Shown: piece by piece, positions 1 to 64,000 of the stretch
Layout of the letters: each line of letters starts with the position of its first letter
Position numbering within the stretch: the stretch's first letter is position 1
Source: a bacterium
GTDB taxonomy: Bacteria > SZUA-79 > Acidulodesulfobacterales > Acidulodesulfobacteraceae
Assembly (NCBI GenBank): GCA_027318865.1
Contig: DAHVOJ010000005.1
Location: 1-64,000 of the forward strand
Direction of reading: 5' to 3'
DNA: 64,000 bases
The notes under the pieces: model-generated
Told to the model about the DNA's origin: nothing
The model's database searches: none
Seen by the model: only the letters and a program-made list of their open reading frames with translations
Program-made: the position numbers and the translations under genes

Positions 1-76
1 CAGCCCTTAAAATAACTTCTCTTACTAACATAACTTTTTCTACTCCTTTATCAGAATAATCTGATATAATTTTCAT
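1..76 (-). CDS. N-terminal fragment of an unidentified protein (runs off the window)
   Basis: An ATG at 76 opens a frame that stays open to the window edge and gives 25 residues beginning MKIISDYSDKGVEKVMLV. A strong ribosome binding site (AAAGGAGG) lies about 10 nt upstream. The tail of the fragment (VREVILRA) loosely recalls the helix-turn-helix start of some insertion-sequence transposases, but 25 residues cannot settle that. I do not assign a function. The start is supported by the Shine-Dalgarno sequence, which sits in the loop of an inverted repeat whose 3' arm fills the gap to the start codon. Confidence 0.5.
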   Translation of the reverse strand, partial: MKIISDYSDKGVEKVMLVREVILRA

Positions 77-77
77 A

Positions 78-120
78 AGCGGATAACCTCCTTTAATTAG
101 AGTTAATGGTGTTATCCGCT
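78..120 (-). promoter_or_regulatory. Inverted repeat enclosing the ribosome binding site of the edge gene
   Basis: AGCGGATAAC (78-87) and GTTATCCGCT (111-120) are exact 10-bp inverted repeats separated by 23 nt. Read on the minus strand, the Shine-Dalgarno sequence lies at the 3' edge of the loop and the second arm occupies the spacer before the ATG at 76. In RNA the hairpin could limit ribosome access; in DNA it could be a dimeric operator. The sequence does not separate these two options. Confidence 0.45.
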
Positions 121-148
121 ATTTTATTATTATTTTTAGTTAAGGAAT

Positions 149-193
149 AGACAAATTAAAAGTTATTTATATATAGACATTTTAAAAGTTATT
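149..193. repeat. Two 19-bp imperfect direct repeats in the 5' intergenic region
   Basis: Positions 149-167 and 175-193 share AGACA, two differing bases, then TTAAAAGTTATT. The copies start 26 bp apart and lie between the divergent genes ending at 76 and starting at 278. They could be regulator half-sites or a small local duplication. In this AT-rich DNA chance similarity is possible. Confidence 0.35.
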
Positions 194-277
194 AACAATA
201 ATAAAATAAATATTAATCAAGTATAGTAAGGTAGCAGGTTATATATTAATTTTTAAAAGCGCTATCGGTCTAAATAT

Positions 278-808
278 GTGAAAAATATTATTTTATCGGT
301 TTTATTTTTATCATTCGTTCTGCAAATCTTTGGTTTATTTAGCCAAAAACCGGCATTTGCAGCTCCTTCGGTAGCTTTCGACCGCATAGGAGTAGTCGTA
401 GGAAGCTATCATTTTAATAACGACGGCAGCCATGCCTGGCGCACTCCGACTGCGCATTATGAAGAATATAACCCGGGAGTAACGGCATTTTTTAATGTTA
501 AAGGCGTTCCGCTTATAAATCAGGCTGGAATTTCGTATATCACAAAAAACAGTTTCGGTACGCCTTCGATATATGTCTCGGTTTATCATAAACTTGCGTC
601 GATAGGACCTGTCCGAATAGACCTTGCGGCAGCTCTCGCAACAGGTTATCATAACGAGGTAAAATTGGCAAATCAGTTTGACGGCATTCTTCCGCTCGCC
701 GGTATCAGTTTAATAGTTTTTCATCATGTAGAAATAGATATTATCCCTGCGGGGTATATAGCGGGAAATAATACGGCTAACGAACTTTTCTTCACTGTAC
801 GGTTATAA
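278..808 (+). CDS. Small exported protein, possible outer-membrane barrel
   Basis: The 176-aa product starts at a GTG. It begins with a hydrophobic signal peptide (residues 1 to about 28) ending in AFA before APSVAFD. The mature part is rich in alternating polar and hydrophobic segments with Gly, Tyr and Phe, and ends in FFTVRL, an amphipathic terminal strand. This would suit a small outer-membrane beta-barrel or a periplasmic beta protein. No family is recognised with confidence. No clear Shine-Dalgarno sequence precedes the GTG, so the start could be wrong, although the signal peptide supports it. It converges on gspJ but belongs to no evident operon. Confidence 0.6.
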   Translation: MKNIILSVLFLSFVLQIFGLFSQKPAFAAPSVAFDRIGVVVGSYHFNNDGSHAWRTPTAHYEEYNPGVTAFFNVKGVPLINQAGISYITKNSFGTPSIYVSVYHKLASIGPVRIDLAAALATGYHNEVKLANQFDGILPLAGISLIVFHHVEIDIIPAGYIAGNNTANELFFTVRL

Positions 809-858
809 AAATAAAAAGCCAAGAATTTTTATGAACTTTTATGTCTGCTATATATTAA

Positions 859-1536
859 CTACATATTAAATTGATATTTAAAATTTTTTATTTCACCGTT
901 TGACAGAATGCCGAATTTTAATCTAACGGCCGACGGAGCGGAATTATACCTGATATAATTAAACTTGCCAAGCCATAATCCGCCGTAATAATAACTGATA
1001 CTGAAAAAGGTTAGGTTTCTGGCTACAACGACCCTATCCAAAGAAATTTTAAGGTTTCCTTTTTTATTTTTGTAAGAAGAGTGTTCGTATATCAGTTCGT
1101 AAATTTTTCCGGCCGCTTTGTTTGCTATATTTCTATTACTATTCTTATTTTTTTGTCTTTTCAAGTAAAAATAATTAATGTTTTCTTTCGATTCCGCTTT
1201 AGAAAAAGGTACAGGAGTCTCAGACAATCCGGAAAAATATACCGACGATAATTTCTCACCGTTTTTTATGCCGTAAGTACCGATAAATACTGGATATAAA
1301 TAATTAAATTCCGTAATTTTTTTATGAAATTCAGTGAATATTAAATTTGCTTCTATGTAGGGTTTGCTTGATTTTACGGCTAAGTTTCTATTTCTCAGGG
1401 TTGTTTTAAATATAAAATACAAAAATAAAAGCATTATGGAAAGGACGACCATGGCGATAAGCATTTCTATTAAAGTGAATGCTGTTTTTCGAAGGATAAC
1501 ATATCGATTTGTTATTTTAGTTTCGTTTAGGCACAT
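859..1536 (-). CDS. gspJ: Type II secretion pseudopilin GspJ-like
   Basis: The 225-aa protein has a class III prepilin leader: a short basic N-terminus, then AFTLIEMLIAMVVLSIM with the conserved Glu five residues after the predicted cleavage, leading into a single hydrophobic helix. This is the hallmark of type II secretion pseudopilins processed by the GspO peptidase. The length and the position immediately after gspE fit the minor pseudopilin GspJ, which caps the pseudopilus with GspI and GspK. GspG or GspH are less likely given the length. Five bases separate it from gspE, so the two are probably cotranscribed. It is the last gene of the gspD-gspE-gspJ set visible here. Confidence 0.75.
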   Translation of the reverse strand: MCLNETKITNRYVILRKTAFTLIEMLIAMVVLSIMLLFLYFIFKTTLRNRNLAVKSSKPYIEANLIFTEFHKKITEFNYLYPVFIGTYGIKNGEKLSSVYFSGLSETPVPFSKAESKENINYFYLKRQKNKNSNRNIANKAAGKIYELIYEHSSYKNKKGNLKISLDRVVVARNLTFFSISYYYGGLWLGKFNYIRYNSAPSAVRLKFGILSNGEIKNFKYQFNM

Positions 1537-1541
1537 TTTAA

Positions 1542-3155
1542 TTAATCTTCTTCGGAAACCCTCACGACTTCCGCTATAGACGTAAGTCCCGACGCAAATT
1601 TCCTTATGGCCTCGACCCTCAAGGTGCTCATTCCGAATTTAACGGCTTTTAATTTTATCTCCTGCGAGCTTGCTCTCGTCATAATCAACGACCTTATGTC
1701 ATCGTTGACCTCTAAAATTTCATATATTGCGGTTCTGCCTTTATATCCGGTAAAATTACATTCTTTACATCCTTTCTGCATATAGAACGTTCCTTTTGAA
1801 AGAATTTCATTTATTACCGGCATTATTTCCGACTGTTCGTCCGAAATTAAAAGTTTAACGTCTTCGCCGCTAATTTCGTACGACTCCCGGCAATGAGGAC
1901 AGAGTTTCCTTAAAAGCCTCTGCGCAAAAACTATGGATATAGAAGAAGCTATTAAAAACGGCTCTATGCCCATATCGGTAAGCCTCGCAAAAGCATTTGC
2001 CGAATCGTTGGTATGAAGCGTCGAGAGTACCAGATGTCCCGTCATTGCCGACTGTATGGCAATTTCCGCCGTTTCCGAATCCCTTATTTCGCCTATCATT
2101 ATAACGTCGGGGTCCTGCCTCAATATATGCCTTAGCCCTTTGGCGAACGTAAGGCCTATTTTATTATTCACGTTTATCTGGGAAATGCCTTTAATCTGAT
2201 ATTCCACGGGGTCTTCGACGGTCAGTATGTTTTTATCCGAATACAGTTTCATAACCTCGTTTATAAACGAATAAAGCGTAGTAGTTTTTCCCGAACCGGT
2301 TGGTCCGGTCGAAACAACCATTCCAGTGGTTTTAGAAAGGGCGGTTTTTACGGAAGGCAAATATTTTTCGTCTATGCCTACTTCCGTTATATCGTAAATA
2401 TTTAACGATTTGTCTAAAAGCCTTAAAACTACCCTTTCTCCGAAAATAGTCGGCACTATGGAAACCCTTATATCTATGTTCTTATTTCTTGCGACAAGCT
2501 GAATCCTTCCGTCCTGAGGAAGCCTCTTTTCGGCGATATCGAGCCCCGCCATAACTTTTATTCTTGAAACTATGCTGTTTTTTAAACTAACCTGCGGCCT
2601 TAATTTTTCGTTTAATGAGCCGTCTATCCTGAATTTTACCGACAGGTAATCCTGAAAAGGCTCTATATGAATGTCCGAGGCGTTTTCTTTCAGCGCTTCT
2701 AATATTATGACGTTTATAAACTTTATAGCCGGCGCGTCGGAATTTTCGTCAATTAAATCTATGTGTTCGAAACTCTTTAAATCGTCCGCCGCCGTCCCGC
2801 CGGATTCGTAAGTTCCGACCTCCGACAGCCCTTCCCCGTCTCCGCCGTTTTTATTATTCTTAATGGAATCTAAATTGGTATCGTATATCGAGTTTATTAA
2901 ATTTATCAGTTCTTCTTCCGGCATTATCGTTATATTTTTATTTACAATGCCTAATTGCATTAAAACGTCGTTTACGGCGTCGAAGCCTTTAGCCTTTTGC
3001 GTAACCGCAACATTGCATGCGGAATTGTCCGGAAGAGGAAAGGGAATAATCAGATTTTTTTTAAGATAGATAGAAGAAAAGTTTTCCCTTATAATCCGAC
3101 GAACATTCTCGTCTTGGAATTCTTTGAATTTTTGGAATTCTTCGGGGTAATTCAT
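1542..3155 (-). CDS. gspE: Type II secretion ATPase GspE
   Basis: This 537-aa cytoplasmic AAA-type ATPase powers pseudopilus assembly. Walker A (GPTGSGKTT) lies near residue 283 and the Walker B/Asp-box segment DPDVIMIGEIRD near 347. The His-box LVLSTLHTNDS follows. A zinc motif of CPHC near residue 420 and CKEC near 460 is typical of GspE and PilB. The N-terminal 120 residues form the variable domain that contacts the inner-membrane platform through GspL. Type IV pilus PilB is the alternative, but the neighbouring secretin and pseudopilins favour GspE. The gap to gspD is 13 bp. Confidence 0.9.
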   Translation of the reverse strand: MNYPEEFQKFKEFQDENVRRIIRENFSSIYLKKNLIIPFPLPDNSACNVAVTQKAKGFDAVNDVLMQLGIVNKNITIMPEEELINLINSIYDTNLDSIKNNKNGGDGEGLSEVGTYESGGTAADDLKSFEHIDLIDENSDAPAIKFINVIILEALKENASDIHIEPFQDYLSVKFRIDGSLNEKLRPQVSLKNSIVSRIKVMAGLDIAEKRLPQDGRIQLVARNKNIDIRVSIVPTIFGERVVLRLLDKSLNIYDITEVGIDEKYLPSVKTALSKTTGMVVSTGPTGSGKTTTLYSFINEVMKLYSDKNILTVEDPVEYQIKGISQINVNNKIGLTFAKGLRHILRQDPDVIMIGEIRDSETAEIAIQSAMTGHLVLSTLHTNDSANAFARLTDMGIEPFLIASSISIVFAQRLLRKLCPHCRESYEISGEDVKLLISDEQSEIMPVINEILSKGTFYMQKGCKECNFTGYKGRTAIYEILEVNDDIRSLIMTRASSQEIKLKAVKFGMSTLRVEAIRKFASGLTSIAEVVRVSEED

Positions 3156-3168
3156 TTTTGAGTTTATT

Positions 3169-5376
3169 CTAAGATTGATTTTTTGTCTGCGTCTTATATT
3201 TAGTTTTATATTTTGCTTTTGCTTTAGTTTTTATATCAGTTTTAATATTTGACGGTTTTATATAATCCGGAGAAACTATAATCATTTTTCTTGCTCCCGG
3301 AAGCGGCTGTTTTTCTTTTTGTAACGAAGTCAAAAATTTCTTATTATGTCTATTTGTTATGTTTAAAAGAGTCCTTGCCGACGAAATAATTTTAGGCGAT
3401 ATAAGGATGACGAGGTTGTCTTTTTCTATCGAACTGCTTTTATCCTTAAATAAATAGCCTAAAAAAGGTATATCGTCGAGCAGGGGAATTCCGGTCGTGG
3501 AATTGTTGACCGTATTCTGAATTAACCCGCCTATAATTACCGTTTGGTTGTTTTTTATCATAATCCTAGTTTTTATATATCTATTAGAAGTGGTAGGCCC
3601 TACTTCGTTAGCGTTTAATCCTGAAGGGTTAGGAATTATGGAAGAAATTTTAGCATATATTTTTAAGGTTAAATAGTTTCCGGAATTTATGGTCGGCGTA
3701 ATTTGAAGTTTAACGCCTACGTTTTGTCTTTCTACCTGCGTTACGATATTTTGGAGCGCAAACTGGCTTGTTGCAGACGATGTAATAAAAGGAACGTTTT
3801 CGCCGACCATTATGGAGGCTTTCCGGTTGTCTAACGTCAACAAATCTGGAGCGGATAAAACGTTTACGGCAGAGTTTGTGGCAATAAGCTGGAACAGGGC
3901 GGCAAACGAAGGCACCGTTTCTGAAGCGCCGTTTGGTCCTATAGGCAGACTGATGGAACCTCCTGCCGCTCCGGCAATTAAGCCTGACGTCGTAAAAGGA
4001 TTAGAGAGAAAACTCGATATACCCTGGCTCATATTGTAATTGGCGTCTCCGAAAAAATTTCCCTTAAATCCGTAATACTGAGTACCTATTTCCGAAGATT
4101 TAGTTAAATTAACCTCTGCTATGATAACCTGAACAAATACCTGTTTTCTTTTTTTATCGAGTTTCTTAATTACTTTCACGAGAGAACTATACTGCGCAGG
4201 AGTAGTTTCTATAATAAGGGAATTTTCATCTTTATCCGGTATTATAACGGCTTTTCCTATAGCAGACACCCCGCCTTCCGCCGTTGCCGAGACTGAACCC
4301 GCCGCCGGCACTGCTGCAGCCTGCCGACCTTTGAAAAACGGAGGCCTCGCAGGCCTAAAAGGCGGGTTGCTAAACTGTTTACCCGATTTTACAAGCGTTT
4401 TGGCATGAGAAATCATATTAGTTAAAATTTGAGCTATCGTTTTTGCTTTTGCATATTTAAGTTTATACACGTAAGTTTCTAATGTCTGATTATTTGAACT
4501 TACGTCTAAAGTTTTAACTAATTTAATAATTTTTTTAAAATTAGCCGGCGTTGCCATAACGATAATGGAATTTGCCGAAGGATAAGGAATAATTCTTACA
4601 AACTGCGAGTTAATATTAGGAATAGAAAAATTCGTCGCAACCGAACCGGTATATATAGTGTTTAAAACAGAGACTATTTTAGAAACTTTTACGTATTTAA
4701 CCGGAATAACGCCTATTTGTTGTCCGTAGTCCGGAACGTCGAGCGCTTTTATTATTTTATCGGCTTTCCTTATATCGGAAGCATAATCCGTAATAATGAG
4801 CGAATTAGTTAAGGCGTACGATTGTATGTTTGCCGAAGCGGAAAGAAGGGGCATCAGAATGCTTGCCATGCTCTGGGCATTCATATAGTTGATTCTAAGT
4901 ATCTGCGTTTCGAACTGGTGTCCGCTTAGACCTTCCACGTTAACCGGAACTGCATTCTGTCTTGCCGAAAAAGACTGGACTATTTTATAGACCCCGTTTC
5001 TTTTGATAATCGTATAGCCTTTATAGGAAAGCGCCGTAAGAAAAACTTTATAGGCTTCCGCCGTGGTAATTTTTTTCGAAGAAATAATAGTAACTTTTCC
5101 CTGAAGTTTTCCGGAATAGATGAAATTTTTATGCGTGATTTTAGATATAAAATTAACTAAAGTCGGAATGGAAATATTCCTGAAATTCAAATAAATATAA
5201 CCCTTTTTTGAAAGAATATTGTATGCCGGATATTTTGGCGAATGTTTTGTTTCTCCACCTGCATTTCCTAAAGCGCTGGCTGTATTTAAGGAAAATATCG
5301 TTGATATAATTAAAGCGGCAAGAATAAATGGAACAATATTAGCTGTTTTGAGTAAGCCGAATAATGATTTACGCAT
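3169..5376 (-). CDS. gspD: Type II secretion secretin GspD
   Basis: This is the outer-membrane secretin channel. I start it at the ATG at 5376 because the product (735 aa) then begins with a good signal peptide (MRKSLFGLLKTANIVPFILA, ending near ASA). A longer frame to 5472 would put 32 odd residues before it. Domains in order are an N0 domain (LNFRNISIPTLVNFISKITH), N1-N3 ring domains (including VIPVKYVKVSKIVSVLNTIY and ANSIIVMATPANF), a Gly/Pro/Ala-rich linker, and the secretin core from about residue 480 (NVLSAPDLLTLDNRKASIMV, then GGLIQNTVNNSTTGIPLLDD). The basic C-terminal tail rich in TKAKAKYKTK may serve pilotin binding. It leads gspE and gspJ. Confidence 0.92.
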   Translation of the reverse strand: MRKSLFGLLKTANIVPFILAALIISTIFSLNTASALGNAGGETKHSPKYPAYNILSKKGYIYLNFRNISIPTLVNFISKITHKNFIYSGKLQGKVTIISSKKITTAEAYKVFLTALSYKGYTIIKRNGVYKIVQSFSARQNAVPVNVEGLSGHQFETQILRINYMNAQSMASILMPLLSASANIQSYALTNSLIITDYASDIRKADKIIKALDVPDYGQQIGVIPVKYVKVSKIVSVLNTIYTGSVATNFSIPNINSQFVRIIPYPSANSIIVMATPANFKKIIKLVKTLDVSSNNQTLETYVYKLKYAKAKTIAQILTNMISHAKTLVKSGKQFSNPPFRPARPPFFKGRQAAAVPAAGSVSATAEGGVSAIGKAVIIPDKDENSLIIETTPAQYSSLVKVIKKLDKKRKQVFVQVIIAEVNLTKSSEIGTQYYGFKGNFFGDANYNMSQGISSFLSNPFTTSGLIAGAAGGSISLPIGPNGASETVPSFAALFQLIATNSAVNVLSAPDLLTLDNRKASIMVGENVPFITSSATSQFALQNIVTQVERQNVGVKLQITPTINSGNYLTLKIYAKISSIIPNPSGLNANEVGPTTSNRYIKTRIMIKNNQTVIIGGLIQNTVNNSTTGIPLLDDIPFLGYLFKDKSSSIEKDNLVILISPKIISSARTLLNITNRHNKKFLTSLQKEKQPLPGARKMIIVSPDYIKPSNIKTDIKTKAKAKYKTKYKTQTKNQS

Positions 5377-5474
5377 TTTGTATTTTAAAATAATTTTTTT
5401 ATTAATATGATAACAATACAATTTATTAAAAAAAAATTCAATAGAAAAAGCTAATTCCATATAGATAATCAATA

Positions 5475-5526
5475 ACTATAATTGATTCTGACTTCAATTA
5501 TAGTATGTTTAAATATTCCCCTCCAA
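5475..5526 (-). promoter_or_regulatory. Putative gspD promoter overlapped by an 11-bp-arm inverted repeat
   Basis: On the minus strand TTGGAG (5521-5526) and TATAAT (5498-5503) are separated by 17 bp, a good sigma-70 arrangement. The -10 box lies within one arm of an exact inverted repeat (ACTATAATTGA at 5475-5485 against TCAATTATAGT at 5494-5504). A protein binding that palindrome would block the promoter, or the early transcript could fold. A dedicated promoter makes sense because gspD is cut off from gspL-gspC-gspI by 16 kb. Confidence 0.45.
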
Positions 5527-5620
5527 AAAAGTAGGGAGAAATTAGATAAAAAATGGATGGATAAATGCGGTAGGCCAGACTTTATTTTGCTAATTTACAA
5601 CATATATTAATACCTTAAAT

Positions 5621-5805
5621 CACCGTTAGAGACTATTAAAATTGTTTTAATATATAATAGACTCTGGATTCCCGCCTACGCGGGAATGACACCCGTTGGG
5701 TGAAAAGTTAAATCCCTTAATTGTCATTCCCGCGCAGGCGGGTACGGTTTAAAGCCGTCGGTATTTAGACGGCTCATCCAGAAAAATAATTTTCTATCGG
5801 CAAAT
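5621..5805. repeat. MITE-like repeat, long form, copy 1
   Basis: The right end TTTCTATCGGCAAATT and the core (CTGGATTCCCGCC, CGCGGGAATGACACCCG, AGCCGTCGGTATTTAGACGGCT) match the copies at 8.2 kb and 20.6 kb. The left end is degraded (CACCGTTAGAGAC for TGCCGATAGAAAC). Inside are palindromes around ATTCCCGC/GCGGGAAT and a 7-bp-stem hairpin, AGCCGTC/GACGGCT. It fills most of the gap between gspD and the DUF2283 gene. Confidence 0.75.
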
Positions 5806-5849
5806 TATAGTTTTTTCTGTCAAGCCAAAATAAAAATGTCACCTTTTTA

Positions 5850-5869
5850 CCAAAATCCCGATTTAGAAA
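5850..5869. repeat. Orphan IS1380-like terminal repeat
   Basis: The 20-bp sequence CCAAAATCCCGATTTAGAAA matches the left terminus of the insertion sequence at 6505 (CCCCAAATCCCGATTTAGAAA) in the same orientation, and both are preceded by TTTTTACC. No transposase lies between the two ends, only the DUF4258/DUF2283 pair. It could be the relic of a second element, or an outer end that lets the pair move as a passenger. Confidence 0.6.
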
Positions 5870-5937
5870 ATATTTATAAATGCTAATTAAATATAGAATA
5901 AATAAATCCGACACCTTTTTTTGATACCTTTTTTTTC

Positions 5938-6138
5938 TTATGCAGTTTCATATTGTAATATTTTTAACTGTTCAGGCTTTATCCTTGCGCTTAAACTAAG
6001 CATCTCTATGCCTACCACTTTACCGTCGGAATTGAAATCCAATATAACGCCCGGCTCAACCTCTTCCGATTCTATTATAGACGATTCATCTAATCTAAAA
6101 TAAAGAGCATCGCTTTCTTTATCCACAGTTAATTTCAT
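5938..6138 (-). CDS. DUF2283-family small protein
   Basis: The 66-aa protein matches the DUF2283 pattern: a short beta-rich domain beginning MKLTVDKESDALYFRL, then EVEPGVILDFNSDGKVVGIE and a closing helix. The biochemical role is unknown. It overlaps the upstream DUF4258 gene by four bases (6135-6138), so the two are translationally coupled. DUF2283 and DUF4258 proteins are often neighbours and resemble a toxin-antitoxin pair, in which this one would be the smaller partner. That function is inference only. The pair sits among mobile-element debris, which fits horizontal transfer. Confidence 0.75.
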   Translation of the reverse strand: MKLTVDKESDALYFRLDESSIIESEEVEPGVILDFNSDGKVVGIEMLSLSARIKPEQLKILQYETA

Positions 6139-6413
6139 ATTTGCTCCTCGCTTTTAACTCGCTTAATTCCCTTATATTTCCTGTCAAAATAAACAGTCAC
6201 TATCCTTTTTGGATATACATTATGATTAACTACGACATGTAATACTCTTCCGTTATTTTCCGCAATATTTTTAAAATAGTGCAAGTTTCCATCATCTTTA
6301 ACGGTATTCCAATCGGGGTTATTTAAAGCATCGGAAATCCAACTTTCCGAAATTTTACGCTCTCTTATAACCTCGATAGCATGCGCTGTAAATTCATAAC
6401 CGTTCAAGAACAT
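6135..6413 (-). CDS. DUF4258-family small protein
   Basis: The 92-aa protein has the DUF4258 layout: an N-terminal FTAHAIEVIRERKIS helix, a middle W-T-V-K-D-DGN segment, and a beta hairpin ending HVVVNHNVYPKRIVTVYFDRK. This fold is compared with RelE/BrnT-like small toxins. It is the first gene of a two-gene unit with the DUF2283 protein, with a 4-bp ATGA overlap. Toxin activity is a hypothesis. The gene lies between an orphan IS terminus at 5850 and the left end of the insertion sequence at 6505. Confidence 0.72.
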   Translation of the reverse strand: MFLNGYEFTAHAIEVIRERKISESWISDALNNPDWNTVKDDGNLHYFKNIAENNGRVLHVVVNHNVYPKRIVTVYFDRKYKGIKRVKSEEQI

Positions 6414-6474
6414 AAATTATTAATTTAATAATTAATCTAATTTAATATATACATTATTTACAAAAAATAATCAA

Positions 6475-6507
6475 GTTTTTACCTATACCCTGTTTTTACC
6501 TATACCC
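6475..6507. repeat. Tandem 16-bp units at the left flank of the insertion sequence
   Basis: GTTTTTACCTATACCC occurs at 6475-6490 and again at 6492-6507, the second running into the IS terminus. Matching GTTTTTACCTATA units occur just beyond the right end at 8171-8183 and 8184-8196. The element therefore seems to have entered, or generated, a small tandem array. Confidence 0.55.
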
Positions 6508-6724
6508 CAAATCCCGATTTAGAAATTTAATATTCCTTTTTTAAAGCCTAAATTCTTATTTTTAAAAAATTTAAGCCGTATCGAACTATATTAAATATAT
6601 ATTTTACGTTTTAATTTAATAGTAAAAATATATTTGCGAAAATATTTTAAAAATATGCGGTTTTTGGGTATTTTTCAACAAGACTATCCCTTAGTATGTT
6701 AAATTAATAGTTATAAACAAATAC

Positions 6725-8017
6725 CTACGCATAAAATATCTTTTGCCTTAAATGCAAAAGAGCAATATATTTATCTAAATCGGTTTTTATTTTCAGAATA
6801 ATCCTGCCGGAACGCTTTATTATTTTTCCGGCTATATTAAAGAAAGACCATCTGAAAGTTTTTATCGTGTTATTTAAAAAAAGCGGATTTAAAGATTTAA
6901 ATCCTATAAAGAGATTGTAAGACAGAATGCCTATCGCAAAATATACTTCGTTTGCCGCAAACGTACCGCACGATATATTTTTCTGCGTTTTAAAAAACAT
7001 GTTTTTTGCAGAAAAATATGTTTTCCATAGAGAAGCCGCTTTTAATCTCTTTATTGAAGTTTTCCGCCTGCCCTCTTTTATTGTGCCAGTTTATTGCCTC
7101 TAAAGGTTCTTCTTCAAGATTGGTAGCTATTGCGTGATAAAAGTATTGCCCCTCGAACAGGTCGGGCTGTTTCCGATATTCCCTTTTTATAATAAGTCTG
7201 AATGCTTTATCCGTTTTATTCGTGCAGTGGATTATTTCCGCGATTTCAAAGTCTAATCCTTGCGGTCTTATCCATTCCCTTATTGATTTAATAGCTTTTT
7301 TTACCGAACTGTCTAAATCCGCCGTTATCCCCCATTTAACGTCATCTTCCTCAAGTAAATTTATCAAAGAGGACTGATAAGACGCGCTGTCCGCCCTAAA
7401 GTATTTTATTCTTTTACCTTTGGGCATATTATTTTTGCATTTCTTATAGAAATCTACATGGTTAGAGGCGGGGGAGATATTACCCTCCCTGAACTCGTTA
7501 TACAGGCATATGCCGTTTTCAAATAAAAAGCCGGGATCGGCATATAGCCTTTATTATTTTTATAAGTATACGAACATTCCTGTTTTTCGGCTATAATCTC
7601 GGTTGCGTCTATATCCAAGGTATATTCGGCTATATCTTCTTTTTCCATTATTTTTTTTATTATGGAAGAGTTTATAATATTTAATCCGTTAATATCGGTT
7701 CTCCTCAGCCAGTCTCCTATGGTATCCGGTTCGGGAATCGTTTTAATGCCGGTAATGCCTAAAAGTTCCTTTTCGTTTTTAAGTTCTCTTATATCGTCAA
7801 GGCATACGCCTCCTGCGGTTAAAAGAAGAACCAATGAATTTATAAAAACGGATGGATTAAAACCCCTGTTGCTTTTAGGTCTCGTAAGATATTTATCCGC
7901 AAGTTCCGTTAAGCCCATAGCATGGTTATATTCTGCAAAAATAGGCAGTCCCGCTTTAGAAGTTAATTTATCTTCGGTCATTTCTAACTTGAAAGGAAAT
8001 AGTTTTTGTTGTATCAT
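6725..8017 (-). pseudogene. IS1380-family DDE transposase, broken by two lesions
   Basis: Three fragments join to a transposase of about 416 aa. Fragment 1 (from 8017) starts MIQQKLFPFKLEMTEDKLTS and includes DIDATEIIA, with the first catalytic Asp. Near 7531-7540 one base appears to be missing: the next frame resumes as PGFLFENGICLYNEFREGN and SPASNHVDFYKKC, then KYFRADSASYQ. Near 6982-7024 a 43-nt palindromic insertion separates SGFSMEN from ISCGTFAANEVYFAIG; removing it restores the family's G-F-x-L-P-C-G-x-F-A-A-N-like motif in frame. Neither lesion looks like a programmed shift. The element is therefore probably unable to move by itself. A Shine-Dalgarno sequence is not obvious. Confidence 0.85.
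6982..7024. repeat. 43-bp palindromic insertion inside the transposase gene
   Basis: On the minus strand, ATATTTTTCTGC and GCAGAAAAATAT form 12-bp inverted repeats around an inner 16-bp palindrome, AAAAAACATGTTTTTT. The unit interrupts codons for MEN-ISCGTF. A length of 43 is not a multiple of three, so the frame is lost. The exact edges are uncertain by a few bases because of an ATA/TATA repeat at the junction. Confidence 0.7.
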
Positions 8018-8170
8018 TATTAATAACCCCCTTATTTTTTTCTATAGTTTGTGAAACCTTTTTGGTTGGAGATTTCAGTGATTATTATATCACGTAAACA
8101 TAGAAAAAATAAGGGGTTTTTTATTATTTTTTTGTATATTATATAGTTCTAAATCGGGATTAGGGCTACA

Positions 8171-8196
8171 GTTTTTACCTATAGTTTTTACCTATA
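8171..8196. repeat. Tandem 13-bp units at the right flank of the insertion sequence
   Basis: GTTTTTACCTATA occurs twice without a gap (8171-8183, 8184-8196) and is followed by decayed units GCCTATAATT and CCTATAATTT. The same unit is present at the left flank of the insertion sequence. Confidence 0.55.
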
Positions 8197-8210
8197 GTTT
8201 GCCTATAATT

Positions 8211-8409
8211 CCTATAATTTGCCGATAGAAACCGTTAAAATGGCTTTAAAGTTAAATAAACACTGGATTCCCGCTTTCGCGGGAATGACACCCGTTGTGT
8301 GCAAAGTTAAATATCCACAAAGTCATTCCTGCGTAAGCAGGTACGGTTTAAAGCCGTCGGTATTTAGACGGCTCATCCAGAAAAAGAAATTTCTATCGGC
8401 AATTTTGGG
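8211..8409. repeat. MITE-like repeat, long form, copy 2
   Basis: The left end is CCTATAATTTGCCGATAGAAA and the right end TTTCTATCGGCAATTTTGGG (8390-8409); the inner 11 bases (GCCGATAGAAA) are an exact inverted repeat. The core shares the left arm and the CTGGATTCCCGC and GGGAATGACACCCGTTG segments with the other copies. Like copy 1 it has the extra TACGGTTTAAAGCCGTCGG segment with its AGCCGTC/GACGGCT hairpin, absent from copy 3. A 66-codon frame starting at 8219 is an accident of this repeat. Confidence 0.8.
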
Positions 8410-8542
8410 TTTTTTCTGAAATTTGCTTTTTTTTAAAAAATGTGGTATGAATTTTAATATGCACTTATCAAATACTTAATAAATAAATAGTTATTTATTT
8501 AAGCTTAATCTCCTTATAAGCACTGGGGTTAATTATGAAATC

Positions 8543-8568
8543 AAGGTTTTCGCATAAAAGCCTTTTTT
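8543..8568 (+). terminator. Weak terminator-like hairpin upstream of the first lipoprotein gene
   Basis: AAGGTTTT (8543-8550) can pair with AAAAGCCTT (8556-8564) with one bulged G, followed by a T run. It lies 160 bp before the ATG at 8725. No plus-strand gene ends here, so it could be a leader attenuator or chance. Nothing else is recognised between 8410 and 8597. Confidence 0.25.
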
Positions 8569-8597
8569 CATTTTATTCACTAATCATAGTGGATATA

Positions 8598-8607
8598 CCC
8601 CCCCCCC
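8598..8607. repeat. C10 homopolymer upstream of the lipoprotein gene
   Basis: A run of ten C residues lies about 120 bp before the ATG at 8725 in otherwise AT-rich DNA. Long homopolymers in promoter or leader regions are prone to slipped-strand length change. The gene itself also carries a G8 run (8800-8807). Confidence 0.6.
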
Positions 8608-8724
8608 TGACAATTAGCTATAGAGCACTTTTGGGGCGGCGTTCCTATTGCCCTGTTAGAAAACTTTTTATTTTCCAAATTAATGAAAATTAGATTTATT
8701 TAAATTTATCTTAGGAGGATAACA

Positions 8725-10458
8725 ATGAAAACTAAACATATTAAAAAGATATTTTTACTTCTATTCCCATTTGTATTTGCCTTTATTTTGTCCGGCTGCG
8801 GGGGGGGAGGCGGTTCGTCGAGTCCTACAAGTTCCACCATTAGCGGAACGGCTGATGGAGGATTGAGTCCTATTAACGGCGCGACCGTTACATTATATGC
8901 CGCAGGTTCATCCTCGTCTTTAGGCACGGCAACCACGGTTTCAAATGGAAGTTTCACGATTACTTATACCCCGCCTTCAGGCAATACCCTTTTATATGTC
9001 GATGTTTCCGGAGGCAGCGCCGGAAGCAGCGGTACGAACACGCAGATTGATTTAAAAGCCGCTGTCGGTCCGTCAAACAGCCCAAATACTTCCGTAACGG
9101 TAAACGAGTTTACAACGGTGGCGTATGCGGCATTTGAGTCTAATCCTTCTTTAGCATTAGGCGCCTACAGTAACTACTACGAAAAATACGTTGTTACATC
9201 TTCGGGACAACCAAGTAGTTCGGCGCCTAACGAAACAAATTTGCAAAATATGGAATTGCTGGCTAACGCGGCAGCCTCTTGCGTTCAATCTTCAACAAAT
9301 TCTACAAACTGTTCAGACCTCACAGCCGATGTCGGAGCGACGGGTACGCCTACAACTTATACTATGATAACCGACGGCATTACCAATGGTAATAGTGGTA
9401 GTTTATCCACAAGCGATGTTTCGGGTATAAATACCTTAGCCACAAATGTAGATTCAACTACGGGATGGACTAATATGCCCGCCTCGCCCAGTTCAATGCC
9501 AATATCAACGACTAATTATTATTCTATTGTATCGGGAGTCTATTCCGGAACGGCGCCGGCAGGTGTAATTGTGCCGACTTTTACATTAATAGTAAACCCT
9601 GACAGTAAGTTTAGCTACAGCGATACTATGGGGGATACGGCTTCCGGAACATATAGCCTGTCCGGCACTTCCATTACGATAAGCAACGGAACCTTATGCA
9701 CGCCGACAAGCAGCACAGACAACTGTCAAAACGGACTAGGAACAGATAATTCAATTCCCGGAACATTTACGGTAGGCTCTTATACGATTATTTTTCCTTC
9801 TACGTGGACGGTAAATTTAAATTCGAGCGGAATGCCGGCGTCGATATCGGGGACTATAACAGTTAATGGAACATCCGAGCCGGTTACTTTAAATGTTCAA
9901 ACTTCTGCGCCGTCCGTGACATTAAGCGAGGGTTCTTCCGATATTGCCGGTTTGACCTTTACGAATAATTTCAGTCCCGCATTAACCGGAACCCCGTCAA
10001 ACGGATATATACCTATGACTTATGGTACCAATACGATTGATATGCCGTATGTGCCATATAGCGCTATGGAAATTAACGGAACTTTTAGTTCGTCGTATAA
10101 TAGCGACGGGTCGATTAACTTTTCGGGAACTGCCGCAACCGGTAGCGGTGTTACTCCTGCATATAAGATAAACATTTCCGGCAAGATAAATTCTTATTCT
10201 TCTCTTTATTACGGAGAGTTTGATTCAACCGATGTTTACACGAGCAGTACCGGTATCGGTATATTTTGCAGCGGTTCTACCCTTGCATCTTCGGTTACGG
10301 TTACTTATTCGGGGACAACTTTTATTTTTACCAGCGGAAGTGATAATTACCTTGTTTATTATATTGAACCGACGGGTGTTTCAAACGTCTCTCCAAGCGG
10401 CGCCAGTTGCTCTTCAAGCGATTTTAATTCTACCGGCGGGTTATTTCAACTTGGGTAA
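8725..10458 (+). CDS. Poly-Gly lipoprotein, Ser/Thr-rich, 577 aa
   Basis: A strong Shine-Dalgarno sequence (GGAGGATAACA) precedes the ATG. The lipoprotein signal peptide ends in the lipobox LSGC, and the acylated Cys is followed by a Gly tract (CGGGGGSSS). Next comes a carboxypeptidase-regulatory-like segment (ISGTADGGLSPINGATVTLY), then low-complexity Ser/Thr/Asn/Gly beta-rich sequence to the end. No catalytic motif is seen. The N-terminal layout matches the lipoproteins at 12214-16038 and 16529-19135, so the three form a paralogous group of probable surface or outer-membrane lipoproteins. Unlike those two it shows no propeller blades. Eight G residues right after the lipobox codon could make the gene phase-variable. 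Confidence 0.8.
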   Translation: MKTKHIKKIFLLLFPFVFAFILSGCGGGGGSSSPTSSTISGTADGGLSPINGATVTLYAAGSSSSLGTATTVSNGSFTITYTPPSGNTLLYVDVSGGSAGSSGTNTQIDLKAAVGPSNSPNTSVTVNEFTTVAYAAFESNPSLALGAYSNYYEKYVVTSSGQPSSSAPNETNLQNMELLANAAASCVQSSTNSTNCSDLTADVGATGTPTTYTMITDGITNGNSGSLSTSDVSGINTLATNVDSTTGWTNMPASPSSMPISTTNYYSIVSGVYSGTAPAGVIVPTFTLIVNPDSKFSYSDTMGDTASGTYSLSGTSITISNGTLCTPTSSTDNCQNGLGTDNSIPGTFTVGSYTIIFPSTWTVNLNSSGMPASISGTITVNGTSEPVTLNVQTSAPSVTLSEGSSDIAGLTFTNNFSPALTGTPSNGYIPMTYGTNTIDMPYVPYSAMEINGTFSSSYNSDGSINFSGTAATGSGVTPAYKINISGKINSYSSLYYGEFDSTDVYTSSTGIGIFCSGSTLASSVTVTYSGTTFIFTSGSDNYLVYYIEPTGVSNVSPSGASCSSSDFNSTGGLFQLG

Positions 10459-10495
10459 ATCAGTGTAGAAAAAAAATGACAGATTTATTCCACTT

Positions 10496-10530
10496 CGGCG
10501 GGCATAAAAGCGTTGCTTTTATGCCCGCCG
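10496..10530. terminator. Very strong hairpin after the lipoprotein gene
   Basis: The arms CGGCGGGCATAAAAGC (10496-10511) and GCTTTTATGCCCGCCG (10515-10530) pair perfectly over 16 bp with a 3-nt loop. It lies 38 bp after the stop at 10458. No T run follows on either strand, so it may act as a transcript 3'-end stabiliser or a factor-dependent terminator, or be a repeat palindrome. Confidence 0.6.
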
Positions 10531-10592
10531 CTTATGTATAAGTTTACATTTGCGTGGGGAGTCTGTATTTAATTCGTTAAGCGTAATCCGTA

Positions 10593-10601
10593 TGCTATAA
10601 T
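10593..10601 (+). promoter_or_regulatory. Extended -10 promoter almost at the start codon
   Basis: TGCTATAAT is an extended -10 element (TGn plus a consensus TATAAT at 10596-10601). Initiation would fall near 10607-10609, only a few bases before the ATG at 10611. No Shine-Dalgarno sequence fits in the leader. The -35 region is weak, as usual for extended -10 promoters. Confidence 0.55.
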
Positions 10602-10610
10602 ATATCGATA

Positions 10611-11510
10611 ATGAGAATATTTATCTTGAAATTTATCGGCTTATGTTTATTTATTTTCGTAATTTTTAGTTCGGTTTCTTCTGCCCATTCTTCTAAAAAA
10701 GCCGTTCAAAATAAAACGCCGGTAAAATTCATAAATTATATATTTGCCGGACGTGTAAACCCCTTGATAGAAAGCGTCAACAATTCCGCAAGCGTATCCT
10801 ATTCCGCCTATAACCTTTCATACGGCGAATACAATCAATGTATTTATTTTAAACCCTGTTCCGGTAGTCCTTCTAATAAATATTTAGATACGGAAGACGG
10901 TTTCTTGCCCGATTTCGGATTAAATTTTTCTTTCACTTTTTTGCATTTTGCCGATAAAATTCATTACGACTATGCAAACGGCACTACGTCATATACGGAA
11001 CGGAACCCGCCCATGGGGACAGATAACGATATTATTTATAATATATCGAATAGACTCGGCTATATGCTTGCTATAACGCATAATTTTGTCGTTACCCCGT
11101 ATATAAAGGCGTCTAAGTATATATGGAACAGGGTCATTCTGCCGTCTTATCCGCTTATATCCTACAGAGAAAAATACAGAACATATTACTGGCAATTAGG
11201 ACTCATAGCGGAATATGCGTTAACAAGCAATTTCTTATTAAAAATATCCGGAGGCATAGGATATACCTTTGACCCCCGTATGACGGCATATTTTAATACG
11301 CCCGCACATTTCAGTCTTGGAAGCAAAATGGTTTACGGTTTTAAATTGGATAATTATTATTTATTCATGAAGCATATATATCTTCGTTACGGAATTGCGT
11401 ATAGAAGAATGAAATTCGGATATTCGCCGTTATACAGCGGATTTATTTACGAACCGTCATCCGTTACGAATACTTTCCTATATACGGTAGGCATAGGATA
11501 TGCTTTTTAG
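10611..11510 (+). CDS. Exported beta-barrel-like outer-membrane protein
   Basis: The 299-aa protein has a signal peptide (residues 1 to about 25, ending SSAHS). The rest is rich in Tyr, Phe and Ser with alternating strands such as YMLAITHNFVVTPYIKASKY and QLGLIAEYALTSNFLLKI. It ends in YTVGIGYAF, a C-terminal aromatic strand typical of BamA-inserted barrels. I recognise no named family. The gene is probably transcribed alone from an extended -10 promoter, giving a nearly leaderless message. It lies between two lipoprotein genes and may be an outer-membrane partner, which is inference from position only. Confidence 0.65.
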   Translation: MRIFILKFIGLCLFIFVIFSSVSSAHSSKKAVQNKTPVKFINYIFAGRVNPLIESVNNSASVSYSAYNLSYGEYNQCIYFKPCSGSPSNKYLDTEDGFLPDFGLNFSFTFLHFADKIHYDYANGTTSYTERNPPMGTDNDIIYNISNRLGYMLAITHNFVVTPYIKASKYIWNRVILPSYPLISYREKYRTYYWQLGLIAEYALTSNFLLKISGGIGYTFDPRMTAYFNTPAHFSLGSKMVYGFKLDNYYLFMKHIYLRYGIAYRRMKFGYSPLYSGFIYEPSSVTNTFLYTVGIGYAF

Positions 11511-11546
11511 GGAACTAAACTTCCGCTTAAATCTGTTGGGTAGGGT

Positions 11547-11855
11547 TTATTTTGTTGGATGTAAGGCGTCAAAAAGTTTATCGTTAAATTTATTCATTAA
11601 ATCAACTTTTTCCGAAAGAGCCGATATTTTTATATCCATTTTCTCTTCGTTGTCTTCTATCTTATTCTCAAGGCGGTTTATATCGGACTTAAGTTCTTTT
11701 TCGAGACTTGATATATCGGACTTAAGTTCGGTTCGTACCGAAGTTAGCCTCTCATCCAAAATTTCCACTTTAGAGATAAGCTTTTGTAAATCAGGCACTA
11801 TAAGTTCTTGAATAACCTTTCTTATAGCATTCTCTTTAACGCTTTCGGCAGACAT
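11547..11855 (-). CDS. Small coiled-coil protein, 102 aa
   Basis: The start is supported by GGAGATTTAA before the ATG at 11855. Residues 20 to 90 are heptad-like with Leu/Ile/Val spacing and charged positions (ELKSDISSLEKELKSDINRL), a long coiled coil. There is no signal peptide or membrane segment. The 170-aa protein at 20939-21451 shares the style but adds a C-terminal membrane helix. Function unknown; the lack of a partner gene argues for a self-assembling or scaffold role, which is speculation. It is transcribed toward, and converges with, the plus-strand barrel gene, 36 bp away. Confidence 0.65.
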   Translation of the reverse strand: MSAESVKENAIRKVIQELIVPDLQKLISKVEILDERLTSVRTELKSDISSLEKELKSDINRLENKIEDNEEKMDIKISALSEKVDLMNKFNDKLFDALHPTK

Positions 11856-11894
11856 TTAAATCTCCTGAAGGTTAGTAAATTACGTTTTTTATAT

Positions 11895-11903
11895 ATTATA
11901 TCA
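11895..11903 (-). promoter_or_regulatory. Extended -10 promoter of the 102-aa coiled-coil gene
   Basis: Read on the minus strand this is TGATATAAT, an extended -10 element, about 40 nt upstream of the ATG at 11855. The -35 region is not convincing. Confidence 0.45.
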
Positions 11904-12021
11904 TATATTTTTAATCAATAAATCCATTTTTCTTTTTTCGGATTTAATTTTTGTAATATCGTAAATGCGGCGATTTGGTAATTTTTTATTTATTATATGT
12001 TGAAGTAGTCCATAAAGGTGA

Positions 12022-12064
12022 TTTAAAACAAAAACTCCCGACCACGTCAAACGCAGTCGGGAGT
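12022..12064 (-). terminator. Rho-independent terminator
   Basis: On the minus strand ACTCCCGAC (12064-12056) pairs with GTCGGGAGT (12042-12034) over 9 bp and is followed by TTTTGTTTT. It lies about 150 bp downstream of the 1274-aa lipoprotein gene and would end its transcript. The rest of the gap 11904-12178 contains no convincing gene, only a 66-codon frame that spans this terminator. Confidence 0.75.
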
Positions 12065-12178
12065 GAGAGAATAAATAAATCTTGACACCTTCTATGGACA
12101 CCTCCTACGTTATTTTAGTTCACCTTTATATTTTTAGTTTATATCAACGTAAATCCCGTATATCGTCTCTCTTTTGCC

Positions 12179-12207
12179 CCCGTATCGACGACAACCGTCG
12201 ATACGGG
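12179..12207. terminator. 12-bp perfect hairpin just after the FN3 lipoprotein gene
   Basis: CCCGTATCGACG (12179-12190) and CGTCGATACGGG (12196-12207) form a perfect stem with a 5-nt loop, starting 7 nt beyond the minus-strand stop at 12214. There is no adjacent T run. It may protect the 3' end of the message, with the T-tailed terminator at 12022-12064 doing the termination. Confidence 0.5.
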
Positions 12208-12213
12208 CAAAGA

Positions 12214-15200
12214 TCAATGGCGGCTGTTTGGACAAGAAGAAGGCGTGGTTACCGAAACTGGATTTGACATAGCCGTTCCCGCCGAGTTTACCGCCTCAAC
12301 ACTCAATTTGTACGTCGTGGATAGTCCTGCAACACCTTCTGTATAAGATGTTGATGTAATGTTATTTTTAGAGAGATTATCATTAAGATAAACGCTGTAA
12401 CTTGTGGCTCCCGACGAATTTGTCCAGTCCAAATAAATTAAAGGGCGGCCATCAAAGCAAGCCTTGCCATAAGAGCTAATCGTCGGCGCTTGAGGCGGAC
12501 CAGTAGGAGCGATGGGGGTGGCGCTTACGGTTACTGCGCTGCTGTTTCCAGAACTGTCTTGCGCCGTTACCGAGAAAGTGTAAGCCGTTCCGTTAGTGAG
12601 ATTGGTTACGTTATAGATAGTGTCACTTGTGTTAGCCGTCGTAGCGGAACCATTATTAGTATAAGTTATATTATAAGAAGTGGCATAATCAGAAGTTGAC
12701 CACGAAAGCGTTACATTGCCGTTTCCCGGCGTGGCGCTAAGGTTCGTAGGCGGTTGGGGCGGCGGCGGAGAAGAAGGAACCCTTTGGCTTAGATCGTTGG
12801 AATAACTGCTTTCACCCGCGTTATCTTGGGCGGTAACCACAAAGTAATACGTTCTACCTGCGGGAAGTCCGCTTACGGTATAAGAAGTGGAAAATGTATT
12901 GCTAACTGCGCCATAATTAGAATTGCTTAGGGAATCAAAAACGGTATAAGAGCTTGCCCCGATAGCGCTTGTCCACGAAAGCTTAACGCTGCCGTTGTCG
13001 GCGGTTGCCGTTTCGAGGGTCGGGGGGTTCGGGATTGTCGAACTGGAAGTCGGGGTTAAGCATTTTTCGTTACTCATGCCGCTTTGGCCGATGTTATTTT
13101 CCGCAGAAATTTCAAAACAATACTGGGTTCCTATATTTAAACCGCTCGTCTGCCATGAAGTGGAAGCTGTATCCCCAATATTATTAAAAGTGGAACCCGC
13201 CGTGCTTTCGTAAACCTCGTATGACTGGGTATCGGAAGACGCATCCCATTGAAGCGTTACCGTATGTCCTGAAAGGTTTGCTTCGGTCAAAGCAGGCGCC
13301 GCCGGAACGGAAACTCCTGAATTATCGGCACCAACCAGCTCTGTTACAAATCCGTTTTCCTCGCTGTCGGTAACCCAAACATTACCTTGGGAGTCTATGG
13401 CGAGCGACTGAGGGTTCGTTCCGGCACCAAGGTTGTTTACGACCATTGTATATGCAGGTTGGTTGTCCGGCGTGCATGGTCCGTTGGGAACGGAGGATGA
13501 CCTTTGCAGTTCTATAACTGAATTAACATAATAAACATCGCTATCGCTGTCCAGTATAACACTTAAAACAGAATAATTGAAAAAACCGGTAGTTGCCCAT
13601 ATATTTCCTTCGGGATCTGATATTATATCGGTTATACCGGGGTTTGTTCTATAAACGTGGCATATAGCAGGGTCTATAGCAGGGTCATAATTTCCGGTCG
13701 TAGTAGTATTAGTATAAGCCGGATTTAGTTGAATTATCCAGCCATTGTCTGGATTGGTATGTATATATCCGGAATCTGTACTGTTAGAATCATAACACGG
13801 AAGACCGTCTGGGTCGTTATAAGGAGGGATAGAGGCGTATTTTGACCCGTTATCCGGAAGAATGCCAATGGCATAAGGAACTGCAATCCATAAATCCCCA
13901 TTCGGTCCAATAGTAATACCGGTCACTTCAAATCCAAAAGGCCCCAATCCTTCTCCAAATGGTTCTATTGCCGTGAAGTTGGCACCGGACGGATTTAATG
14001 CTTTATTATAATAACTGCCCGTCTCGTCAGCAAGAGCAATAAATCCTCCCTCGGGAATAAAACTCAAGTTGGGTATGTTATCTCCTCCTTGCCACCTAAA
14101 ATATTGTGTAATTGCTTTTGCAATAGTATTATTATAGTGAGGCGACGCCGTGCAAAACCCAGTGCCTCCGCTAGCAAGCGTATCGATAGGGAAAGAAAAA
14201 GTGTGGTAAGTAGCCGCCGCCGGAACATTTCCAAATCCTCCGTACCAGACTGCATTATTACTTGGTATATTACTTACACCGCTACCCTGCTGAAAATAAT
14301 ATGAACTAAGAGCATAGGGCTGAACGATTGCAGAGCTACTAACATAATTTTTAGTATCTTCAAGGCTAAAAATATCCATATCTTTATCGATGAGTGTTGG
14401 AAACTTGGGAGTATAACCCTGCATATTACTTTCTAAATTTGTTGTGGGGACATCATAAAGTGTATCATAACCACTGTAGGTAAATGTTGGTGAATATAGA
14501 TACCCATATGAAAAAAGCCATAGAGAACCATTTATGTAATTAATGCCGAAATTAGCTGGATTAGAAGCGACAATACCCGCACCATTGTTAACGCAATTAA
14601 AACTGCCGCTGCCATCTTGAAGACACGATTTAGATTGACCGCCACCCATATCTACTTGTTCAGTCGGAGAGTTGGAATCATAATCATTAGCAGGACTTTC
14701 TTCGATAAGATCGGCATTATTATAGAAATCATCGTTCATCGAAACCCAGAGATTCCCCGAATTATCAAACGTAATCCCCCCTATTGGAGCAGCATTGCCA
14801 TAACTATTTGCAACCATGTTTGTGATTAGATTTCCGTTTGTATATCTAAGTTGATGTGCGGTAAAAGACGCTGAGCTCGATGGGTGAAATATTGAATAAG
14901 AATAAGTATAGCTGCTTGAAGGGGTATTCTGACAAATATTCGAAAAGCCGTTGGAATTATTGAGCGGATTGGTCAAGACACCGTTATTTAAAACGGCGAT
15001 AGTCGTGGTTGAGAGAGTGCTCCCGTAAATCGCTATGTTTTGGGGATAACAACTGTTAGTAGAATATTCAATAATGTTCCCTCCACCACGACCGCCACCC
15101 CCTCCAATTGGCTGCTGTGGGGTTACAAGAGAGGCTAATTCCTGAAAATCGCCGGAAATGCTTGAAGAAACAGGTATCGTTAAAGATTTCCCGTTAACGG

Positions 15201-16038
15201 TTATGGTAAAATTTGGAAGATTCACCGAGATGCTGCTTGAAGAACTGCTGCCTACCAATGAACTGGAGATAACGGAACTTACGACAGATTCATTATTTTT
15301 TACATAAGAAATTATATAATTCATGGCTTCGGGGTAGCTTATACTTAAACCGTTTGATTTCGCATAAGATACCAGTTCGTTTGCAAACTGCGATAAAAGA
15401 TTGGTTAAGCTGGAAACAATCGCTGAATAATTTGAAGAGGAAACAGGATCTGTATTAAAAACTGCAGAGACGTTGTCAGTCTGGCTAAAACCTGCAAAAG
15501 AGGTTTTTAGTAAACGGAAATTGTTTTCTGCGATTTGATTAGCGGCTAATGTATTTAAGTTAGCCGATACGATTGAATTATTAGTTACACTATATATTCC
15601 TTTCGTTAACATAGTCGATAAAGGAGTAACGTAAACGCTTTTATTGAATTCAAGAAGCAAAGAGGACATCGTCGGCGCAGGTTGCACGGCCCCGCCCGAA
15701 TTGTTTATCAAACCGCCGTTTGAAACGACAAGATAGTCGGAAGAACTTACATAGTTTGGAATGGAAATAGTAAACGACCCGTCAGTGTTCGTCTTGTATT
15801 TTGTGCCGCCAACCTGCACAGCACCGGACGAACCTATTTTATACAGGCTTAAACTTTCACCCGATACTGGACCGTCATATACGCCGCCGGTTATAGTAGT
15901 GTACGATACGGTAGAAGTGGATGAATTTCCTCCTCCTCCGCCGCAGCCTGATAATGCCACGGGAACAGTGAAAATTAACAGCAAAAGGAGTAAAAGGTAA
16001 AACTTGCGGGATTTCTTAAAGAAATTCTTAGGATTCAT
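12214..16038 (-). CDS. Giant poly-Gly lipoprotein with propeller-like blades and four FN3 domains
   Basis: AAGGAGG before the ATG supports the start. The 1274-aa protein has a lipoprotein signal ending in the lipobox ALSGC followed by GGGGGNSS. Residues 45 to about 330 form an adhesin-like beta and helical domain (TTITGGVYDGPVSGESLSLY). The middle carries repeated D-x-x-G-N-x-W blades (ITFDNSGNLWVSM, ISDPEGNIWATT, AIDSQGNVWVTDS) like NHL/streptogramin-lyase propellers. The last 380 residues are four fibronectin type III domains (such as VTLQWDASSDTQSYEVYEST, then VKLSWTSAIGASSYTVFDS). No protease or sugar-binding motif is seen. A cell-surface adhesion or substrate-binding role is likely, but this is inference. 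Confidence 0.82.
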   Translation of the reverse strand: MNPKNFFKKSRKFYLLLLLLLIFTVPVALSGCGGGGGNSSTSTVSYTTITGGVYDGPVSGESLSLYKIGSSGAVQVGGTKYKTNTDGSFTISIPNYVSSSDYLVVSNGGLINNSGGAVQPAPTMSSLLLEFNKSVYVTPLSTMLTKGIYSVTNNSIVSANLNTLAANQIAENNFRLLKTSFAGFSQTDNVSAVFNTDPVSSSNYSAIVSSLTNLLSQFANELVSYAKSNGLSISYPEAMNYIISYVKNNESVVSSVISSSLVGSSSSSSISVNLPNFTITVNGKSLTIPVSSSISGDFQELASLVTPQQPIGGGGGRGGGNIIEYSTNSCYPQNIAIYGSTLSTTTIAVLNNGVLTNPLNNSNGFSNICQNTPSSSYTYSYSIFHPSSSASFTAHQLRYTNGNLITNMVANSYGNAAPIGGITFDNSGNLWVSMNDDFYNNADLIEESPANDYDSNSPTEQVDMGGGQSKSCLQDGSGSFNCVNNGAGIVASNPANFGINYINGSLWLFSYGYLYSPTFTYSGYDTLYDVPTTNLESNMQGYTPKFPTLIDKDMDIFSLEDTKNYVSSSAIVQPYALSSYYFQQGSGVSNIPSNNAVWYGGFGNVPAAATYHTFSFPIDTLASGGTGFCTASPHYNNTIAKAITQYFRWQGGDNIPNLSFIPEGGFIALADETGSYYNKALNPSGANFTAIEPFGEGLGPFGFEVTGITIGPNGDLWIAVPYAIGILPDNGSKYASIPPYNDPDGLPCYDSNSTDSGYIHTNPDNGWIIQLNPAYTNTTTTGNYDPAIDPAICHVYRTNPGITDIISDPEGNIWATTGFFNYSVLSVILDSDSDVYYVNSVIELQRSSSVPNGPCTPDNQPAYTMVVNNLGAGTNPQSLAIDSQGNVWVTDSEENGFVTELVGADNSGVSVPAAPALTEANLSGHTVTLQWDASSDTQSYEVYESTAGSTFNNIGDTASTSWQTSGLNIGTQYCFEISAENNIGQSGMSNEKCLTPTSSSTIPNPPTLETATADNGSVKLSWTSAIGASSYTVFDSLSNSNYGAVSNTFSTSYTVSGLPAGRTYYFVVTAQDNAGESSYSNDLSQRVPSSPPPPQPPTNLSATPGNGNVTLSWSTSDYATSYNITYTNNGSATTANTSDTIYNVTNLTNGTAYTFSVTAQDSSGNSSAVTVSATPIAPTGPPQAPTISSYGKACFDGRPLIYLDWTNSSGATSYSVYLNDNLSKNNITSTSYTEGVAGLSTTYKLSVEAVNSAGTAMSNPVSVTTPSSCPNSRH

Positions 16039-16156
16039 AATATCCTCCTTAAAGAAATAAAAGGTTAAGGCTAGAAAATTTAATTATTCGCTTACTGCTT
16101 ATATTTTACTAAAAACTAAATTTTCATGTTATATTAACAAATATGTATTTATATTA

Positions 16157-16184
16157 ATAATATATCCTCAAAAAAAAATGTCAA
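16157..16184 (-). promoter_or_regulatory. Sigma-70 promoter of the FN3 lipoprotein gene
   Basis: On the minus strand TTGACA (16179-16184) and TATTAT (16157-16162) are 16 bp apart, leaving a leader of about 110 nt. The -35 box lies just outside the duplicated gspI 3' segment (16212-16387), at the same relative place as the promoter of the coiled-coil gene next to the other repeat copy. Confidence 0.6.
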
Positions 16185-16211
16185 ATTTTTTTACTATTTT
16201 TTTTACTATTT

Positions 16212-16387
16212 TTATTTTTTGGATTTTTAAATGTTCAAATAAAATTTTAAGGCGTGATTTTATGATTTTTTAGCGCATAAATCTACTGCGCAAGGGATTT
16301 AAGGGTAAATCCGCTTTTTGGACTTTGCCCTTTTTTGAAAACGGTTATTTTTATCATATAAATGCCGGGGTAGGAGGTTTTGCTTAT
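16212..16387 (-). repeat. 176-bp direct repeat, copy A: orphan 3' end of gspI
   Basis: It aligns without gaps to 21524-21699 with seven mismatches (about 96% identity), in the same orientation. On the minus strand it still encodes the last 34 codons of the pseudopilin gene (SKTSYPGIYMIKITVFKKG, then QSPKSGFTLKSLAQ and stop at 16283), but there is no upstream pilin part, so it is a gene remnant. The remaining 71 bp is the downstream flank of gspI. The gap 16388-16528 otherwise holds only a hairpin. Confidence 0.9.
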
Positions 16388-16433
16388 AAATAATGGTGTC
16401 AGTTTTATTTATTTTATAAGATAAGAAATCCCT

Positions 16434-16459
16434 TACCCCCGCAGATGCATGCGGGGGTA
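16434..16459. terminator. GC-rich hairpin after the 868-aa lipoprotein gene
   Basis: TACCCCCGCA (16434-16443) and TGCGGGGGTA (16450-16459) form a 10-bp stem with a 6-nt loop, 70 bp beyond the minus-strand stop at 16529. The stem is strong but no T tract follows. A terminator or a REP-like palindrome are both possible. Confidence 0.45.
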
Positions 16460-16528
16460 TGAGAATCACCTTTTTTGTTTCATCTTAATGCCTCTTAATG
16501 CCTTCTTGAGCATATTGGTTTGTTTTTT

Positions 16529-19135
16529 TTAATAAGGATTTACCGGACCGCTGACTGCAAAATATCCCGCGGCGGCAATAGCCGGAATCTCTTCAAGTTT
16601 ATTAGCGGCGGTTGTATTATTATTCGTAGTCATCCATATATTGCCGTTCTGGTCTATGAACATAGTAGTATCTGGGGCAAAAGAAAGGGATAAAGGCGTC
16701 CCTACTACGGCAAACCCGCTCCCGCCAAAGTTGTTGACTTCTATTAACTCGCCCGTGCCTGAAGAATTGTTTTTTAAGGCGACCCATATGTTGCCGGCTG
16801 CATCGGAAGCAACGCTCATACTATCGGGATAGTTGGCTGCACTCGCAAGGGTTATCGCCGCGCTTAACGGACCGCCGGACGGATAATAATAAAGTACATC
16901 ATTGCCGCCGGATCGCGCCAGTATCCAGATATTGCCCGAAGGGTCTATGGCAATGGAATTAGCGCCCTGAGTGCACGCGCCTACAGGCAGGCTTGCCGCG
17001 GTTGAAACGGATGAACCGCCGCTCGGAAATTCCAGCAATGCGTCCGGATTCACGCCGCCGCAACTGCTTGGAGACGAAGTCATCCAGACATTATTTGACG
17101 AATCTATTGCAAGTCCGTTCACTGAAACAATGGTCGAAGGTAAAGAATAAGTATTTGCCACGGTCGCGGCGCCTCCGGAAGCCCCCGTTATCTCCAATAA
17201 CTGGCCACTACCCACCACAGAATTGTAAACAGGCAGCCATATATTTCCTTTAGAATCCATTCCGAATCCAGCAGTGAAACCCTGCTGTCCCTGCAATCCC
17301 GAATGATAATAGCTGTCGCTCGAAGGAATGGTATTTTGGGTAAATGAAGCGTTATTAGCCGAACCGGCAGGCAATTCGTCCAGATAGGCGGTTCCGTTTG
17401 CGGCGTCGGTCATAGGCGCCCATAAATTCCCCGTTGGGTCTATAACGATATTATTTATAGTCGGGCTGACGTTTGCTCCAACGGTATAAGTATTTTTTAT
17501 AGTGCTTGAGGTGCCGGATAATTGCACCAAGTTTACCGGAAAAGAGGAACTCGTAGGATTGATTGCTTCTCCGAATATTATATTGCCGCTTTTATCCATT
17601 TCGACCAACGCTAATTGATTTGCGGCGGCTATCCCCGAAGGCGTCATATCGACAAGGGTTCCTGCGTTTGAGGCAGTCGTAAAGCTGGAAGTATAAGCGC
17701 TCGCTATAGCCGTTCCGTTTTGCGCCTTTATGCCGCCGGACGTAAAAGTAATAGTATATGTAGTATTTGCGGTAAGCGGGCTTGCCGGCGTGACGGAAAC
17801 CTCTGTGTCGGTGCCGTTCCATACTGGATTTACAATATTGACCGGCGTGCCTCCAGAAGAAGTTACCGTTGTATCCGTGGCATTAAAAGAATTGATATTC
17901 ATTGCCTCGCTGAAAGTTACGGTAATAATCGGGCTTAAAGATACGCCCGTAGCGGAGCTTAATGGCGATATGGAGGTAACGGTGGGAGCAGGAAGAGTCG
18001 TTCCCGTCGTAAAACTCCATGAAGTGCCGGCAGACAAAGAGTTTCCGTATATGTCTTTTATGCCTGTAGTAACGGCGGCGGTATAAGTAGTACCGGTTGA
18101 AAGACTGCTGGAAGGAGTAAAAGTTATAATATTATCGGACGAACCAGGGCTGAAGGTTCCGGCTACCTGGCTTCCGCCGTTAGGTTTCAGGCTAAAATCG
18201 GCTGTATTAACCGTAGAAAAATCCACCGGATTGCTGAATGCAATCGAAACAGCCGTGCCGGCCGATACGCCTGTAGAACCGCCCGCCGGAGATTCGGAAG
18301 CGGCATCGAATGTAAAAGAATTACCAGACGGTATCGTTAAAGTCTGTGGATTGGCGGAATAAGGATTGGGATTGATGCCTGCCGTTTCAGCCGCGTTGAC
18401 GTTTGTCTGCAAGGCGCTGCTGCTTAAATGGCTCATAATATATTCGATTACGCTGATAGTCGTATTAGTGTTCGACAGAACAGCGCCGTCTATGTTTGTG
18501 CAAGCAGAGTTTGTCGGGGCGTTAACACATTCTGCAAGAGCATCGGACATTATATCTAAATTGTTTGCATCGTTATACGTTGAGCCGACCATACCCGTAG
18601 AACCGTTTACTATTCCGTTGTACGTCTTTGCCACGTTTGCATAATCCGGAGCCGGGGACGGAGGAGCAAGAAGTCCGTTTGCCGCAAGCGTGAAGCCGTA
18701 ATCAGAGGCAATTATCGCCGCCGCGGCCGTAGTCGCCTCATCGACTACAATGGGCGAAACAAGAAGCGCACCTGAAGCATCCCCTAAAATATCGACTAAT
18801 ACCGTAGTTCCGTTTGTAGCGACTATATAAAGCAACGCATTGCCGCCAGGATTCGTATAACTTAAGCTAAAAGAGCCGTTCGTCGTGGTAACGGAAGCTA
18901 AAGCTACGGCGTTTCCTACCTCGTAAAGCGAAACCGTCGTAGTTCCCGCAAGAGGGGTTGGAACGCCGTTAACCGAACCGCTGACGCTTGAACCTGCCCC
19001 GCCCCCGCTACCGGAGCTACTGGAGCCGCCGCCTCCTCCGCACCCTGATAAAACGGCGGTAGCAGAAAATAAAAATAAAGCTATTACTAACAAACTTAAA
19101 AAACTAAAACGTTTAAACGGGGATATTTTCATCAT
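16529..19135 (-). CDS. Giant poly-Gly lipoprotein with Big_5 domains and a six-blade propeller
   Basis: GGAGG lies close before tandem ATG codons (19135, 19132). The 868-aa protein has a lipoprotein signal ending VLSGC, then GGGGGSSSSGSGGG. Residues 50 to 270 resemble the N-terminal part of the lipoprotein at 8725-10458 (SGSVNGVPTPLAGTTTVSLY). Two SbsA-type Ig-like (Big_5) domains follow, from about 275 to 490 (SPAGGSTGVSAGTAVSIAFS, then TSISPLSSATGVSLSPIITV). The C-terminal half has six blades with D-x-x-G/N-N-x-W (VIDPTGNLWAPM, GMDSKGNIWLPV, AIDPSGNIWILA and others), like Vgb/NHL propellers. Probably surface-exposed. The LuxR gene lies directly upstream in the same direction. Confidence 0.83.
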   Translation of the reverse strand: MMKISPFKRFSFLSLLVIALFLFSATAVLSGCGGGGGSSSSGSGGGAGSSVSGSVNGVPTPLAGTTTVSLYEVGNAVALASVTTTNGSFSLSYTNPGGNALLYIVATNGTTVLVDILGDASGALLVSPIVVDEATTAAAAIIASDYGFTLAANGLLAPPSPAPDYANVAKTYNGIVNGSTGMVGSTYNDANNLDIMSDALAECVNAPTNSACTNIDGAVLSNTNTTISVIEYIMSHLSSSALQTNVNAAETAGINPNPYSANPQTLTIPSGNSFTFDAASESPAGGSTGVSAGTAVSIAFSNPVDFSTVNTADFSLKPNGGSQVAGTFSPGSSDNIITFTPSSSLSTGTTYTAAVTTGIKDIYGNSLSAGTSWSFTTGTTLPAPTVTSISPLSSATGVSLSPIITVTFSEAMNINSFNATDTTVTSSGGTPVNIVNPVWNGTDTEVSVTPASPLTANTTYTITFTSGGIKAQNGTAIASAYTSSFTTASNAGTLVDMTPSGIAAANQLALVEMDKSGNIIFGEAINPTSSSFPVNLVQLSGTSSTIKNTYTVGANVSPTINNIVIDPTGNLWAPMTDAANGTAYLDELPAGSANNASFTQNTIPSSDSYYHSGLQGQQGFTAGFGMDSKGNIWLPVYNSVVGSGQLLEITGASGGAATVANTYSLPSTIVSVNGLAIDSSNNVWMTSSPSSCGGVNPDALLEFPSGGSSVSTAASLPVGACTQGANSIAIDPSGNIWILARSGGNDVLYYYPSGGPLSAAITLASAANYPDSMSVASDAAGNIWVALKNNSSGTGELIEVNNFGGSGFAVVGTPLSLSFAPDTTMFIDQNGNIWMTTNNNTTAANKLEEIPAIAAAGYFAVSGPVNPY

Positions 19136-19153
19136 TTTTCCTCCATACTTTTA

Positions 19154-19203
19154 TTTGAAATTAAGATAAAATTTTACTTAATTGTAGTTTATCTTATTTC
19201 AAA
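19154..19203 (-). promoter_or_regulatory. Long inverted repeat in the leader of the 868-aa lipoprotein gene
   Basis: TTTGAAATTAAGATAAA (19154-19170) and TTTATCTTATTTCAAA (19188-19203) are inverted repeats that match apart from one extra base. The structure lies 19 to 68 bp upstream of the ATG. It could be a DNA operator for a dimeric regulator or an mRNA leader stem. No clear -35/-10 pair was found in this gap. Confidence 0.5.
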
Positions 19204-19230
19204 AAAAGAACAATCGTCCAAATGGACGAT
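19197..19230 (-). terminator. Terminator-like palindrome after the LuxR gene
   Basis: ATCGTCCA (19213-19220) and TGGACGAT (19223-19230) form an 8-bp stem with a 2-nt loop. On the minus strand it is followed by TGTTCTTTTTTTG, a T tract, and lies 22 bp beyond the stop at 19253. It reads as an intrinsic terminator for the regulator gene. The perfect palindrome could equally be an operator in front of the lipoprotein gene. Confidence 0.55.
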
Positions 19231-19252
19231 AAAAATACTTTTGCGGAAAAAA

Positions 19253-20410
19253 CTAAAAGGAGGTTGCGGCAAACCTTTTGAGTTCGCGGGTGGAAATTAC
19301 CTTAAGCTTAAACATAATATGCGACATGTGGGTTTTAAAAGTGCTTCTCGTAATATTAAGCCTCTGGGTTACTTCTGCCGTACTTAGGTTTTCTTTTAAT
19401 AATAATAGTATAGCGGCTTCTTTTTCCGTAAGATTATATATAATTTTTTTATTAAGCCTTAAAAACGACTCCTCGTAAATTTCTTCCACGGTTATACTGA
19501 CTAAGCTTTTTTCGCCACTTTTTATGGATTCGAGGTAATATCCTTTTAATAAAAAGCTCCTGCCGGTCTTAGAGGTATAAATCCTTTGGGGCATAGGGGC
19601 TCCCATGGAACCCGCGGCCCCTGCCCCCTCGAAATAATTTCTCACGACGGCGTTTATATATCCCATGCACCATTCAATTTCATCTCCGCATGAGGCTTCG
19701 AATCGGCGAAGACAGCCGCGTTCAAGCATCTTAGTTTCCGAAAACATGGTCTTTACGGCATCGTTTATATAAATTATTTCGCCATTTTTAGCGACTAAAA
19801 TAAATCCCGGCTCATTTTCGCGCAATTTAAAAACGCCGGCTCCTAAATTTGCCACCTCCGTCAAAGATTCTTCGAGGACTTTAGATTTGGACAATCCGTA
19901 GGATATAAAAGGGGCTACGGCCCCTAAAAACAAGACATCTTCATTCGTAAAAACAGGCATGTCTTTAGATCTGAAGAGGGTAAAAAACCCGATAGGCGTT
20001 TTGCAATCGAACAACTTTGCCATTATTATATAGTAATAGCCTAAAGTCTTGTTGATTTCATTATACAGGAATCCATTTTGATAATTAGGAAGGGCTATTT
20101 CGTCGTGGACTATAACATTGCCTCTTCCGAGGGTCAAAAGTTCCGCAGGAACGACAGCCCCCGCTTCTTTTCTATTCAGCGAAAAAAGCCTTTCATAAAG
20201 AGGTTTATATCTCGAATAATCTATGTGCCGCGAAATAAACCCCGCACTGTTAAACATTATAAGCCTGTGGTCGGTGCATAAAATTCCCAGCCCTATTAAG
20301 TCGAAAAGTATGTCAACATATTGGGCAGAGGGCAATAACATTAACGAAAGCCGCTTTATCTTTTTTATGACGCCGAGTCTTTCGGCAAACGAGGCTATTT
20401 TTTTGAACAT
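19253..20410 (-). CDS. LuxR-family transcriptional regulator with a PAS/GAF-like sensor
   Basis: The C-terminal 60 residues are a LuxR/FixJ helix-turn-helix: LTEKEAAILLLLKENLSTAE, then VTQRLNITRSTFKTHMSHIM, FKLKVISTRELKR. The N-terminal part has a GAF-like region (residues 100 to 200) and a PAS-like strand (FILVAKNGEIIYINDAVKTM). There is no receiver domain with a phospho-Asp pattern, so it probably senses a small molecule or redox state directly. I start it at the ATG at 20410 (385 aa); a TTG at 20509 would add 33 weakly supported residues. It is followed by the 868-aa lipoprotein gene, with palindromes between, and is the only regulator in the accessory block. Confidence 0.8.
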   Translation of the reverse strand: MFKKIASFAERLGVIKKIKRLSLMLLPSAQYVDILFDLIGLGILCTDHRLIMFNSAGFISRHIDYSRYKPLYERLFSLNRKEAGAVVPAELLTLGRGNVIVHDEIALPNYQNGFLYNEINKTLGYYYIIMAKLFDCKTPIGFFTLFRSKDMPVFTNEDVLFLGAVAPFISYGLSKSKVLEESLTEVANLGAGVFKLRENEPGFILVAKNGEIIYINDAVKTMFSETKMLERGCLRRFEASCGDEIEWCMGYINAVVRNYFEGAGAAGSMGAPMPQRIYTSKTGRSFLLKGYYLESIKSGEKSLVSITVEEIYEESFLRLNKKIIYNLTEKEAAILLLLKENLSTAEVTQRLNITRSTFKTHMSHIMFKLKVISTRELKRFAATSF

Positions 20411-20609
20411 AAAAAATATTCGGACGATAAATCTTTGAGCTGAAGAATTATAAAAGCCATATTTTTTTTGCGGAAAAAGGTATGCGGTATGCTTTTTCAA
20501 AACATGCAAAAATATATGTTTAGTATTAAGCCTTCGGCTTTATAAGCGCTAAGCCCATATCTGTAATACCTTAATATATTTATACATTAATTTCAATCAA
20601 TAATCAAGT

Positions 20610-20775
20610 CCCAAAATTGCCGATAGAAACCATTAAAATGGCTTTAAAGTTAAATAAATACTGGATTCCCGCCTACGCGGGAATGACACCCGTTGGGTGA
20701 AGACCTTAAAACCTGCGAAGTCATTCCTGCGTAAGCAGGAATCCAGAAAAATAATTTTCTATCGGCAATTTTGGG
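20610..20775. repeat. MITE-like repeat, short form, copy 3, with intact ends and target duplication
   Basis: The left end CCCAAAATTGCCGATAGAAA (20610-20629) and the right end (20756-20775) are perfect 20-bp inverted repeats. The 5 bp outside each end are CAAGT (20605-20609 and 20776-20780), a target-site duplication. The 166-bp element carries no gene. It contains the palindromic ATTCCCGC...GCGGGAAT and ATTCCTGC...GCAGGAAT segments. It lacks the TACGGTTTAAAGCCGTCGG segment present in copies 1 and 2. Confidence 0.88.
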
Positions 20776-20844
20776 CAAGTTCAATAATCAACCTTAATCC
20801 TGCAATAGAATTTTAATTTTCTGGATTAACGCTTCGCCATCTCC

Positions 20845-20896
20845 AGCACGCATTTATCAAAGACATGCTTTGGACATGCTTTGATAAACGCGTGCT
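20845..20896. repeat. Large imperfect inverted repeat with tandem 10-mers in the loop
   Basis: AGCACGCATTTATCAAAG (20845-20862) pairs with CTTTGATAAACGCGTGCT (20879-20896) at 17 of 18 positions, and matching GCCAT/ATGGC bases lie further out. The loop region repeats ACATGCTTTG twice. It lies 42 bp beyond the stop of the coiled-coil gene on the minus strand. It might act as a terminator-like structure or small RNA; no T run is present. Confidence 0.5.
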
Positions 20897-20938
20897 TCCG
20901 ATATGGCACATAGAAGGGATAAATAAATCTGATTTTTT

Positions 20939-21451
20939 TCAAAATATTCCCATAATCTTAAAGAAAGCGCCCAGAACTCCCAGTAAAGATATTGCAACGG
21001 CTATAGAAAACATTCTTAAGGTAAAATTGCGCTGGTCTTTATCCCTGTAATCTAATTTGTCGCTGAGCTTATCAATAGAGGCAATTACCTGCTCGAACTT
21101 TTTGTCCACCTGATCGAATCTCTTGTCCACCTGCTCGAATCTCTTGTCCACTTGCTCGAATCTCTTGTCCACCTGCTCGAATCTCTTGTCCACCTGCTCG
21201 AATCTCTTGTCCACCTGCTCGAATCTCTTGTCCACCTCCGAGAACCTTCTATCCACGTCTTCCTTAAAATCCCTCATATTGAGCCTGTCAAGCTCCTGGT
21301 TTCTTCTTATCTCGTCTATCTGAACCTGAAGAAGGTCAAACCTTGCATCGAAGTATTTAGCGTTGGGAAATATCCCGGCTATAAAGGTTAACATTTCGTT
21401 GGGATTAGCTAAATTATTCTTGTCTTTCTCATTAGCGGCCGATTCGCTCAT
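20939..21451 (-). CDS. Tail-anchored coiled-coil protein with exact heptad repeats
   Basis: AAAGGAG precedes the ATG at 21451. The 170-aa protein has residues 45 to 125 as a coiled coil built from the heptad VDKRFEQ, repeated seven times with small changes (VDRRFSE, VDKRFDQ, VDKKFEQ at the ends). The last 25 residues (TLRMFSIAVAISLLGVLGAF) form a single membrane helix, so the coil is probably anchored in the inner membrane and faces the cytoplasm. Proteins of this style are widespread and uncharacterised. The gene has its own sigma-70 promoter and lies between gspI and the LuxR gene, inside the repeat-bounded segment. Confidence 0.75.
   Translation of the reverse strand: MSESAANEKDKNNLANPNEMLTFIAGIFPNAKYFDARFDLLQVQIDEIRRNQELDRLNMRDFKEDVDRRFSEVDKRFEQVDKRFEQVDKRFEQVDKRFEQVDKRFEQVDKRFDQVDKKFEQVIASIDKLSDKLDYRDKDQRNFTLRMFSIAVAISLLGVLGAFFKIMGIF
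21099..21245 (-). repeat. 21-bp tandem repeat encoding VDKRFEQ heptads
   Basis: Five 21-bp units, CTCTTGTCCACCTGCTCGAAT on the plus strand, run from 21120 to 21224; one unit differs at one base. Degenerate units flank them on both sides. The near-identity at DNA level, including third codon positions, shows recent expansion by slippage or unequal recombination, so the copy number may differ among strains. It is not a CRISPR array: there are no spacers and the frame is open. Confidence 0.9.
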
Positions 21452-21478
21452 AAAAAAACTCCTTTTTGTTATAAGTTA

Positions 21479-21507
21479 ATTGTATCATTCAAATAATTTT
21501 TTTTCAA
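21479..21507 (-). promoter_or_regulatory. Sigma-70 promoter of the tail-anchored coiled-coil gene
   Basis: On the minus strand TTGAAA (21502-21507) and TACAAT (21479-21484) are separated by 17 bp, with TG two positions before the -10 box. The leader is about 20 nt and contains the AAAGGAG ribosome binding site. The promoter lies just downstream of direct-repeat copy B. Confidence 0.65.
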
Positions 21508-21523
21508 ATCTTATTTTTTGGAC

Positions 21524-21699
21524 TTATTTTTTGGATTTTTGGATGTTTAAATAAAATTTTAAGGCGTGATTTTATGATTTTTTAGCGCATAAATCTACTG
21601 CGCAAGGGATTTAAGGGTAAATCCGCTTTTTGGATTATGCCCTTTTTTGAAAACGGTTATTTTTATCATATATATTCCGGGGTAGGAGGTTTTGCTTAT
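21524..21699 (-). repeat. 176-bp direct repeat, copy B: 3' end of intact gspI plus flank
   Basis: It is the partner of 16212-16387 (seven mismatches, no gaps). It covers the last 35 codons of gspI and 71 bp downstream. Because gspI is intact here, this is the parental copy or the reconstructed one. Recombination between the copies would remove about 5.3 kb and leave a complete gspI. Confidence 0.9.
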
Positions 21700-22041
21700 C
21701 GATTTTTTGACCATATAGCCTTTTGCGCCGCGTATTTTTTCCTGTTTGTTCATTATATATATTTCGTTTAACAAAAAAACTTTGGACATTATGTTTTTGG
21801 CAAGAACGGTTTCGTAGGCGGTATTGTTAGCGTAGCCGTAATCGCTTACCGCCCTTGCCTGAGCGGCGAGAAGAGGTATTAAGGCTATACCGAGTATCAC
21901 GAGGGCGATTAAGACTTCTATGAGCGTAAAACCGGCATCGGAAATAACGCCGGAAACACCCCTGCAAACCGACGACTGCCGTCCATATTCTTCTTTATCA
22001 ATCAAACGCTCTTTTCTTAAACAGTGAAAAAAATATATCAT
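21595..22041 (-). CDS. gspI: Type II secretion pseudopilin GspI-like
   Basis: The 148-aa protein has a prepilin motif, AGFTLIEVLIALVILGIALI, with cleavage expected between Gly and Phe near residue 37 and the conserved Glu at +5. The leader is longer than usual and contains several basic residues; no other start codon is available downstream. The short C-terminal domain, rich in Lys (SYPGIYMIKITVFKKG), suits minor pseudopilins GspI or GspV. It follows gspC by 27 bp. Its 3' end is duplicated at 16212-16387. In most T2SS operons gspI and gspJ are adjacent, but here they lie 20 kb apart. Confidence 0.75.
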   Translation of the reverse strand: MIYFFHCLRKERLIDKEEYGRQSSVCRGVSGVISDAGFTLIEVLIALVILGIALIPLLAAQARAVSDYGYANNTAYETVLAKNIMSKVFLLNEIYIMNKQEKIRGAKGYMVKKSISKTSYPGIYMIKITVFKKGHNPKSGFTLKSLAQ

Positions 22042-22068
22042 ATTAAGTATGAATTAAATATAACCGCA

Positions 22069-23019
22069 TTATTCTATCCGATAGTTCATAGTTATATTTT
22101 GCGTGCCTTGCGTTACATCGATAGACACGTTGTTTTCGTTCATAATGCCGGATAATAAATTTACGGCTTCCTGCGGACTGGAAAGAGGCGTTCCATTGAC
22201 GGATTTTATTATATCGCCAGGCTGAAAACCCATGTATGCAAAAATGCCTATAGGAAGTATGGTTAAAACTTTAAATCCGATTATTTTGCCGTTTACGATA
22301 TCGGGGACCGCATGCATCTGCGTAAATATAGAATTTAAATCCGACTTTTTAATCTTTGACCTGTCGATTAAATACGAATACCGTCCGGTTTTTTTTATTG
22401 CCGAACTTAAGGAAGACATAGGGGATGCGGGGTGAGATATGTTTCCAACAGCAGGACTGGACGAAAACGAAGTATTCCCGTTTTTGATTTTAACCAAAGA
22501 TACGGTATATCTTCTGCCGAAACCTGAAATTACGGCGCTTTTTAGTTTTACGGCGCTTAAATAATACCCGGGCTTTATTTCCGCTCCCTGCGGTATAAAA
22601 AGTTCTTTGCCGTCAGTTTTATTTATAAAAAATGCATAGCCGAAACTTCCGCTGATAGTTCCTATTAACGTTAGATTTAAAGACGGGGTGAAATCTTTTG
22701 AATTAAAATTTAAAAGCGGGCCGTTTACGACGGCGTTAAGCGGATTGTATTTTAAAATACCCGAATACTGCCGAATAGTCGGTTTTTTCCGGACTGAATT
22801 TATGTTAAACGTTTGAGGCGTTATGCCCGCCTCCAGCAAATCGTATTCGAATATTTCGTATGTAATAAATTTTATGGCGGCATTGCTTGCGAAAATAGAT
22901 ACTATAAAGATTATGAATAATTTGAATAAAATTTTATAGATTCCGTCTTTATTTTTTAAAAAACCGGATATATTATTGAATAAGGTATTTTTTATTTTTA
23001 TAATACGAGTTTTATTCAT
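22069..23019 (-). CDS. gspC: Type II secretion inner-membrane protein GspC (PDZ)
   Basis: The 316-aa protein has a short cytoplasmic tail, a membrane helix near residues 30 to 50 (LFKLFIIFIVSIFASNAA), then a homology region (LNLTLIGTISGSFGYAFFIN, then GAEIKPGYYL) that binds the secretin N0 domain. It ends in a PDZ domain from about 230 (GIFAYMGFQPGDIIKSVNGT, then LSSPQEAVNLL). This is the GspC plan, linking the inner-membrane platform to GspD and probably selecting substrates. A generic PDZ protein is unlikely given the neighbours gspL and gspI. Confidence 0.82.
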   Translation of the reverse strand: MNKTRIIKIKNTLFNNISGFLKNKDGIYKILFKLFIIFIVSIFASNAAIKFITYEIFEYDLLEAGITPQTFNINSVRKKPTIRQYSGILKYNPLNAVVNGPLLNFNSKDFTPSLNLTLIGTISGSFGYAFFINKTDGKELFIPQGAEIKPGYYLSAVKLKSAVISGFGRRYTVSLVKIKNGNTSFSSSPAVGNISHPASPMSSLSSAIKKTGRYSYLIDRSKIKKSDLNSIFTQMHAVPDIVNGKIIGFKVLTILPIGIFAYMGFQPGDIIKSVNGTPLSSPQEAVNLLSGIMNENNVSIDVTQGTQNITMNYRIE

Positions 23020-23069
23020 TTCATTTATCTTTAAAATTGTGCATAGGTTTTATTTATTCGATAAAGCAG

Positions 23070-23091
23070 ATTGCTTCGCTTTGCTCGCAAT
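23070..23091. repeat. Short dispersed palindrome between gspL and gspC
   Basis: ATTGC at 23070-23074 pairs with GCAAT at 23087-23091 around TTCGCTTTGCTC, followed by GACG. This GATTGCTTCGC...GCTCGCAATGACG layout is a common small bacterial intergenic repeat. It occupies the 113-bp gap that separates gspL from gspC. Confidence 0.55.
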
Positions 23092-23132
23092 GACGACCAT
23101 CTATTGTTAATGTGCTAATCCTGTTATTTCCT

Positions 23133-24437
23133 TTACCTTTTTAAAGTAATATTAAATTTTATATTACCGCTTGAATTTTTATAAGATTTTATGACGTTTA
23201 CCGTAGAATATCTCTTTTTTAAATAAATTTCAAATTTATGGAGGTTTTTATAGCCGTAAACGCCGCCTTTAAAATCGAACTTTTTAAAGGAATAGTTTAT
23301 TTCGTCGATTTTTAAACTTTTTATATTACTCTTTTCCTTAGAAATATATTTCAAAAAACTTAAAAAAGCGTCGTTTCCGCCGTTAGCGCCGAAATTTTCT
23401 TTTATTTTATCGTAATATGATTTAATTTCGTATCTCGGTTCGTAAAATACTTTCTGTCCCTTTATATATTTTCCGAGAATTAAGTTTATCTTTTTGCTTA
23501 TAGCCGACTTTTCGGCATTTTTGTAATAGTTTTCTTCTATTAATCCCGTAAATATGAATATTAATATTAATCCTGCCGCTAAGGCCGCATATGACGCGCT
23601 TTTATAAATACCCAGAGTAGAAGCCGAATCGCTTCCAAAAACATCGGAAACCTTAAAATATTCTAAAACGTATGAATCTTTTGAATTATTTAAAATTTTG
23701 ATAAGAATGTTTATAAAATTTTCTCTTTTATCTTCTTCGTCCATTAAAAACATTAAATCGGAATAAAAATCGTTAGTATTGGAAAATATTTCGCGGGCCT
23801 TAGAATTCAGGTCTATTATATTAGTTTCGGATTTTGTATCATTAATACCTTCTTTATTAAAATTTAAATCTACGATTTCCGCAACTTTTCCTTTTTTATA
23901 AATAACGGCGTAAGATTTATCCGAAAAGTCATATTTTAGCAGAAAGTCGGCGCCGTCTTCCGAACAAAAACGTTTTCCCGTTTTGCACAATACGGAAAAA
24001 GGGAAATATATCCGCAGGCCGTTTAAATTTTCAATATTATATTTACTTATTAATCCCGCTAAGGCTCCTTTTTTTGCGTATTCTATTAATAGAGTATGGT
24101 CGGATAATTTATGTTTAGAGATTATTAATTCTTTGGTATTTAAAGGGGTTAGCTCTTCTATCGCCGTTTTGGCGAGCATTTCTATATTCGAGGCGCCCTT
24201 TAATTTAAAAGGATAGGTTAATATTTTAAAGGATACGATTTCCGGCGGAAGTATCAGAAATATTTTTTTATAAGGAGACAAAGCAGAACTTAAACTGGAA
24301 TCTTGCGCATCCTGCTCCGATAGATGCAGTTCTTCAAAATAAACCCGTTTTCCGTCGGCAAAACGCTTTATGCCGGCAATTTTTTCTTCTTCGTTTAATA
24401 TTTTTATGCCTAAATTTACGGTATTTTTATCTGACAT
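23133..24437 (-). CDS. gspL: Type II secretion protein GspL-like (actin-fold platform protein)
   Basis: The 434-aa protein has an N-terminal cytoplasmic part of about 275 residues with an actin-like/PilM-type fold (KIFLILPPEIVSFKILTYPF, then ELTPLNTKELIISKH). A single membrane helix follows (SYAALAAGLILIFIFTGLIE) and a periplasmic ferredoxin-like tail ends KFNITLKR. This is the GspL architecture, which recruits GspE to the membrane. A fused PilM/PilN-like protein is the alternative. Sequence conservation is low, as usual for GspL, so the call rests on topology and on gspC next door. Confidence 0.65.
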   Translation of the reverse strand: MSDKNTVNLGIKILNEEEKIAGIKRFADGKRVYFEELHLSEQDAQDSSLSSALSPYKKIFLILPPEIVSFKILTYPFKLKGASNIEMLAKTAIEELTPLNTKELIISKHKLSDHTLLIEYAKKGALAGLISKYNIENLNGLRIYFPFSVLCKTGKRFCSEDGADFLLKYDFSDKSYAVIYKKGKVAEIVDLNFNKEGINDTKSETNIIDLNSKAREIFSNTNDFYSDLMFLMDEEDKRENFINILIKILNNSKDSYVLEYFKVSDVFGSDSASTLGIYKSASYAALAAGLILIFIFTGLIEENYYKNAEKSAISKKINLILGKYIKGQKVFYEPRYEIKSYYDKIKENFGANGGNDAFLSFLKYISKEKSNIKSLKIDEINYSFKKFDFKGGVYGYKNLHKFEIYLKKRYSTVNVIKSYKNSSGNIKFNITLKR

Positions 24438-24481
24438 ATAATTATATTATAATACAAAAATATAAAATATAATCTATTACT

Positions 24482-26356
24482 TTATTCCATCTGTTTTAAA
24501 AGAAGATTTTTATAAATTCCGTCCATTTTTATCAAGTCCTCGTGGCTTCCGCTTTCGACTATTTCGCCTTTTTCTAGAACGTAAATAGTATTTGCCTGCT
24601 TTACGGTAGATAGCCTGTGGGCTATTACGAGGACGATTTTATTTCTGCACAGGCCCCCGATAGCTTTGCTTCCGCCGTTACTTCTTTCGCCCCCAAACAG
24701 AGCCTGCTGGATTTTCTTTTCGGATTCACCGTCTAAAGAAGATGTAGCTTCGTCGAGTATAAGTATTGGAGCGTCCTTTAGAAACGCCCGCGCTATTAAA
24801 ATTCTCTGCTTTTCTCCTCCGGAAAGCCTTGAACCGGCTTCGTCAACTATTGTATCGTAACCTTCCGGAAAACTTTTTATAAATTCGTCGGCAAATGCAA
24901 GTTTTGCGGCGTTTATTATGTCGTCCATGCTCTTGCCGCTTGTTCCGTATTCTATATTAAACCTGACCGTTTCGTTAAACAGGACGACGTTCTGGGAAAC
25001 GTAAGATATTGAATCCCTTAACTCTTTTAAATTAAATTCTTTTATATTTATTCCGTTAATCTTAATCTCTCCGGCAGACGGTTCGTAGAATCTGGGAATT
25101 AGCATAGAGATAGTGCTTTTGCCCGCGCCTGAAAAACCGACTACGGCTGCTATCTCGCCTTTATTGATTTTTATGCCGATATTTTTAAGGTCGAAACGTC
25201 CGTCATCCTCTTTTCCATTTCTATTTCTATTTCTATTTTCTTCATTTCCTGCACCGACACCCTCTTTACTTTGAGCCTTGACTTCATCGCCGCTTTGTTC
25301 GTAACTAAAATAAAGACCCTTTATTTCAAGGACGTTTATATCTTTAGGAACAGGTTTGGTTCCCCCCGTCTCTTCCTGCTTTTCGTCTAAAATACCGAAA
25401 ATTCTGGTTCCGGCGGCTATGCCTTCCTGCAGGCTGTTATTGAGGCGCGACAGGCTTTTTACCGGCTCGTAAAGAAGGAGGATAGCGGTTAAAAAAGAAA
25501 AGAAATTGCCCGGCGTATATCCGAATTTTATAACCTGAAGACCGCCTATAAATATTATCACGGCAACCGAAATTCCGCCTATAAGTTCGACGAACGGCAC
25601 GGTAAGTCCCCTGATTTTGGTCATTCTCATAAAAAATCTGTAAAGATTGTCGGATAGTTTTTTAAACCTCTTTATTTCAAACTCTTCCATATTATAAGCC
25701 TTAACCATGCGCAAGCCTGAAATAGTTTCGTCTAAAAACTTCGTTATGATTCCCATTTCGTTCTGGGTATCTGTGCTTGTCCTGCGCGCTTTTTTTCCGA
25801 GAAGCGTTACGGGAAAAATTACTAAAGGAAACAAAACCGAAACGGCTACGGCAAGATAAAAATCCATATAGAATACTACGGCTAAAAGAACTATCATCGT
25901 AAGAATATCTTTCATAACGGCGCTGACCGAATCGGATACAGTTCTTTGAATGATATTTATATCGTACGTTATTCTTGCGATAAGAACTCCGGTGGGAATT
26001 TTGTTAAGCTTCGAAACGGGCAGTTTTACTATTACGGAATACACTTCGTCTCTCAGCGACCTTATAATACTCTGCCCGACCGAACCTGTATAATAAAACT
26101 CGGCGTAGTAAAAAACGTTTTTTACTAAAAAGATTAATATGACGAGCAGGGGGATTAGTATAAGTTCGGTATAGCTTTTAGTTATAAATATATTATTTAT
26201 AAGCGGTTTTACTATATAGGCAAGGGCCCCCGTGAGAGCGGAAACTATCGCCATGCTTATTACCGCCATAATAAGCTTTTTTTTGTAGGGCAGTATATAG
26301 GGAAGCAGTCTTTTTAAAACCGACAGGTCTTTTTTAATATTTTCTTTTTTAAGCAT
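24482..26356 (-). CDS. msbA: Lipid A export ABC transporter MsbA
   Basis: The 624-aa half-transporter has six membrane helices in the first 320 residues and a nucleotide-binding domain with Walker A GFSGAGKST (near 409), signature LSGGEKQRILIARAF (near 509), Walker B ILILDEATSSLD and the H-loop IAHRLST. It flips core lipid A across the inner membrane. Two unusual inserts are present: a charged repeat after the A-loop Tyr (NRNRNRNGKEDDGRF), encoded by repeated ATTTCT on the plus strand, and a Gly-rich segment (GGERSNGGSKAIGGLC) before the H-loop. The start overlaps the end of lpxB by eight bases, so the two are coupled. Confidence 0.88.
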   Translation of the reverse strand: MLKKENIKKDLSVLKRLLPYILPYKKKLIMAVISMAIVSALTGALAYIVKPLINNIFITKSYTELILIPLLVILIFLVKNVFYYAEFYYTGSVGQSIIRSLRDEVYSVIVKLPVSKLNKIPTGVLIARITYDINIIQRTVSDSVSAVMKDILTMIVLLAVVFYMDFYLAVAVSVLFPLVIFPVTLLGKKARRTSTDTQNEMGIITKFLDETISGLRMVKAYNMEEFEIKRFKKLSDNLYRFFMRMTKIRGLTVPFVELIGGISVAVIIFIGGLQVIKFGYTPGNFFSFLTAILLLYEPVKSLSRLNNSLQEGIAAGTRIFGILDEKQEETGGTKPVPKDINVLEIKGLYFSYEQSGDEVKAQSKEGVGAGNEENRNRNRNGKEDDGRFDLKNIGIKINKGEIAAVVGFSGAGKSTISMLIPRFYEPSAGEIKINGINIKEFNLKELRDSISYVSQNVVLFNETVRFNIEYGTSGKSMDDIINAAKLAFADEFIKSFPEGYDTIVDEAGSRLSGGEKQRILIARAFLKDAPILILDEATSSLDGESEKKIQQALFGGERSNGGSKAIGGLCRNKIVLVIAHRLSTVKQANTIYVLEKGEIVESGSHEDLIKMDGIYKNLLLKQME

Positions 26357-27590
26357 ATCGTATCATTTTATCATAAATAAGACCCGCCGCCGCATCAAAA
26401 GGGTTAACCCCTGCATCTAAAGCAGAAACCACGGCGGCTCTTTTATTAAGCGCGTTTTTCCTGTACTCTTCGTCCTTTAAAAATTTATCGGCTTCCTTAA
26501 AGACGTTTTGAGGGGTAAATTCAGATTCTATAAGCTCCGGAACTATTAAATCGCCTGCAAGTATATTTATAAGTCCGGCATATTTTACCCTGACTAAAAT
26601 TTTAGCTAGAATATAAGTTAAATAGTTTAAGTAATAAAATATTATCACGGGCTTGCCGTAAAAGCATGCCTCTAAAGAAGCCGTACCGCTTGCCGTTATT
26701 ATTAAATCGCTTGACGAAAGAGCAAAACCTATGGAATCCGTAAATAAATACATATCGTTTTTTATTGCGGCGTTGCTTTCTATAACATTCTTAAAATAAG
26801 AAAAATCTATCTCTTTTCTGAACGGAAAGATAAAAAAAGCGTCTTTATAAGCTGATTTTATCCGTAAAATAGAATCTATTATCCTTTGCGAATGATATTT
26901 AAGTTCGGTTTTTCTTGAACCCGGCAGAAAAGATATAATTGGATATTTTCCGTTTAAGTTTGGGTTTGGGAGTTTTTTACAATCTGCTTTTTCGGCTTCT
27001 AAATCTGTTTCGCCGTCTTCCGATAATACTGACGATTTTACGTGCGTGTTGTGTCCGTATGCGTCTTTTTTATTTAAAACATATAAAGGGTTGCCGAAAT
27101 AATAAGATTCGACGCCTTCTTTTTTATAAATCTCCTGCTCGAAAGGGAAAATAGTTATAACAAATTTTATATATTTTTTAATGAAATTTATCCTGCCGTA
27201 TCTCGAAGCCCAAATTTTCGGCGGAATGAAGTAAATTACCGGAATTTTAAGTTTGTTTGCCAATTTTGCGATTTTAAAATTAAAAGAAGGAAAATCTACA
27301 AGAATAACCGCATCGGGTTTATTTAACTTAATCCATTTCGACAGGCTGTTTAATACTTTTTTTATAGTTTTTAACTTTAAAAGTACTTCCGTAAAACCCA
27401 TAACCGATAATTCTTTAATATCGGCAATTAGCTCCGCTCCCGCTTCAGAGCAGTTTTTTCCGCCCATTGCGTAAATATCGAGATTTACGCTTGCATCAAG
27501 TTTTTTTAGAGACGATATTAAACCGCCGGCAAATACGTCTCCCGAAGGCTCTCCCGAAACTACAAGTACTTTAGGCATATTAAAAAACAT
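26349..27590 (-). CDS. lpxB: Lipid-A-disaccharide synthase LpxB
   Basis: The 413-aa glycosyltransferase joins UDP-diacylglucosamine and lipid X into the lipid A disaccharide at the inner membrane. The N-terminal GEPSGDVFAGGLI motif, the central PPKIWASRYGR segment and the C-terminal TASGTASLEACFYGKPVIIF donor-binding region are typical of LpxB. Its length is close to the usual 380 to 400, with a modest insert around residues 180 to 200. It lies between lpxI and msbA and overlaps both by a few bases. Confidence 0.93.
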   Translation of the reverse strand: MFFNMPKVLVVSGEPSGDVFAGGLISSLKKLDASVNLDIYAMGGKNCSEAGAELIADIKELSVMGFTEVLLKLKTIKKVLNSLSKWIKLNKPDAVILVDFPSFNFKIAKLANKLKIPVIYFIPPKIWASRYGRINFIKKYIKFVITIFPFEQEIYKKEGVESYYFGNPLYVLNKKDAYGHNTHVKSSVLSEDGETDLEAEKADCKKLPNPNLNGKYPIISFLPGSRKTELKYHSQRIIDSILRIKSAYKDAFFIFPFRKEIDFSYFKNVIESNAAIKNDMYLFTDSIGFALSSSDLIITASGTASLEACFYGKPVIIFYYLNYLTYILAKILVRVKYAGLINILAGDLIVPELIESEFTPQNVFKEADKFLKDEEYRKNALNKRAAVVSALDAGVNPFDAAAGLIYDKMIRYA

Positions 27591-28386
27591 ACACGGCGAT
27601 ATCTGCCGAGTCGGCTCTCTTTATAAATTCTTCCTTCCGCAGGACTATGGTGTTGCGCTCAAAAGCCAGACACGTAGCATTTACGGAAATAATGGCTTCT
27701 AAGGTATCAAGCCCTACGGCTGGAACGTCGAATCTTAAATCCTGCTTCGGCTTGTTTACTTTTACGACTACGGCTCCCTCCCCGTTTGCGAGCTTTCCGC
27801 CTCTTATTATCGCTTCGTCAGTCCCTTCTATAGCCTCCAGCGCCATTACGGATTTATCTTTAACTACCGCCGTCTGCCCTATATCGGCTCCGGCGATAAG
27901 CATCGCCGCATTCCTTCCGAATTCTATATCTTCCTTTTCTTTTTTGGTAGGAGTTCTTTTGGACGCGACACCCGACGGCAAAAAGACCGAAGAAATATAT
28001 TTAGTTTGAGGAACAATCGTTATCCCTTCTTTTTCTAAAAAATTACATATGGCATTCAATATTGTATCGTCCTTTTTATCTTTAAGCGATAAAAAAAGGG
28101 CGATGGCTTTTATATCCGGTTTGATTTTTTTAAACATCAGGGTTTTTCGAACTTTTCCCGCCATTATAACTTCATTTACGCCTTCGGATTTAAAAAAATT
28201 TGCCAATCTGCCGAGCTGTCCGACGCTGACGTAAATAATAGAATCGGCGCGTTCGGAAAGCGATTTATCCGCTTCTTCTTCTATTGCGCAGACTCTTACG
28301 GAATAACCGAATGCCTTTAATTCGTCGATGTATATTAGCGGAAACTCCCCGTAACCGGCAATTATGCCTATATTTTTATTTTCCAT
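27580..28386 (-). CDS. lpxI: UDP-2,3-diacylglucosamine pyrophosphatase LpxI
   Basis: LpxI (DUF1009) hydrolyses UDP-2,3-diacylglucosamine to lipid X and UMP, replacing LpxH. The sequence begins NIGIIAGYGEFPLIYIDELK and carries the conserved C-terminal AGKVRK-like and VGLDTLEAI segments, including GADIGQTAVVKDKSVMALEA. I choose the ATG at 28386 (268 aa) because the family starts close to the GIIAGYGEFP motif; an upstream ATG at 28419 would add 11 residues. It overlaps lpxB by 11 bp. No LpxH is seen in this window. Confidence 0.88.
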   Translation of the reverse strand: MENKNIGIIAGYGEFPLIYIDELKAFGYSVRVCAIEEEADKSLSERADSIIYVSVGQLGRLANFFKSEGVNEVIMAGKVRKTLMFKKIKPDIKAIALFLSLKDKKDDTILNAICNFLEKEGITIVPQTKYISSVFLPSGVASKRTPTKKEKEDIEFGRNAAMLIAGADIGQTAVVKDKSVMALEAIEGTDEAIIRGGKLANGEGAVVVKVNKPKQDLRFDVPAVGLDTLEAIISVNATCLAFERNTIVLRKEEFIKRADSADIAVYVF

Positions 28387-28470
28387 ATTTAAGTATATGT
28401 TTGAATTACGGATTAACAAAGCGCATAATAACTTATATTTAATGTCGTATGTTTTGAGAACTTACGTTCT

Positions 28471-29241
28471 TTATCTAGTAATACCCCTTTTAGAGCTTGC
28501 GATAAAGGATGTGAATTTTTCTATTTTTTCCGTTTTTCCTATTTCCTGCTCTATTTTTTCTACGGCTATCTTAACGGTGACTTTGGACCTGTATAAAATC
28601 TTATAGGCATTTTTTATTTTTTCTATTTCTTCCTTGGTAAAACCCCTTCTTTCTAATCCTATTCTGTTAATGCCGTAAATTTTTGCCCTGTCCCCCGATG
28701 CGACGAGATATGGGGGAATATCCTGAACGACCATAGAACCGCCGGCTATAAGGGCGGATTCTCCTATACGAACGAACTGATGAATTGCGCAGAGACCGCC
28801 GAGTATAACATAATCCTGAATCTCGATATGTCCCGCCAGAGTCGCGTTATTAGCCAGAATATTTCTGTTACCTATAATACAGTCATGGGCGATATGCGCG
28901 TGCATCATAAACAGGTTGGAATCGCCTACCGCTGTAACGCCGTTTCCGGTAACCGTGCCGTGGTTCATAGTAACGTATTCCCTTATGATATTATTATTGC
29001 CTATAATAAGCTTTGTATCTTCCCCTTTATATTTAAGGTCTTGCGGCACCGAGCCTATGGAAGCGAATTGAAATATTTTATTTCCGTCGCCTATAACGGT
29101 GTTTCCTTCTATAACGACGTGGGATGCAATTTTGTTATTCTTTCCGATTTTTACGCCGCTTTTTATAATAGTATAGGGTCCGACTTCGGTCGATTCGTCG
29201 ATTTCGGCTCCGGGATAAATTATAGCGGTTTTATCTATCAT
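28471..29241 (-). CDS. lpxA: UDP-N-acetylglucosamine O-acyltransferase LpxA
   Basis: This left-handed beta-helix acyltransferase performs the first step of lipid A synthesis. Its 256 aa match the usual 255 to 270. Hexapeptide repeats run through residues 1 to 190 (IYPGAEIDESTEVGPYTIIK), with the catalytic His region MMHAHIAHDCIIGNRNI and the C-terminal helical domain (NRIGLERRGFTKEEIEKIKN). It sits 21 bp after fabZ, the standard lpxD-fabZ-lpxA-lpxB order, with lpxI inserted before lpxB. Confidence 0.95.
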   Translation of the reverse strand: MIDKTAIIYPGAEIDESTEVGPYTIIKSGVKIGKNNKIASHVVIEGNTVIGDGNKIFQFASIGSVPQDLKYKGEDTKLIIGNNNIIREYVTMNHGTVTGNGVTAVGDSNLFMMHAHIAHDCIIGNRNILANNATLAGHIEIQDYVILGGLCAIHQFVRIGESALIAGGSMVVQDIPPYLVASGDRAKIYGINRIGLERRGFTKEEIEKIKNAYKILYRSKVTVKIAVEKIEQEIGKTEKIEKFTSFIASSKRGITR

Positions 29242-29262
29242 AGTTTCATTATTCAGATATAA

Positions 29263-29748
29263 TTATTTAGGTATAAAGGTTGCCATAAGTTCCGCTTCGG
29301 CGCAGAGATTCCCTTCGACCTCCGCCCTGCCGGAAAAAACCCATACGAACTGTTTTCTTTTAATAAGTTCCACTTTTAAAAATATGGAACAGCCTGGAAA
29401 TATCGGCTTTCTGAATCTCGCCTTATCTATTCCCATAAAGTAAGTTAATTTATCGCGTAAATCATCGTTTTCCTCTGTTTTATAAGCAAGAATACCTCCT
29501 GCCTGCGCCAGCGCCTCCAGGATAAGCACGCCGGGCATAACCGGATAACCCGGAAAATGCCCCTGAAAAAACGGTTCGTTTATTGTAGTATTTTTAACGG
29601 CGGTAATAGATTTCCCTTTTTCTAAAGATATGACTTTGTCTATCATAAGAAAAGGATACCTGTGCGGAAGCAAGTTTAAAATCTCTCCTATACCGATTAT
29701 TTCACCGTCTTTTAAAGCCACTTTTTCTTCTTTGCCCATTTTCGTCAA
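29263..29748 (-). CDS. fabZ: (3R)-hydroxyacyl-ACP dehydratase FabZ
   Basis: The 161-aa hot-dog-fold enzyme dehydrates beta-hydroxyacyl-ACP in fatty acid elongation and competes with LpxA/LpxD for hydroxyacyl-ACP. The active-site loop [20 protein letters not shown] contains the catalytic His and Glu. [14 protein letters not shown] near the N-terminus is typical. It overlaps lpxD by 4 bp (29745-29748), so translation is coupled. Confidence 0.95.
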
Positions 29749-30785
29749 TCCTTCGTTTTTGAAATTTCCTTTATCTTTTTAAATAATTCCGGAAGTTTCT
29801 TGAAAAGCACTGCCGAATTACGCCATTCTTTTATAGAGAAAGCAGGCGAACCGGATATTACCTCGCCGTCCTTTACGTTACCCGACACTCCCGACTGCGC
29901 CGCTATCATAACGTTATTCCCTACGGCAATATGTCCGGCTATGCCGACCTGTCCGCCTATAGTAACGTTATCGCCTATTTCGGAACTGCCCGCTATTCCG
30001 GTCTGCGCGGCAATTGCACAGTTTCTGCCTATTATTACGTTATGCGCAACCTGAACCAGATTATCTATTTTAGTTCCGGCGCCTATTCTCGTAAAATCTA
30101 CCGCCCCCCTGTCTATAGTAACGTTAGCGCCGATTTCGACGTTATCTTCAAGCTCCGCATATCCCGTATGAATTATTTTAACGTAGCCGGCTTTACCCCT
30201 GGCATATCCGAAACCGTCGCTCCCTATAACCGCACCGGCATGGATTATGCAACCGTTGCCTATTTTAGAATTATCGTAAACGGTGACGTTGGGATATATA
30301 ACCGCGTTATTTTCTATAATTACGTTATTTCCTATAACCGCATTTGACATAATCCTGCAGTTATCGCCTATAGAGCATCCTTCTCCTATAAAAACACCCG
30401 GAAAAATTACCGTATTTTTTCCTTTAACGGAAGTTTTCCCTATAAAATATCGACTTTCAAAATTGTCCGAAGCAATTTTATTTTTTTCGCCCGAGACGTC
30501 TTTAAAAATCTGCGTTGCCTCCGCAAACGACAGATATGGATTTTTGGAATCGAGTATAACAAATTTTATACCGGACGGCAGTCCCGATTTTAAAGATTCG
30601 TAATCCATTATGACGGCGCAGGCTTTTGTTTCCGAAAGCCATTTGGCATATTTATGGCCGGCAACGAAAGAAATTTCGTCTTCCCTGGCCGACTGCAAAG
30701 AACCGATACCCGAAACGTTCAAGTTTTCGGGAAATTGTCCTATAGCTTTAAGCGACAGCCTTGAAATAACGTCTTTTAAAAACAT
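29745..30785 (-). CDS. lpxD: UDP-3-O-acylglucosamine N-acyltransferase LpxD
   Basis: The 346-aa enzyme adds the N-linked hydroxyacyl chain in lipid A synthesis. An N-terminal uridine-binding domain (about 1 to 100) precedes a left-handed beta-helix of hexapeptides ([40 protein letters not shown]) with the catalytic His in [20 protein letters not shown]. The C-terminal helix follows. It sits between the skp/ompH gene and fabZ, as in many proteobacteria. Confidence 0.95.
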
Positions 30786-30801
30786 AAAATAAAGGACTAT
30801 A

Positions 30802-31329
30802 TTATTTTGAATTCATTTTTTTCAAAACTTCGTTGGTTATATCTATAGAATTTGCCCTGTAAACTACGCTAGGTCTGTCTATGACTAAAATATAACCGTC
30901 TTTTTTTGCTATAGATTTAATAATAGAAGTTGCTTTACCCACTATTCCTTTTAACAATTCGAATCTTTTCTCGGATATTACGCTTTGAACATGTTTTTCC
31001 TCCGACGAGTAATTAGATATATCGGTTTCAAATTCTTTAGTTTTTTTAGCTTTTGCGCCCGCAGACATAATAGAACCGTTATTTTTTAAATCAGCCTGAA
31101 TTGCGGCAATTTTCTTTCTCATAGCAAGCAGTCTTCCGCTGTATTTAGAGACTAACGCTTTTAGTTGTCCTTGAGCAACTTTGCCTTGATTAGACGTTGA
31201 AATTACTTTCTCCATATTAACTACCGCAATACTCGAACCGGCGGCATTTGCCTTCGCGGAACCGAATATAATCGTTGCCGCCAACATTAAAAAAACGGTG
31301 AGGCTCAAATTCAAAATAGTTTTTTTCAT
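30802..31329 (-). CDS. skp: Periplasmic chaperone Skp/OmpH
   Basis: The 175-aa protein has a signal peptide ending near SAKANA and then an OmpH-type body: [20 protein letters not shown], a long Lys-rich coiled coil, and the closing [20 protein letters not shown] strand. Skp trimers hold unfolded outer-membrane proteins for BamA. The gene directly follows bamA (33 bp) and precedes lpxD, the usual order. AAGGAG lies before the ATG. Confidence 0.88.
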
Positions 31330-31362
31330 AAATAAATCTCCTTATTTTTTTTATTTTATATA

Positions 31363-34107
31363 TTAAACCCCCGGGAGACCTTCCCCCAGACTGAACTGAA
31401 TTCTAGTGGCGCTATTTCCGTTAATAGGCGATCCAAGGATTTTCCCGTAAGTAACGGTAATCGGTCCGAACGGGGAATACCAGTTAAAACCTATGCCGGC
31501 AGCCTGCACTAAGTTTACCGGAAATACAGGCTCGCTTTGCAGCCATGCATTACCTGCGTTCCACCATAAAAATCCGTAGAATTTCATTTTTTTAAGTATC
31601 GGTATAAAATATTTTGCCTGAACGGTAAACATTTTAGTACCGCCGACTAAATTTCCTTCTTCGGAAGGACCTACGGAGTCGTACATAAAGCCCAGAAGAG
31701 GATAGTTGTTCATTATGCCGCCGACGAAAAACCTTTGATAAATAGGAAGCGGATAAGACGAGTTTGTTCCCGTTATATAGCCTAACTGCGCTCCCTGCAT
31801 AAAAGAAGTCCCCCACCACAGCGGAATATAGTGGTTCGCCTGAGCTATATATTTAACGAAATCGTCGTTACCGCCTATAGGCGGTCCAGCATAACTTATT
31901 CTAAAGCTGTCCATATCTCCGGCGGTAGGAACGATAGGATTGTTTAACGTATTATAAACCGTCGTCAAAGAAACTTCGCTGGTCGTAACTTTACCCTGCG
32001 GCAGTATATTGATAAGTCCGGGTATTACAACCGAATTATCCTGTTCTATAAGATACCTGAAATATTCGGTTAATATATTTCCGTATAAAGGATAGCCTAA
32101 AGTAATCGAGCCGCCGACGGAACGGTAAGCAAACTCATAATATAATGAATTGAAAGTATCGTATAAAGATAGATTAAACGACAGCGGTCTGGCAAAAATA
32201 TATGTAAGATAGGGTTGCAATACGTTAAAACTGTATGATTGATAAGGGCCGCCCGCCTGAACGTTAAAAGATGCCGAAATTCCCGTTCCAAAAAGGTTAG
32301 ACTCCGAAATAGACGATATAGCCATAAAAGACGTAGCCGAACTGTAACCGCCGCCTATGGTAAATTTTCCGGTGTTCTGTTCCTTAACGTGTATTTTAAC
32401 GTTTAATATACTCTTGCCGGGCACTTTTTCGGTAGTTATAGCGACATGTTTAAAATACATCAGGTTTTTTAAATTCTGCCTCGATATTTTTATAAGTTTT
32501 GGATTATATTTTTCGCCGGGAAAAAGTACAAGCGCCCTCAAAATAACATAACTGTATGTAATATCGTTTCCGTTAACGGTAATCTTTCCGAACTTTGCAA
32601 TTTTACCTTTATGGACAATGAGAGATATCATAACGGAACTGGTTTTGCGATTAATTTTAATAGACGGTTCCACGTTTGCAAATGCATAACCTTTATTCGT
32701 AAAATATTTTGTTATATCTAAAATTTCTTTTTCTATTTTTTTTCTGTTAAAAATAGAGCCGACTTTTGTTATTATAAGTTTGCGGACTTCCGAATATTCT
32801 TTTGAATTTTGTTTTACGCCTTTTATTGCAAGCTTAACGGCGGAAACCCTGTATTGCGGTCCCTGAACTATTCTTATAACAATGGTCACATACTTCTTAT
32901 TTTTTGAAAATATAAACAGGGGTTTCTTGACGCTTACTTCTATATATCCGTGATTATAATAAAAACTTAATAATTTAATAATCTGGGAGTTAAGTTTTGC
33001 TTTTTTAAATTTTCCGGCTCCCGTTATCCATGTAAGGAGATTTACGGTCTTAATGCCTGTAACCGATTCAAGCTTTCCGGACGAAAACGACGTATTTCCT
33101 CTGAATTCTACTTTTCTAACCATTACGGGAGAATTTTGTTTTATTATAAAATCGACCGATACGTAGTTTCCCGAAAGAGTTTTTTTCTTTACGTTTACTT
33201 TTGCATTATAATAACCTTCCACGGAATATATAAACTTTAATATCTTGACGGCTTTGTTTATTTCATAGGAGCTATAGGGGTTTCCGACCTTAACGTTTAT
33301 AATTTTTTTAATCTTTTTAACGCTTACCGAACCGTTTCCGGTATATTTGATAGATTTTATAAGCGGTCTTTCCGAAACTATAAAAGTAACCGCGAGCTCA
33401 TTGCCGTGAGGGGTCACGTTAACTAAAATATTTTTAAAATATCCGGTTTTATAAAGTTTTTTTACGCTCTCGTTAATTTTTGCTATAGAATATCTTCCGC
33501 CCTTTTTTATTTTAATGCGGTTCATTATGAATCCTGCGCCTACCCTTACGTTTCCTTTCACCCTGACGGCATATATAATCCTGCTAAAAGGGCTATGTTT
33601 TGACCCGGTCCTTTTCTTAATGTTCCTATATATAAAACCGGCGGTTTTAAGAGACAATAATCCTGCGTCTTTGTATAATTGAGCCCTGCCGTTTCCCGAA
33701 TAGTTAAATGTCCTGGATTTATAAACATCGGCTACATCTACAAGCATAGCATGTATTGTAAAACCGGAGCCGAACTTTGAAATGCTTCCGGTAATTATAT
33801 AGTTGGAACGGTAGGTTAAACCGAGTTTTTTTATTCTAACTAAATTTATTTTTTTATCGTAATTAAAATAAGGCGGGGTTTTAAGCGTCGTATAGGCAAA
33901 AACAAAATACGGCTTCCCCGAATTTAAATATGTTTTAAAACTTTCGGAAAAAGATTTTTTTATAGACGTTAAGGCCGGGGAACCTTTCTGATGGAAAAAA
34001 CCCGTCCAGACGTTTTTATTATTTAAAGCGGCATAAGCGTTAACCGAATTTAAAATTAAAATGCCGGATAAAATAATACCTAAAGATATCGATTTAAAAA
34101 AATTCAT
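31363..34107 (-). CDS. bamA: Outer-membrane assembly factor BamA with an extra N-terminal domain
   Basis: At 914 aa it is longer than the usual 750 to 810. After the signal peptide (to about residue 27), residues 30 to 175 form an additional domain (TSIKKSFSESFKTYLNSGKP, SNYIITGSISKFGSGFTIHA) that looks like TolB-N/CsgG/LpoB-type periplasmic domains. Five POTRA domains follow (IIYAVRVKGNVRVGAGFIMN to about 575), then the 16-strand barrel with the lid-lock motif region near GGIMNNYPLLGF and a C-terminal TRIQFSLGEGLPGV. BamA inserts outer-membrane barrels. Similar N-terminal additions are known to me in deltaproteobacterial BamA, but the assignment of this fold is inference. Confidence 0.9.
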   Translation of the reverse strand: MNFFKSISLGIILSGILILNSVNAYAALNNKNVWTGFFHQKGSPALTSIKKSFSESFKTYLNSGKPYFVFAYTTLKTPPYFNYDKKINLVRIKKLGLTYRSNYIITGSISKFGSGFTIHAMLVDVADVYKSRTFNYSGNGRAQLYKDAGLLSLKTAGFIYRNIKKRTGSKHSPFSRIIYAVRVKGNVRVGAGFIMNRIKIKKGGRYSIAKINESVKKLYKTGYFKNILVNVTPHGNELAVTFIVSERPLIKSIKYTGNGSVSVKKIKKIINVKVGNPYSSYEINKAVKILKFIYSVEGYYNAKVNVKKKTLSGNYVSVDFIIKQNSPVMVRKVEFRGNTSFSSGKLESVTGIKTVNLLTWITGAGKFKKAKLNSQIIKLLSFYYNHGYIEVSVKKPLFIFSKNKKYVTIVIRIVQGPQYRVSAVKLAIKGVKQNSKEYSEVRKLIITKVGSIFNRKKIEKEILDITKYFTNKGYAFANVEPSIKINRKTSSVMISLIVHKGKIAKFGKITVNGNDITYSYVILRALVLFPGEKYNPKLIKISRQNLKNLMYFKHVAITTEKVPGKSILNVKIHVKEQNTGKFTIGGGYSSATSFMAISSISESNLFGTGISASFNVQAGGPYQSYSFNVLQPYLTYIFARPLSFNLSLYDTFNSLYYEFAYRSVGGSITLGYPLYGNILTEYFRYLIEQDNSVVIPGLINILPQGKVTTSEVSLTTVYNTLNNPIVPTAGDMDSFRISYAGPPIGGNDDFVKYIAQANHYIPLWWGTSFMQGAQLGYITGTNSSYPLPIYQRFFVGGIMNNYPLLGFMYDSVGPSEEGNLVGGTKMFTVQAKYFIPILKKMKFYGFLWWNAGNAWLQSEPVFPVNLVQAAGIGFNWYSPFGPITVTYGKILGSPINGNSATRIQFSLGEGLPGV

Positions 34108-34186
34108 TGTAATAAACTATCAAATATTGAACTTTATGTCAATTTATATTCGACAACATTTATATTTGACGCCTTATATATTATAT

Positions 34187-34891
34187 TTAGACTTGCTCGA
34201 TTAATCCGCCCGAAATTTTGATTTTACGGTTCATCATAGCGGAAAAATTAGCATCGTGAGTAACTATAGCAAGCGTTTTTCCATATTTTTTATTAAGGCC
34301 TATAATTATTTCATGAAGTTTTTCCGCATGACGCGGATCTAAATTGCCGGTCGGTTCGTCCATCAATATAACCTCGGGAGAACATACGAGCGCCCTTGCA
34401 ATAGCCGCCCTTTGCTGTTCTCCGCCGGAAAGCATATACGGTTTAAAATCAAGCCTGTTTTCCAACCCCATTTCGCAAAGATAATCTCCGGCAATTTTAA
34501 GCGCCGTCTCTTTACTTTTTTTTCTTATAAATAAAGGCATGGCGGCATTTTCTAAACAGCTGAATTCATTTAAAAGGTAATGAAACTGAAAAACAAAACC
34601 TATATTTTTATTTCTGAAACGAGCAAGATTTATGTCCGAAAAAGCATATATATCGGATTCTCCAAAATATTCAACTTTCCCGGAATCCGGCTTCAAGAGG
34701 GTTCCCATTATATGAAGAAGCGTGCTTTTCCCCGTACCGGACTCGCCGGTTATAGCAACGGTATCGCCCCTTTTTACTTCAAAATCGGCTCCATTTAAAA
34801 TATCAACCGTTTCATTTCCCGTCTTGAAAACTTTAGCGATTTTTTTTAAAGAAATAGCCGTATTCGTATTATTATCCGGTACACTATTCAT
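34187..34891 (-). CDS. lolD: Lipoprotein-release ABC ATPase LolD
   Basis: The 234-aa ATPase has Walker A GESGTGKST, signature LSGGEQQRAAIARAL, Walker B VILMDEPTGNLD and an H-loop IVTHD. With LolC/E it extracts outer-membrane lipoproteins from the inner membrane for LolA. The MacB/FtsE branch is the alternative, but the LolC/E-type permease immediately upstream (24 bp) decides. This machinery would serve the large lipoproteins of the accessory block. Confidence 0.9.
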   Translation of the reverse strand: MNSVPDNNTNTAISLKKIAKVFKTGNETVDILNGADFEVKRGDTVAITGESGTGKSTLLHIMGTLLKPDSGKVEYFGESDIYAFSDINLARFRNKNIGFVFQFHYLLNEFSCLENAAMPLFIRKKSKETALKIAGDYLCEMGLENRLDFKPYMLSGGEQQRAAIARALVCSPEVILMDEPTGNLDPRHAEKLHEIIIGLNKKYGKTLAIVTHDANFSAMMNRKIKISGGLIEQV

Positions 34892-34915
34892 ATTTTAGGT
34901 GTTTTTATTTTTAAT

Positions 34916-36151
34916 TTATTCATATCTGACTCCTTCGGCAGGGTCTATTTTGCTTGCTTTATACGACGGATAAAGCGTGGCTATAAAACTTAAGAATATT
35001 GCGCAAAAACCGATAATTACAAACTCGCCCGCAGTCATCCTTACCGGCAGGGCGGTTATGTAATAGACCGACGACGGCAAACTAATTATATGATATGTTT
35101 CTTCCAGATACCCTGTTAAAAATCCAAAAAACAGTCCTAAAACCGTTCCTATGCATCCTATTATAAGCCCCTGCACCATAAAAATAATCATTATATCCTT
35201 AGATGAGGCGCCTATGGATTTTAATATGGCTATATCTTTTCTTTTTTCCATAACTACCATTATAAGAGTCGCAATAATGTTGAATGCCGCTACGATAACT
35301 ATAAGAAATAGTATAACGAACATAGAGAGTTTCTCTAATTTAATCGCGGAAAATAAATTTTTATTTAATTCTTCCCAGCTTAACGCATAATAAGAATCGG
35401 AGATTTTACCCCGGTTTAATTTATTTGCAATCTTCTTTGCAAGACCGCCGGCTAAACCGAGACTATCAAGTTTTACCTCCATACCGGTGACCGTTCCGGG
35501 AGATAATCCTAAAAAATTCTGCGCATTTTTAATAGATATAAAAGAGAAAGTGGAATCGTAATTATACATTCCGCTGTTAATTATGCCGCAAACTATAAAT
35601 CTTTCCGTCTTAGGCATAACGCCGAAAGGGGTAATACGCCCTTCAGGAGAAATTACCGTTACTCTGTCGCCCACGGAAACTCCCAGATTTTGCGCTAAAA
35701 CTTTACCGAGCACTATTTCGTTTTTATTTTTAACGTTTAAACCCGATAAATTTCCTTTAACGAGATATTTTTTTAAATCCGTAACTTTCTCTTCGGAATT
35801 TACGTCTATTCCTCTTAATACGCTGCCGGTAGAGGTGCTTGAAGAAGTTATCATAACGTCCGTATAGATAAAAGGAGAAACGTCTTGGACGCCCTTTACC
35901 GAACGTATTTTGCTTATAGCGCTTTTATAATTATTTACAAAGCCGTTATAATTTAAAACTATTACCTGCGACTCTATGCCTATAACTTTTTTTTCTAAAG
36001 CATGGTCGAAACCGCTCATTACCGATATAACTACTATAAGAGCCATTACCCCTATAGTTATCCCCATTACCGATATTAGGCTCAATAGCGATATAAACGA
36101 GTTATTTTTCGGCTTTAAATAATGCAGGGCTATTTTAGAATGAAAACTCAT
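34916..36151 (-). CDS. lolC: Lipoprotein-release permease LolC/LolE
   Basis: The 411-aa protein starts with the family signature IALHYLKPKNNSFISLLSLI, has one N-terminal membrane helix, a periplasmic domain (residues 50 to 260, including IESQVIVLNYNG and VLRGIDVNSEEK), and three C-terminal membrane helices ending in LYPSYKASKIDPAEGVRYE. Only one permease gene is present, so the complex is probably a homodimer with LolD, as in organisms with LolF-type or single LolC/E systems. The symbol could equally be lolE. Confidence 0.88.
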   Translation of the reverse strand: MSFHSKIALHYLKPKNNSFISLLSLISVMGITIGVMALIVVISVMSGFDHALEKKVIGIESQVIVLNYNGFVNNYKSAISKIRSVKGVQDVSPFIYTDVMITSSSTSTGSVLRGIDVNSEEKVTDLKKYLVKGNLSGLNVKNKNEIVLGKVLAQNLGVSVGDRVTVISPEGRITPFGVMPKTERFIVCGIINSGMYNYDSTFSFISIKNAQNFLGLSPGTVTGMEVKLDSLGLAGGLAKKIANKLNRGKISDSYYALSWEELNKNLFSAIKLEKLSMFVILFLIVIVAAFNIIATLIMVVMEKRKDIAILKSIGASSKDIMIIFMVQGLIIGCIGTVLGLFFGFLTGYLEETYHIISLPSSVYYITALPVRMTAGEFVIIGFCAIFLSFIATLYPSYKASKIDPAEGVRYE

Positions 36152-36176
36152 TATTTATTAAATTAACTTATTTTAT

Positions 36177-37670
36177 TTATTTTACGGGCTTAAGCAAAGG
36201 AAACAGTATGACGTCTCTTATAGAATGAGAATTAGTCAATAACATAACTACTCTGTCTATGCCTATACCGCACCCTGCGGCAGGAGGAAGCCCCTGTTTT
36301 AAAGCTTCTATGTAATCGTCGTCCATTTCCGCCGGCAAACCTTCTTTGATTTTTGTATCAACCTGCATTTTAAAACGTTCTTCCTGGTCAACCGGGTCGT
36401 TGAGTTCCGAAAATCCGTTGCCTATTTCTCTTCCTGCTATAAAAAGTTCAAATCTGTCCGTCACCGAACCGTCTTCATCGTTTCGTCTCGCAAGCGGAGA
36501 ACTTTCCACCGGATAATCGGTAATAAAAGTCGGGTTTATCAGTTTAGGCTCTACCGTTTCGTCGAACAAAACGGTCAACAATTCACCAAGACTATCGGTT
36601 TTGCTTATACCTGCGGTATTTCTTTTAGACAGAATATCGAAAACCTTGTCGGAAGAATCAAATTCTTCCGTCTTAAATCCGCCTATTTCTATTAAACTGT
36701 CTTTTAGTTTTATTTTTTTGAAAGGCGGCTTAAAATTTAATTTTTCCGTTCCGTATTCGACTTCGTAATAACCGCAAATTTTTAACGCCAGTTCGGACAT
36801 CATTTTTTCTACAAATTCCATAAGATAATTATTATTGGAATAAGCCATATAAAATTCCAGCATAGTGAACTCGGGATTATGTCGGACGGATATTCCTTCG
36901 TTTCTAAAATTTCTTCCTATTTCGTAAACGCGGTCGAATCCGCCGACCACCAATCTTTTAAGATATAATTCCGGCGCTATTCTCATATAGAGTTCGATAT
37001 TAAGAGCGTTATGATGCGTTTTGAAAGGTCTTGCCGTCGCCCCCCCGGGATTAGCCTGCATAATAGGAGTTTCTACTTCCAAAAAATCGCACGAATTCAG
37101 AAAAGAGCGGAAAAAATTAATAGTTTCAGCCCTTTTCTTAAAAATTTCCCTTACTTCGGAATTCGCTATTAAATCGACGTATCTTTTGCGGAAACGAGCT
37201 TCTATATCTTTTAGCCCATGCCATTTTTCGGGCAGAGGAAGAATAGATTTTGTTAGAATCTGTATATTCTCTACTTTAATCGTTAATTCACCCGTTCTTG
37301 TTCTAAAAAGATGCCCCTTTACGCCGCATATGTCTCCGGCTTCGATATATCCGCTAAACAGTCCAAAATCTTTTTCTTCAACCGAACCTTTTTGAATATA
37401 GCACTGCATCTCTCCAAAACCGTCCCTTAACCTGAAAAATGAAGCCTTGCCAAAACTTCTTACAATGATAATCCTGCCTGCCGTTTCAATTTCGACCCTG
37501 TTATTTTCAAAAAAATCTTTATCGTTGCCGCTATATTTTTCGATTATATCCTTTATATTTTCTTTTTTTTCAAAATCGTTTGAAAAAGGATTAATTCCGC
37601 TTTCTTTCAACTTTTTTAACTTTTCCAAACGAACTTTTTCTATAATATTTAATTCATGTTCCTGTTCCAA
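36177..37670 (-). CDS. lysS: Lysyl-tRNA synthetase, class II
   Basis: The 497-aa synthetase has an N-terminal OB-fold anticodon-binding domain (IETAGRIIIVRSFGKASFFR) and class II motifs: motif 1 near FLEVETPIM, motif 2 FRNEGISVRHNPEFTMLEFY and motif 3 AAGCGIGIDRVVMLLTN. It charges tRNA-Lys in the cytoplasm. It lies 18 bp after prfB and before lolC/E; the lysS-lolC-lolD order is common in deltaproteobacteria. Confidence 0.95.
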   Translation of the reverse strand: MEQEHELNIIEKVRLEKLKKLKESGINPFSNDFEKKENIKDIIEKYSGNDKDFFENNRVEIETAGRIIIVRSFGKASFFRLRDGFGEMQCYIQKGSVEEKDFGLFSGYIEAGDICGVKGHLFRTRTGELTIKVENIQILTKSILPLPEKWHGLKDIEARFRKRYVDLIANSEVREIFKKRAETINFFRSFLNSCDFLEVETPIMQANPGGATARPFKTHHNALNIELYMRIAPELYLKRLVVGGFDRVYEIGRNFRNEGISVRHNPEFTMLEFYMAYSNNNYLMEFVEKMMSELALKICGYYEVEYGTEKLNFKPPFKKIKLKDSLIEIGGFKTEEFDSSDKVFDILSKRNTAGISKTDSLGELLTVLFDETVEPKLINPTFITDYPVESSPLARRNDEDGSVTDRFELFIAGREIGNGFSELNDPVDQEERFKMQVDTKIKEGLPAEMDDDYIEALKQGLPPAAGCGIGIDRVVMLLTNSHSIRDVILFPLLKPVK

Positions 37671-37688
37671 AACTTCCCCCTCATTTTC

Positions 37689-38823
37689 TTATTCTTTATT
37701 TTTTACGCCAAGCAGATAAGCGCTTATAAACTCGTCTATATCTCCGTCGAAAACGCTTTTGTCGTCGTATATAGTAACGCCCGTCCTGTGGTCTTTTATA
37801 ACGCGGTTTGGATTAAGGGTGTAAGACCTTATCTGCGAACCCCACGATATTTCTTTTTTAGTTTTGTTTAACTTATCTTCCTCTTCTTCTTTTTTCTTTT
37901 TATAATAATCGTATAATCTTGCCCTTAAAAGTTTATAAGCGGTTTCCTTATTTTTATGCTGGGACCTTTCGTTCTGGCAGGCGACGACGATTCCGGTCGG
38001 AATATGCGTCAATCTGACGGCCGAATCGGTAGTATTTACATGCTGTCCTCCGGCGCCGCTCGAACGATAGGTATCTATTTTTACGTCTTTTTCGTCTATC
38101 ACCACGTCTATAGAATCGTCTATCTCCGGATAAACAAACACTGAGGCAAAAGAAGTATGCCTTCTTTTGTTTGCATCGAAAGGCGAAATTCTTACGAGTC
38201 TGTGAACCCCGCTTTCCGCTTTAAGATAGCCGTAGGCGTATTTACCGTTCACTATAAATGTAACGCTTTTAACCCCGGCTTCCTCGCCTGCGTTAAATTC
38301 CATTATCGACGTTTTAAATTTTCTACGCTCGGCCCATCTCAGATACATCCTGAGAAGCATGTTCGCAAAATCCATAGATTCAGTTCCACCGGAGCCGGCA
38401 TGAATTTCGACGATAGCATTGAGTTTATCGTCTTTTCCGGAAAGCGTCATATCCATTTCTAAAGCGGCAACTGTTTTTTCTAAGGATTTTACGTTAACGG
38501 AAATATCTTCGAGCATTTTCTCGTCGTTTTCTTCTATGGAAATATCGTATAAATCTTTTGTATTTTTAAATTCTTCGTCCGCCGAATAAAAAGGTTTAAG
38601 TTTGTTTTCTATTCCGGACCTTTCTATCAATATTTCTTTGGAAAAAGTTATATCTTTATAAAAATCTTCTTTGGAAGATACATCTTCTATTTCTTTAAGC
38701 CTTGTTTCTAAAATATCGACTTCAAAGCATCCTCCGCAGTTTTTCCAATTTTTCTTCGAGAGCTTTCAGGCTCCTTTCCAAAAAGCTTATATTTAAAAGC
38801 GAATCAGCCTGCGGGATGGACAT
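37689..38823 (-). CDS. prfB: Peptide chain release factor 2 with programmed +1 frameshift
   Basis: RF2 ends translation at UGA and UAA. The full gene starts at the ATG at 38823, directly after the lnt stop (TAAATG), with GGAGG upstream. The first frame runs 33 codons to CTT (38727-38725), then an in-frame TGA (38724-38722). The downstream frame begins with GAA (38723-38721) if one base is skipped. A Shine-Dalgarno-like GGAGG lies 3 nt before CTT, the arrangement known from the RF2 autoregulatory frameshift. The product is about 377 aa and carries the SPF anticodon motif (VRISPFDANKRRHTSF) and the GGQ motif (SSGAGGQHVNTTDSAVRLTH). A reading that starts at 38630 would lose the N-terminal domain. 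Confidence 0.93.
38721..38738 (-). promoter_or_regulatory. RF2 +1 programmed frameshift site
   Basis: On the minus strand the signal reads GGAGG ATG CTT TGA A: an internal Shine-Dalgarno sequence, a 3-nt spacer, the slippery CTT, and the UGA stop. When RF2 is scarce the ribosome slips +1 and continues. This is the classic autoregulatory site of prfB, here at codons 33 and 34. Confidence 0.93.
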
Positions 38824-40389
38824 TTAAAAACCTCCGTATTTTTTAAACATTTTTCTTAAAAATATATATGCCATAGAAATTATAAAAACGGCATCTACGA
38901 TATAAGCAAATATATTACCATATAATGCAAAAAAAGTCTTTCTATTAATTAATTTAACGTAACCTATCATATAAGTACGCTTAAATATCGCGGTTTCGTC
39001 TAAAATTTTCCCGACCGGCGATATTATTCCGCTTACACCTGAATTTCCGGAGCGGGCAATAAACCTTTCGTTTTCTACCGCCGGAAAAACCATCATAGAC
39101 ATATCCTGATAAGGAGCAGATGTTTTTCCATACCATGCATCGTCCGTAATGCTTACGAAAAGATTTGCGCCGTTTTTTGGAAAATGCCTGACCAATCCGT
39201 CGAAATAAGCCTCGTAACAAATCATAGAACCTATTTTTAATTTTCCGTTGCGTAAAATTCTAAATTTTTTGCCTGCCGTAAAGTTTCCTATTCCCGCACC
39301 TCTTAAAATATGCGCAAGAAACGGAAATTGCCTCTTTAGCGGTATATATTCCCCAAACGGGACCAGCTGATGCTTGTCGTAATAAGAATATTTTCCATAT
39401 CTGCTAAACATATAATCTCTGTTATAGTAATGATATTTCCCGTTAAAAAAATTAAGCCCGAGCGCTCCGAAAACTAAATCGATTTTATGATTTTTGACAA
39501 ATCCCATAACTTTATTCCAGTAAAACGGATATACGGATATAATATAAGGAAGCGCCGTTTCCGGCCATATAACGAGCCGCGGTTTATATTTTAAAGACTG
39601 CTTCGTCAATTTAAGATAGATATGCGTGGTTCTTTTTTTCGTAATTTTCCATTTTTGAAACATTCCTATGTTTCCCTGAATAAGGGCGACCCTTAACGGC
39701 TTTTTATGTTTAACTAGTTTATTTACAGAATATATATTGTAATATCCGTATAATATTACTAAAATAAAAACCGATATAACGAAAAACAGTTCAAATAAAG
39801 CCTGTTTTTTTGAAATCCGGTTTTTTAAAAAAATAAAGCTGAATATCGCGTAATTAACGAGAACTATTATAAAAGATAGTCCAAAAACGCCGATAATATT
39901 TGAAATTTGTATAAAAGGTATATTTAAATACTGCGAACAGCCTAAGTTTTCCCATGGAAAACCCGTTAAGAGTTTGGATTTCAGAAACTCGAAAAAAACC
40001 CAGCTCGAGGGAATTAAAATGAAGCTTAATTTTTTATACCGGTCTAATATAATTCTTCCAAAACCTGCGAATAAAGCAAAATATAAAGCCAGATAAGAAG
40101 CGAGCAGTAAAAGCGCAAAGACTGCTATATAATAAGGAAGAGCGCCGAACACGCGGACGGTGTAAACTATCCAGTAAAGTATGATTATATACGAAACGAT
40201 ACCGGCTGTAAAACCGTATAAAAAGGATTCCTTGAAACTTTTAGACATGTTTACGGCATATAAAAGAGGAACTAACGAAAACCATGCAAGAAATTCAAAA
40301 TTAAAGTTAGGGAACAAAAAAGCCGTTAAAATACCAGACAAACATGCCCAGCATAGATTTTTTATTGTATCATACGTTCTCGCCTTCAT
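38824..40389 (-). CDS. lnt: Apolipoprotein N-acyltransferase Lnt
   Basis: The 521-aa inner-membrane enzyme adds the third acyl chain to lipoproteins. About six membrane helices occupy residues 1 to 215 and one closes the protein. The periplasmic nitrilase-like domain has the catalytic Glu in VIWPETALP (near 271), the Lys in KHQLVPFGEY (near 335) and the Cys in GSMICYEAYF (near 388). Its presence means fully triacylated lipoproteins, the form carried by LolC/E-D. Its stop codon abuts the prfB ATG. Confidence 0.92.
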   Translation of the reverse strand: MKARTYDTIKNLCWACLSGILTAFLFPNFNFEFLAWFSLVPLLYAVNMSKSFKESFLYGFTAGIVSYIIILYWIVYTVRVFGALPYYIAVFALLLLASYLALYFALFAGFGRIILDRYKKLSFILIPSSWVFFEFLKSKLLTGFPWENLGCSQYLNIPFIQISNIIGVFGLSFIIVLVNYAIFSFIFLKNRISKKQALFELFFVISVFILVILYGYYNIYSVNKLVKHKKPLRVALIQGNIGMFQKWKITKKRTTHIYLKLTKQSLKYKPRLVIWPETALPYIISVYPFYWNKVMGFVKNHKIDLVFGALGLNFFNGKYHYYNRDYMFSRYGKYSYYDKHQLVPFGEYIPLKRQFPFLAHILRGAGIGNFTAGKKFRILRNGKLKIGSMICYEAYFDGLVRHFPKNGANLFVSITDDAWYGKTSAPYQDMSMMVFPAVENERFIARSGNSGVSGIISPVGKILDETAIFKRTYMIGYVKLINRKTFFALYGNIFAYIVDAVFIISMAYIFLRKMFKKYGGF

Positions 40390-40413
40390 TAATTATAATC
40401 CTATTTTGTAGCT

Positions 40414-40469
40414 CAAATTTCGATTTAGAAACTATTTAATAAATTCCGTTATTTTCTATCGGTAATTTT
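40414..40469. repeat. Degenerate IS and MITE ends between lnt and mazG
   Basis: CAAATTTCGATTTAGAAA (40414-40431) is one base off the insertion-sequence terminus AAATCCCGATTTAGAAA pattern, and TTTCTATCGGTAATTTT (40453-40469) is one base off the MITE right end. The latter overlaps the mazG stop codon (40468-40470). The two ends are only 21 bp apart, so a deleted element remnant is likely. Confidence 0.55.
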
Positions 40470-41286
40470 ACGTTTTAGAGGACTCCCATAATTTATCAAG
40501 ACTTTCGGCATCTAATTTTGACAGCGGTTTTAAAGCTTTTTCTTCCATATATCCGAATCTTTTTATAAATTTATCGGAAGATTTATTTAAAGCGGCGCAT
40601 GGGTGTATATCTAAGAGCCTTCCGAGATTTACGGCGGAAAATAAAATATCTCCGTATTCTTCGGTAATTTTATTTTTATCGACATTATTATTATTTAATT
40701 CTTCTTTGAATTCGGTAATTTCTTCATAAACTTTTTTCAACGCGCCTTCCGCATCCTTAAAATCGAAACCCATTCTTTTAGCCTTTTCCTGAACCATATA
40801 TGCCCTGTGAAGAGAAGGCATAGACTCGGAAACGTAAACCGATGGATTTTTGGGCAGAGCGGGCATATTTTTTAACTTTTCTTTTTTTTCTTCCCCTTTA
40901 ATCCTTTCCCAGTTTTTAAGAATAACGTCTTCAAGACATTCGCCCTCGTTTAAAGAAAATTTTTCGTCGAAAACATGAGGATGTCTTCTTATAAGTTTTT
41001 TATTTATTGAATCTATAACGTCGTCGATAGAAAACTCGTTTTTATCTGCGTAAATGTCCGATAAAAAAACGACCTGAAGAAGAAGGTCGCCAAGTTCTTC
41101 CATAATTTCAGCTTTGTTATTTAAGCTTATCGCATCTACGACCTCGTAGGCTTCTTCTATAATATAAGGTTTCAAGGTTTCTTCCGTCTGTTTTCTGTCC
41201 CATGGACAACCGTTTTCGGACCGTAATTTTTTTACAATCTCAATCAGACCTTTAAGTTCGTTATATCTTTGTTTACCGTTTTTCAT
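40468..41286 (-). CDS. mazG: Nucleoside triphosphate pyrophosphohydrolase MazG
   Basis: The 272-aa protein has two all-alpha NTP-PPase domains. The first carries GCPWDRKQTEETLKPYIIEE and the EE-x12-E-x2-D-type metal motif in EEAYEVVDAISLNNKAEIME, ELGDLLLQ. The second (ITEEYGDILFSAVNLGRLLD) is also intact. MazG cleaves noncanonical or excess NTPs and affects ppGpp levels in Escherichia coli. It follows the dgkA-PAP2 gene by 13 bp. Confidence 0.92.
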   Translation of the reverse strand: MKNGKQRYNELKGLIEIVKKLRSENGCPWDRKQTEETLKPYIIEEAYEVVDAISLNNKAEIMEELGDLLLQVVFLSDIYADKNEFSIDDVIDSINKKLIRRHPHVFDEKFSLNEGECLEDVILKNWERIKGEEKKEKLKNMPALPKNPSVYVSESMPSLHRAYMVQEKAKRMGFDFKDAEGALKKVYEEITEFKEELNNNNVDKNKITEEYGDILFSAVNLGRLLDIHPCAALNKSSDKFIKRFGYMEEKALKPLSKLDAESLDKLWESSKT

Positions 41287-41299
41287 TGTTTGCCCTCTT

Positions 41300-42007
41300 T
41301 CAAAAATAAAACAGCTTAAATATTAAAGCGGTTATTAAAATACCTATAATGCTTCCCGTTATAACCTCTATTCTGGTATGAATGCCGCTGTTTATTCTCG
41401 ACAGAGCTATAATAACCGCAAGAATAAACGTAAGCAGCGAAACTACCGGATTTAAAGTTAAAAAAGAAACTATCAGCCATATAGAAAAGGCGATAGCCGC
41501 ATGTCCGCTTGGGAATCCCCCTCGTAAAGGAGTCCCCTTGTTAAACAGCGCTTTGGTTATTATAATGCCGACAAAAACTATCGATATAATTATTACAGAT
41601 ATATCCGAACCTTCGGTTTTTATCATATTAATGATATAGTATATCAAATAATAAAGATATTTTGAAAAAATTATATATCCTATGATGAATGAACCGAATG
41701 CGGATAAAAATACAGCTCCGGCGGCTAAATTTTTAACCGCCGCTATTTCGTCCGAATGTTCTTTTGAGACAAAATCCGCAAGATATTCTACGGACGTATT
41801 AAGCATTTCTGCAAACAAAACAAAAAAAGCCGAAATAAGTATAAGCAAAACGTCTATTTTGGAAACTCTTAAAAAAAGCGCAAGAAGTATAGCCGCAAGA
41901 GCCGAAATAAAATGAATCCTCATATTCTTCTCGGTCTTAGTGGCTAAAATAATGCCCTCTATAGCGGCGTTAAAAGATTCCAGACGGCTTCGAGAATCGT
42001 TCTTCAT
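41300..42007 (-). CDS. DgkA-type lipid kinase fused to PAP2 phosphatase
   Basis: Residues 1 to 120 are a diacylglycerol/undecaprenol kinase (FNAAIEGIILATKTEKNMRI, then FAEMLNTSVEYLADFVSKEH with the conserved Glu-Asn-Thr and Asp). Residues 135 to 235 are a membrane PAP2 phosphatase (K-x-PLRGGFPSGHAAIAF, then SRINSGIHTRIEVITGS, giving the PSGH and SR-x5-H motifs). One protein thus carries a kinase and a phosphatase for polyprenyl or diacylglycerol phosphates, a possible undecaprenol-phosphate recycling enzyme. Each half is shorter than average but has its key residues. It lies between mazG and ybeY. Confidence 0.85.
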   Translation of the reverse strand: MKNDSRSRLESFNAAIEGIILATKTEKNMRIHFISALAAILLALFLRVSKIDVLLILISAFFVLFAEMLNTSVEYLADFVSKEHSDEIAAVKNLAAGAVFLSAFGSFIIGYIIFSKYLYYLIYYIINMIKTEGSDISVIIISIVFVGIIITKALFNKGTPLRGGFPSGHAAIAFSIWLIVSFLTLNPVVSLLTFILAVIIALSRINSGIHTRIEVITGSIIGILITALIFKLFYF

Positions 42008-42020
42008 TTTTTTTTATAAT

Positions 42021-42545
42021 TTACAACTCTTTATACAAAAGATTTTGCATATACTTCATATCTTTATCGTAATCTTCGTCGTCCGGGTTAAGACTGTGTT
42101 CCTCGTCGTGAACATACCCAAAAAGGTGCAGAATACCGTGTATTATCAACAAAGCAATCTCCCTGCCTTGACCCCTTTTATAATATTCAAAATGGTTTGC
42201 ATCGTAATTTCTGCCGTTTCGCGATATCCATTCGGCTTTTTCCCAAAAACTCCTGTTAATACCGTAATTTTTTTGCGCTGCCGAAGGAGATATGTATATT
42301 TCTCCTATATGATAAACGCCGTCTATCCATTCTTTAATTTCAAACGACAGCACATCGGTAACTTTATTTTGATTTCTGTAGGTTTTATTTAATTTTTTGA
42401 TATAATTTTCGGAGCAAAAAATTAAACCGATTTCGTAAGAACCGCAATAAAGTTTTTTTATAGAGTTTTTAACGATATAACGGACTGATTTTTGGTCTAT
42501 TTTCGATTTTCTTTGGATATCCGTTATATTTATTACCGTTTTCAT
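42021..42545 (-). CDS. ybeY: Endoribonuclease YbeY
   Basis: YbeY acts in 16S rRNA maturation and ribosome quality control. The zinc motif is HGILHLFGYVHDEEH, with the three His ligands in place; the usual Asp of GYDH is Val here. The NKVTDVLSFEI strand is typical. I start it at the ATG at 42545 (174 aa) because the family begins near VINITD; another ATG lies three codons upstream. The start lies 77 bp inside the 3' end of the 7TM-HD gene in another frame, an unusually long overlap. Confidence 0.9.
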   Translation of the reverse strand: MKTVINITDIQRKSKIDQKSVRYIVKNSIKKLYCGSYEIGLIFCSENYIKKLNKTYRNQNKVTDVLSFEIKEWIDGVYHIGEIYISPSAAQKNYGINRSFWEKAEWISRNGRNYDANHFEYYKRGQGREIALLIIHGILHLFGYVHDEEHSLNPDDEDYDKDMKYMQNLLYKEL

Positions 42546-44787
42546 CCGCTTCATTTTTACCTGTGCCTTCTATTTGCCTGCCTGCATAAGGAACTCTTTG
42601 ATGGAAAACAGAATTTAAAACTTTTACGAAAGCGTCTCCTATAATATGAAGCTCTTTCAGCGTGAGTTCGCATTCGTCGAGCTGTCCGTCCGTATAGATT
42701 CTATTGATAGTTTTTCTGACCATAAGTTCGAGTCTGGACGGAGATATATTAGACATGGACCTCGATATCGCTTCTACGGAATCTGCCAGCATAACTATGC
42801 CGGCTTCTTTGGTTTGAGGTTTTTTGCCGGTATATCTAAAAACATCGCTCGAAATACTCACGTCTTTATTTTCATTGAAAGCCTTCTCGTAAAAAGTTCC
42901 AATCATCGAGGTCCCGTGATGTTCGGCTATTATGCTTTCAATTTTATCTCCAAGTTTATATTTTTTGGCGAGCTCCTGCCCGTCTTTTACGTGAGAAGCT
43001 ATAATTAAACTGCTCATGGTAGGAGCAAGCTTATTATGCGGATTTTCGGAATTTGTTATATTTTCGATGAAATAGTTTGGTTTTGTTATTTTTCCTATAT
43101 CGTGGTAAAGGCTTGCTACCCGGGCTAAAAGCGGGTTTGCGCCTACCGCCGTTGCAGCCGATTCCGCAAGAGTCGATGTCATTATGGAATGTTGATACGT
43201 ACCGGGGGCTACTATAGAAAACTGCCTTAGCAGAGGGTTCCCCGGACCAGAAAGCTCTAACAGCTTAAAATCGGTCGTAAAACCAAACAGCCTCTCCAAA
43301 AGAGGTATGAGTCCGATAACCATAATGGAAGAAATAACGCCCGATAAAAATGCGGAGATTAATGCGTAAATATTTTGAATATTTATAAGGTTAAATCCTA
43401 TCAATACAAACGCCAGCACCATCAAAACGTTTAAAACTCCCGTAATAATCCCTGCTTTAATTACTCTGCTCCATGAAGAAAAATCGAAGACCTCATATGA
43501 AGCTATTAAACTTCCTGCAAATGTATATATCATGAAAAAAATAGAGTTTTTAAAAATTATAGAAGTGAGGATAGAAAAAAGAGCTATATACACGACCGAA
43601 ACTTCGGAATTTAAGATTATCCTGACAAGCATAGGTCCGAATGCGAAAGGTATCAAGTAATATATGTCGTTTTTATCGATAAAAGGGAAATAAAGGGAAA
43701 TCGCATTTGAAAAAATAATTCCCGCTTTAATTAATAATATAGAAAATAATAAAACGGAAATAATAAAAATAATATTTTTAAAATCTAAAGACGTCCGAAA
43801 TTTTTTTATATACCTGTACGGAAATACATAAGATAAGGATAACAGCATTGTTATAATTAAAAACAAACCGATTAACGAAGGTATATTATTTTTTAACTTA
43901 AATTCGGCATCGTAAGTGTTTAATTCAAGCGCTTTAGACTTGGTTATCAGACCTCCGGCGTTTATTAAAAGCACGCCTTTGTTGACGCTTATAAAAATAG
44001 GCTTGTTTTCTTTTTTAATACTTTCTATTTTCTTGAGAGTAAGATATTTTGAATATACGATGTCGGGCTTTATGATACGATAAGCCAAATTGTAAATATC
44101 GTTTTGCATATAAGCCGGTAAAAAATAAAAATATTTTACCGTATAATAATACACAAAATTTTTTGACTTTTTTAAAGTAAAAAACATTTGCGGATAATTG
44201 ATAATTTTTTGCCTGTTCGTTACGGTATTTTTAATTTCTATATTTTTATTGCCGGACGGAAGTTTAGATAAAACACCTTTTCTATATACGTTTACAACTA
44301 TTTTTAAAATATAATCTTCTACATTTTTATTATAATTCAAATCGTAAAATTCGTTAAGAACGGTTTTATTTAATTTAATGCCGAGTTTGGAAGCAAATAT
44401 ATTTTCTGTTATCTCTTTATTTTGTCCATTTATGATATGACCGTTCTTATAAGATCTTGCGAGGGAAAAAGCTCTTTTTATTTTTCTCGACAGATCCGTT
44501 TTAATTTCGGGATAATAAAGATAAATATCCGGACTACCGCTAATTTTCTTTTTCAGAAGAGCGTTTGTAGCTTTCGTGTTTACATACCTGAAACTTCTTT
44601 TAGCTATTACGGTTTTAGTCGATATTTCTCCGGCTTTATATTTATTTTTTATAAATTTCAATCCGTTATAAAGTAAAAACGTTAAAAATACCGAAGATAT
44701 TAAAAGAAGGATTAAAAGCGGCGAATAACGGCTTTTAATTTCCAGAGTGTTATTTTTTAGGAATTCTAAAAATTTAGTTCTTTTCAT
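42469..44787 (-). CDS. 7TM-HD domain phosphohydrolase (PgpH/YqfF family)
   Basis: The 772-aa protein has an N-terminal membrane helix, an extracytoplasmic 7TMR-HDED domain (residues 60 to 290), seven membrane helices (about 295 to 500) and a cytoplasmic HD domain with the metal-binding pair in SLYHDIGKITKPNYF near residue 559, plus HSIMTSTLAESAATAVGANP and IAEHHGTSMIGTF. In Firmicutes PgpH hydrolyses c-di-AMP; whether this protein does so here is not known. The phoH and ybeY neighbours are the conserved context. It overlaps phoH by 14 bp. Confidence 0.88.
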   Translation of the reverse strand: MKRTKFLEFLKNNTLEIKSRYSPLLILLLISSVFLTFLLYNGLKFIKNKYKAGEISTKTVIAKRSFRYVNTKATNALLKKKISGSPDIYLYYPEIKTDLSRKIKRAFSLARSYKNGHIINGQNKEITENIFASKLGIKLNKTVLNEFYDLNYNKNVEDYILKIVVNVYRKGVLSKLPSGNKNIEIKNTVTNRQKIINYPQMFFTLKKSKNFVYYYTVKYFYFLPAYMQNDIYNLAYRIIKPDIVYSKYLTLKKIESIKKENKPIFISVNKGVLLINAGGLITKSKALELNTYDAEFKLKNNIPSLIGLFLIITMLLSLSYVFPYRYIKKFRTSLDFKNIIFIISVLLFSILLIKAGIIFSNAISLYFPFIDKNDIYYLIPFAFGPMLVRIILNSEVSVVYIALFSILTSIIFKNSIFFMIYTFAGSLIASYEVFDFSSWSRVIKAGIITGVLNVLMVLAFVLIGFNLINIQNIYALISAFLSGVISSIMVIGLIPLLERLFGFTTDFKLLELSGPGNPLLRQFSIVAPGTYQHSIMTSTLAESAATAVGANPLLARVASLYHDIGKITKPNYFIENITNSENPHNKLAPTMSSLIIASHVKDGQELAKKYKLGDKIESIIAEHHGTSMIGTFYEKAFNENKDVSISSDVFRYTGKKPQTKEAGIVMLADSVEAISRSMSNISPSRLELMVRKTINRIYTDGQLDECELTLKELHIIGDAFVKVLNSVFHQRVPYAGRQIEGTGKNEADENGNKYNGYPKKIENRPKISPLYR

Positions 44788-45853
44788 AGGCTTTGATTAT
44801 ATTACGGACTAACTTGTGGCGCAGAACGTCGGTTTCGTCAAAATTAACGACTTCTATCCCGGAAATATTTCTTAATATCTTACTTGCGGTTATAAGCCCG
44901 GAATCTTTATTAGAAGGCAGATCGGTCTGAGTAATATCTCCGTTTATAACGATCTTGGAGCCAGAGCCTATTCTGGTGAGCATCATTTTCGTTTGTTCGT
45001 TTGTGGCGTTTTGCGCTTCATCGAGTATTATAAACGAATTGTTGAGGGTTCTTCCTCTCATAAACGCTATCGGCGCAACCTCTATAACATCGGTTTCTAT
45101 AAGCTTTATAACTTTTTCAAACTCCATCATTTCGTAAAGCGCGTCATATAACGGTCTCAAATACGGATTTATTTTTTGGGCTATATCTCCGGGCAAAAAA
45201 CCTAATTTTTCTCCAGCTTCGACTGCCGGACGAGTTAATATAATTCTATCAAAGATCTTCTTTTGAAATAAGGATACTGCGCACGCCATCGCAAGATAAG
45301 TTTTGCCGGTTCCTGCCGGTCCAATACTTATAACTATGTCGTTTTTAAAAATTGCGTCTGTATATATTTTCTGGTTAGGAGTCCTTGGAGTTATGTTTTT
45401 TTTTCTCGGAGTTAAAAGAATAGACGAATAAATCTGGGTCTCGACGTTAATTTCCGGATTATCTAATTTTATTTTAGCCAATCTTTTTAAATCGCCGCAT
45501 TCGACGACGACATTCGTTTTAAATAAATTTAACAGATCGCGTATAAAACCGCCCGCCGACTTAACATTTTTACCGCCGCCTTTAACTATTATTATATTTC
45601 CCCTTACGGACATTTCAACGTCGAATTCGGATTCTATCAGGCTTTTTATGCCGGATGACGGGTTTGAAAATTTATTAAAAAGTTCTATATCTTCAAGCTC
45701 TATTTTCTCGGTATCGCTCTTTTCTTGTTTTACCGCCGCCGATTTTGCAGCTTTTTTAAATTCCTTCTGCTTTTTAACGTGAACGGCTGAAATGTTCCTG
45801 CTTTTAACCGAGGAGTTATGCCCGCGTCTTATCTTTTTATTATCGCTTAGCAA
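44774..45853 (-). CDS. PhoH-family ATPase (PhoH-like/YbeZ)
   Basis: The 359-aa protein has Walker A GPAGTGKTYLA near residue 176 and the PhoH core (GFLPGDIAQKINPYLRPLYD, then FMRGRTLNNSFIILDEAQNA and GSKIVINGDITQTDLP). It is an RNA-associated ATPase that partners YbeY. The frame opens at a TTG at 45853; the nearest AGG-type ribosome binding site is about 18 nt upstream, so the exact start is uncertain, and the basic first 60 residues are poorly conserved. It heads the operon phoH / 7TM-HD / ybeY / dgkA-PAP2 / mazG. Confidence 0.9.
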   Translation of the reverse strand: MLSDNKKIRRGHNSSVKSRNISAVHVKKQKEFKKAAKSAAVKQEKSDTEKIELEDIELFNKFSNPSSGIKSLIESEFDVEMSVRGNIIIVKGGGKNVKSAGGFIRDLLNLFKTNVVVECGDLKRLAKIKLDNPEINVETQIYSSILLTPRKKNITPRTPNQKIYTDAIFKNDIVISIGPAGTGKTYLAMACAVSLFQKKIFDRIILTRPAVEAGEKLGFLPGDIAQKINPYLRPLYDALYEMMEFEKVIKLIETDVIEVAPIAFMRGRTLNNSFIILDEAQNATNEQTKMMLTRIGSGSKIVINGDITQTDLPSNKDSGLITASKILRNISGIEVVNFDETDVLRHKLVRNIIKAYEKN

Positions 45854-45919
45854 ATTTTATTTTTAATTTTTCCTTTAATTCAATTATATAAATTTTGTTT
45901 TAATTGTCTTTATGTTTTG

Positions 45920-45947
45920 ATTATAACATTATTGTTGAAAAAGTCAA
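45920..45947 (-). promoter_or_regulatory. Sigma-70 promoter of the phoH operon
   Basis: On the minus strand TTGACT (45942-45947) and TATAAT (45920-45925) are 16 bp apart, leaving a leader of about 60 nt before the start at 45853. It lies in the only divergent gap of this part of the window. A direct repeat, AAATTTTAATGAAAT-like (near 45980 and 46020), lies on the other side, toward the plus-strand gene. Confidence 0.65.
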
Positions 45948-46043
45948 AAACACAATTTAAGAACATTATTGAAAATTTCGAATTTTAATGAAATAATATA
46001 ATAAAGTCGATAAATTCTAAATTTTAATGAAATCTATAAATCC

Positions 46044-47156
46044 ATGTCCCAAAAAAAATATATATTTACTCTTATTATATTTGTTGCGGCGATAATTATT
46101 TCCGCCGCTTTTTTTGCAAAATTTTTATTCCTGCCTTTACGGTTTTCCGCAACGCGGAACGCAACCCTAAAATCCGACATTATAAAACCTGAGAAAAAAA
46201 TAAAATTGATGCGGCTTAAATTACATAAAAAAATCAAATCGCGTAAAAAGAAAATTTACAAGCCGGACATGTCAAAGCCGATAAACTGCTTAAATCTTAA
46301 TATATTCGAATGCACGATAAAATATTTGCAATATCTCCGTTATCTTCCTATTTCGGTAACCGCGGAAGATAAATATAAGTTTTCTTTCCCTATCCCTAAA
46401 AATCTCGGGAATATTGTAGATTCGTATAAGTGGAACGAGCAAAATCCGTTTATTATAGGAGCGGCCGCGAAATATCTTAATGAATCGGGCAGAATTAAAG
46501 ACGGGGAATACGACAGACCGGAAATAAATAATAAATTTTTGTTTGAGCTTGAAAAAAGCGCCGAAAAAGACGAGTTTAACAAACAGCCGTGGGATTGGGT
46601 TTTAGTTAGACAGGCAAAAACAGGCGAGAAAGCTGAATTATATGAAAACGGACGAAAAGTTTTTTCTTTCCCGGTAAATACGGGAGTATTAGGTTTGACT
46701 CCGGACGGCACGTGGTATATCTTTCTTAGATTACCGCATACTACTATGATAGGTTTGTTTCCGGTACGTATTTCAAAAAAAGCATATGCATCTTTGAAGT
46801 TGAAGCATCCTAAAAAAATAAAATGTTTAGACGGACATCCGGTAGAAATGGTTCCCTACGCAGATTCCGGAATAAAATATGTAGATTATTTTAATAAGGG
46901 TATAGCTCTGCACTATATGCCGCGTAAAAGTTACGGTTTTCCGCAGTCGGCAGGATGCATCGAACTGCCGAAACAATATGCTTTATTGTTATATAAACAT
47001 CCCGGTTACGGTTACGGAACTATAGTAACGGTTACCGGTTTTACCGTAAGCAAGCCAAAAGAAAAACAAATTAAAAAAACAAAGCCTCGGAAAACAATTA
47101 AGGCGAAAAAGACCTTGCCGGTTAGTCCCGTACGGATTAAAAAATCGCAAATCTAA
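46044..47156 (+). CDS. L,D-transpeptidase (YkuD domain)
   Basis: The 370-aa protein has an N-terminal membrane anchor or signal (IFTLIIFVAAIIISAAFFAK) and a Lys-rich linker. Its YkuD domain spans about residues 190 to 330, with DWVLVRQAKTGEKAELYENG, the His of GIALHYMPRKS and the catalytic Cys in QSAGCIELP near residue 302. Such enzymes make 3-3 peptidoglycan crosslinks or attach proteins to the wall. The tail is again very basic (KTKPRKTIKAKKTL). It is the only plus-strand gene from 11.5 kb to the end and converges with murJ 30 bp away. Confidence 0.87.
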   Translation: MSQKKYIFTLIIFVAAIIISAAFFAKFLFLPLRFSATRNATLKSDIIKPEKKIKLMRLKLHKKIKSRKKKIYKPDMSKPINCLNLNIFECTIKYLQYLRYLPISVTAEDKYKFSFPIPKNLGNIVDSYKWNEQNPFIIGAAAKYLNESGRIKDGEYDRPEINNKFLFELEKSAEKDEFNKQPWDWVLVRQAKTGEKAELYENGRKVFSFPVNTGVLGLTPDGTWYIFLRLPHTTMIGLFPVRISKKAYASLKLKHPKKIKCLDGHPVEMVPYADSGIKYVDYFNKGIALHYMPRKSYGFPQSAGCIELPKQYALLLYKHPGYGYGTIVTVTGFTVSKPKEKQIKKTKPRKTIKAKKTLPVSPVRIKKSQI

Positions 47157-47186
47157 TATTTTCTCAATAAGCCTATTGGTCAAGGA

Positions 47187-48740
47187 TTATGGTCTTATAA
47201 TTACGTTTTTTAAGATACTTGCGGAATCGTTTTTCAAGGCGAATGAGACAAGGATGTAGCTTATTACGCCTGTTGCGAGGGAAACCAAAACAACGGTTAA
47301 CGGACCGTAATGAAGTCTGCCGAAGACGACTATTAAAAATTCAACTATAAATCCCATAATGAAACTTGCGATTAAGGTTTTAACAAACGATTTAAAAAAA
47401 TCGGCGCCCAATCCTATGCCTTTTTCCGACGTAAGTTTTCTTAAGAGAAACAGATAATTAAAAATTAAGGAAATACTGGAGGCCAATGCAAGTCCGTAAA
47501 CGCCCATAACCCGCATAAGCGCGACGGCAAATACAATATTTATGACCAATGAGATTATAGCCGCATTAACCGGAGTTTTGGTATCTTTCATAGAATAAAA
47601 AACCGGAACGACCGTCTTTAAAAGCGCGGACGCCCACAAGCCGGCGATAAAAAACAGAAGAACTCCCGCCGTTTTTTGCGCATCCGCCGCATCGAATATT
47701 CCGTGCATATATATTAATCTTACGAGACTGCTTCTTAAAAGTATCAAACCTATACTTGAAGGAATTATTATAAAAAACATGAGGGACGAGGCAAAATTAA
47801 AAGCTCCGTCGACTTCCTTAACGTCGTTTTTTGCAAACGAAGCGGAAAGTGCCGGAAAAATAGCCGTCTGCATTGCTATCGCAAAAACGCCGAGGGGAAA
47901 TTGATACAACCTGTCACCGTAGTAAAGATAAGAAATACTGCCGGAAGGCAGAAAAGACGCAAGAAGAGTGTCAAAAACCAGATTAAGCTGAATTACCGCC
48001 ATTCCCAAAAGAGACGGCGTAAGCAGTTTAAAAACGGACTTTACGTCGCTGTTTTTAAAGTTAAATTTGAAACCTAGCTTAATTTTCTTTTTTTTAATAT
48101 AATAAATCTGCGACAAAAGTTGTAATATCCCGCCTAACATAACGCCTGCCGCAAGAGCATATATGCCGGGATGAAAAAAAGGCCTTAAAAAAATAGCCGA
48201 TATTATGAATAAAACATTTAATATTATAGGATATATCGCTCCGGGAGCATAAGAACCGTGGACGTTCAAAACCCCCGATAAAAATGCCGAGAGCCCTATC
48301 ATAAATATATACGGGAACATAACCTTGGTAAGAAGCACTGTAAGCCGTAATTCAAGCGGTTTGTCTAAAAAACCCGGCGCCGTAACCGCTACGAAAAAGA
48401 ACGAAAATAAAAATCCTGCTAAAGAAAGAAATAAAAGGATAAAAAATAATGCGGTAAAAACGGTTTTAAACAGGTCTTCCGAATCGGTCTTACTCTTTTT
48501 AGCCAAATTATCCGAGTAAACCGGAATAAACGATGCCGATATCCCCCCCTCGCCGAAAAGCCTTCTGAATAAGTTCGGTATCCTGAAGGCTACGAAGAAC
48601 GCGTCGGTAGTCATTCCTGCGCCGAAAAAGTACGCAATGCAGACATCCCTTAATAAGCCTAAAATCCTGCTTATCAAAGTAAAAAACGAAACAACCGATA
48701 AATTTCTGACTATTTCATGGTTTTTTGGTTGAGAGGGCAT
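47187..48740 (-). CDS. murJ: Lipid II flippase MurJ
   Basis: The 517-aa protein has about 14 membrane helices of the MOP/MVF superfamily. It begins VVSFFTLISRILGLLRDVCI and contains FFVAFRIPNLFRRLFGEGGI, ASFIPVYSD and YGDRLYQFPLGVFAIAMQTA, all typical of MurJ. It moves lipid II across the inner membrane for peptidoglycan synthesis. It is the last gene of the long minus-strand run that begins with rseP, 8 bp after asd. Confidence 0.93.
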   Translation of the reverse strand: MPSQPKNHEIVRNLSVVSFFTLISRILGLLRDVCIAYFFGAGMTTDAFFVAFRIPNLFRRLFGEGGISASFIPVYSDNLAKKSKTDSEDLFKTVFTALFFILLFLSLAGFLFSFFFVAVTAPGFLDKPLELRLTVLLTKVMFPYIFMIGLSAFLSGVLNVHGSYAPGAIYPIILNVLFIISAIFLRPFFHPGIYALAAGVMLGGILQLLSQIYYIKKKKIKLGFKFNFKNSDVKSVFKLLTPSLLGMAVIQLNLVFDTLLASFLPSGSISYLYYGDRLYQFPLGVFAIAMQTAIFPALSASFAKNDVKEVDGAFNFASSLMFFIIIPSSIGLILLRSSLVRLIYMHGIFDAADAQKTAGVLLFFIAGLWASALLKTVVPVFYSMKDTKTPVNAAIISLVINIVFAVALMRVMGVYGLALASSISLIFNYLFLLRKLTSEKGIGLGADFFKSFVKTLIASFIMGFIVEFLIVVFGRLHYGPLTVVLVSLATGVISYILVSFALKNDSASILKNVIIRP

Positions 48741-48748
48741 CTGCCGTT

Positions 48749-49792
48749 CTAAAGATATTTTTGAATAAGAATTTCCGCTATCTGCACTGCGTTAAGAGCC
48801 GCCCCTTTCCGTACATTATCCGCTACAATCCATAAGTTCAGACCGTTCGGCACGGAAAAATCCTTTCTGAGCCTGCCGACAAAAACCTCGTCTTTTCCGG
48901 CGGCCTGAGTCTGGTAAGGATACCTTTCGTCGGGGTTGCCGCTTAATATGTCGTCTATGAGTTTTACCCCGCCTGTTTCCGACAATATTTTCTTAATATC
49001 TTTAATATCGAAACTTTCTTTCGTTTCTATATTAACGGATTCTCCGTGGGAAAAAAATACGGGAACGCGCACCGCCGTGGCAGATACTCCTATATTCTTA
49101 TCGTGCATTATTTTGCGGGTTTCATTAACCATTTTAATTTCTTCTTTCGTGTATCTTTCGTCGCCAAAAACATCGATTTGAGGAATACAGTTGAAAGCAA
49201 TCTGGACGGGAAATTTTTCCGGATAAAGAGCGCCTTTTGCGTTAATAATGCCGGTAGTCTGATAAAACAGTTCGTCCATAGCCTTTTTGCCCGCTCCGGA
49301 AGTGGACTGATAAGTAGAAACGACTATTCTTTTTATTTTATATCTGTCGTGAATAGGTTTAAGCGGCACGACCATTTGAATAGTAGAGCAGTTAGGATTC
49401 GCTATTATATTTTTTTTTGAATAATATTTTATATCGTCGGGATTAACTTCGGGAACGACTAACGGAACGTCTTCGTCCATCCTGAAGTAAGACGTATTGT
49501 CGATAACTACCGCTCCTTCCTTTGCGGCAATAGGCGAGAACCTTGCGCTTATAGAACCTCCCGGACTGGATAAGACTATATCGATATTCTTTTTCTTAAA
49601 AGAGTCTTCTTTCAAGGCATCTACGATATAATTTTCGCCTTTAAATTTTATGGTTTCGCCGAGAGAATTTTCGGAAGCAAAAAGATAAAGTTCTCCGACC
49701 GGAAAATTTCTCTGTTCCAGTATTTCTATAAATTCCCTGCCGACAAGACCGGAAGCCCCGGTAATGCCGATATTATATTTTTCTTTTTTCAT
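48749..49792 (-). CDS. asd: Aspartate-semialdehyde dehydrogenase
   Basis: The 347-aa NADPH enzyme converts aspartyl phosphate to aspartate semialdehyde for lysine, threonine, methionine and isoleucine. NIGITGASGLVGREFIEILE is the nucleotide-binding start, NPNCSTIQMV holds the catalytic Cys, and RVPVFFSHGESVNIET contains conserved substrate-binding residues. It follows leuB by 29 bp; the leuB-asd order is common in deltaproteobacteria. Confidence 0.94.
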   Translation of the reverse strand: MKKEKYNIGITGASGLVGREFIEILEQRNFPVGELYLFASENSLGETIKFKGENYIVDALKEDSFKKKNIDIVLSSPGGSISARFSPIAAKEGAVVIDNTSYFRMDEDVPLVVPEVNPDDIKYYSKKNIIANPNCSTIQMVVPLKPIHDRYKIKRIVVSTYQSTSGAGKKAMDELFYQTTGIINAKGALYPEKFPVQIAFNCIPQIDVFGDERYTKEEIKMVNETRKIMHDKNIGVSATAVRVPVFFSHGESVNIETKESFDIKDIKKILSETGGVKLIDDILSGNPDERYPYQTQAAGKDEVFVGRLRKDFSVPNGLNLWIVADNVRKGAALNAVQIAEILIQKYL

Positions 49793-49821
49793 ACTATTTA
49801 TGTTTTATCCGCACTAAATTT

Positions 49822-50901
49822 TTATTTTTTTAATTCGTCTATTACCGCCCTGCCCATATCTTCGGTGCCAACGAGCTTGGTCCCCGGAGCGTTTGAATAA
49901 ATATCGGCAGTCCTGTATCCGTTTTTAATTACTTTTTCTACGGCTTTTTCTATTTTTTCGGCAAGAGTATCCATATCGAAACTGTATCTCAGCATCATTG
50001 CAGCCGATAAAATAGCCGCAAGCGGATTAGCTTTATTTTGTCCCGCTATATCCGGAGCGCTGCCGTGTATAGGCTCATACATTCCTTTTTTGCCGTTGAG
50101 GCTCGCCGACGGAAGCATTCCTATGGAACCCGCAACCATAGAGGATTCGTCGCTTAATATATCTCCAAACATATTCGTCGTCACGATAACGTCGAAATTC
50201 TTAGGCTGCCTTATTAACTGCATAGAACAGTTATCGACGTACATATTTGTCAATTCAACGTCTTTGTATTCTCCGGCCACTCCGGCAACGACATTTCTCC
50301 ACAACTCGGTACATTCGAGAACATTGGCTTTATCGACGGACAATACTTTTTTCCTTCTCTTTCTTGCAATTTCAAAGGCGATTTTAGCTATTCTTTCTAT
50401 CTCTTTAGTGGTATAAACAAGAGTATTAATGCCTTTTTTCTGTCCGTCCTCCAGATCGAAAACGCCCCTCGGCTGACCGAAATATATGCCGCCCGTCAGT
50501 TCCCTTACTATCATCATATCGGTTCCCCGAACTACGTCTTTTTTTAAAGGAGAGGCATCGATAAGTTCGTCGTAAATTTTCGCAGGTCTTAAATTTGCAT
50601 ATAAATCAAGGTCGTATCTTAACGACAATAGCGCCTTTTCGGGTCTCAGTTCTATCGGAAGAGATTCCCACTTGGGTCCTCCTACGGCTCCAAAAATTAC
50701 GGCATCGGCATCTTTTGCAATTTTAAGGGTTTCTTCGGTTATAGGCTTTCCGTATTCGTCGTAAGACGCTCCTCCAACTAAACCTTCTTCGATTTCATAG
50801 CCGATAGAATGGGAATCCAACAAAAACTTTAATACTTTGACGGCTTCCCCGGCCACTTCCGTTCCTATTCCGTCGCCGGCAAAAAGAGCTAATTTGAGCA
50901 T
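49822..50901 (-). CDS. leuB: 3-isopropylmalate dehydrogenase LeuB
   Basis: The 359-aa NAD enzyme oxidises and decarboxylates 3-isopropylmalate in leucine synthesis. Diagnostic segments are [16 protein letters not shown], the substrate loop [26 protein letters not shown] and [12 protein letters not shown], followed by [20 protein letters not shown]. It lies 3 bp after leuD in the leuA-leuC-leuD-leuB order. Confidence 0.95.
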
Positions 50902-50904
50902 AAC

Positions 50905-51402
50905 TTATTTCTTACCCTCCTTAATCTTTTTTTTGGCGTATGCAATCAAGCCGCCCGCGTTGACGAGTTCCGACATAAACTTAGGAATAGGTTTAGCTTT
51001 TACTAGGGTGTTTTTAGTTTTATTTTTAATTTCTCCTGCGTCCGTGTCCACTTCGAGCATATCGCCGTCGTCTATTCCGCCGGTATCCGCCGAGAGAATA
51101 AACAAGCCTATATTAAAAGAATTTCTGTAAAAAATCCTTGCAAAACTTTTAGCTATTACTACCTGCACTCCGCATGCTTTAATAGCTATGGGGGCATGTT
51201 CCCTCGAAGAACCGCATCCGAAATTATTTCCTGCGACTATGAAATCACCCTTGGACACCTTTGAAGAAAAAGATTCGTCTGCATCTTCCATACAGTGTTT
51301 TCTTAAATTTTCTTCGCTTGAATCGTTTAAATATCTTGCCGGTATAATGGCGTCCGTATCTATATTGTCGCCGAATTTAAAAACTTTTCCTTTGAATATC
51401 AT
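50905..51402 (-). CDS. leuD: 3-isopropylmalate dehydratase small subunit LeuD
   Basis: The 165-aa swivel subunit pairs with LeuC to isomerise 2- to 3-isopropylmalate. KFGDNIDTDAIIPARYL and the active-site loop AGNNFGCGSSREHAPIAIKA are intact. The length (165) is that of the short, archaeal/LeuD2-type subunit, matching the 424-aa LeuC. GGAGC lies before the ATG. A 174-bp gap with repeat fragments separates it from leuC. Confidence 0.94.
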   Translation of the reverse strand: MIFKGKVFKFGDNIDTDAIIPARYLNDSSEENLRKHCMEDADESFSSKVSKGDFIVAGNNFGCGSSREHAPIAIKACGVQVVIAKSFARIFYRNSFNIGLFILSADTGGIDDGDMLEVDTDAGEIKNKTKNTLVKAKPIPKFMSELVNAGGLIAYAKKKIKEGKK

Positions 51403-51445
51403 AAATAATGCTCCTTTATAAATATTAAAAACCTTCTCTATACAC

Positions 51446-51473
51446 CGTCATTCCTGCGGAAGCGGTAATGACG
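51446..51473. repeat. Small palindromic repeat in the leuC-leuD gap
   Basis: CGTCATTCCTGCGGAAGCGG followed by TAATGACG is an imperfect palindrome of the same TCATTCCTGCG type as the core of the MITE-like repeats. It is followed 60 bp later by a second copy (51537-51556). Confidence 0.5.
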
Positions 51474-51536
51474 ATCTTAATTTATACTAAAATATTACAA
51501 CCACAGATAAAACAATAAACTTTTTTATACGCCGTC

Positions 51537-51556
51537 ATTCCTGCGTAAGCAGGAAT
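51537..51556. repeat. MITE core fragment in the leuC-leuD gap
   Basis: ATTCCTGCGTAAGCAGGAAT is an 8-bp-stem hairpin with a 4-nt loop. With its flanks (TCATTCCTGCG, AATCCAGAA) it matches the right half of MITE copy 3 at 20.7 kb. It lies 21 bp downstream of the leuC stop on the minus strand, so it may also slow transcription into leuD. Confidence 0.6.
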
Positions 51557-51576
51557 CCAGAATTACTTATTTGGAA

Positions 51577-52851
51577 TTAAGATACTTCGTCGGGACTTGC
51601 GATTTTGCCTAGTATCGCGGAAGCGGCGCAGACTGCGGGATTTGCAAGATAAACTTCGCTGGCAACGTCCCCCATTCTTCCTTTAAAGTTTCTATTTGTA
51701 GACGATATTGCCCTTTCGCCGTCCGCCAGTATTCCCATGTATCCTCCGAGACAAGGTCCGCAAGTCGGCGTGCTTACCACCCCTCCGGCATCCATAAATA
51801 TATCTATGAGTCCCTCCTTTTCAGCTAGTCTGTAAATATCCGGAGTTGCTGGGATAACGATAAGTCTTGTATATTTTGCTATTTTTTTGCCTTTTAATAT
51901 CTGTGCGGCGATTCTTAAATCTTCTATCCGTCCGTTTGTGCATGAGCCTATAACGGACTGGTCTATTTTTATATTTTTCGCGGAAGCCTCGTTAATATCC
52001 ACGCTGTTTTCCGGAAGATGAGGAAAAGCAACCTGCGGATTAATAGTCCCGGTATTAAAATTTAAAACTTTGGCATATTCGGCTTCTTCATCGCTCTTAT
52101 AAAATATATAATCCCTTTTTGCCCTGCTTTTAACATAATTTTCGGTGATTTCGTCCGGTTCGAATATTCCGCTTTTTGCTCCGGCTTCTATCGCCATATT
52201 GGATATTGTAAGCCTGTCAGCCATTCCGAGATGCTTAAAGGTGCTTCCCGTAAACTCCAATGCCATATAGTTTGCGCCTTCGACGCCTATCTGTCCTATC
52301 AGATAAAGAATTAAGTCTTTACCGGACACCCATTTTTTAGGCTTTCCTTCAAAAATAACTTTTATAGATTCGGGAACTTTCAACCATAATTCTCCAAACG
52401 CCATAGTATAAGCCAAATCCGTAGAACCTACACCTGTGGCAAATGCCCCCAGAGCGCCGTATGTACATGTATGCGAATCCGCCCCTATTACGAGATCGCC
52501 CGGAAGGACTATACCTTTTTCGGGAAGAAGCGCATGTTCGACGCCTGCCTCTCCGCATTCGAAATAGTTTTCTATATCGAATTTTTTCGCAAACTCTCTG
52601 AGCATCTTTGCCTGTTTAGCGCTTAAAATGTCTTTGTTCGGAACAAAGTGGTCCGGGACTAAAGCTATTTTTCTTCTGTCGAAAACTTCGCTTATTCCTA
52701 TAGCTTCAAACTCTTTTATGGCTATAGGAGCGGTAATGTCGTTTCCTAAGGCTATATCCACCCTTGCGTTGACTATATCTCCTGAAGATATTTCGTTTAA
52801 ATCGGTATGGTTTAAAATTATTTTTTCCGTAATGGTTAAAGGTTTTGACAT
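51577..52851 (-). CDS. leuC: 3-isopropylmalate dehydratase large subunit LeuC
   Basis: The 424-aa aconitase-family enzyme has its [4Fe-4S] ligands in [20 protein letters not shown] and [12 protein letters not shown], and the [20 protein letters not shown] segment. It is the shorter LeuC2/HacA-type. With LeuD it performs the second step of leucine synthesis. Downstream of leuA by 87 bp; the intervening gap holds a 22-bp palindrome. Confidence 0.94.
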
Positions 52852-52870
52852 TTTGAGCCCCTTTTTTATA

Positions 52871-52892
52871 GTTGCAGACTTAAGTCTGCAAC
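52871..52892. repeat. 22-bp perfect palindrome between leuA and leuC
   Basis: GTTGCAGACTT is followed directly by its reverse complement AAGTCTGCAAC. Palindromes of this TGCAGACTTAAGTCTGCA type occur as small dispersed intergenic repeats. It is 19 bp upstream of the leuC ATG and 46 bp downstream of leuA, so it could also act as an operator or RNA hairpin. A second palindromic segment (CATTCCCGCCTGCATTCGGG) follows. Confidence 0.6.
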
Positions 52893-52938
52893 CTGTATCT
52901 TAATTGATTTTATTTCTCATTCCCGCCTGCATTCGGGC

Positions 52939-54498
52939 TTATGCATTTATTTCAATTTCGCAGACGGGTTTATCCGCGATATTTTTATTATGGATATACA
53001 GTTTATTTAAAGCATTCACGTAGGCCTTTGCGCTGGCGACTACTATATCGGTATGGGCGCTTCTCCCCGTGATGCCTGCGCCGTTATATTCTATGGTAAC
53101 GGAAACGTCTCCCTGAGCCTCCGTCGTTCCTCTTATGGATTTAACTTCGTAAGCCACTACTTTTGCTTTTGAATTAACAATTTTTTCTATTGCGTTGATT
53201 GCCGCATCGACGGGACCGTTTCCGCATGAAGAATCATGTTTTAATTCTCCGTCAACGTTAAGTTTAACCATTGCAAGCGGAGAAACGGTATCGCCGCAAA
53301 TTACGTTTGCATATTTTAATTCGTACTTTTCGAAATGGTGAGACTTTGAAACAAGGGAATCTATGTCTTCATCATAAATATCTTTCTTTTTATCCGCAAG
53401 ATTCTTGAATTTTGCGAAAGCTTTTTCTATTTCTTCGTCATTTAATAAATAACCTAAAGAAATAAGCTTTTCCTTAAAAGCATGTTTCCCTGAATGTTTT
53501 CCGAGAACAAGTTCGTCGGGCTGCCTTCCTACACGCTCCGGAGTCATAATTTCGTATGTAGTTTTTTCTTTTAGCACTCCGTCCTGATGAATACCGGCTT
53601 CGTGCGCAAAAGCATTTTTACCTACTATCGCCTTATTGGGCTGAACGGATATTCCGGTTATATGGGTCAAAAGCTGTGAAGACCTGAATATCTCGGCGGT
53701 ATTTATCGAAGTCTCGGCATTATATATATCTTTTCTTACGTCTAAAGCCATTACTATTTCTTCGAGCGCGGCGTTTCCGGCTCTTTCGCCTATACCGTTG
53801 ATTGTGCATTCGACCTGATTTGCTCCCGCCAAAATAGCCGATAAAGAATTAGCGACTCCGAGCCCAAGATCGTTATGACAGTGAACGCTTAAAATAACGT
53901 TTTCTATACCCTCTACTTTTTCTCCAATATTTTTTATAAAGTTAAAAAACTCGAAAGGAGTAATATATCCGACGGTGTCGGGAATATTTACGGTCGTTGC
54001 CCCAGCCGCTATAACTCCTTTTATAACTTTACATAAAAAATCCAAATCGGACCGCGAAGCGTCTTCTGCCGAAAACTCTACATTTTCGGTAAACGATTTT
54101 GCATATTTAACCATATTTACGGCTTTTTCGTATAATTCTTCCCGGGTAATCTTAAGCTTATATTTTAGATGTACGTCGGATGTTGCTATAAAAGTATGTA
54201 TAACAGGCTTTTCGGCATACTTGACTGCGGAATAAGCCCTGTATATGTCTTTTTCGTTTGCCCTTGCAAGTCCCGCTATTTCTACTCCTTTTATTTCCTG
54301 CGCTATAGTTCTAACGGCTTCAAAATCGCCTTCCGATGCGATAGGAAAACCCGCCTCTATGACGTCCACTCCAAGTCTGGACAACTGACGCGCCAGGTTT
54401 AATTTTTCTTCTATATTCATACTTGCGCCGGGAGATTGCTCGCCGTCCCTTAAAGTAGTATCGAATATTTTAATTTTTTTCAACCTTATATCGCCCAT
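52939..54498 (-). CDS. leuA: 2-isopropylmalate synthase LeuA
   Basis: The 519-aa enzyme joins acetyl-CoA and 2-oxoisovalerate, the committed step of leucine synthesis. The TIM barrel has KIFDTTLRDGEQSPGASMNI near the start and the metal-binding VILSVHCHNDLGLGVANSLS. The C-terminal regulatory domain (IRGTTEAQGDVSVTIEYNGA) that binds leucine is present, so feedback inhibition is expected. It follows pssA by 19 bp. Confidence 0.95.
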   Translation of the reverse strand: MGDIRLKKIKIFDTTLRDGEQSPGASMNIEEKLNLARQLSRLGVDVIEAGFPIASEGDFEAVRTIAQEIKGVEIAGLARANEKDIYRAYSAVKYAEKPVIHTFIATSDVHLKYKLKITREELYEKAVNMVKYAKSFTENVEFSAEDASRSDLDFLCKVIKGVIAAGATTVNIPDTVGYITPFEFFNFIKNIGEKVEGIENVILSVHCHNDLGLGVANSLSAILAGANQVECTINGIGERAGNAALEEIVMALDVRKDIYNAETSINTAEIFRSSQLLTHITGISVQPNKAIVGKNAFAHEAGIHQDGVLKEKTTYEIMTPERVGRQPDELVLGKHSGKHAFKEKLISLGYLLNDEEIEKAFAKFKNLADKKKDIYDEDIDSLVSKSHHFEKYELKYANVICGDTVSPLAMVKLNVDGELKHDSSCGNGPVDAAINAIEKIVNSKAKVVAYEVKSIRGTTEAQGDVSVTIEYNGAGITGRSAHTDIVVASAKAYVNALNKLYIHNKNIADKPVCEIEINA

Positions 54499-54517
54499 AA
54501 ACCCTCCAAAATACCGC

Positions 54518-55321
54518 CTATTTAATTTCTTTATTCTTTTTTATCTTAACACTAACGAGATAAAAATACAATAGAGGCGAAACAAAAGAATACAGGATAA
54601 AAATGGTAAAAAGAGACTCCACGGGCTTCACTATAATTATAATTAAAATTAATAAAACCGATATAAGAGACTCAAAAGCTCTGCGCTTAAACACGGAAAA
54701 ATCTTTCATTGCAAAATATCCGATATTGCTTATCATCAATAATCCGACGATTACGATCAAAGCAAGTATTATTCTACTTATCAATTCTGTTTGCAGCGAA
54801 AATTCCGTCATAAAAAAAAGGGATGAAACCACGGTTCCCGCTGCCGCCGGCGAAGGAAGACCCGTAAATTTATTATATTCCACCGAATTTACCTGCACGT
54901 TAAATCTGGCAAGCCTTAATGCGGCTCCAAGCAGATAAACAAAAACCGCCGCCCATCCTACTCTGCCGTATCCCATAAGAAACCATTTGAACGACAATAT
55001 GGAAGGGGCGACCCCGAATGCTATAAGATCCGACAGCGAATCGTATTCCAAGCCGAATTTGGAACTGGTATTTGTAAGTCTGGCTACTTTCCCGTCTATT
55101 CCGTCAAGAAATATCGAAGCGATTATAAGCCAGCCCGCTATCCAGTATCTGCCTTCTATAGTGTTTACGATAGAGTAAAAACCGGACAAAAGCGAAAGAC
55201 TGGTTATTAGATTAGGTAATAGAAAAACCCCCTTGGTCATGCTGTTCCTGTAAATATCGTTAGCTTTTAAGGCGTTCTCTATGGGAGGATGATTTTTTTT
55301 CTGTTTATTTGACGTTATCAT
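54518..55321 (-). CDS. pssA: Phosphatidylserine synthase PssA
   Basis: The 267-aa membrane CDP-alcohol phosphotransferase has the motif D-G-x2-G-K-V-A-R then EYDSLSD (in FLDGIDGKVARLTNTSSKFG), giving the two metal-binding Asp pairs. It makes phosphatidylserine from CDP-diacylglycerol and serine. About eight membrane helices are seen. It overlaps psd by 17 bp, so both phosphatidylethanolamine steps are coupled. Confidence 0.92.
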   Translation of the reverse strand: MITSNKQKKNHPPIENALKANDIYRNSMTKGVFLLPNLITSLSLLSGFYSIVNTIEGRYWIAGWLIIASIFLDGIDGKVARLTNTSSKFGLEYDSLSDLIAFGVAPSILSFKWFLMGYGRVGWAAVFVYLLGAALRLARFNVQVNSVEYNKFTGLPSPAAAGTVVSSLFFMTEFSLQTELISRIILALIVIVGLLMISNIGYFAMKDFSVFKRRAFESLISVLLILIIIIVKPVESLFTIFILYSFVSPLLYFYLVSVKIKKNKEIK

Positions 55322-56006
55322 TTACTTTTCCAAGAATAGTTCTTCCCGAAAACACTTTATCGCCGATACCGACATAAGGTTCAAAGCCGGCGGGCAGATA
55401 TATATCTAATCTGGAACCAAATTTAATCAAACCGAACCTTTCTCCGGATTCTACGGCATCCCCTTCTTTAATCTTACATACTATTCGTCTTGCTATAAGT
55501 CCGGCTATCTGAACAAAAGCTATTTTTTTATTTTTTTCTTCTTCCTTGCCGCCGTTTAAATTTAAAATTATGCAGTTAAATTCGTTTTCTGAGGATGCTT
55601 TGTCTAAATTGGCGGAAAGAAACTTTCCTTTATTGTAAATTATCCTTTCCACTCTTCCGCTAATAGGAATTCTGTTTATATGCACGTTAAAAAGAGACAT
55701 AAAAATACTTATTTTAAAAGCCTCGCCGTTTAAAAACCTGCCGTCAAAAACTTTTTGCAAAAATATTACTTTACCGTCGGCGGGAGAAATTATTTCATCA
55801 GCTTTCAACGGGGTGTCCGGTTTGCGTTCGGGATCCCTGAAAAAATAAATGCAGAATAAAAAAGATAAAATAAAAAAGATAAACAGCGATAAAAAAATAT
55901 ATTTTAAAATTTTATATTTTGCATAAAAATACAAAAACAAAAAAAATAGGGATAAAAATAATGCGGCGATTATAAATTTAACCCCTTCTTTTGCGATATA
56001 TTTCAT
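55305..56006 (-). CDS. psd: Phosphatidylserine decarboxylase Psd
   Basis: The 233-aa protein is the short type of decarboxylase. Two N-terminal membrane helices precede a beta domain with SPADGKVIFLQKVFDGRF, VHINRIPISGRVERI and the self-cleavage site FGLIKFGSRLDIYLPAG, where the Gly-Ser bond yields the pyruvoyl group. It makes phosphatidylethanolamine. It sits between ilvC and pssA in the amino acid operon. Confidence 0.92.
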   Translation of the reverse strand: MKYIAKEGVKFIIAALFLSLFFLFLYFYAKYKILKYIFLSLFIFFILSFLFCIYFFRDPERKPDTPLKADEIISPADGKVIFLQKVFDGRFLNGEAFKISIFMSLFNVHINRIPISGRVERIIYNKGKFLSANLDKASSENEFNCIILNLNGGKEEEKNKKIAFVQIAGLIARRIVCKIKEGDAVESGERFGLIKFGSRLDIYLPAGFEPYVGIGDKVFSGRTILGKVNDNVK

Positions 56007-56034
56007 TTTTGTATTTTTTACGCATTTTTATATT

Positions 56035-57625
<1,591 letters not shown>

Positions 57626-57659
57626 AATAATAAAATAAATATTTTGAATATTATTAAGT

Positions 57660-59387
57660 TTAGACTAAAAGCATTCCCGTAATTGGAGCGCCTGGTGCGA
57701 CCATTGGATACACTCCTTCTTCCCTGTCCACTACAAAATCCATTATTACGGGCTTTTTTATAGATAACGCTTTTTCTATTACGGGAACTACGTCGTCGGG
57801 ATCCTTCGCCCTTAATCCGACCGCCCCGTATGCTTCGGCAAGTTTAACAAAATCGGGATTAACGTTCATCTCGGAGAAAGAATATCTTTTATGATAAAAC
57901 AATTCTTGCCACTGCCTTATCATGCCGAGAAAATTATTGTTAATTATAGCTATTTTAACCGGAAGATTATACTGCACCGCAGTTGCCAGTTCCTGAATAT
58001 TCATCTGAATACTTCCGTCGCCGGCAATATCGAAAACGGTCTTATCCGGCTGCGCAATCTGCGCCCCGATAGCCGCCGGAAATCCGAAACCCATAGTGCC
58101 CAGCCCGCCTGAAGTCAAAAGCGTCCTTGGATTTTTAAATTTATAGAACTGTGCCGTCCACATCTGACTCTGACCGACTTCTGTCGCTATGACGGCTTCT
58201 CCGCCGGTAAGTTCATAAATTTTTTCTATTACGTATTGAGGCTTTATTATATCTTTCATATGATACAAAAGAGGGTGTTCGTATTTCCATCCGTTTATTT
58301 CTTCGAGCCAGCCTAATCTTTCGTATTTTGCAGACGAAATTTCTTCGTTTCTGCCGTTTAAAACTTCAAGAAGACTGCTTAACACGGACTTAACGTCTCC
58401 TACGACGGGTATTTCTATTTTTACGTTCTTTCCTATCGAAGAAGGATCGATGTCTATATGGGCAAATTTTGCATTTTTACCGAACTCTTCGACTTTCCCC
58501 GTAACCCTGTCGTCAAACCTCGCTCCTATAGCTACGATAAAATCGGCATTAGATATTGCCATATTGGCCGCATAAGTACCGTGCATACCAAGCATGCCGA
58601 AAAACAGCGGGTGTTCCGCCGGAAAGCATCCGAGTCCCATAAGAGTCGAAGTTACCGGCAAATCAAGCAATTCCGCCAGTTCTAAGAGTTCTCCCGCGGC
58701 GTTTGAACTTATTACGCCTCCGCCTGCATAAAGCAAAGGTTTTTTAGCTTTTAAAATTTCTGCGGCGAGTTTTGAAATCTGAATATGATGACCGAAATAC
58801 GTCGGATTATAACCGCGCAATTCTATATTTTCCGGATAATCGAATTCATATACGCTCGACGTAATATCTTTAGGTATGTCTATCAGGACTGGACCGGGCC
58901 TTCCGGTCGAAGCTATATAAAATGCTTCCTTAATAGTCCTGGCAAGATCTTTTATGTCTTTCACCAAATAATTATGTTTGGTACAGGGTCTGGTAATGCC
59001 GACGGTGTCCGCCTCTTGAAACGCATCGTTGCCTATCAGGTTTGTAGGGACCTGCCCCGTAAGAATAACCATCGGCACTGAATCCATATTGGCGGTAGCG
59101 ATGCCGGTTATAGTATTGGTGGCGCCGGGACCGGAAGTTACAAGGACGACGCCGACCTTGCCGGAAGCCCTCGCATAACCGTCCGCGGCATGCGCCGCAC
59201 CTTGTTCGTGCCTGACAAGTATATGTTTTATTTGAGCATTATAATTTAAAAGTTCGTCGTAAATATTTAAAACCGCACCGCCCGGATAACCGAATATAGT
59301 ATCTACCCCTTCTTTTATAAGGCTTTCTAAAATTATTTTTGAACCGGTCATTAAATTTTTCTTTGAACTATTATGATTATGATTCAT
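57660..59387 (-). CDS. ilvB: Acetolactate synthase catalytic subunit IlvB
   Basis: The 575-aa thiamine diphosphate enzyme starts branched-chain amino acid synthesis. The N-terminal domain has the catalytic Glu in [20 protein letters not shown]. The thiamine diphosphate motif is [20 protein letters not shown] ending in NNN. The FAD-binding middle domain ([20 protein letters not shown]) is present. It follows ilvD by 3 bp. Confidence 0.95.
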
Positions 59388-59390
59388 CTG

Positions 59391-61064
59391 TTATTTCCTT
59401 ATATTTCTGTTAACTATAGCGCCTTCGTCGGCTGAAGAAACAAATTCCGCATATCTTGACAGATATCCGTAATCTATTTTTTTAGGTTTTTTTGAAAATT
59501 TAGTTTTTCTGTTTTCTAATTCCGGAGCGGAAAGCGCAATATTTAATTTTCTGTTTGGAATATCTATTTCTATTTTATCGCCGTCTTTCACGAGAGCAAT
59601 CGGTCCGCCTTCCTGCGCCTCGGGAGATATGTGCCCTACGCAAGGGCCTCTTGTCCCCCCCGAAAATCTTCCGTCGGTTATAAGCGCCACTTTTTCGCCG
59701 AGTCCCATTCCGACTATCTGCGACGTTGGAGCAAGCATTTCTCTCATTCCTGGTCCTCCTTTAGGACCTTCGTATCTTATTACTACGACATCCCCTTCTT
59801 TAATCTTACCCTTGGAAATATTTTCCATTGCAGATTCTTCGCTGTCGAAAACTACCGCTCTTCCGGTAAATTTCATCGCGGCCTGACCGACGCCGCTGGA
59901 CTTGATAACAGCTCCGTTAGGCGCCAAATTGCCGAACAGAACGGCTATCCCGCCTTCTTTGCGATAAGGATTGTCTGCTTTCCTTATAACCTCGTTATTT
60001 ACATAATTAACGTCGGATATAATTTCTCCTATCGATTTACCGCTTACGGTAACGGGAGCAAGATTTATAAAATTCTTTAATTCATACAACAATGACGGAA
60101 TTCCTCCGGCAAAATCCAGATCTTCCAGGAAATATTCTCCGGCAGGTCTTAAATTAGTAAGTTGCGGGGTATTCTTAGAAATATCGTCAAACAGCTTTAA
60201 ATCAAGTTTGATTCCGGCTTCGTTTGCAATAGCAAGCAGATGCAGCACCGAATTTGAAGAACCGCCGAGAGCCATATCGACGGCTATAGCATTTTTAAAC
60301 GAGTCTATGGTCGCTATATCTCTTGGAAATAAATTTTCGCTTCTCACAAGGTCAACGACCCTTACCCCGCTTTCGAAAGCAATTCTCTTTTTAATTGCGG
60401 AGCCTGCAATCGCCGTGCCTGCCCCCGGCAGAGACATACCTAGAACCTCGGTCATGCACGCCATAGTATTTGCGGTATAGAGACCCTGACAGGAACCCTG
60501 TCCGGGACATGCGCACATTTCTAAACCGTTTAGCTCTTTTTCGGTTATCTCGTTTATTCTGAATTTTGCTACCGCTTCGAAAGTATCGCGGACGAAAGAA
60601 AGCCTTTTCCCGTGATAATGTCCGGAAAGCATAGGTCCTGCGGTTACAACGACGGAGGGAATATTAAGGCGCAAAGATGCCATTAGCATACCGGGAGTAA
60701 TTTTATCGCAATTCGTAAGCAGTATAAGTCCATCGAGACTGTGCGCCTCCGCTATGGTTTCTATCATATCGGCTATAAGCTCTCTGGAAGGCAGCGAATA
60801 ATGCATTCCCATATGCCCCATAGCTATCCCGTCGCAAATTCCGGGAATGCCGAAAACGAAAGGATGCCCGCCGTTGCTGTAAACGCCGTTTTCCGCCGCT
60901 CTTTCTAAGTCTCTCATGCCGACGTGTCCGGGTATCAAGTCTGTAAAACTGGAGGCAATACCTATAAAAGGCTTCTTCATCTCGCTTTTAGCAATTCCGG
61001 TGGCATATAACAACGACCTGTGTGGAGTTCTGTCTATTCCTTCTTTGATATTGTCGCTCTTCAT
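59391..61064 (-). CDS. ilvD: Dihydroxy-acid dehydratase IlvD
   Basis: The 557-aa iron-sulfur enzyme makes the 2-oxo acids of valine and isoleucine. Ligand segments are [20 protein letters not shown] and [20 protein letters not shown]; the C-terminal [20 protein letters not shown] is typical. It heads the amino acid part of the operon and follows the DUF465 gene by 24 bp. No leader peptide or attenuator was found before it. Confidence 0.95.
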
Positions 61065-61088
61065 AATATTTATCCTTATTTTTATTAA

Positions 61089-61328
61089 TTAATTGATTTC
61101 TTCAATTTTTTCTTTAATAATTTTTTTCATGACGTCGTTGCCGTTAAGCTTTTTTAATTTTAACTCCTTTATAACTTTCTGTTCTTCGGGCGTTAAAAAA
61201 GGTTTGGTGCTAAATTTGTCTAATGCTTTTTCTATTTCGATATGTTCTTTATAAATCTTTTTAAAATGCTCGTCTTCCGCGACAAGAGATTCTGCCGTTT
61301 TTCTTTCCGTTTCATCCAAAAATTGCAT
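61089..61328 (-). CDS. DUF465/YdcH-like small protein
   Basis: The 79-aa protein is an all-helical, charged protein (AEDEHFKKIYKEHIEIEKAL, then FLTPEEQKVIKELKLKKLNG) with the spacing of the DUF465/YdcH family. AGGAGG precedes the ATG. The function of this family is unknown. It lies between tsaB and ilvD, within the same transcription unit by spacing. Confidence 0.7.
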   Translation of the reverse strand: MQFLDETERKTAESLVAEDEHFKKIYKEHIEIEKALDKFSTKPFLTPEEQKVIKELKLKKLNGNDVMKKIIKEKIEEIN

Positions 61329-61379
61329 AATAAATATACCTCCTAGCCTATTTTTATAAATTATAATAATTAAATTACT

Positions 61380-62087
61380 TTAAAAAGGTCCGTTGCCATA
61401 TACATAATACGGCGATAGCTCTTCGGCATATTTGATTTTTTTAAGAGACAAACCCGCGTCCTCTTTTTTATTTTCTAATGCATACATAGATGCATAATAA
61501 GCGGTCTGTTTAAGATCGAAAAATAATAAACGCGAAGTTAAGTTTTTAAATTCTTCGTTAATTATTGCGCGACCTTTTTCTTTATTGAGGCCGTAAACAA
61601 GGAAAGGCTCATCTTCCATATTGTTCAAAAAAGATCTTAATTCGCCTAAAGCAAAAAGATTTATTTTAATTTGACCGGTAAAATTTTTGTTTGCGCAAGA
61701 ATGTTCCGAAACATAGTAACGACCTTTTGACGCATCTTTTACGGCAACGATATTTTTAAAATTTAAGTTTTTCTTAACTACCCAATATGCGCAAACAGAT
61801 AAACTTCCCAATCCGATAATATTTACCCCCAGAACATACGATAACGTCTTGGCAATAGTCAAGGAAACCCTGATGCCGGTATAAGAACCGGGGCCTAAAA
61901 TAACGGCTATTCCAGTTAAATCGTTTAATTTTATACCGGCTTTACACATTATTTCGTCTAACTGTTTAAATATTAATATAGAATGATTTTCATGAAAACC
62001 CGATATGGATTCCGCTCTTTTATTAAAATTTTCATCCGTTATTAATAAATTAGAATATCCGTTTGAACTGTCTATCGATAAAAACAT
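61380..62087 (-). CDS. tsaB: tRNA threonylcarbamoyladenosine protein TsaB
   Basis: The 235-aa actin-like protein (YeaZ/TsaB) partners TsaD in t6A synthesis at position 37 of ANN-decoding tRNAs. The signatures are FLSIDSSNGYSNLLITDENF at the start, HSILIFKQLDEIMCKAGI, and AVILGPGSYTGIRVSLTIAK. The C-terminal half is divergent. It follows rseP by 6 bp. Confidence 0.88.
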   Translation of the reverse strand: MFLSIDSSNGYSNLLITDENFNKRAESISGFHENHSILIFKQLDEIMCKAGIKLNDLTGIAVILGPGSYTGIRVSLTIAKTLSYVLGVNIIGLGSLSVCAYWVVKKNLNFKNIVAVKDASKGRYYVSEHSCANKNFTGQIKINLFALGELRSFLNNMEDEPFLVYGLNKEKGRAIINEEFKNLTSRLLFFDLKQTAYYASMYALENKKEDAGLSLKKIKYAEELSPYYVYGNGPF

Positions 62088-62093
62088 AATAAA

Positions 62094-63185
62094 TTAAGTT
62101 TTTATAGCCCGCAAAATGTCGTTGTAAGAAACAAACAAAAGCAGGAGAATTAAAAGCGCGAACCCTACTTTTGCCGCCGTTTCCTGAAATTTAACGCTTA
62201 AAGGACTTCTCTTGACCATTTCTATAACGGAGAACAATAAGTGTCCGCCGTCTAATGCAGGAATAGGAAATAAGTTTACAAGTCCGATATTAACGCTGAT
62301 AAATGCTACAAAATAAAAAAAATCGGAAATGCCGAGACTTGCGGCGCGTCCGGAAAGTTGGGCTATCATTATAGGTCCGCCGAGATCGCTTGCGGGAAGC
62401 TTTCCGACGATGAGATAAAAAAGGCTGACTACGGTAATGTAAATAATAAACCAGATTTCTTTGACGGCGGAGTAAAAAGAATTCAATAAACCGGTATATT
62501 TGTAAAAAACAGCCTTGTTGGAAGGGGTTATCCCGATTATATATCTTTTTATCTTCTGCTTATAAATATTAAAACCCGATACTAATTCGGGTTTTACGCG
62601 TATCATGGAAAATGTAGTTTTGTTATCTATCTTTTTTTCTATTCCCAACGTTAAAGTATGTTTGCCGAATTTTTCGATATATCCGGCCAAGCCCGCCCAA
62701 GAACGAACCTTTATTCCGTTAACGCTTGCAATGACGTCGCCTTTTTTAAGACCTGCCTTTACCGCGGGCTTGCCTTTCATAACCCCGCCTATGACAGGCT
62801 TTAAAACGGGTCTTCCGGCCATGAAAATAACCGTAAATATTACGGCGGCTAAAGCAAAATTAAAAAAAGGGCCGAAAAATATAATCAAAAACTTTTTATA
62901 CGGCGATAAGTTGCTGTAAGAACGCTTTTGGTCTTCCGGCGGCAATTCCTCCGAAGGATCCTCGCCGAGAAGTTTTACGTACCCGCCGAGAGGAAGAGCG
63001 GAAACGACGTACTCCGTTTCTCCGATTTGCCTGCCGAAAACCTTAGGTCCGAAACCGAGAGAAAACTTTTCGACTTTAACTCCCATTTTTTTTGCAACTA
63101 TAAAGTGTCCAAACTCGTGAATAAGGACTATGATGCTTATAACTATAAGAAATGCCGCTATATCGTAAATAATTCCGCTAAACAT
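62094..63185 (-). CDS. rseP: Site-2 protease RseP (M50)
   Basis: The 363-aa membrane metalloprotease has the zinc motif LIHEFGHFIVAKKMG in the first helix, the second ligand region in NLFPIPALDGGHLLFSVIEM, and one PDZ domain (AVKAGLKKGDVIASVNGIKV). It cleaves membrane anti-sigma factors and signal peptides. The family usually has one or two PDZ domains; one is seen here. It heads the run toward ilvD. Confidence 0.92.
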   Translation of the reverse strand: MFSGIIYDIAAFLIVISIIVLIHEFGHFIVAKKMGVKVEKFSLGFGPKVFGRQIGETEYVVSALPLGGYVKLLGEDPSEELPPEDQKRSYSNLSPYKKFLIIFFGPFFNFALAAVIFTVIFMAGRPVLKPVIGGVMKGKPAVKAGLKKGDVIASVNGIKVRSWAGLAGYIEKFGKHTLTLGIEKKIDNKTTFSMIRVKPELVSGFNIYKQKIKRYIIGITPSNKAVFYKYTGLLNSFYSAVKEIWFIIYITVVSLFYLIVGKLPASDLGGPIMIAQLSGRAASLGISDFFYFVAFISVNIGLVNLFPIPALDGGHLLFSVIEMVKRSPLSVKFQETAAKVGFALLILLLLFVSYNDILRAIKT

Positions 63186-63315
63186 AATTTATTTATAAAT
63201 TATACCCCGTTAAAAGTTTAAAATCTTTCTGTTTCAATATATTTATTATATTTTTTTTTTGTTAAAAATGCAATTTTAATTTCTTTAATTAATCCGGCAT
63301 TATTACCTTTCATTG

Positions 63316-64000
63316 CCTAAGGGTAATTCCAAAACGGGAGTTCAACTCTTTTACCAGACCGTCTCTTAATAAATTAACTTCTTCCATTGCGAGCGTTCTG
63401 TCGTCTGCAATTGCATCGTATCTGATAAGAAACGATATTTGTCCGCCTCCTATCTGCTTGCCGGTATAAACATCCGCCAACCTAACATTTTTGATTAATC
63501 CGGAAAATCCTTTAATAAATTTTTCTATCGTTGCATATTCTATATTTTTATCGGCAACTATCGAAATATCCTGTTCGATTTCCGGATATTTATCCGGCTG
63601 GATAAAAGATTTCTTGTCGGAAATAAAGTCCTTGATATAATCTATATCGAATTCAAATGCGAAAACCTTAGTATCTATTTTAAATTCATCGAGTATATCT
63701 TTTTTTATTTCGCCGAAAATACCCGCCTTTTGTTTGGCTATGAAAATATCTAATACGGCATTTTCATTATAAAAACTGACTGCCGCCGTTTTATTAAATA
63801 AAAATTTTTTAATACCCGATTCTTTAAGTAAAAATTCGACTACTCCTTTGCCGTTATAAAATTCGGGATCGCGGCTCGAACTTTTAATGCCCGTAGAGAC
63901 ACACCCGCATAAAACGTTTTTTTCGGTAACGGGGTAATCTCCTGATTTTACTCCGGTATATACTTTTCCTATTTCGAATATTTTAATGTTTTTATGTCTT
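63316..64000 (-). CDS. pheT: Phenylalanyl-tRNA synthetase beta subunit PheT, C-terminal part, with a late frameshift
   Basis: The frame is open from the window edge and encodes NIKIFEIGKVYTGVKSGDYP, matching the PheT core, then the FDX-ACB anticodon-binding domain (PDKYPEIEQDISIVADKNIE, VRLADVYTGKQIGGGQISFL). In the final segment, after EEVNLLRD, the frame reads RSGKRVELPFWNYP and stops at 63316. The +1 frame instead gives GLVKELNSRFGITLRQ and stops at 63309, which matches the conserved FDX-ACB ending. One extra base in GACCGG (63358-63363) explains it. It could be a true mutation or a sequence error. Confidence 0.88.

Follow-up and report, generated by a model that had tools for sequence, protein, structure and literature searches.

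What process placed two copies of the 3′ end of the pseudopilin gene gspI, in the same orientation, on the two sides of a segment of about 5 kb, and was that segment gained or lost? We analyzed the surrounding window (the whole stretch of 64,000 nucleotides, at its full length), which belongs to a fragmented metagenome-assembled genome (MAG) of 1.46 Mb in 121 contigs, together with related genomes of the genus. The organism may be a member of an acid-mine-drainage lineage such as Candidatus Acidulodesulfobacterales.

The 3′ end of gspI is present twice

The repeat pair and the DNA that it encloses are the following:
16212–16387, minus strand: repeat copy R′, an orphan gspI 3′ end, presumably displaced, which retains the ancestral downstream neighbor (the gene of a 1274-aa lipoprotein)
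21524–21699, minus strand: repeat copy R, the last 34 codons of the intact gspI, the stop codon, and 71 bp downstream
16388–21523, no strand assigned: the putatively inserted segment, 5136 bp from copy to copy; none of the 5 relatives with a readable site has it behind gspI

The 2 copies lie exactly where the original prediction had placed them. They are 176 bp long and 96.0% identical, in the same orientation, with 7 mismatches, no gaps, and a spacing of 5312 bp. The mismatches (16229, 16230, 16236, 16323, 16325, 16361, and 16364) are located toward both repeat ends and frame an exact core of 86 bp (16237–16322). The pair reaches a bit score of 287, whereas no direct repeat in 5 Markov-simulated windows scored above 40. 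At the right boundary, the copy ending at 16387 begins at gspI codon 115, so that 34 codons and the stop (TAA) are included, where 34 to 35 codons plus flank had been predicted; the left boundary (16211/21523) falls in T-rich DNA. The coding part of R (21595–21699) lies within an intact gspI of 148 codons, while that of R′ (16283–16387) is found without any gspI 5′ part and with an in-frame stop just upstream. The reading frames of both copies thus confirm the expected layout, with gspI complete on one side and only its 3′ end on the other. The 2 promoters proposed for the genes next to the copies, encoding the 1274-aa lipoprotein and a heptad protein, are also present, just outside the repeat.

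We also looked for the repeat elsewhere. The assembly of the organism contains no third full copy, no empty junction, and no circle junction. A dispersed repeat was rejected, as the genome has 2 full copies only and a 35-bp match in contig C42 (2886–2920) belongs to an unrelated intergenic region. About 512 kb of the same genome were surveyed and held no further direct repeat of at least 100 bp made of a gene 3′ end, and a conserved 26-mer behind gspI was found only there in 1.18 Mb of (partly overlapping) sequence, bar a single match with 4 mismatches. Separately, several direct repeats of 60–137 bp (83–95% identical), 3 of them about 6 kb apart, were seen in locus L117 (G000:C48).

An assembly effect, by which an empty chromosome and a separate circle or a second strain were merged via the identical core, is barely credible as the origin of this structure. 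The MAG is fragmented, and 86 exact base pairs could exceed the k-mer of the assembler, but the junctions 16387/16388 and 21523/21524 share no homology able to create them falsely, and neither of the alternative junctions is represented by a further contig of the assembly.

The duplication lies inside a type II secretion operon

The genes next to the repeat and at the far end of the lipoprotein region are:
21595–22041, minus strand: intact gspI-like minor pseudopilin gene, 148 aa, with an N_methyl Pfam match (TIGR01707 E 4e-9, below its curated cut-off)
22069–23019, minus strand: gspC-like gene with a PDZ domain (GspC_delta profile E 3.9e-28, below its curated cut-off)
1542–5472, minus strand: gspE and gspD (secretin), with which the type II secretion operon resumes beyond the lipoprotein island that interrupts it

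The gene order is lipid A genes, msbA, a gene for a 434-aa protein, gspC-like, gspI-like, 16 kb with 3 lipoprotein genes, gspD, and gspE, so that a GspC-like protein, a GspI-like protein, a secretin, and a T2SSE ATPase are encoded in one strand order. As the GspI and GspC profile scores are below the curated cut-offs, these names also lean on gene neighborhood. In relative G001, gspI, 2 lipoprotein genes, gspD, and gspE follow each other within only about 4 kb, and the same order in the window can therefore be read as a type II secretion operon that a lipoprotein island has split open. The insertion site falls within this operon, a point absent from the original prediction. The lipoproteins may be considered candidate substrates secreted by this type II system. 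An IS1380-type transposase gene, split into 2 reading frames, is located in the island but outside the segment (6990–8017).

The segment is a mosaic and carries no recognizable recombinase

The segment contains 3 genes, a promoter-like site, and a short repeated element:
20939–21451, minus strand: heptad (coiled-coil) protein gene, 170 aa, with homologues in G006, G023, G004, and G016
21479–21507, minus strand: promoter-like site of the heptad gene, TTGAAA-17-TACAAT, 10 of 12 positions, TG before the second hexamer, outside the repeat
20610–20775, no strand assigned: MITE-like element, 166 bp, with perfect terminal inverted repeats of 20 bp and CAAGT/CAAGT flanks
19253–20509, minus strand: LuxR-type regulator gene, 418 aa, GerE domain, with an 83% identical homologue in G010
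16529–19135, minus strand: 868-aa lipoprotein gene, Big_5 and propeller repeats, LSGCGGGGG lipobox, whose homologue in G010 adjoins luxR

These modules also occur in other places. Together with its promoter (up to 21508), the heptad gene stands alone between flgD and a regulator gene in G006 and between a PIN-like gene and nadB in G023 (gene names from reading translations). A close homologue of LuxR was found in G010 only, plus G045 via an identical contig, and a close homologue of the 868-aa gene in G010 only (contig G010:C7), with neighbors different from those in the window; neither luxR nor the 868-aa gene has a second copy in the own assembly. By sequence comparison, the segment is thus a mosaic of modules found separately elsewhere. 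The heptad-repeat gene (window 20941–21508; loci L131, L132, L133, and L134) occupies unrelated places in other genomes, and the length of its repeat stretch varies. Promoter-like sites are not enriched in the region (17, versus 13.9 ± 3.8 in shuffles).

The MITE-like element has at least 8 further copies in the genome at 99%–100% identity, several partial copies at contig ends, and counterparts at 8206–8418 and 5608–5819 of the window; contig C25 carries 3 copies about 4.03 kb apart (13681, 17716, and 21748). As a cause of the repeats it was rejected, its copies being inside the segment or elsewhere and none at the repeat ends. The repeats themselves encode gspI codons and have no transposase at their ends, which sets them apart from a composite transposon or IS unit, and no enclosing transposon was found around the segment. 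A phage or plasmid origin was also discarded: viral contigs yielded no relative of LuxR, phages yielded no relative of the heptad protein, and the 868-aa protein matched 2 Caballeronia plasmids just weakly, across 20% of its length.

A complete gene on one side, paired with a stranded 3′ end on the far side, is the textbook layout of a genomic island, and we asked whether an integrase could have inserted the segment at the gene 3′ end. The repeats would then be attL and attR, a substitute gspI 3′ end would have been brought in, and the integrase would have been lost or would act in trans. The likeness to such islands is real, since direct repeats stand at both ends and one of them rebuilds gspI while the other is left as an orphan. 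The difference is that no integrase was found here: among the 3 segment genes, Pfam and PHROGs detected no integrase, excisionase, transposase, or mobilisation gene, as the original prediction had stated for integrases. Moreover, no integrase-bearing element occurs at gspI in the relatives with a readable site, and the luxR-lipoprotein module has different ends in G010. We consider this explanation very unlikely.

Relatives carry gspI without the segment

The gene that follows the orphan copy and its promoter are:
12214–16038, minus strand: 1274-aa FN3 lipoprotein gene, the ancestral-type neighbor of gspI, whose promoter and signal peptide are common to relatives and whose mature part is not
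16157–16184, minus strand: promoter-like site of this gene, TTGACA-16-TATTAT (16184–16157), 11 of 12 positions, outside the repeat, conserved in G011:C73

In 4 gspI loci of relatives (2 in G011, 1 each in G002 and G006), gspI runs directly into the start of an FN3-type lipoprotein gene. The closest is G011:C73, in which gspI is followed at once by a promoter and signal peptide matching window 15929–16204. When the window flanks are joined at the repeat, they align with this contig in one piece over 831 bp at 87% identity. The product that excision had been predicted to leave, gspI joined to the flank at 16211, is thus the natural arrangement in G011:C73. The match is looser in G002, G011:C35, and G006, where gspI directly precedes a lipoprotein gene whose promoter and signal peptide are of the same type, and other genes stand behind gspI in G001 and G003. 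The heptad-luxR-868-aa segment is not behind gspI in any of G001, G002, G003, G006, and G011, and none of the other 15 genomes of the genus was found to have luxR or the 868-aa gene next to gspI.

Considering the gspI-FN3 junction of the relatives, the segment is best explained as having been inserted, in which case the old 3′ end, now displaced, would be the copy at 16212. The occurrence of the separate modules in other relatives, together with the empty site, also makes insertion in this lineage the simplest reading. We therefore infer that the direction was probably gain here and not loss in the relatives. Since the relatives compared are other species, a loss of the segment in them is a conceivable, though less likely, alternative; those with record titles are MAGs from metagenome assemblies.

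The bases of the 2 copies add to this picture. At 21590, 21621, and 21622, both copies carry changes that are seen in none of 6 gspI genes of relatives, so that they descend from one gspI gene of this lineage. Of the 4 right-hand differences, 3 (21635, 21673, and 21676) show R′ with the base that most relatives have, and position 21637 is equivocal. This is suggestive of R′ as the displaced native end and of R as a slightly different incoming end, with only 7 sites bearing on the question. The 4% divergence between the copies, a signal from the same 7 sites, would speak against a very recent event, unless the incoming DNA was itself divergent beforehand.

The opposite order of events would produce an identical final structure: the segment would be old behind gspI, and a gspI 3′ end with the promoter and the FN3 gene, from an ancestral-type strain, would have been added behind the 868-aa gene. 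The mostly ancestral coding bases of the orphan copy would fit. This scenario requires an earlier loss and a later regain of the gspI-FN3 neighborhood, and in no relative is gspI joined to the heptad/luxR segment. We regard it as unlikely.

The original prediction had left the choice between an integrated circle and a tandem duplication. A duplication or replication template switching at the locus, followed by deletions and with no horizontal import, would account for the lineage-specific changes common to both copies. It could also draw on a second 3′-end repeat, found in G010:C7 (L046), where a 183-bp direct repeat of the luxR 3′ end (96% identical) is present at 917–1099 and 4979–5161. There, the orphan luxR 3′ end stands before the lipoprotein gene and the intact luxR 4.06 kb away, an arrangement that fits a duplicated luxR-lipoprotein unit with parts lost. 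Since the order in this contig (orphan, lipoprotein, OMP, luxR) is unlike that of the window, either a duplication that was later rearranged or the integration of a circle may lie behind it. As a second case in the genus it also speaks for an additive insertion in the window, yet it is no clean replicate, as the gene order differs. A contig in a MAG assigned to a different genus, G045:C5 (L063), is 100% identical to G010:C7 over the 8583 bp of both, so that the 2 are not independent cases, and one of them is probably mis-binned. For the window, the insertion layout holds, while simple tandem duplication is less supported because the first unit lacks the DNA found behind the second copy (no FN3-type DNA follows it) and several extra deletions are needed. 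The assembly also offers no second luxR or 868-aa copy as a source. We give this alternative little credence.

Probable additive homologous recombination at the gspI 3′ end

On balance, we consider it fairly probable that the repeats were left behind by an additive insertion, through ordinary homologous recombination at the gspI 3′ end. A partial duplication of the homologous locus flanks the insertion, and the site is empty in relatives. The donor DNA would have carried a copy of the gspI 3′ end joined to the heptad-luxR-lipoprotein segment, and this end would have recombined with the resident one. The likeliest substrate would be a short circularised fragment entering by one crossover, the alternative being a linear fragment with homology at one end; the single-crossover route is our inference. 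Additive recombination would account for the whole layout in a single event. The orphan 3′ end and the FN3 lipoprotein gene would have been pushed 5.3 kb downstream within a variable lipoprotein slot (gspC-gspI-[slot]-gspD-gspE). Through the event gspI would have been kept complete, since one of the 2 copies of its 3′ end continued its reading frame. Among 16 genomes of the genus, the arrangement expected of a donor, with the segment joined to a gspI end elsewhere, was not found, and no circle was found. As the original prediction had said, the sequence implies that a crossover between the 2 repeats as they now stand would keep gspI complete, whichever 3′ end it received, and present-day excision of the segment would be possible.

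This structure resembles Campbell-type insertions seen in a study of homology-facilitated illegitimate recombination in E. coli. When DNA homologous to one end of lacZ was introduced by conjugation, part of the gene end was duplicated in 56 of 60 recombinants, the duplications measuring 109–950 bp in those sequenced, which was attributed to a single crossover of a circular molecule (PMC3240628). In both cases a direct repeat of a gene end brackets the insertion and the rest of the gene is single-copy; the E. coli insertion involved a laboratory plasmid (PMC3240628), whereas here a natural chromosomal segment is concerned.

The slot behind gspI holds different lipoproteins

We also looked at the lipoproteins of the island, the third of which lies on the opposite strand:
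8725–10458, plus strand: 577-aa lipoprotein gene; the start of its mature part matches the gspI-linked lipoprotein of G011 at 91% (DNA)

The Leu-Ser/Thr-Gly-Cys-Gly4 codon pattern occurs 3 times in the whole assembly, always in the window (8788, 15932, and 19029), meaning that all 3 poly-Gly lipoproteins of the genome sit in one operon gap, between gspI and gspD. In different species this gap holds different lipoproteins. The gspI-linked lipoprotein of G011 is a chimera, with the promoter and signal peptide of the FN3 lipoprotein (90%) and the mature start of the 577-aa one (91%), and the switch point is inside the 16-bp run of poly-Gly codons after the lipobox (L047, G011:C73, 1–520, compared with window 8795–9046 and 15929–16204). 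The G010 lipoprotein corresponds to residues 1–34 and 378–868 of the 868-aa protein. These comparisons support the idea that mature domains may be exchanged behind signal peptides. In the intergenic region 11918–12103, a part of about 40–55 bp recurs several times in lipoprotein neighborhoods of relatives (L048, L050, L051, and L052).

A bolder proposal is that the gspI gap works as an expression site. New lipoprotein modules would enter it, push older ones aside, and become joined to an unchanging promoter and signal peptide, by recombination at gene 3′ ends and at the poly-Gly codons after the lipobox, and the repeats would allow switching between the FN3 and the LuxR-linked lipoprotein in present-day populations. 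We hold it to be distinctly unlikely in this full form.

Relation to known loci and significance

In type VI secretion effector-immunity arrays, homology-facilitated illegitimate recombination was proposed and orphaned Rhs 3′ regions were compared (PMC5361080). The likeness to these arrays is an additive horizontal insertion at a secretion locus that displaces an older module as an orphan, with no integrase known (PMC5361080). The orphan 3′ ends of Rhs/CDI loci similarly correspond to an older end pushed downstream, also with no integrase known (PMC3150448). The orphan there is a toxin tip or an immunity gene (PMC5361080, PMC3150448), while in the present locus it comes from the 3′ end of a gene for the machine itself. 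Nor is the cargo of the toxin-immunity kind of Rhs and T6SS loci, as it comprises lipoproteins (Ig-like, FN3, and propeller), a LuxR regulator, and a coiled-coil protein. A surface lipoprotein gene within the secretion operon is shared with type II systems encoded together with a lipoprotein substrate, such as SslE of E. coli (PMC5012682); in contrast to SslE, the lipoprotein here varies by species and the operon is opened by up to 16 kb.

The main interest of the locus is the variable lipoprotein slot in a secretion operon. Our results suggest that a type II secretion operon can be a docking place for the exchange of surface lipoproteins via plain homologous recombination, a kind of exchange comparable to that already known for type VI and Rhs/CDI loci. 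Should such exchange continue today, it would offer a simple route to surface variation that needs no recombinase of its own, in a group represented here by metagenome assemblies only.
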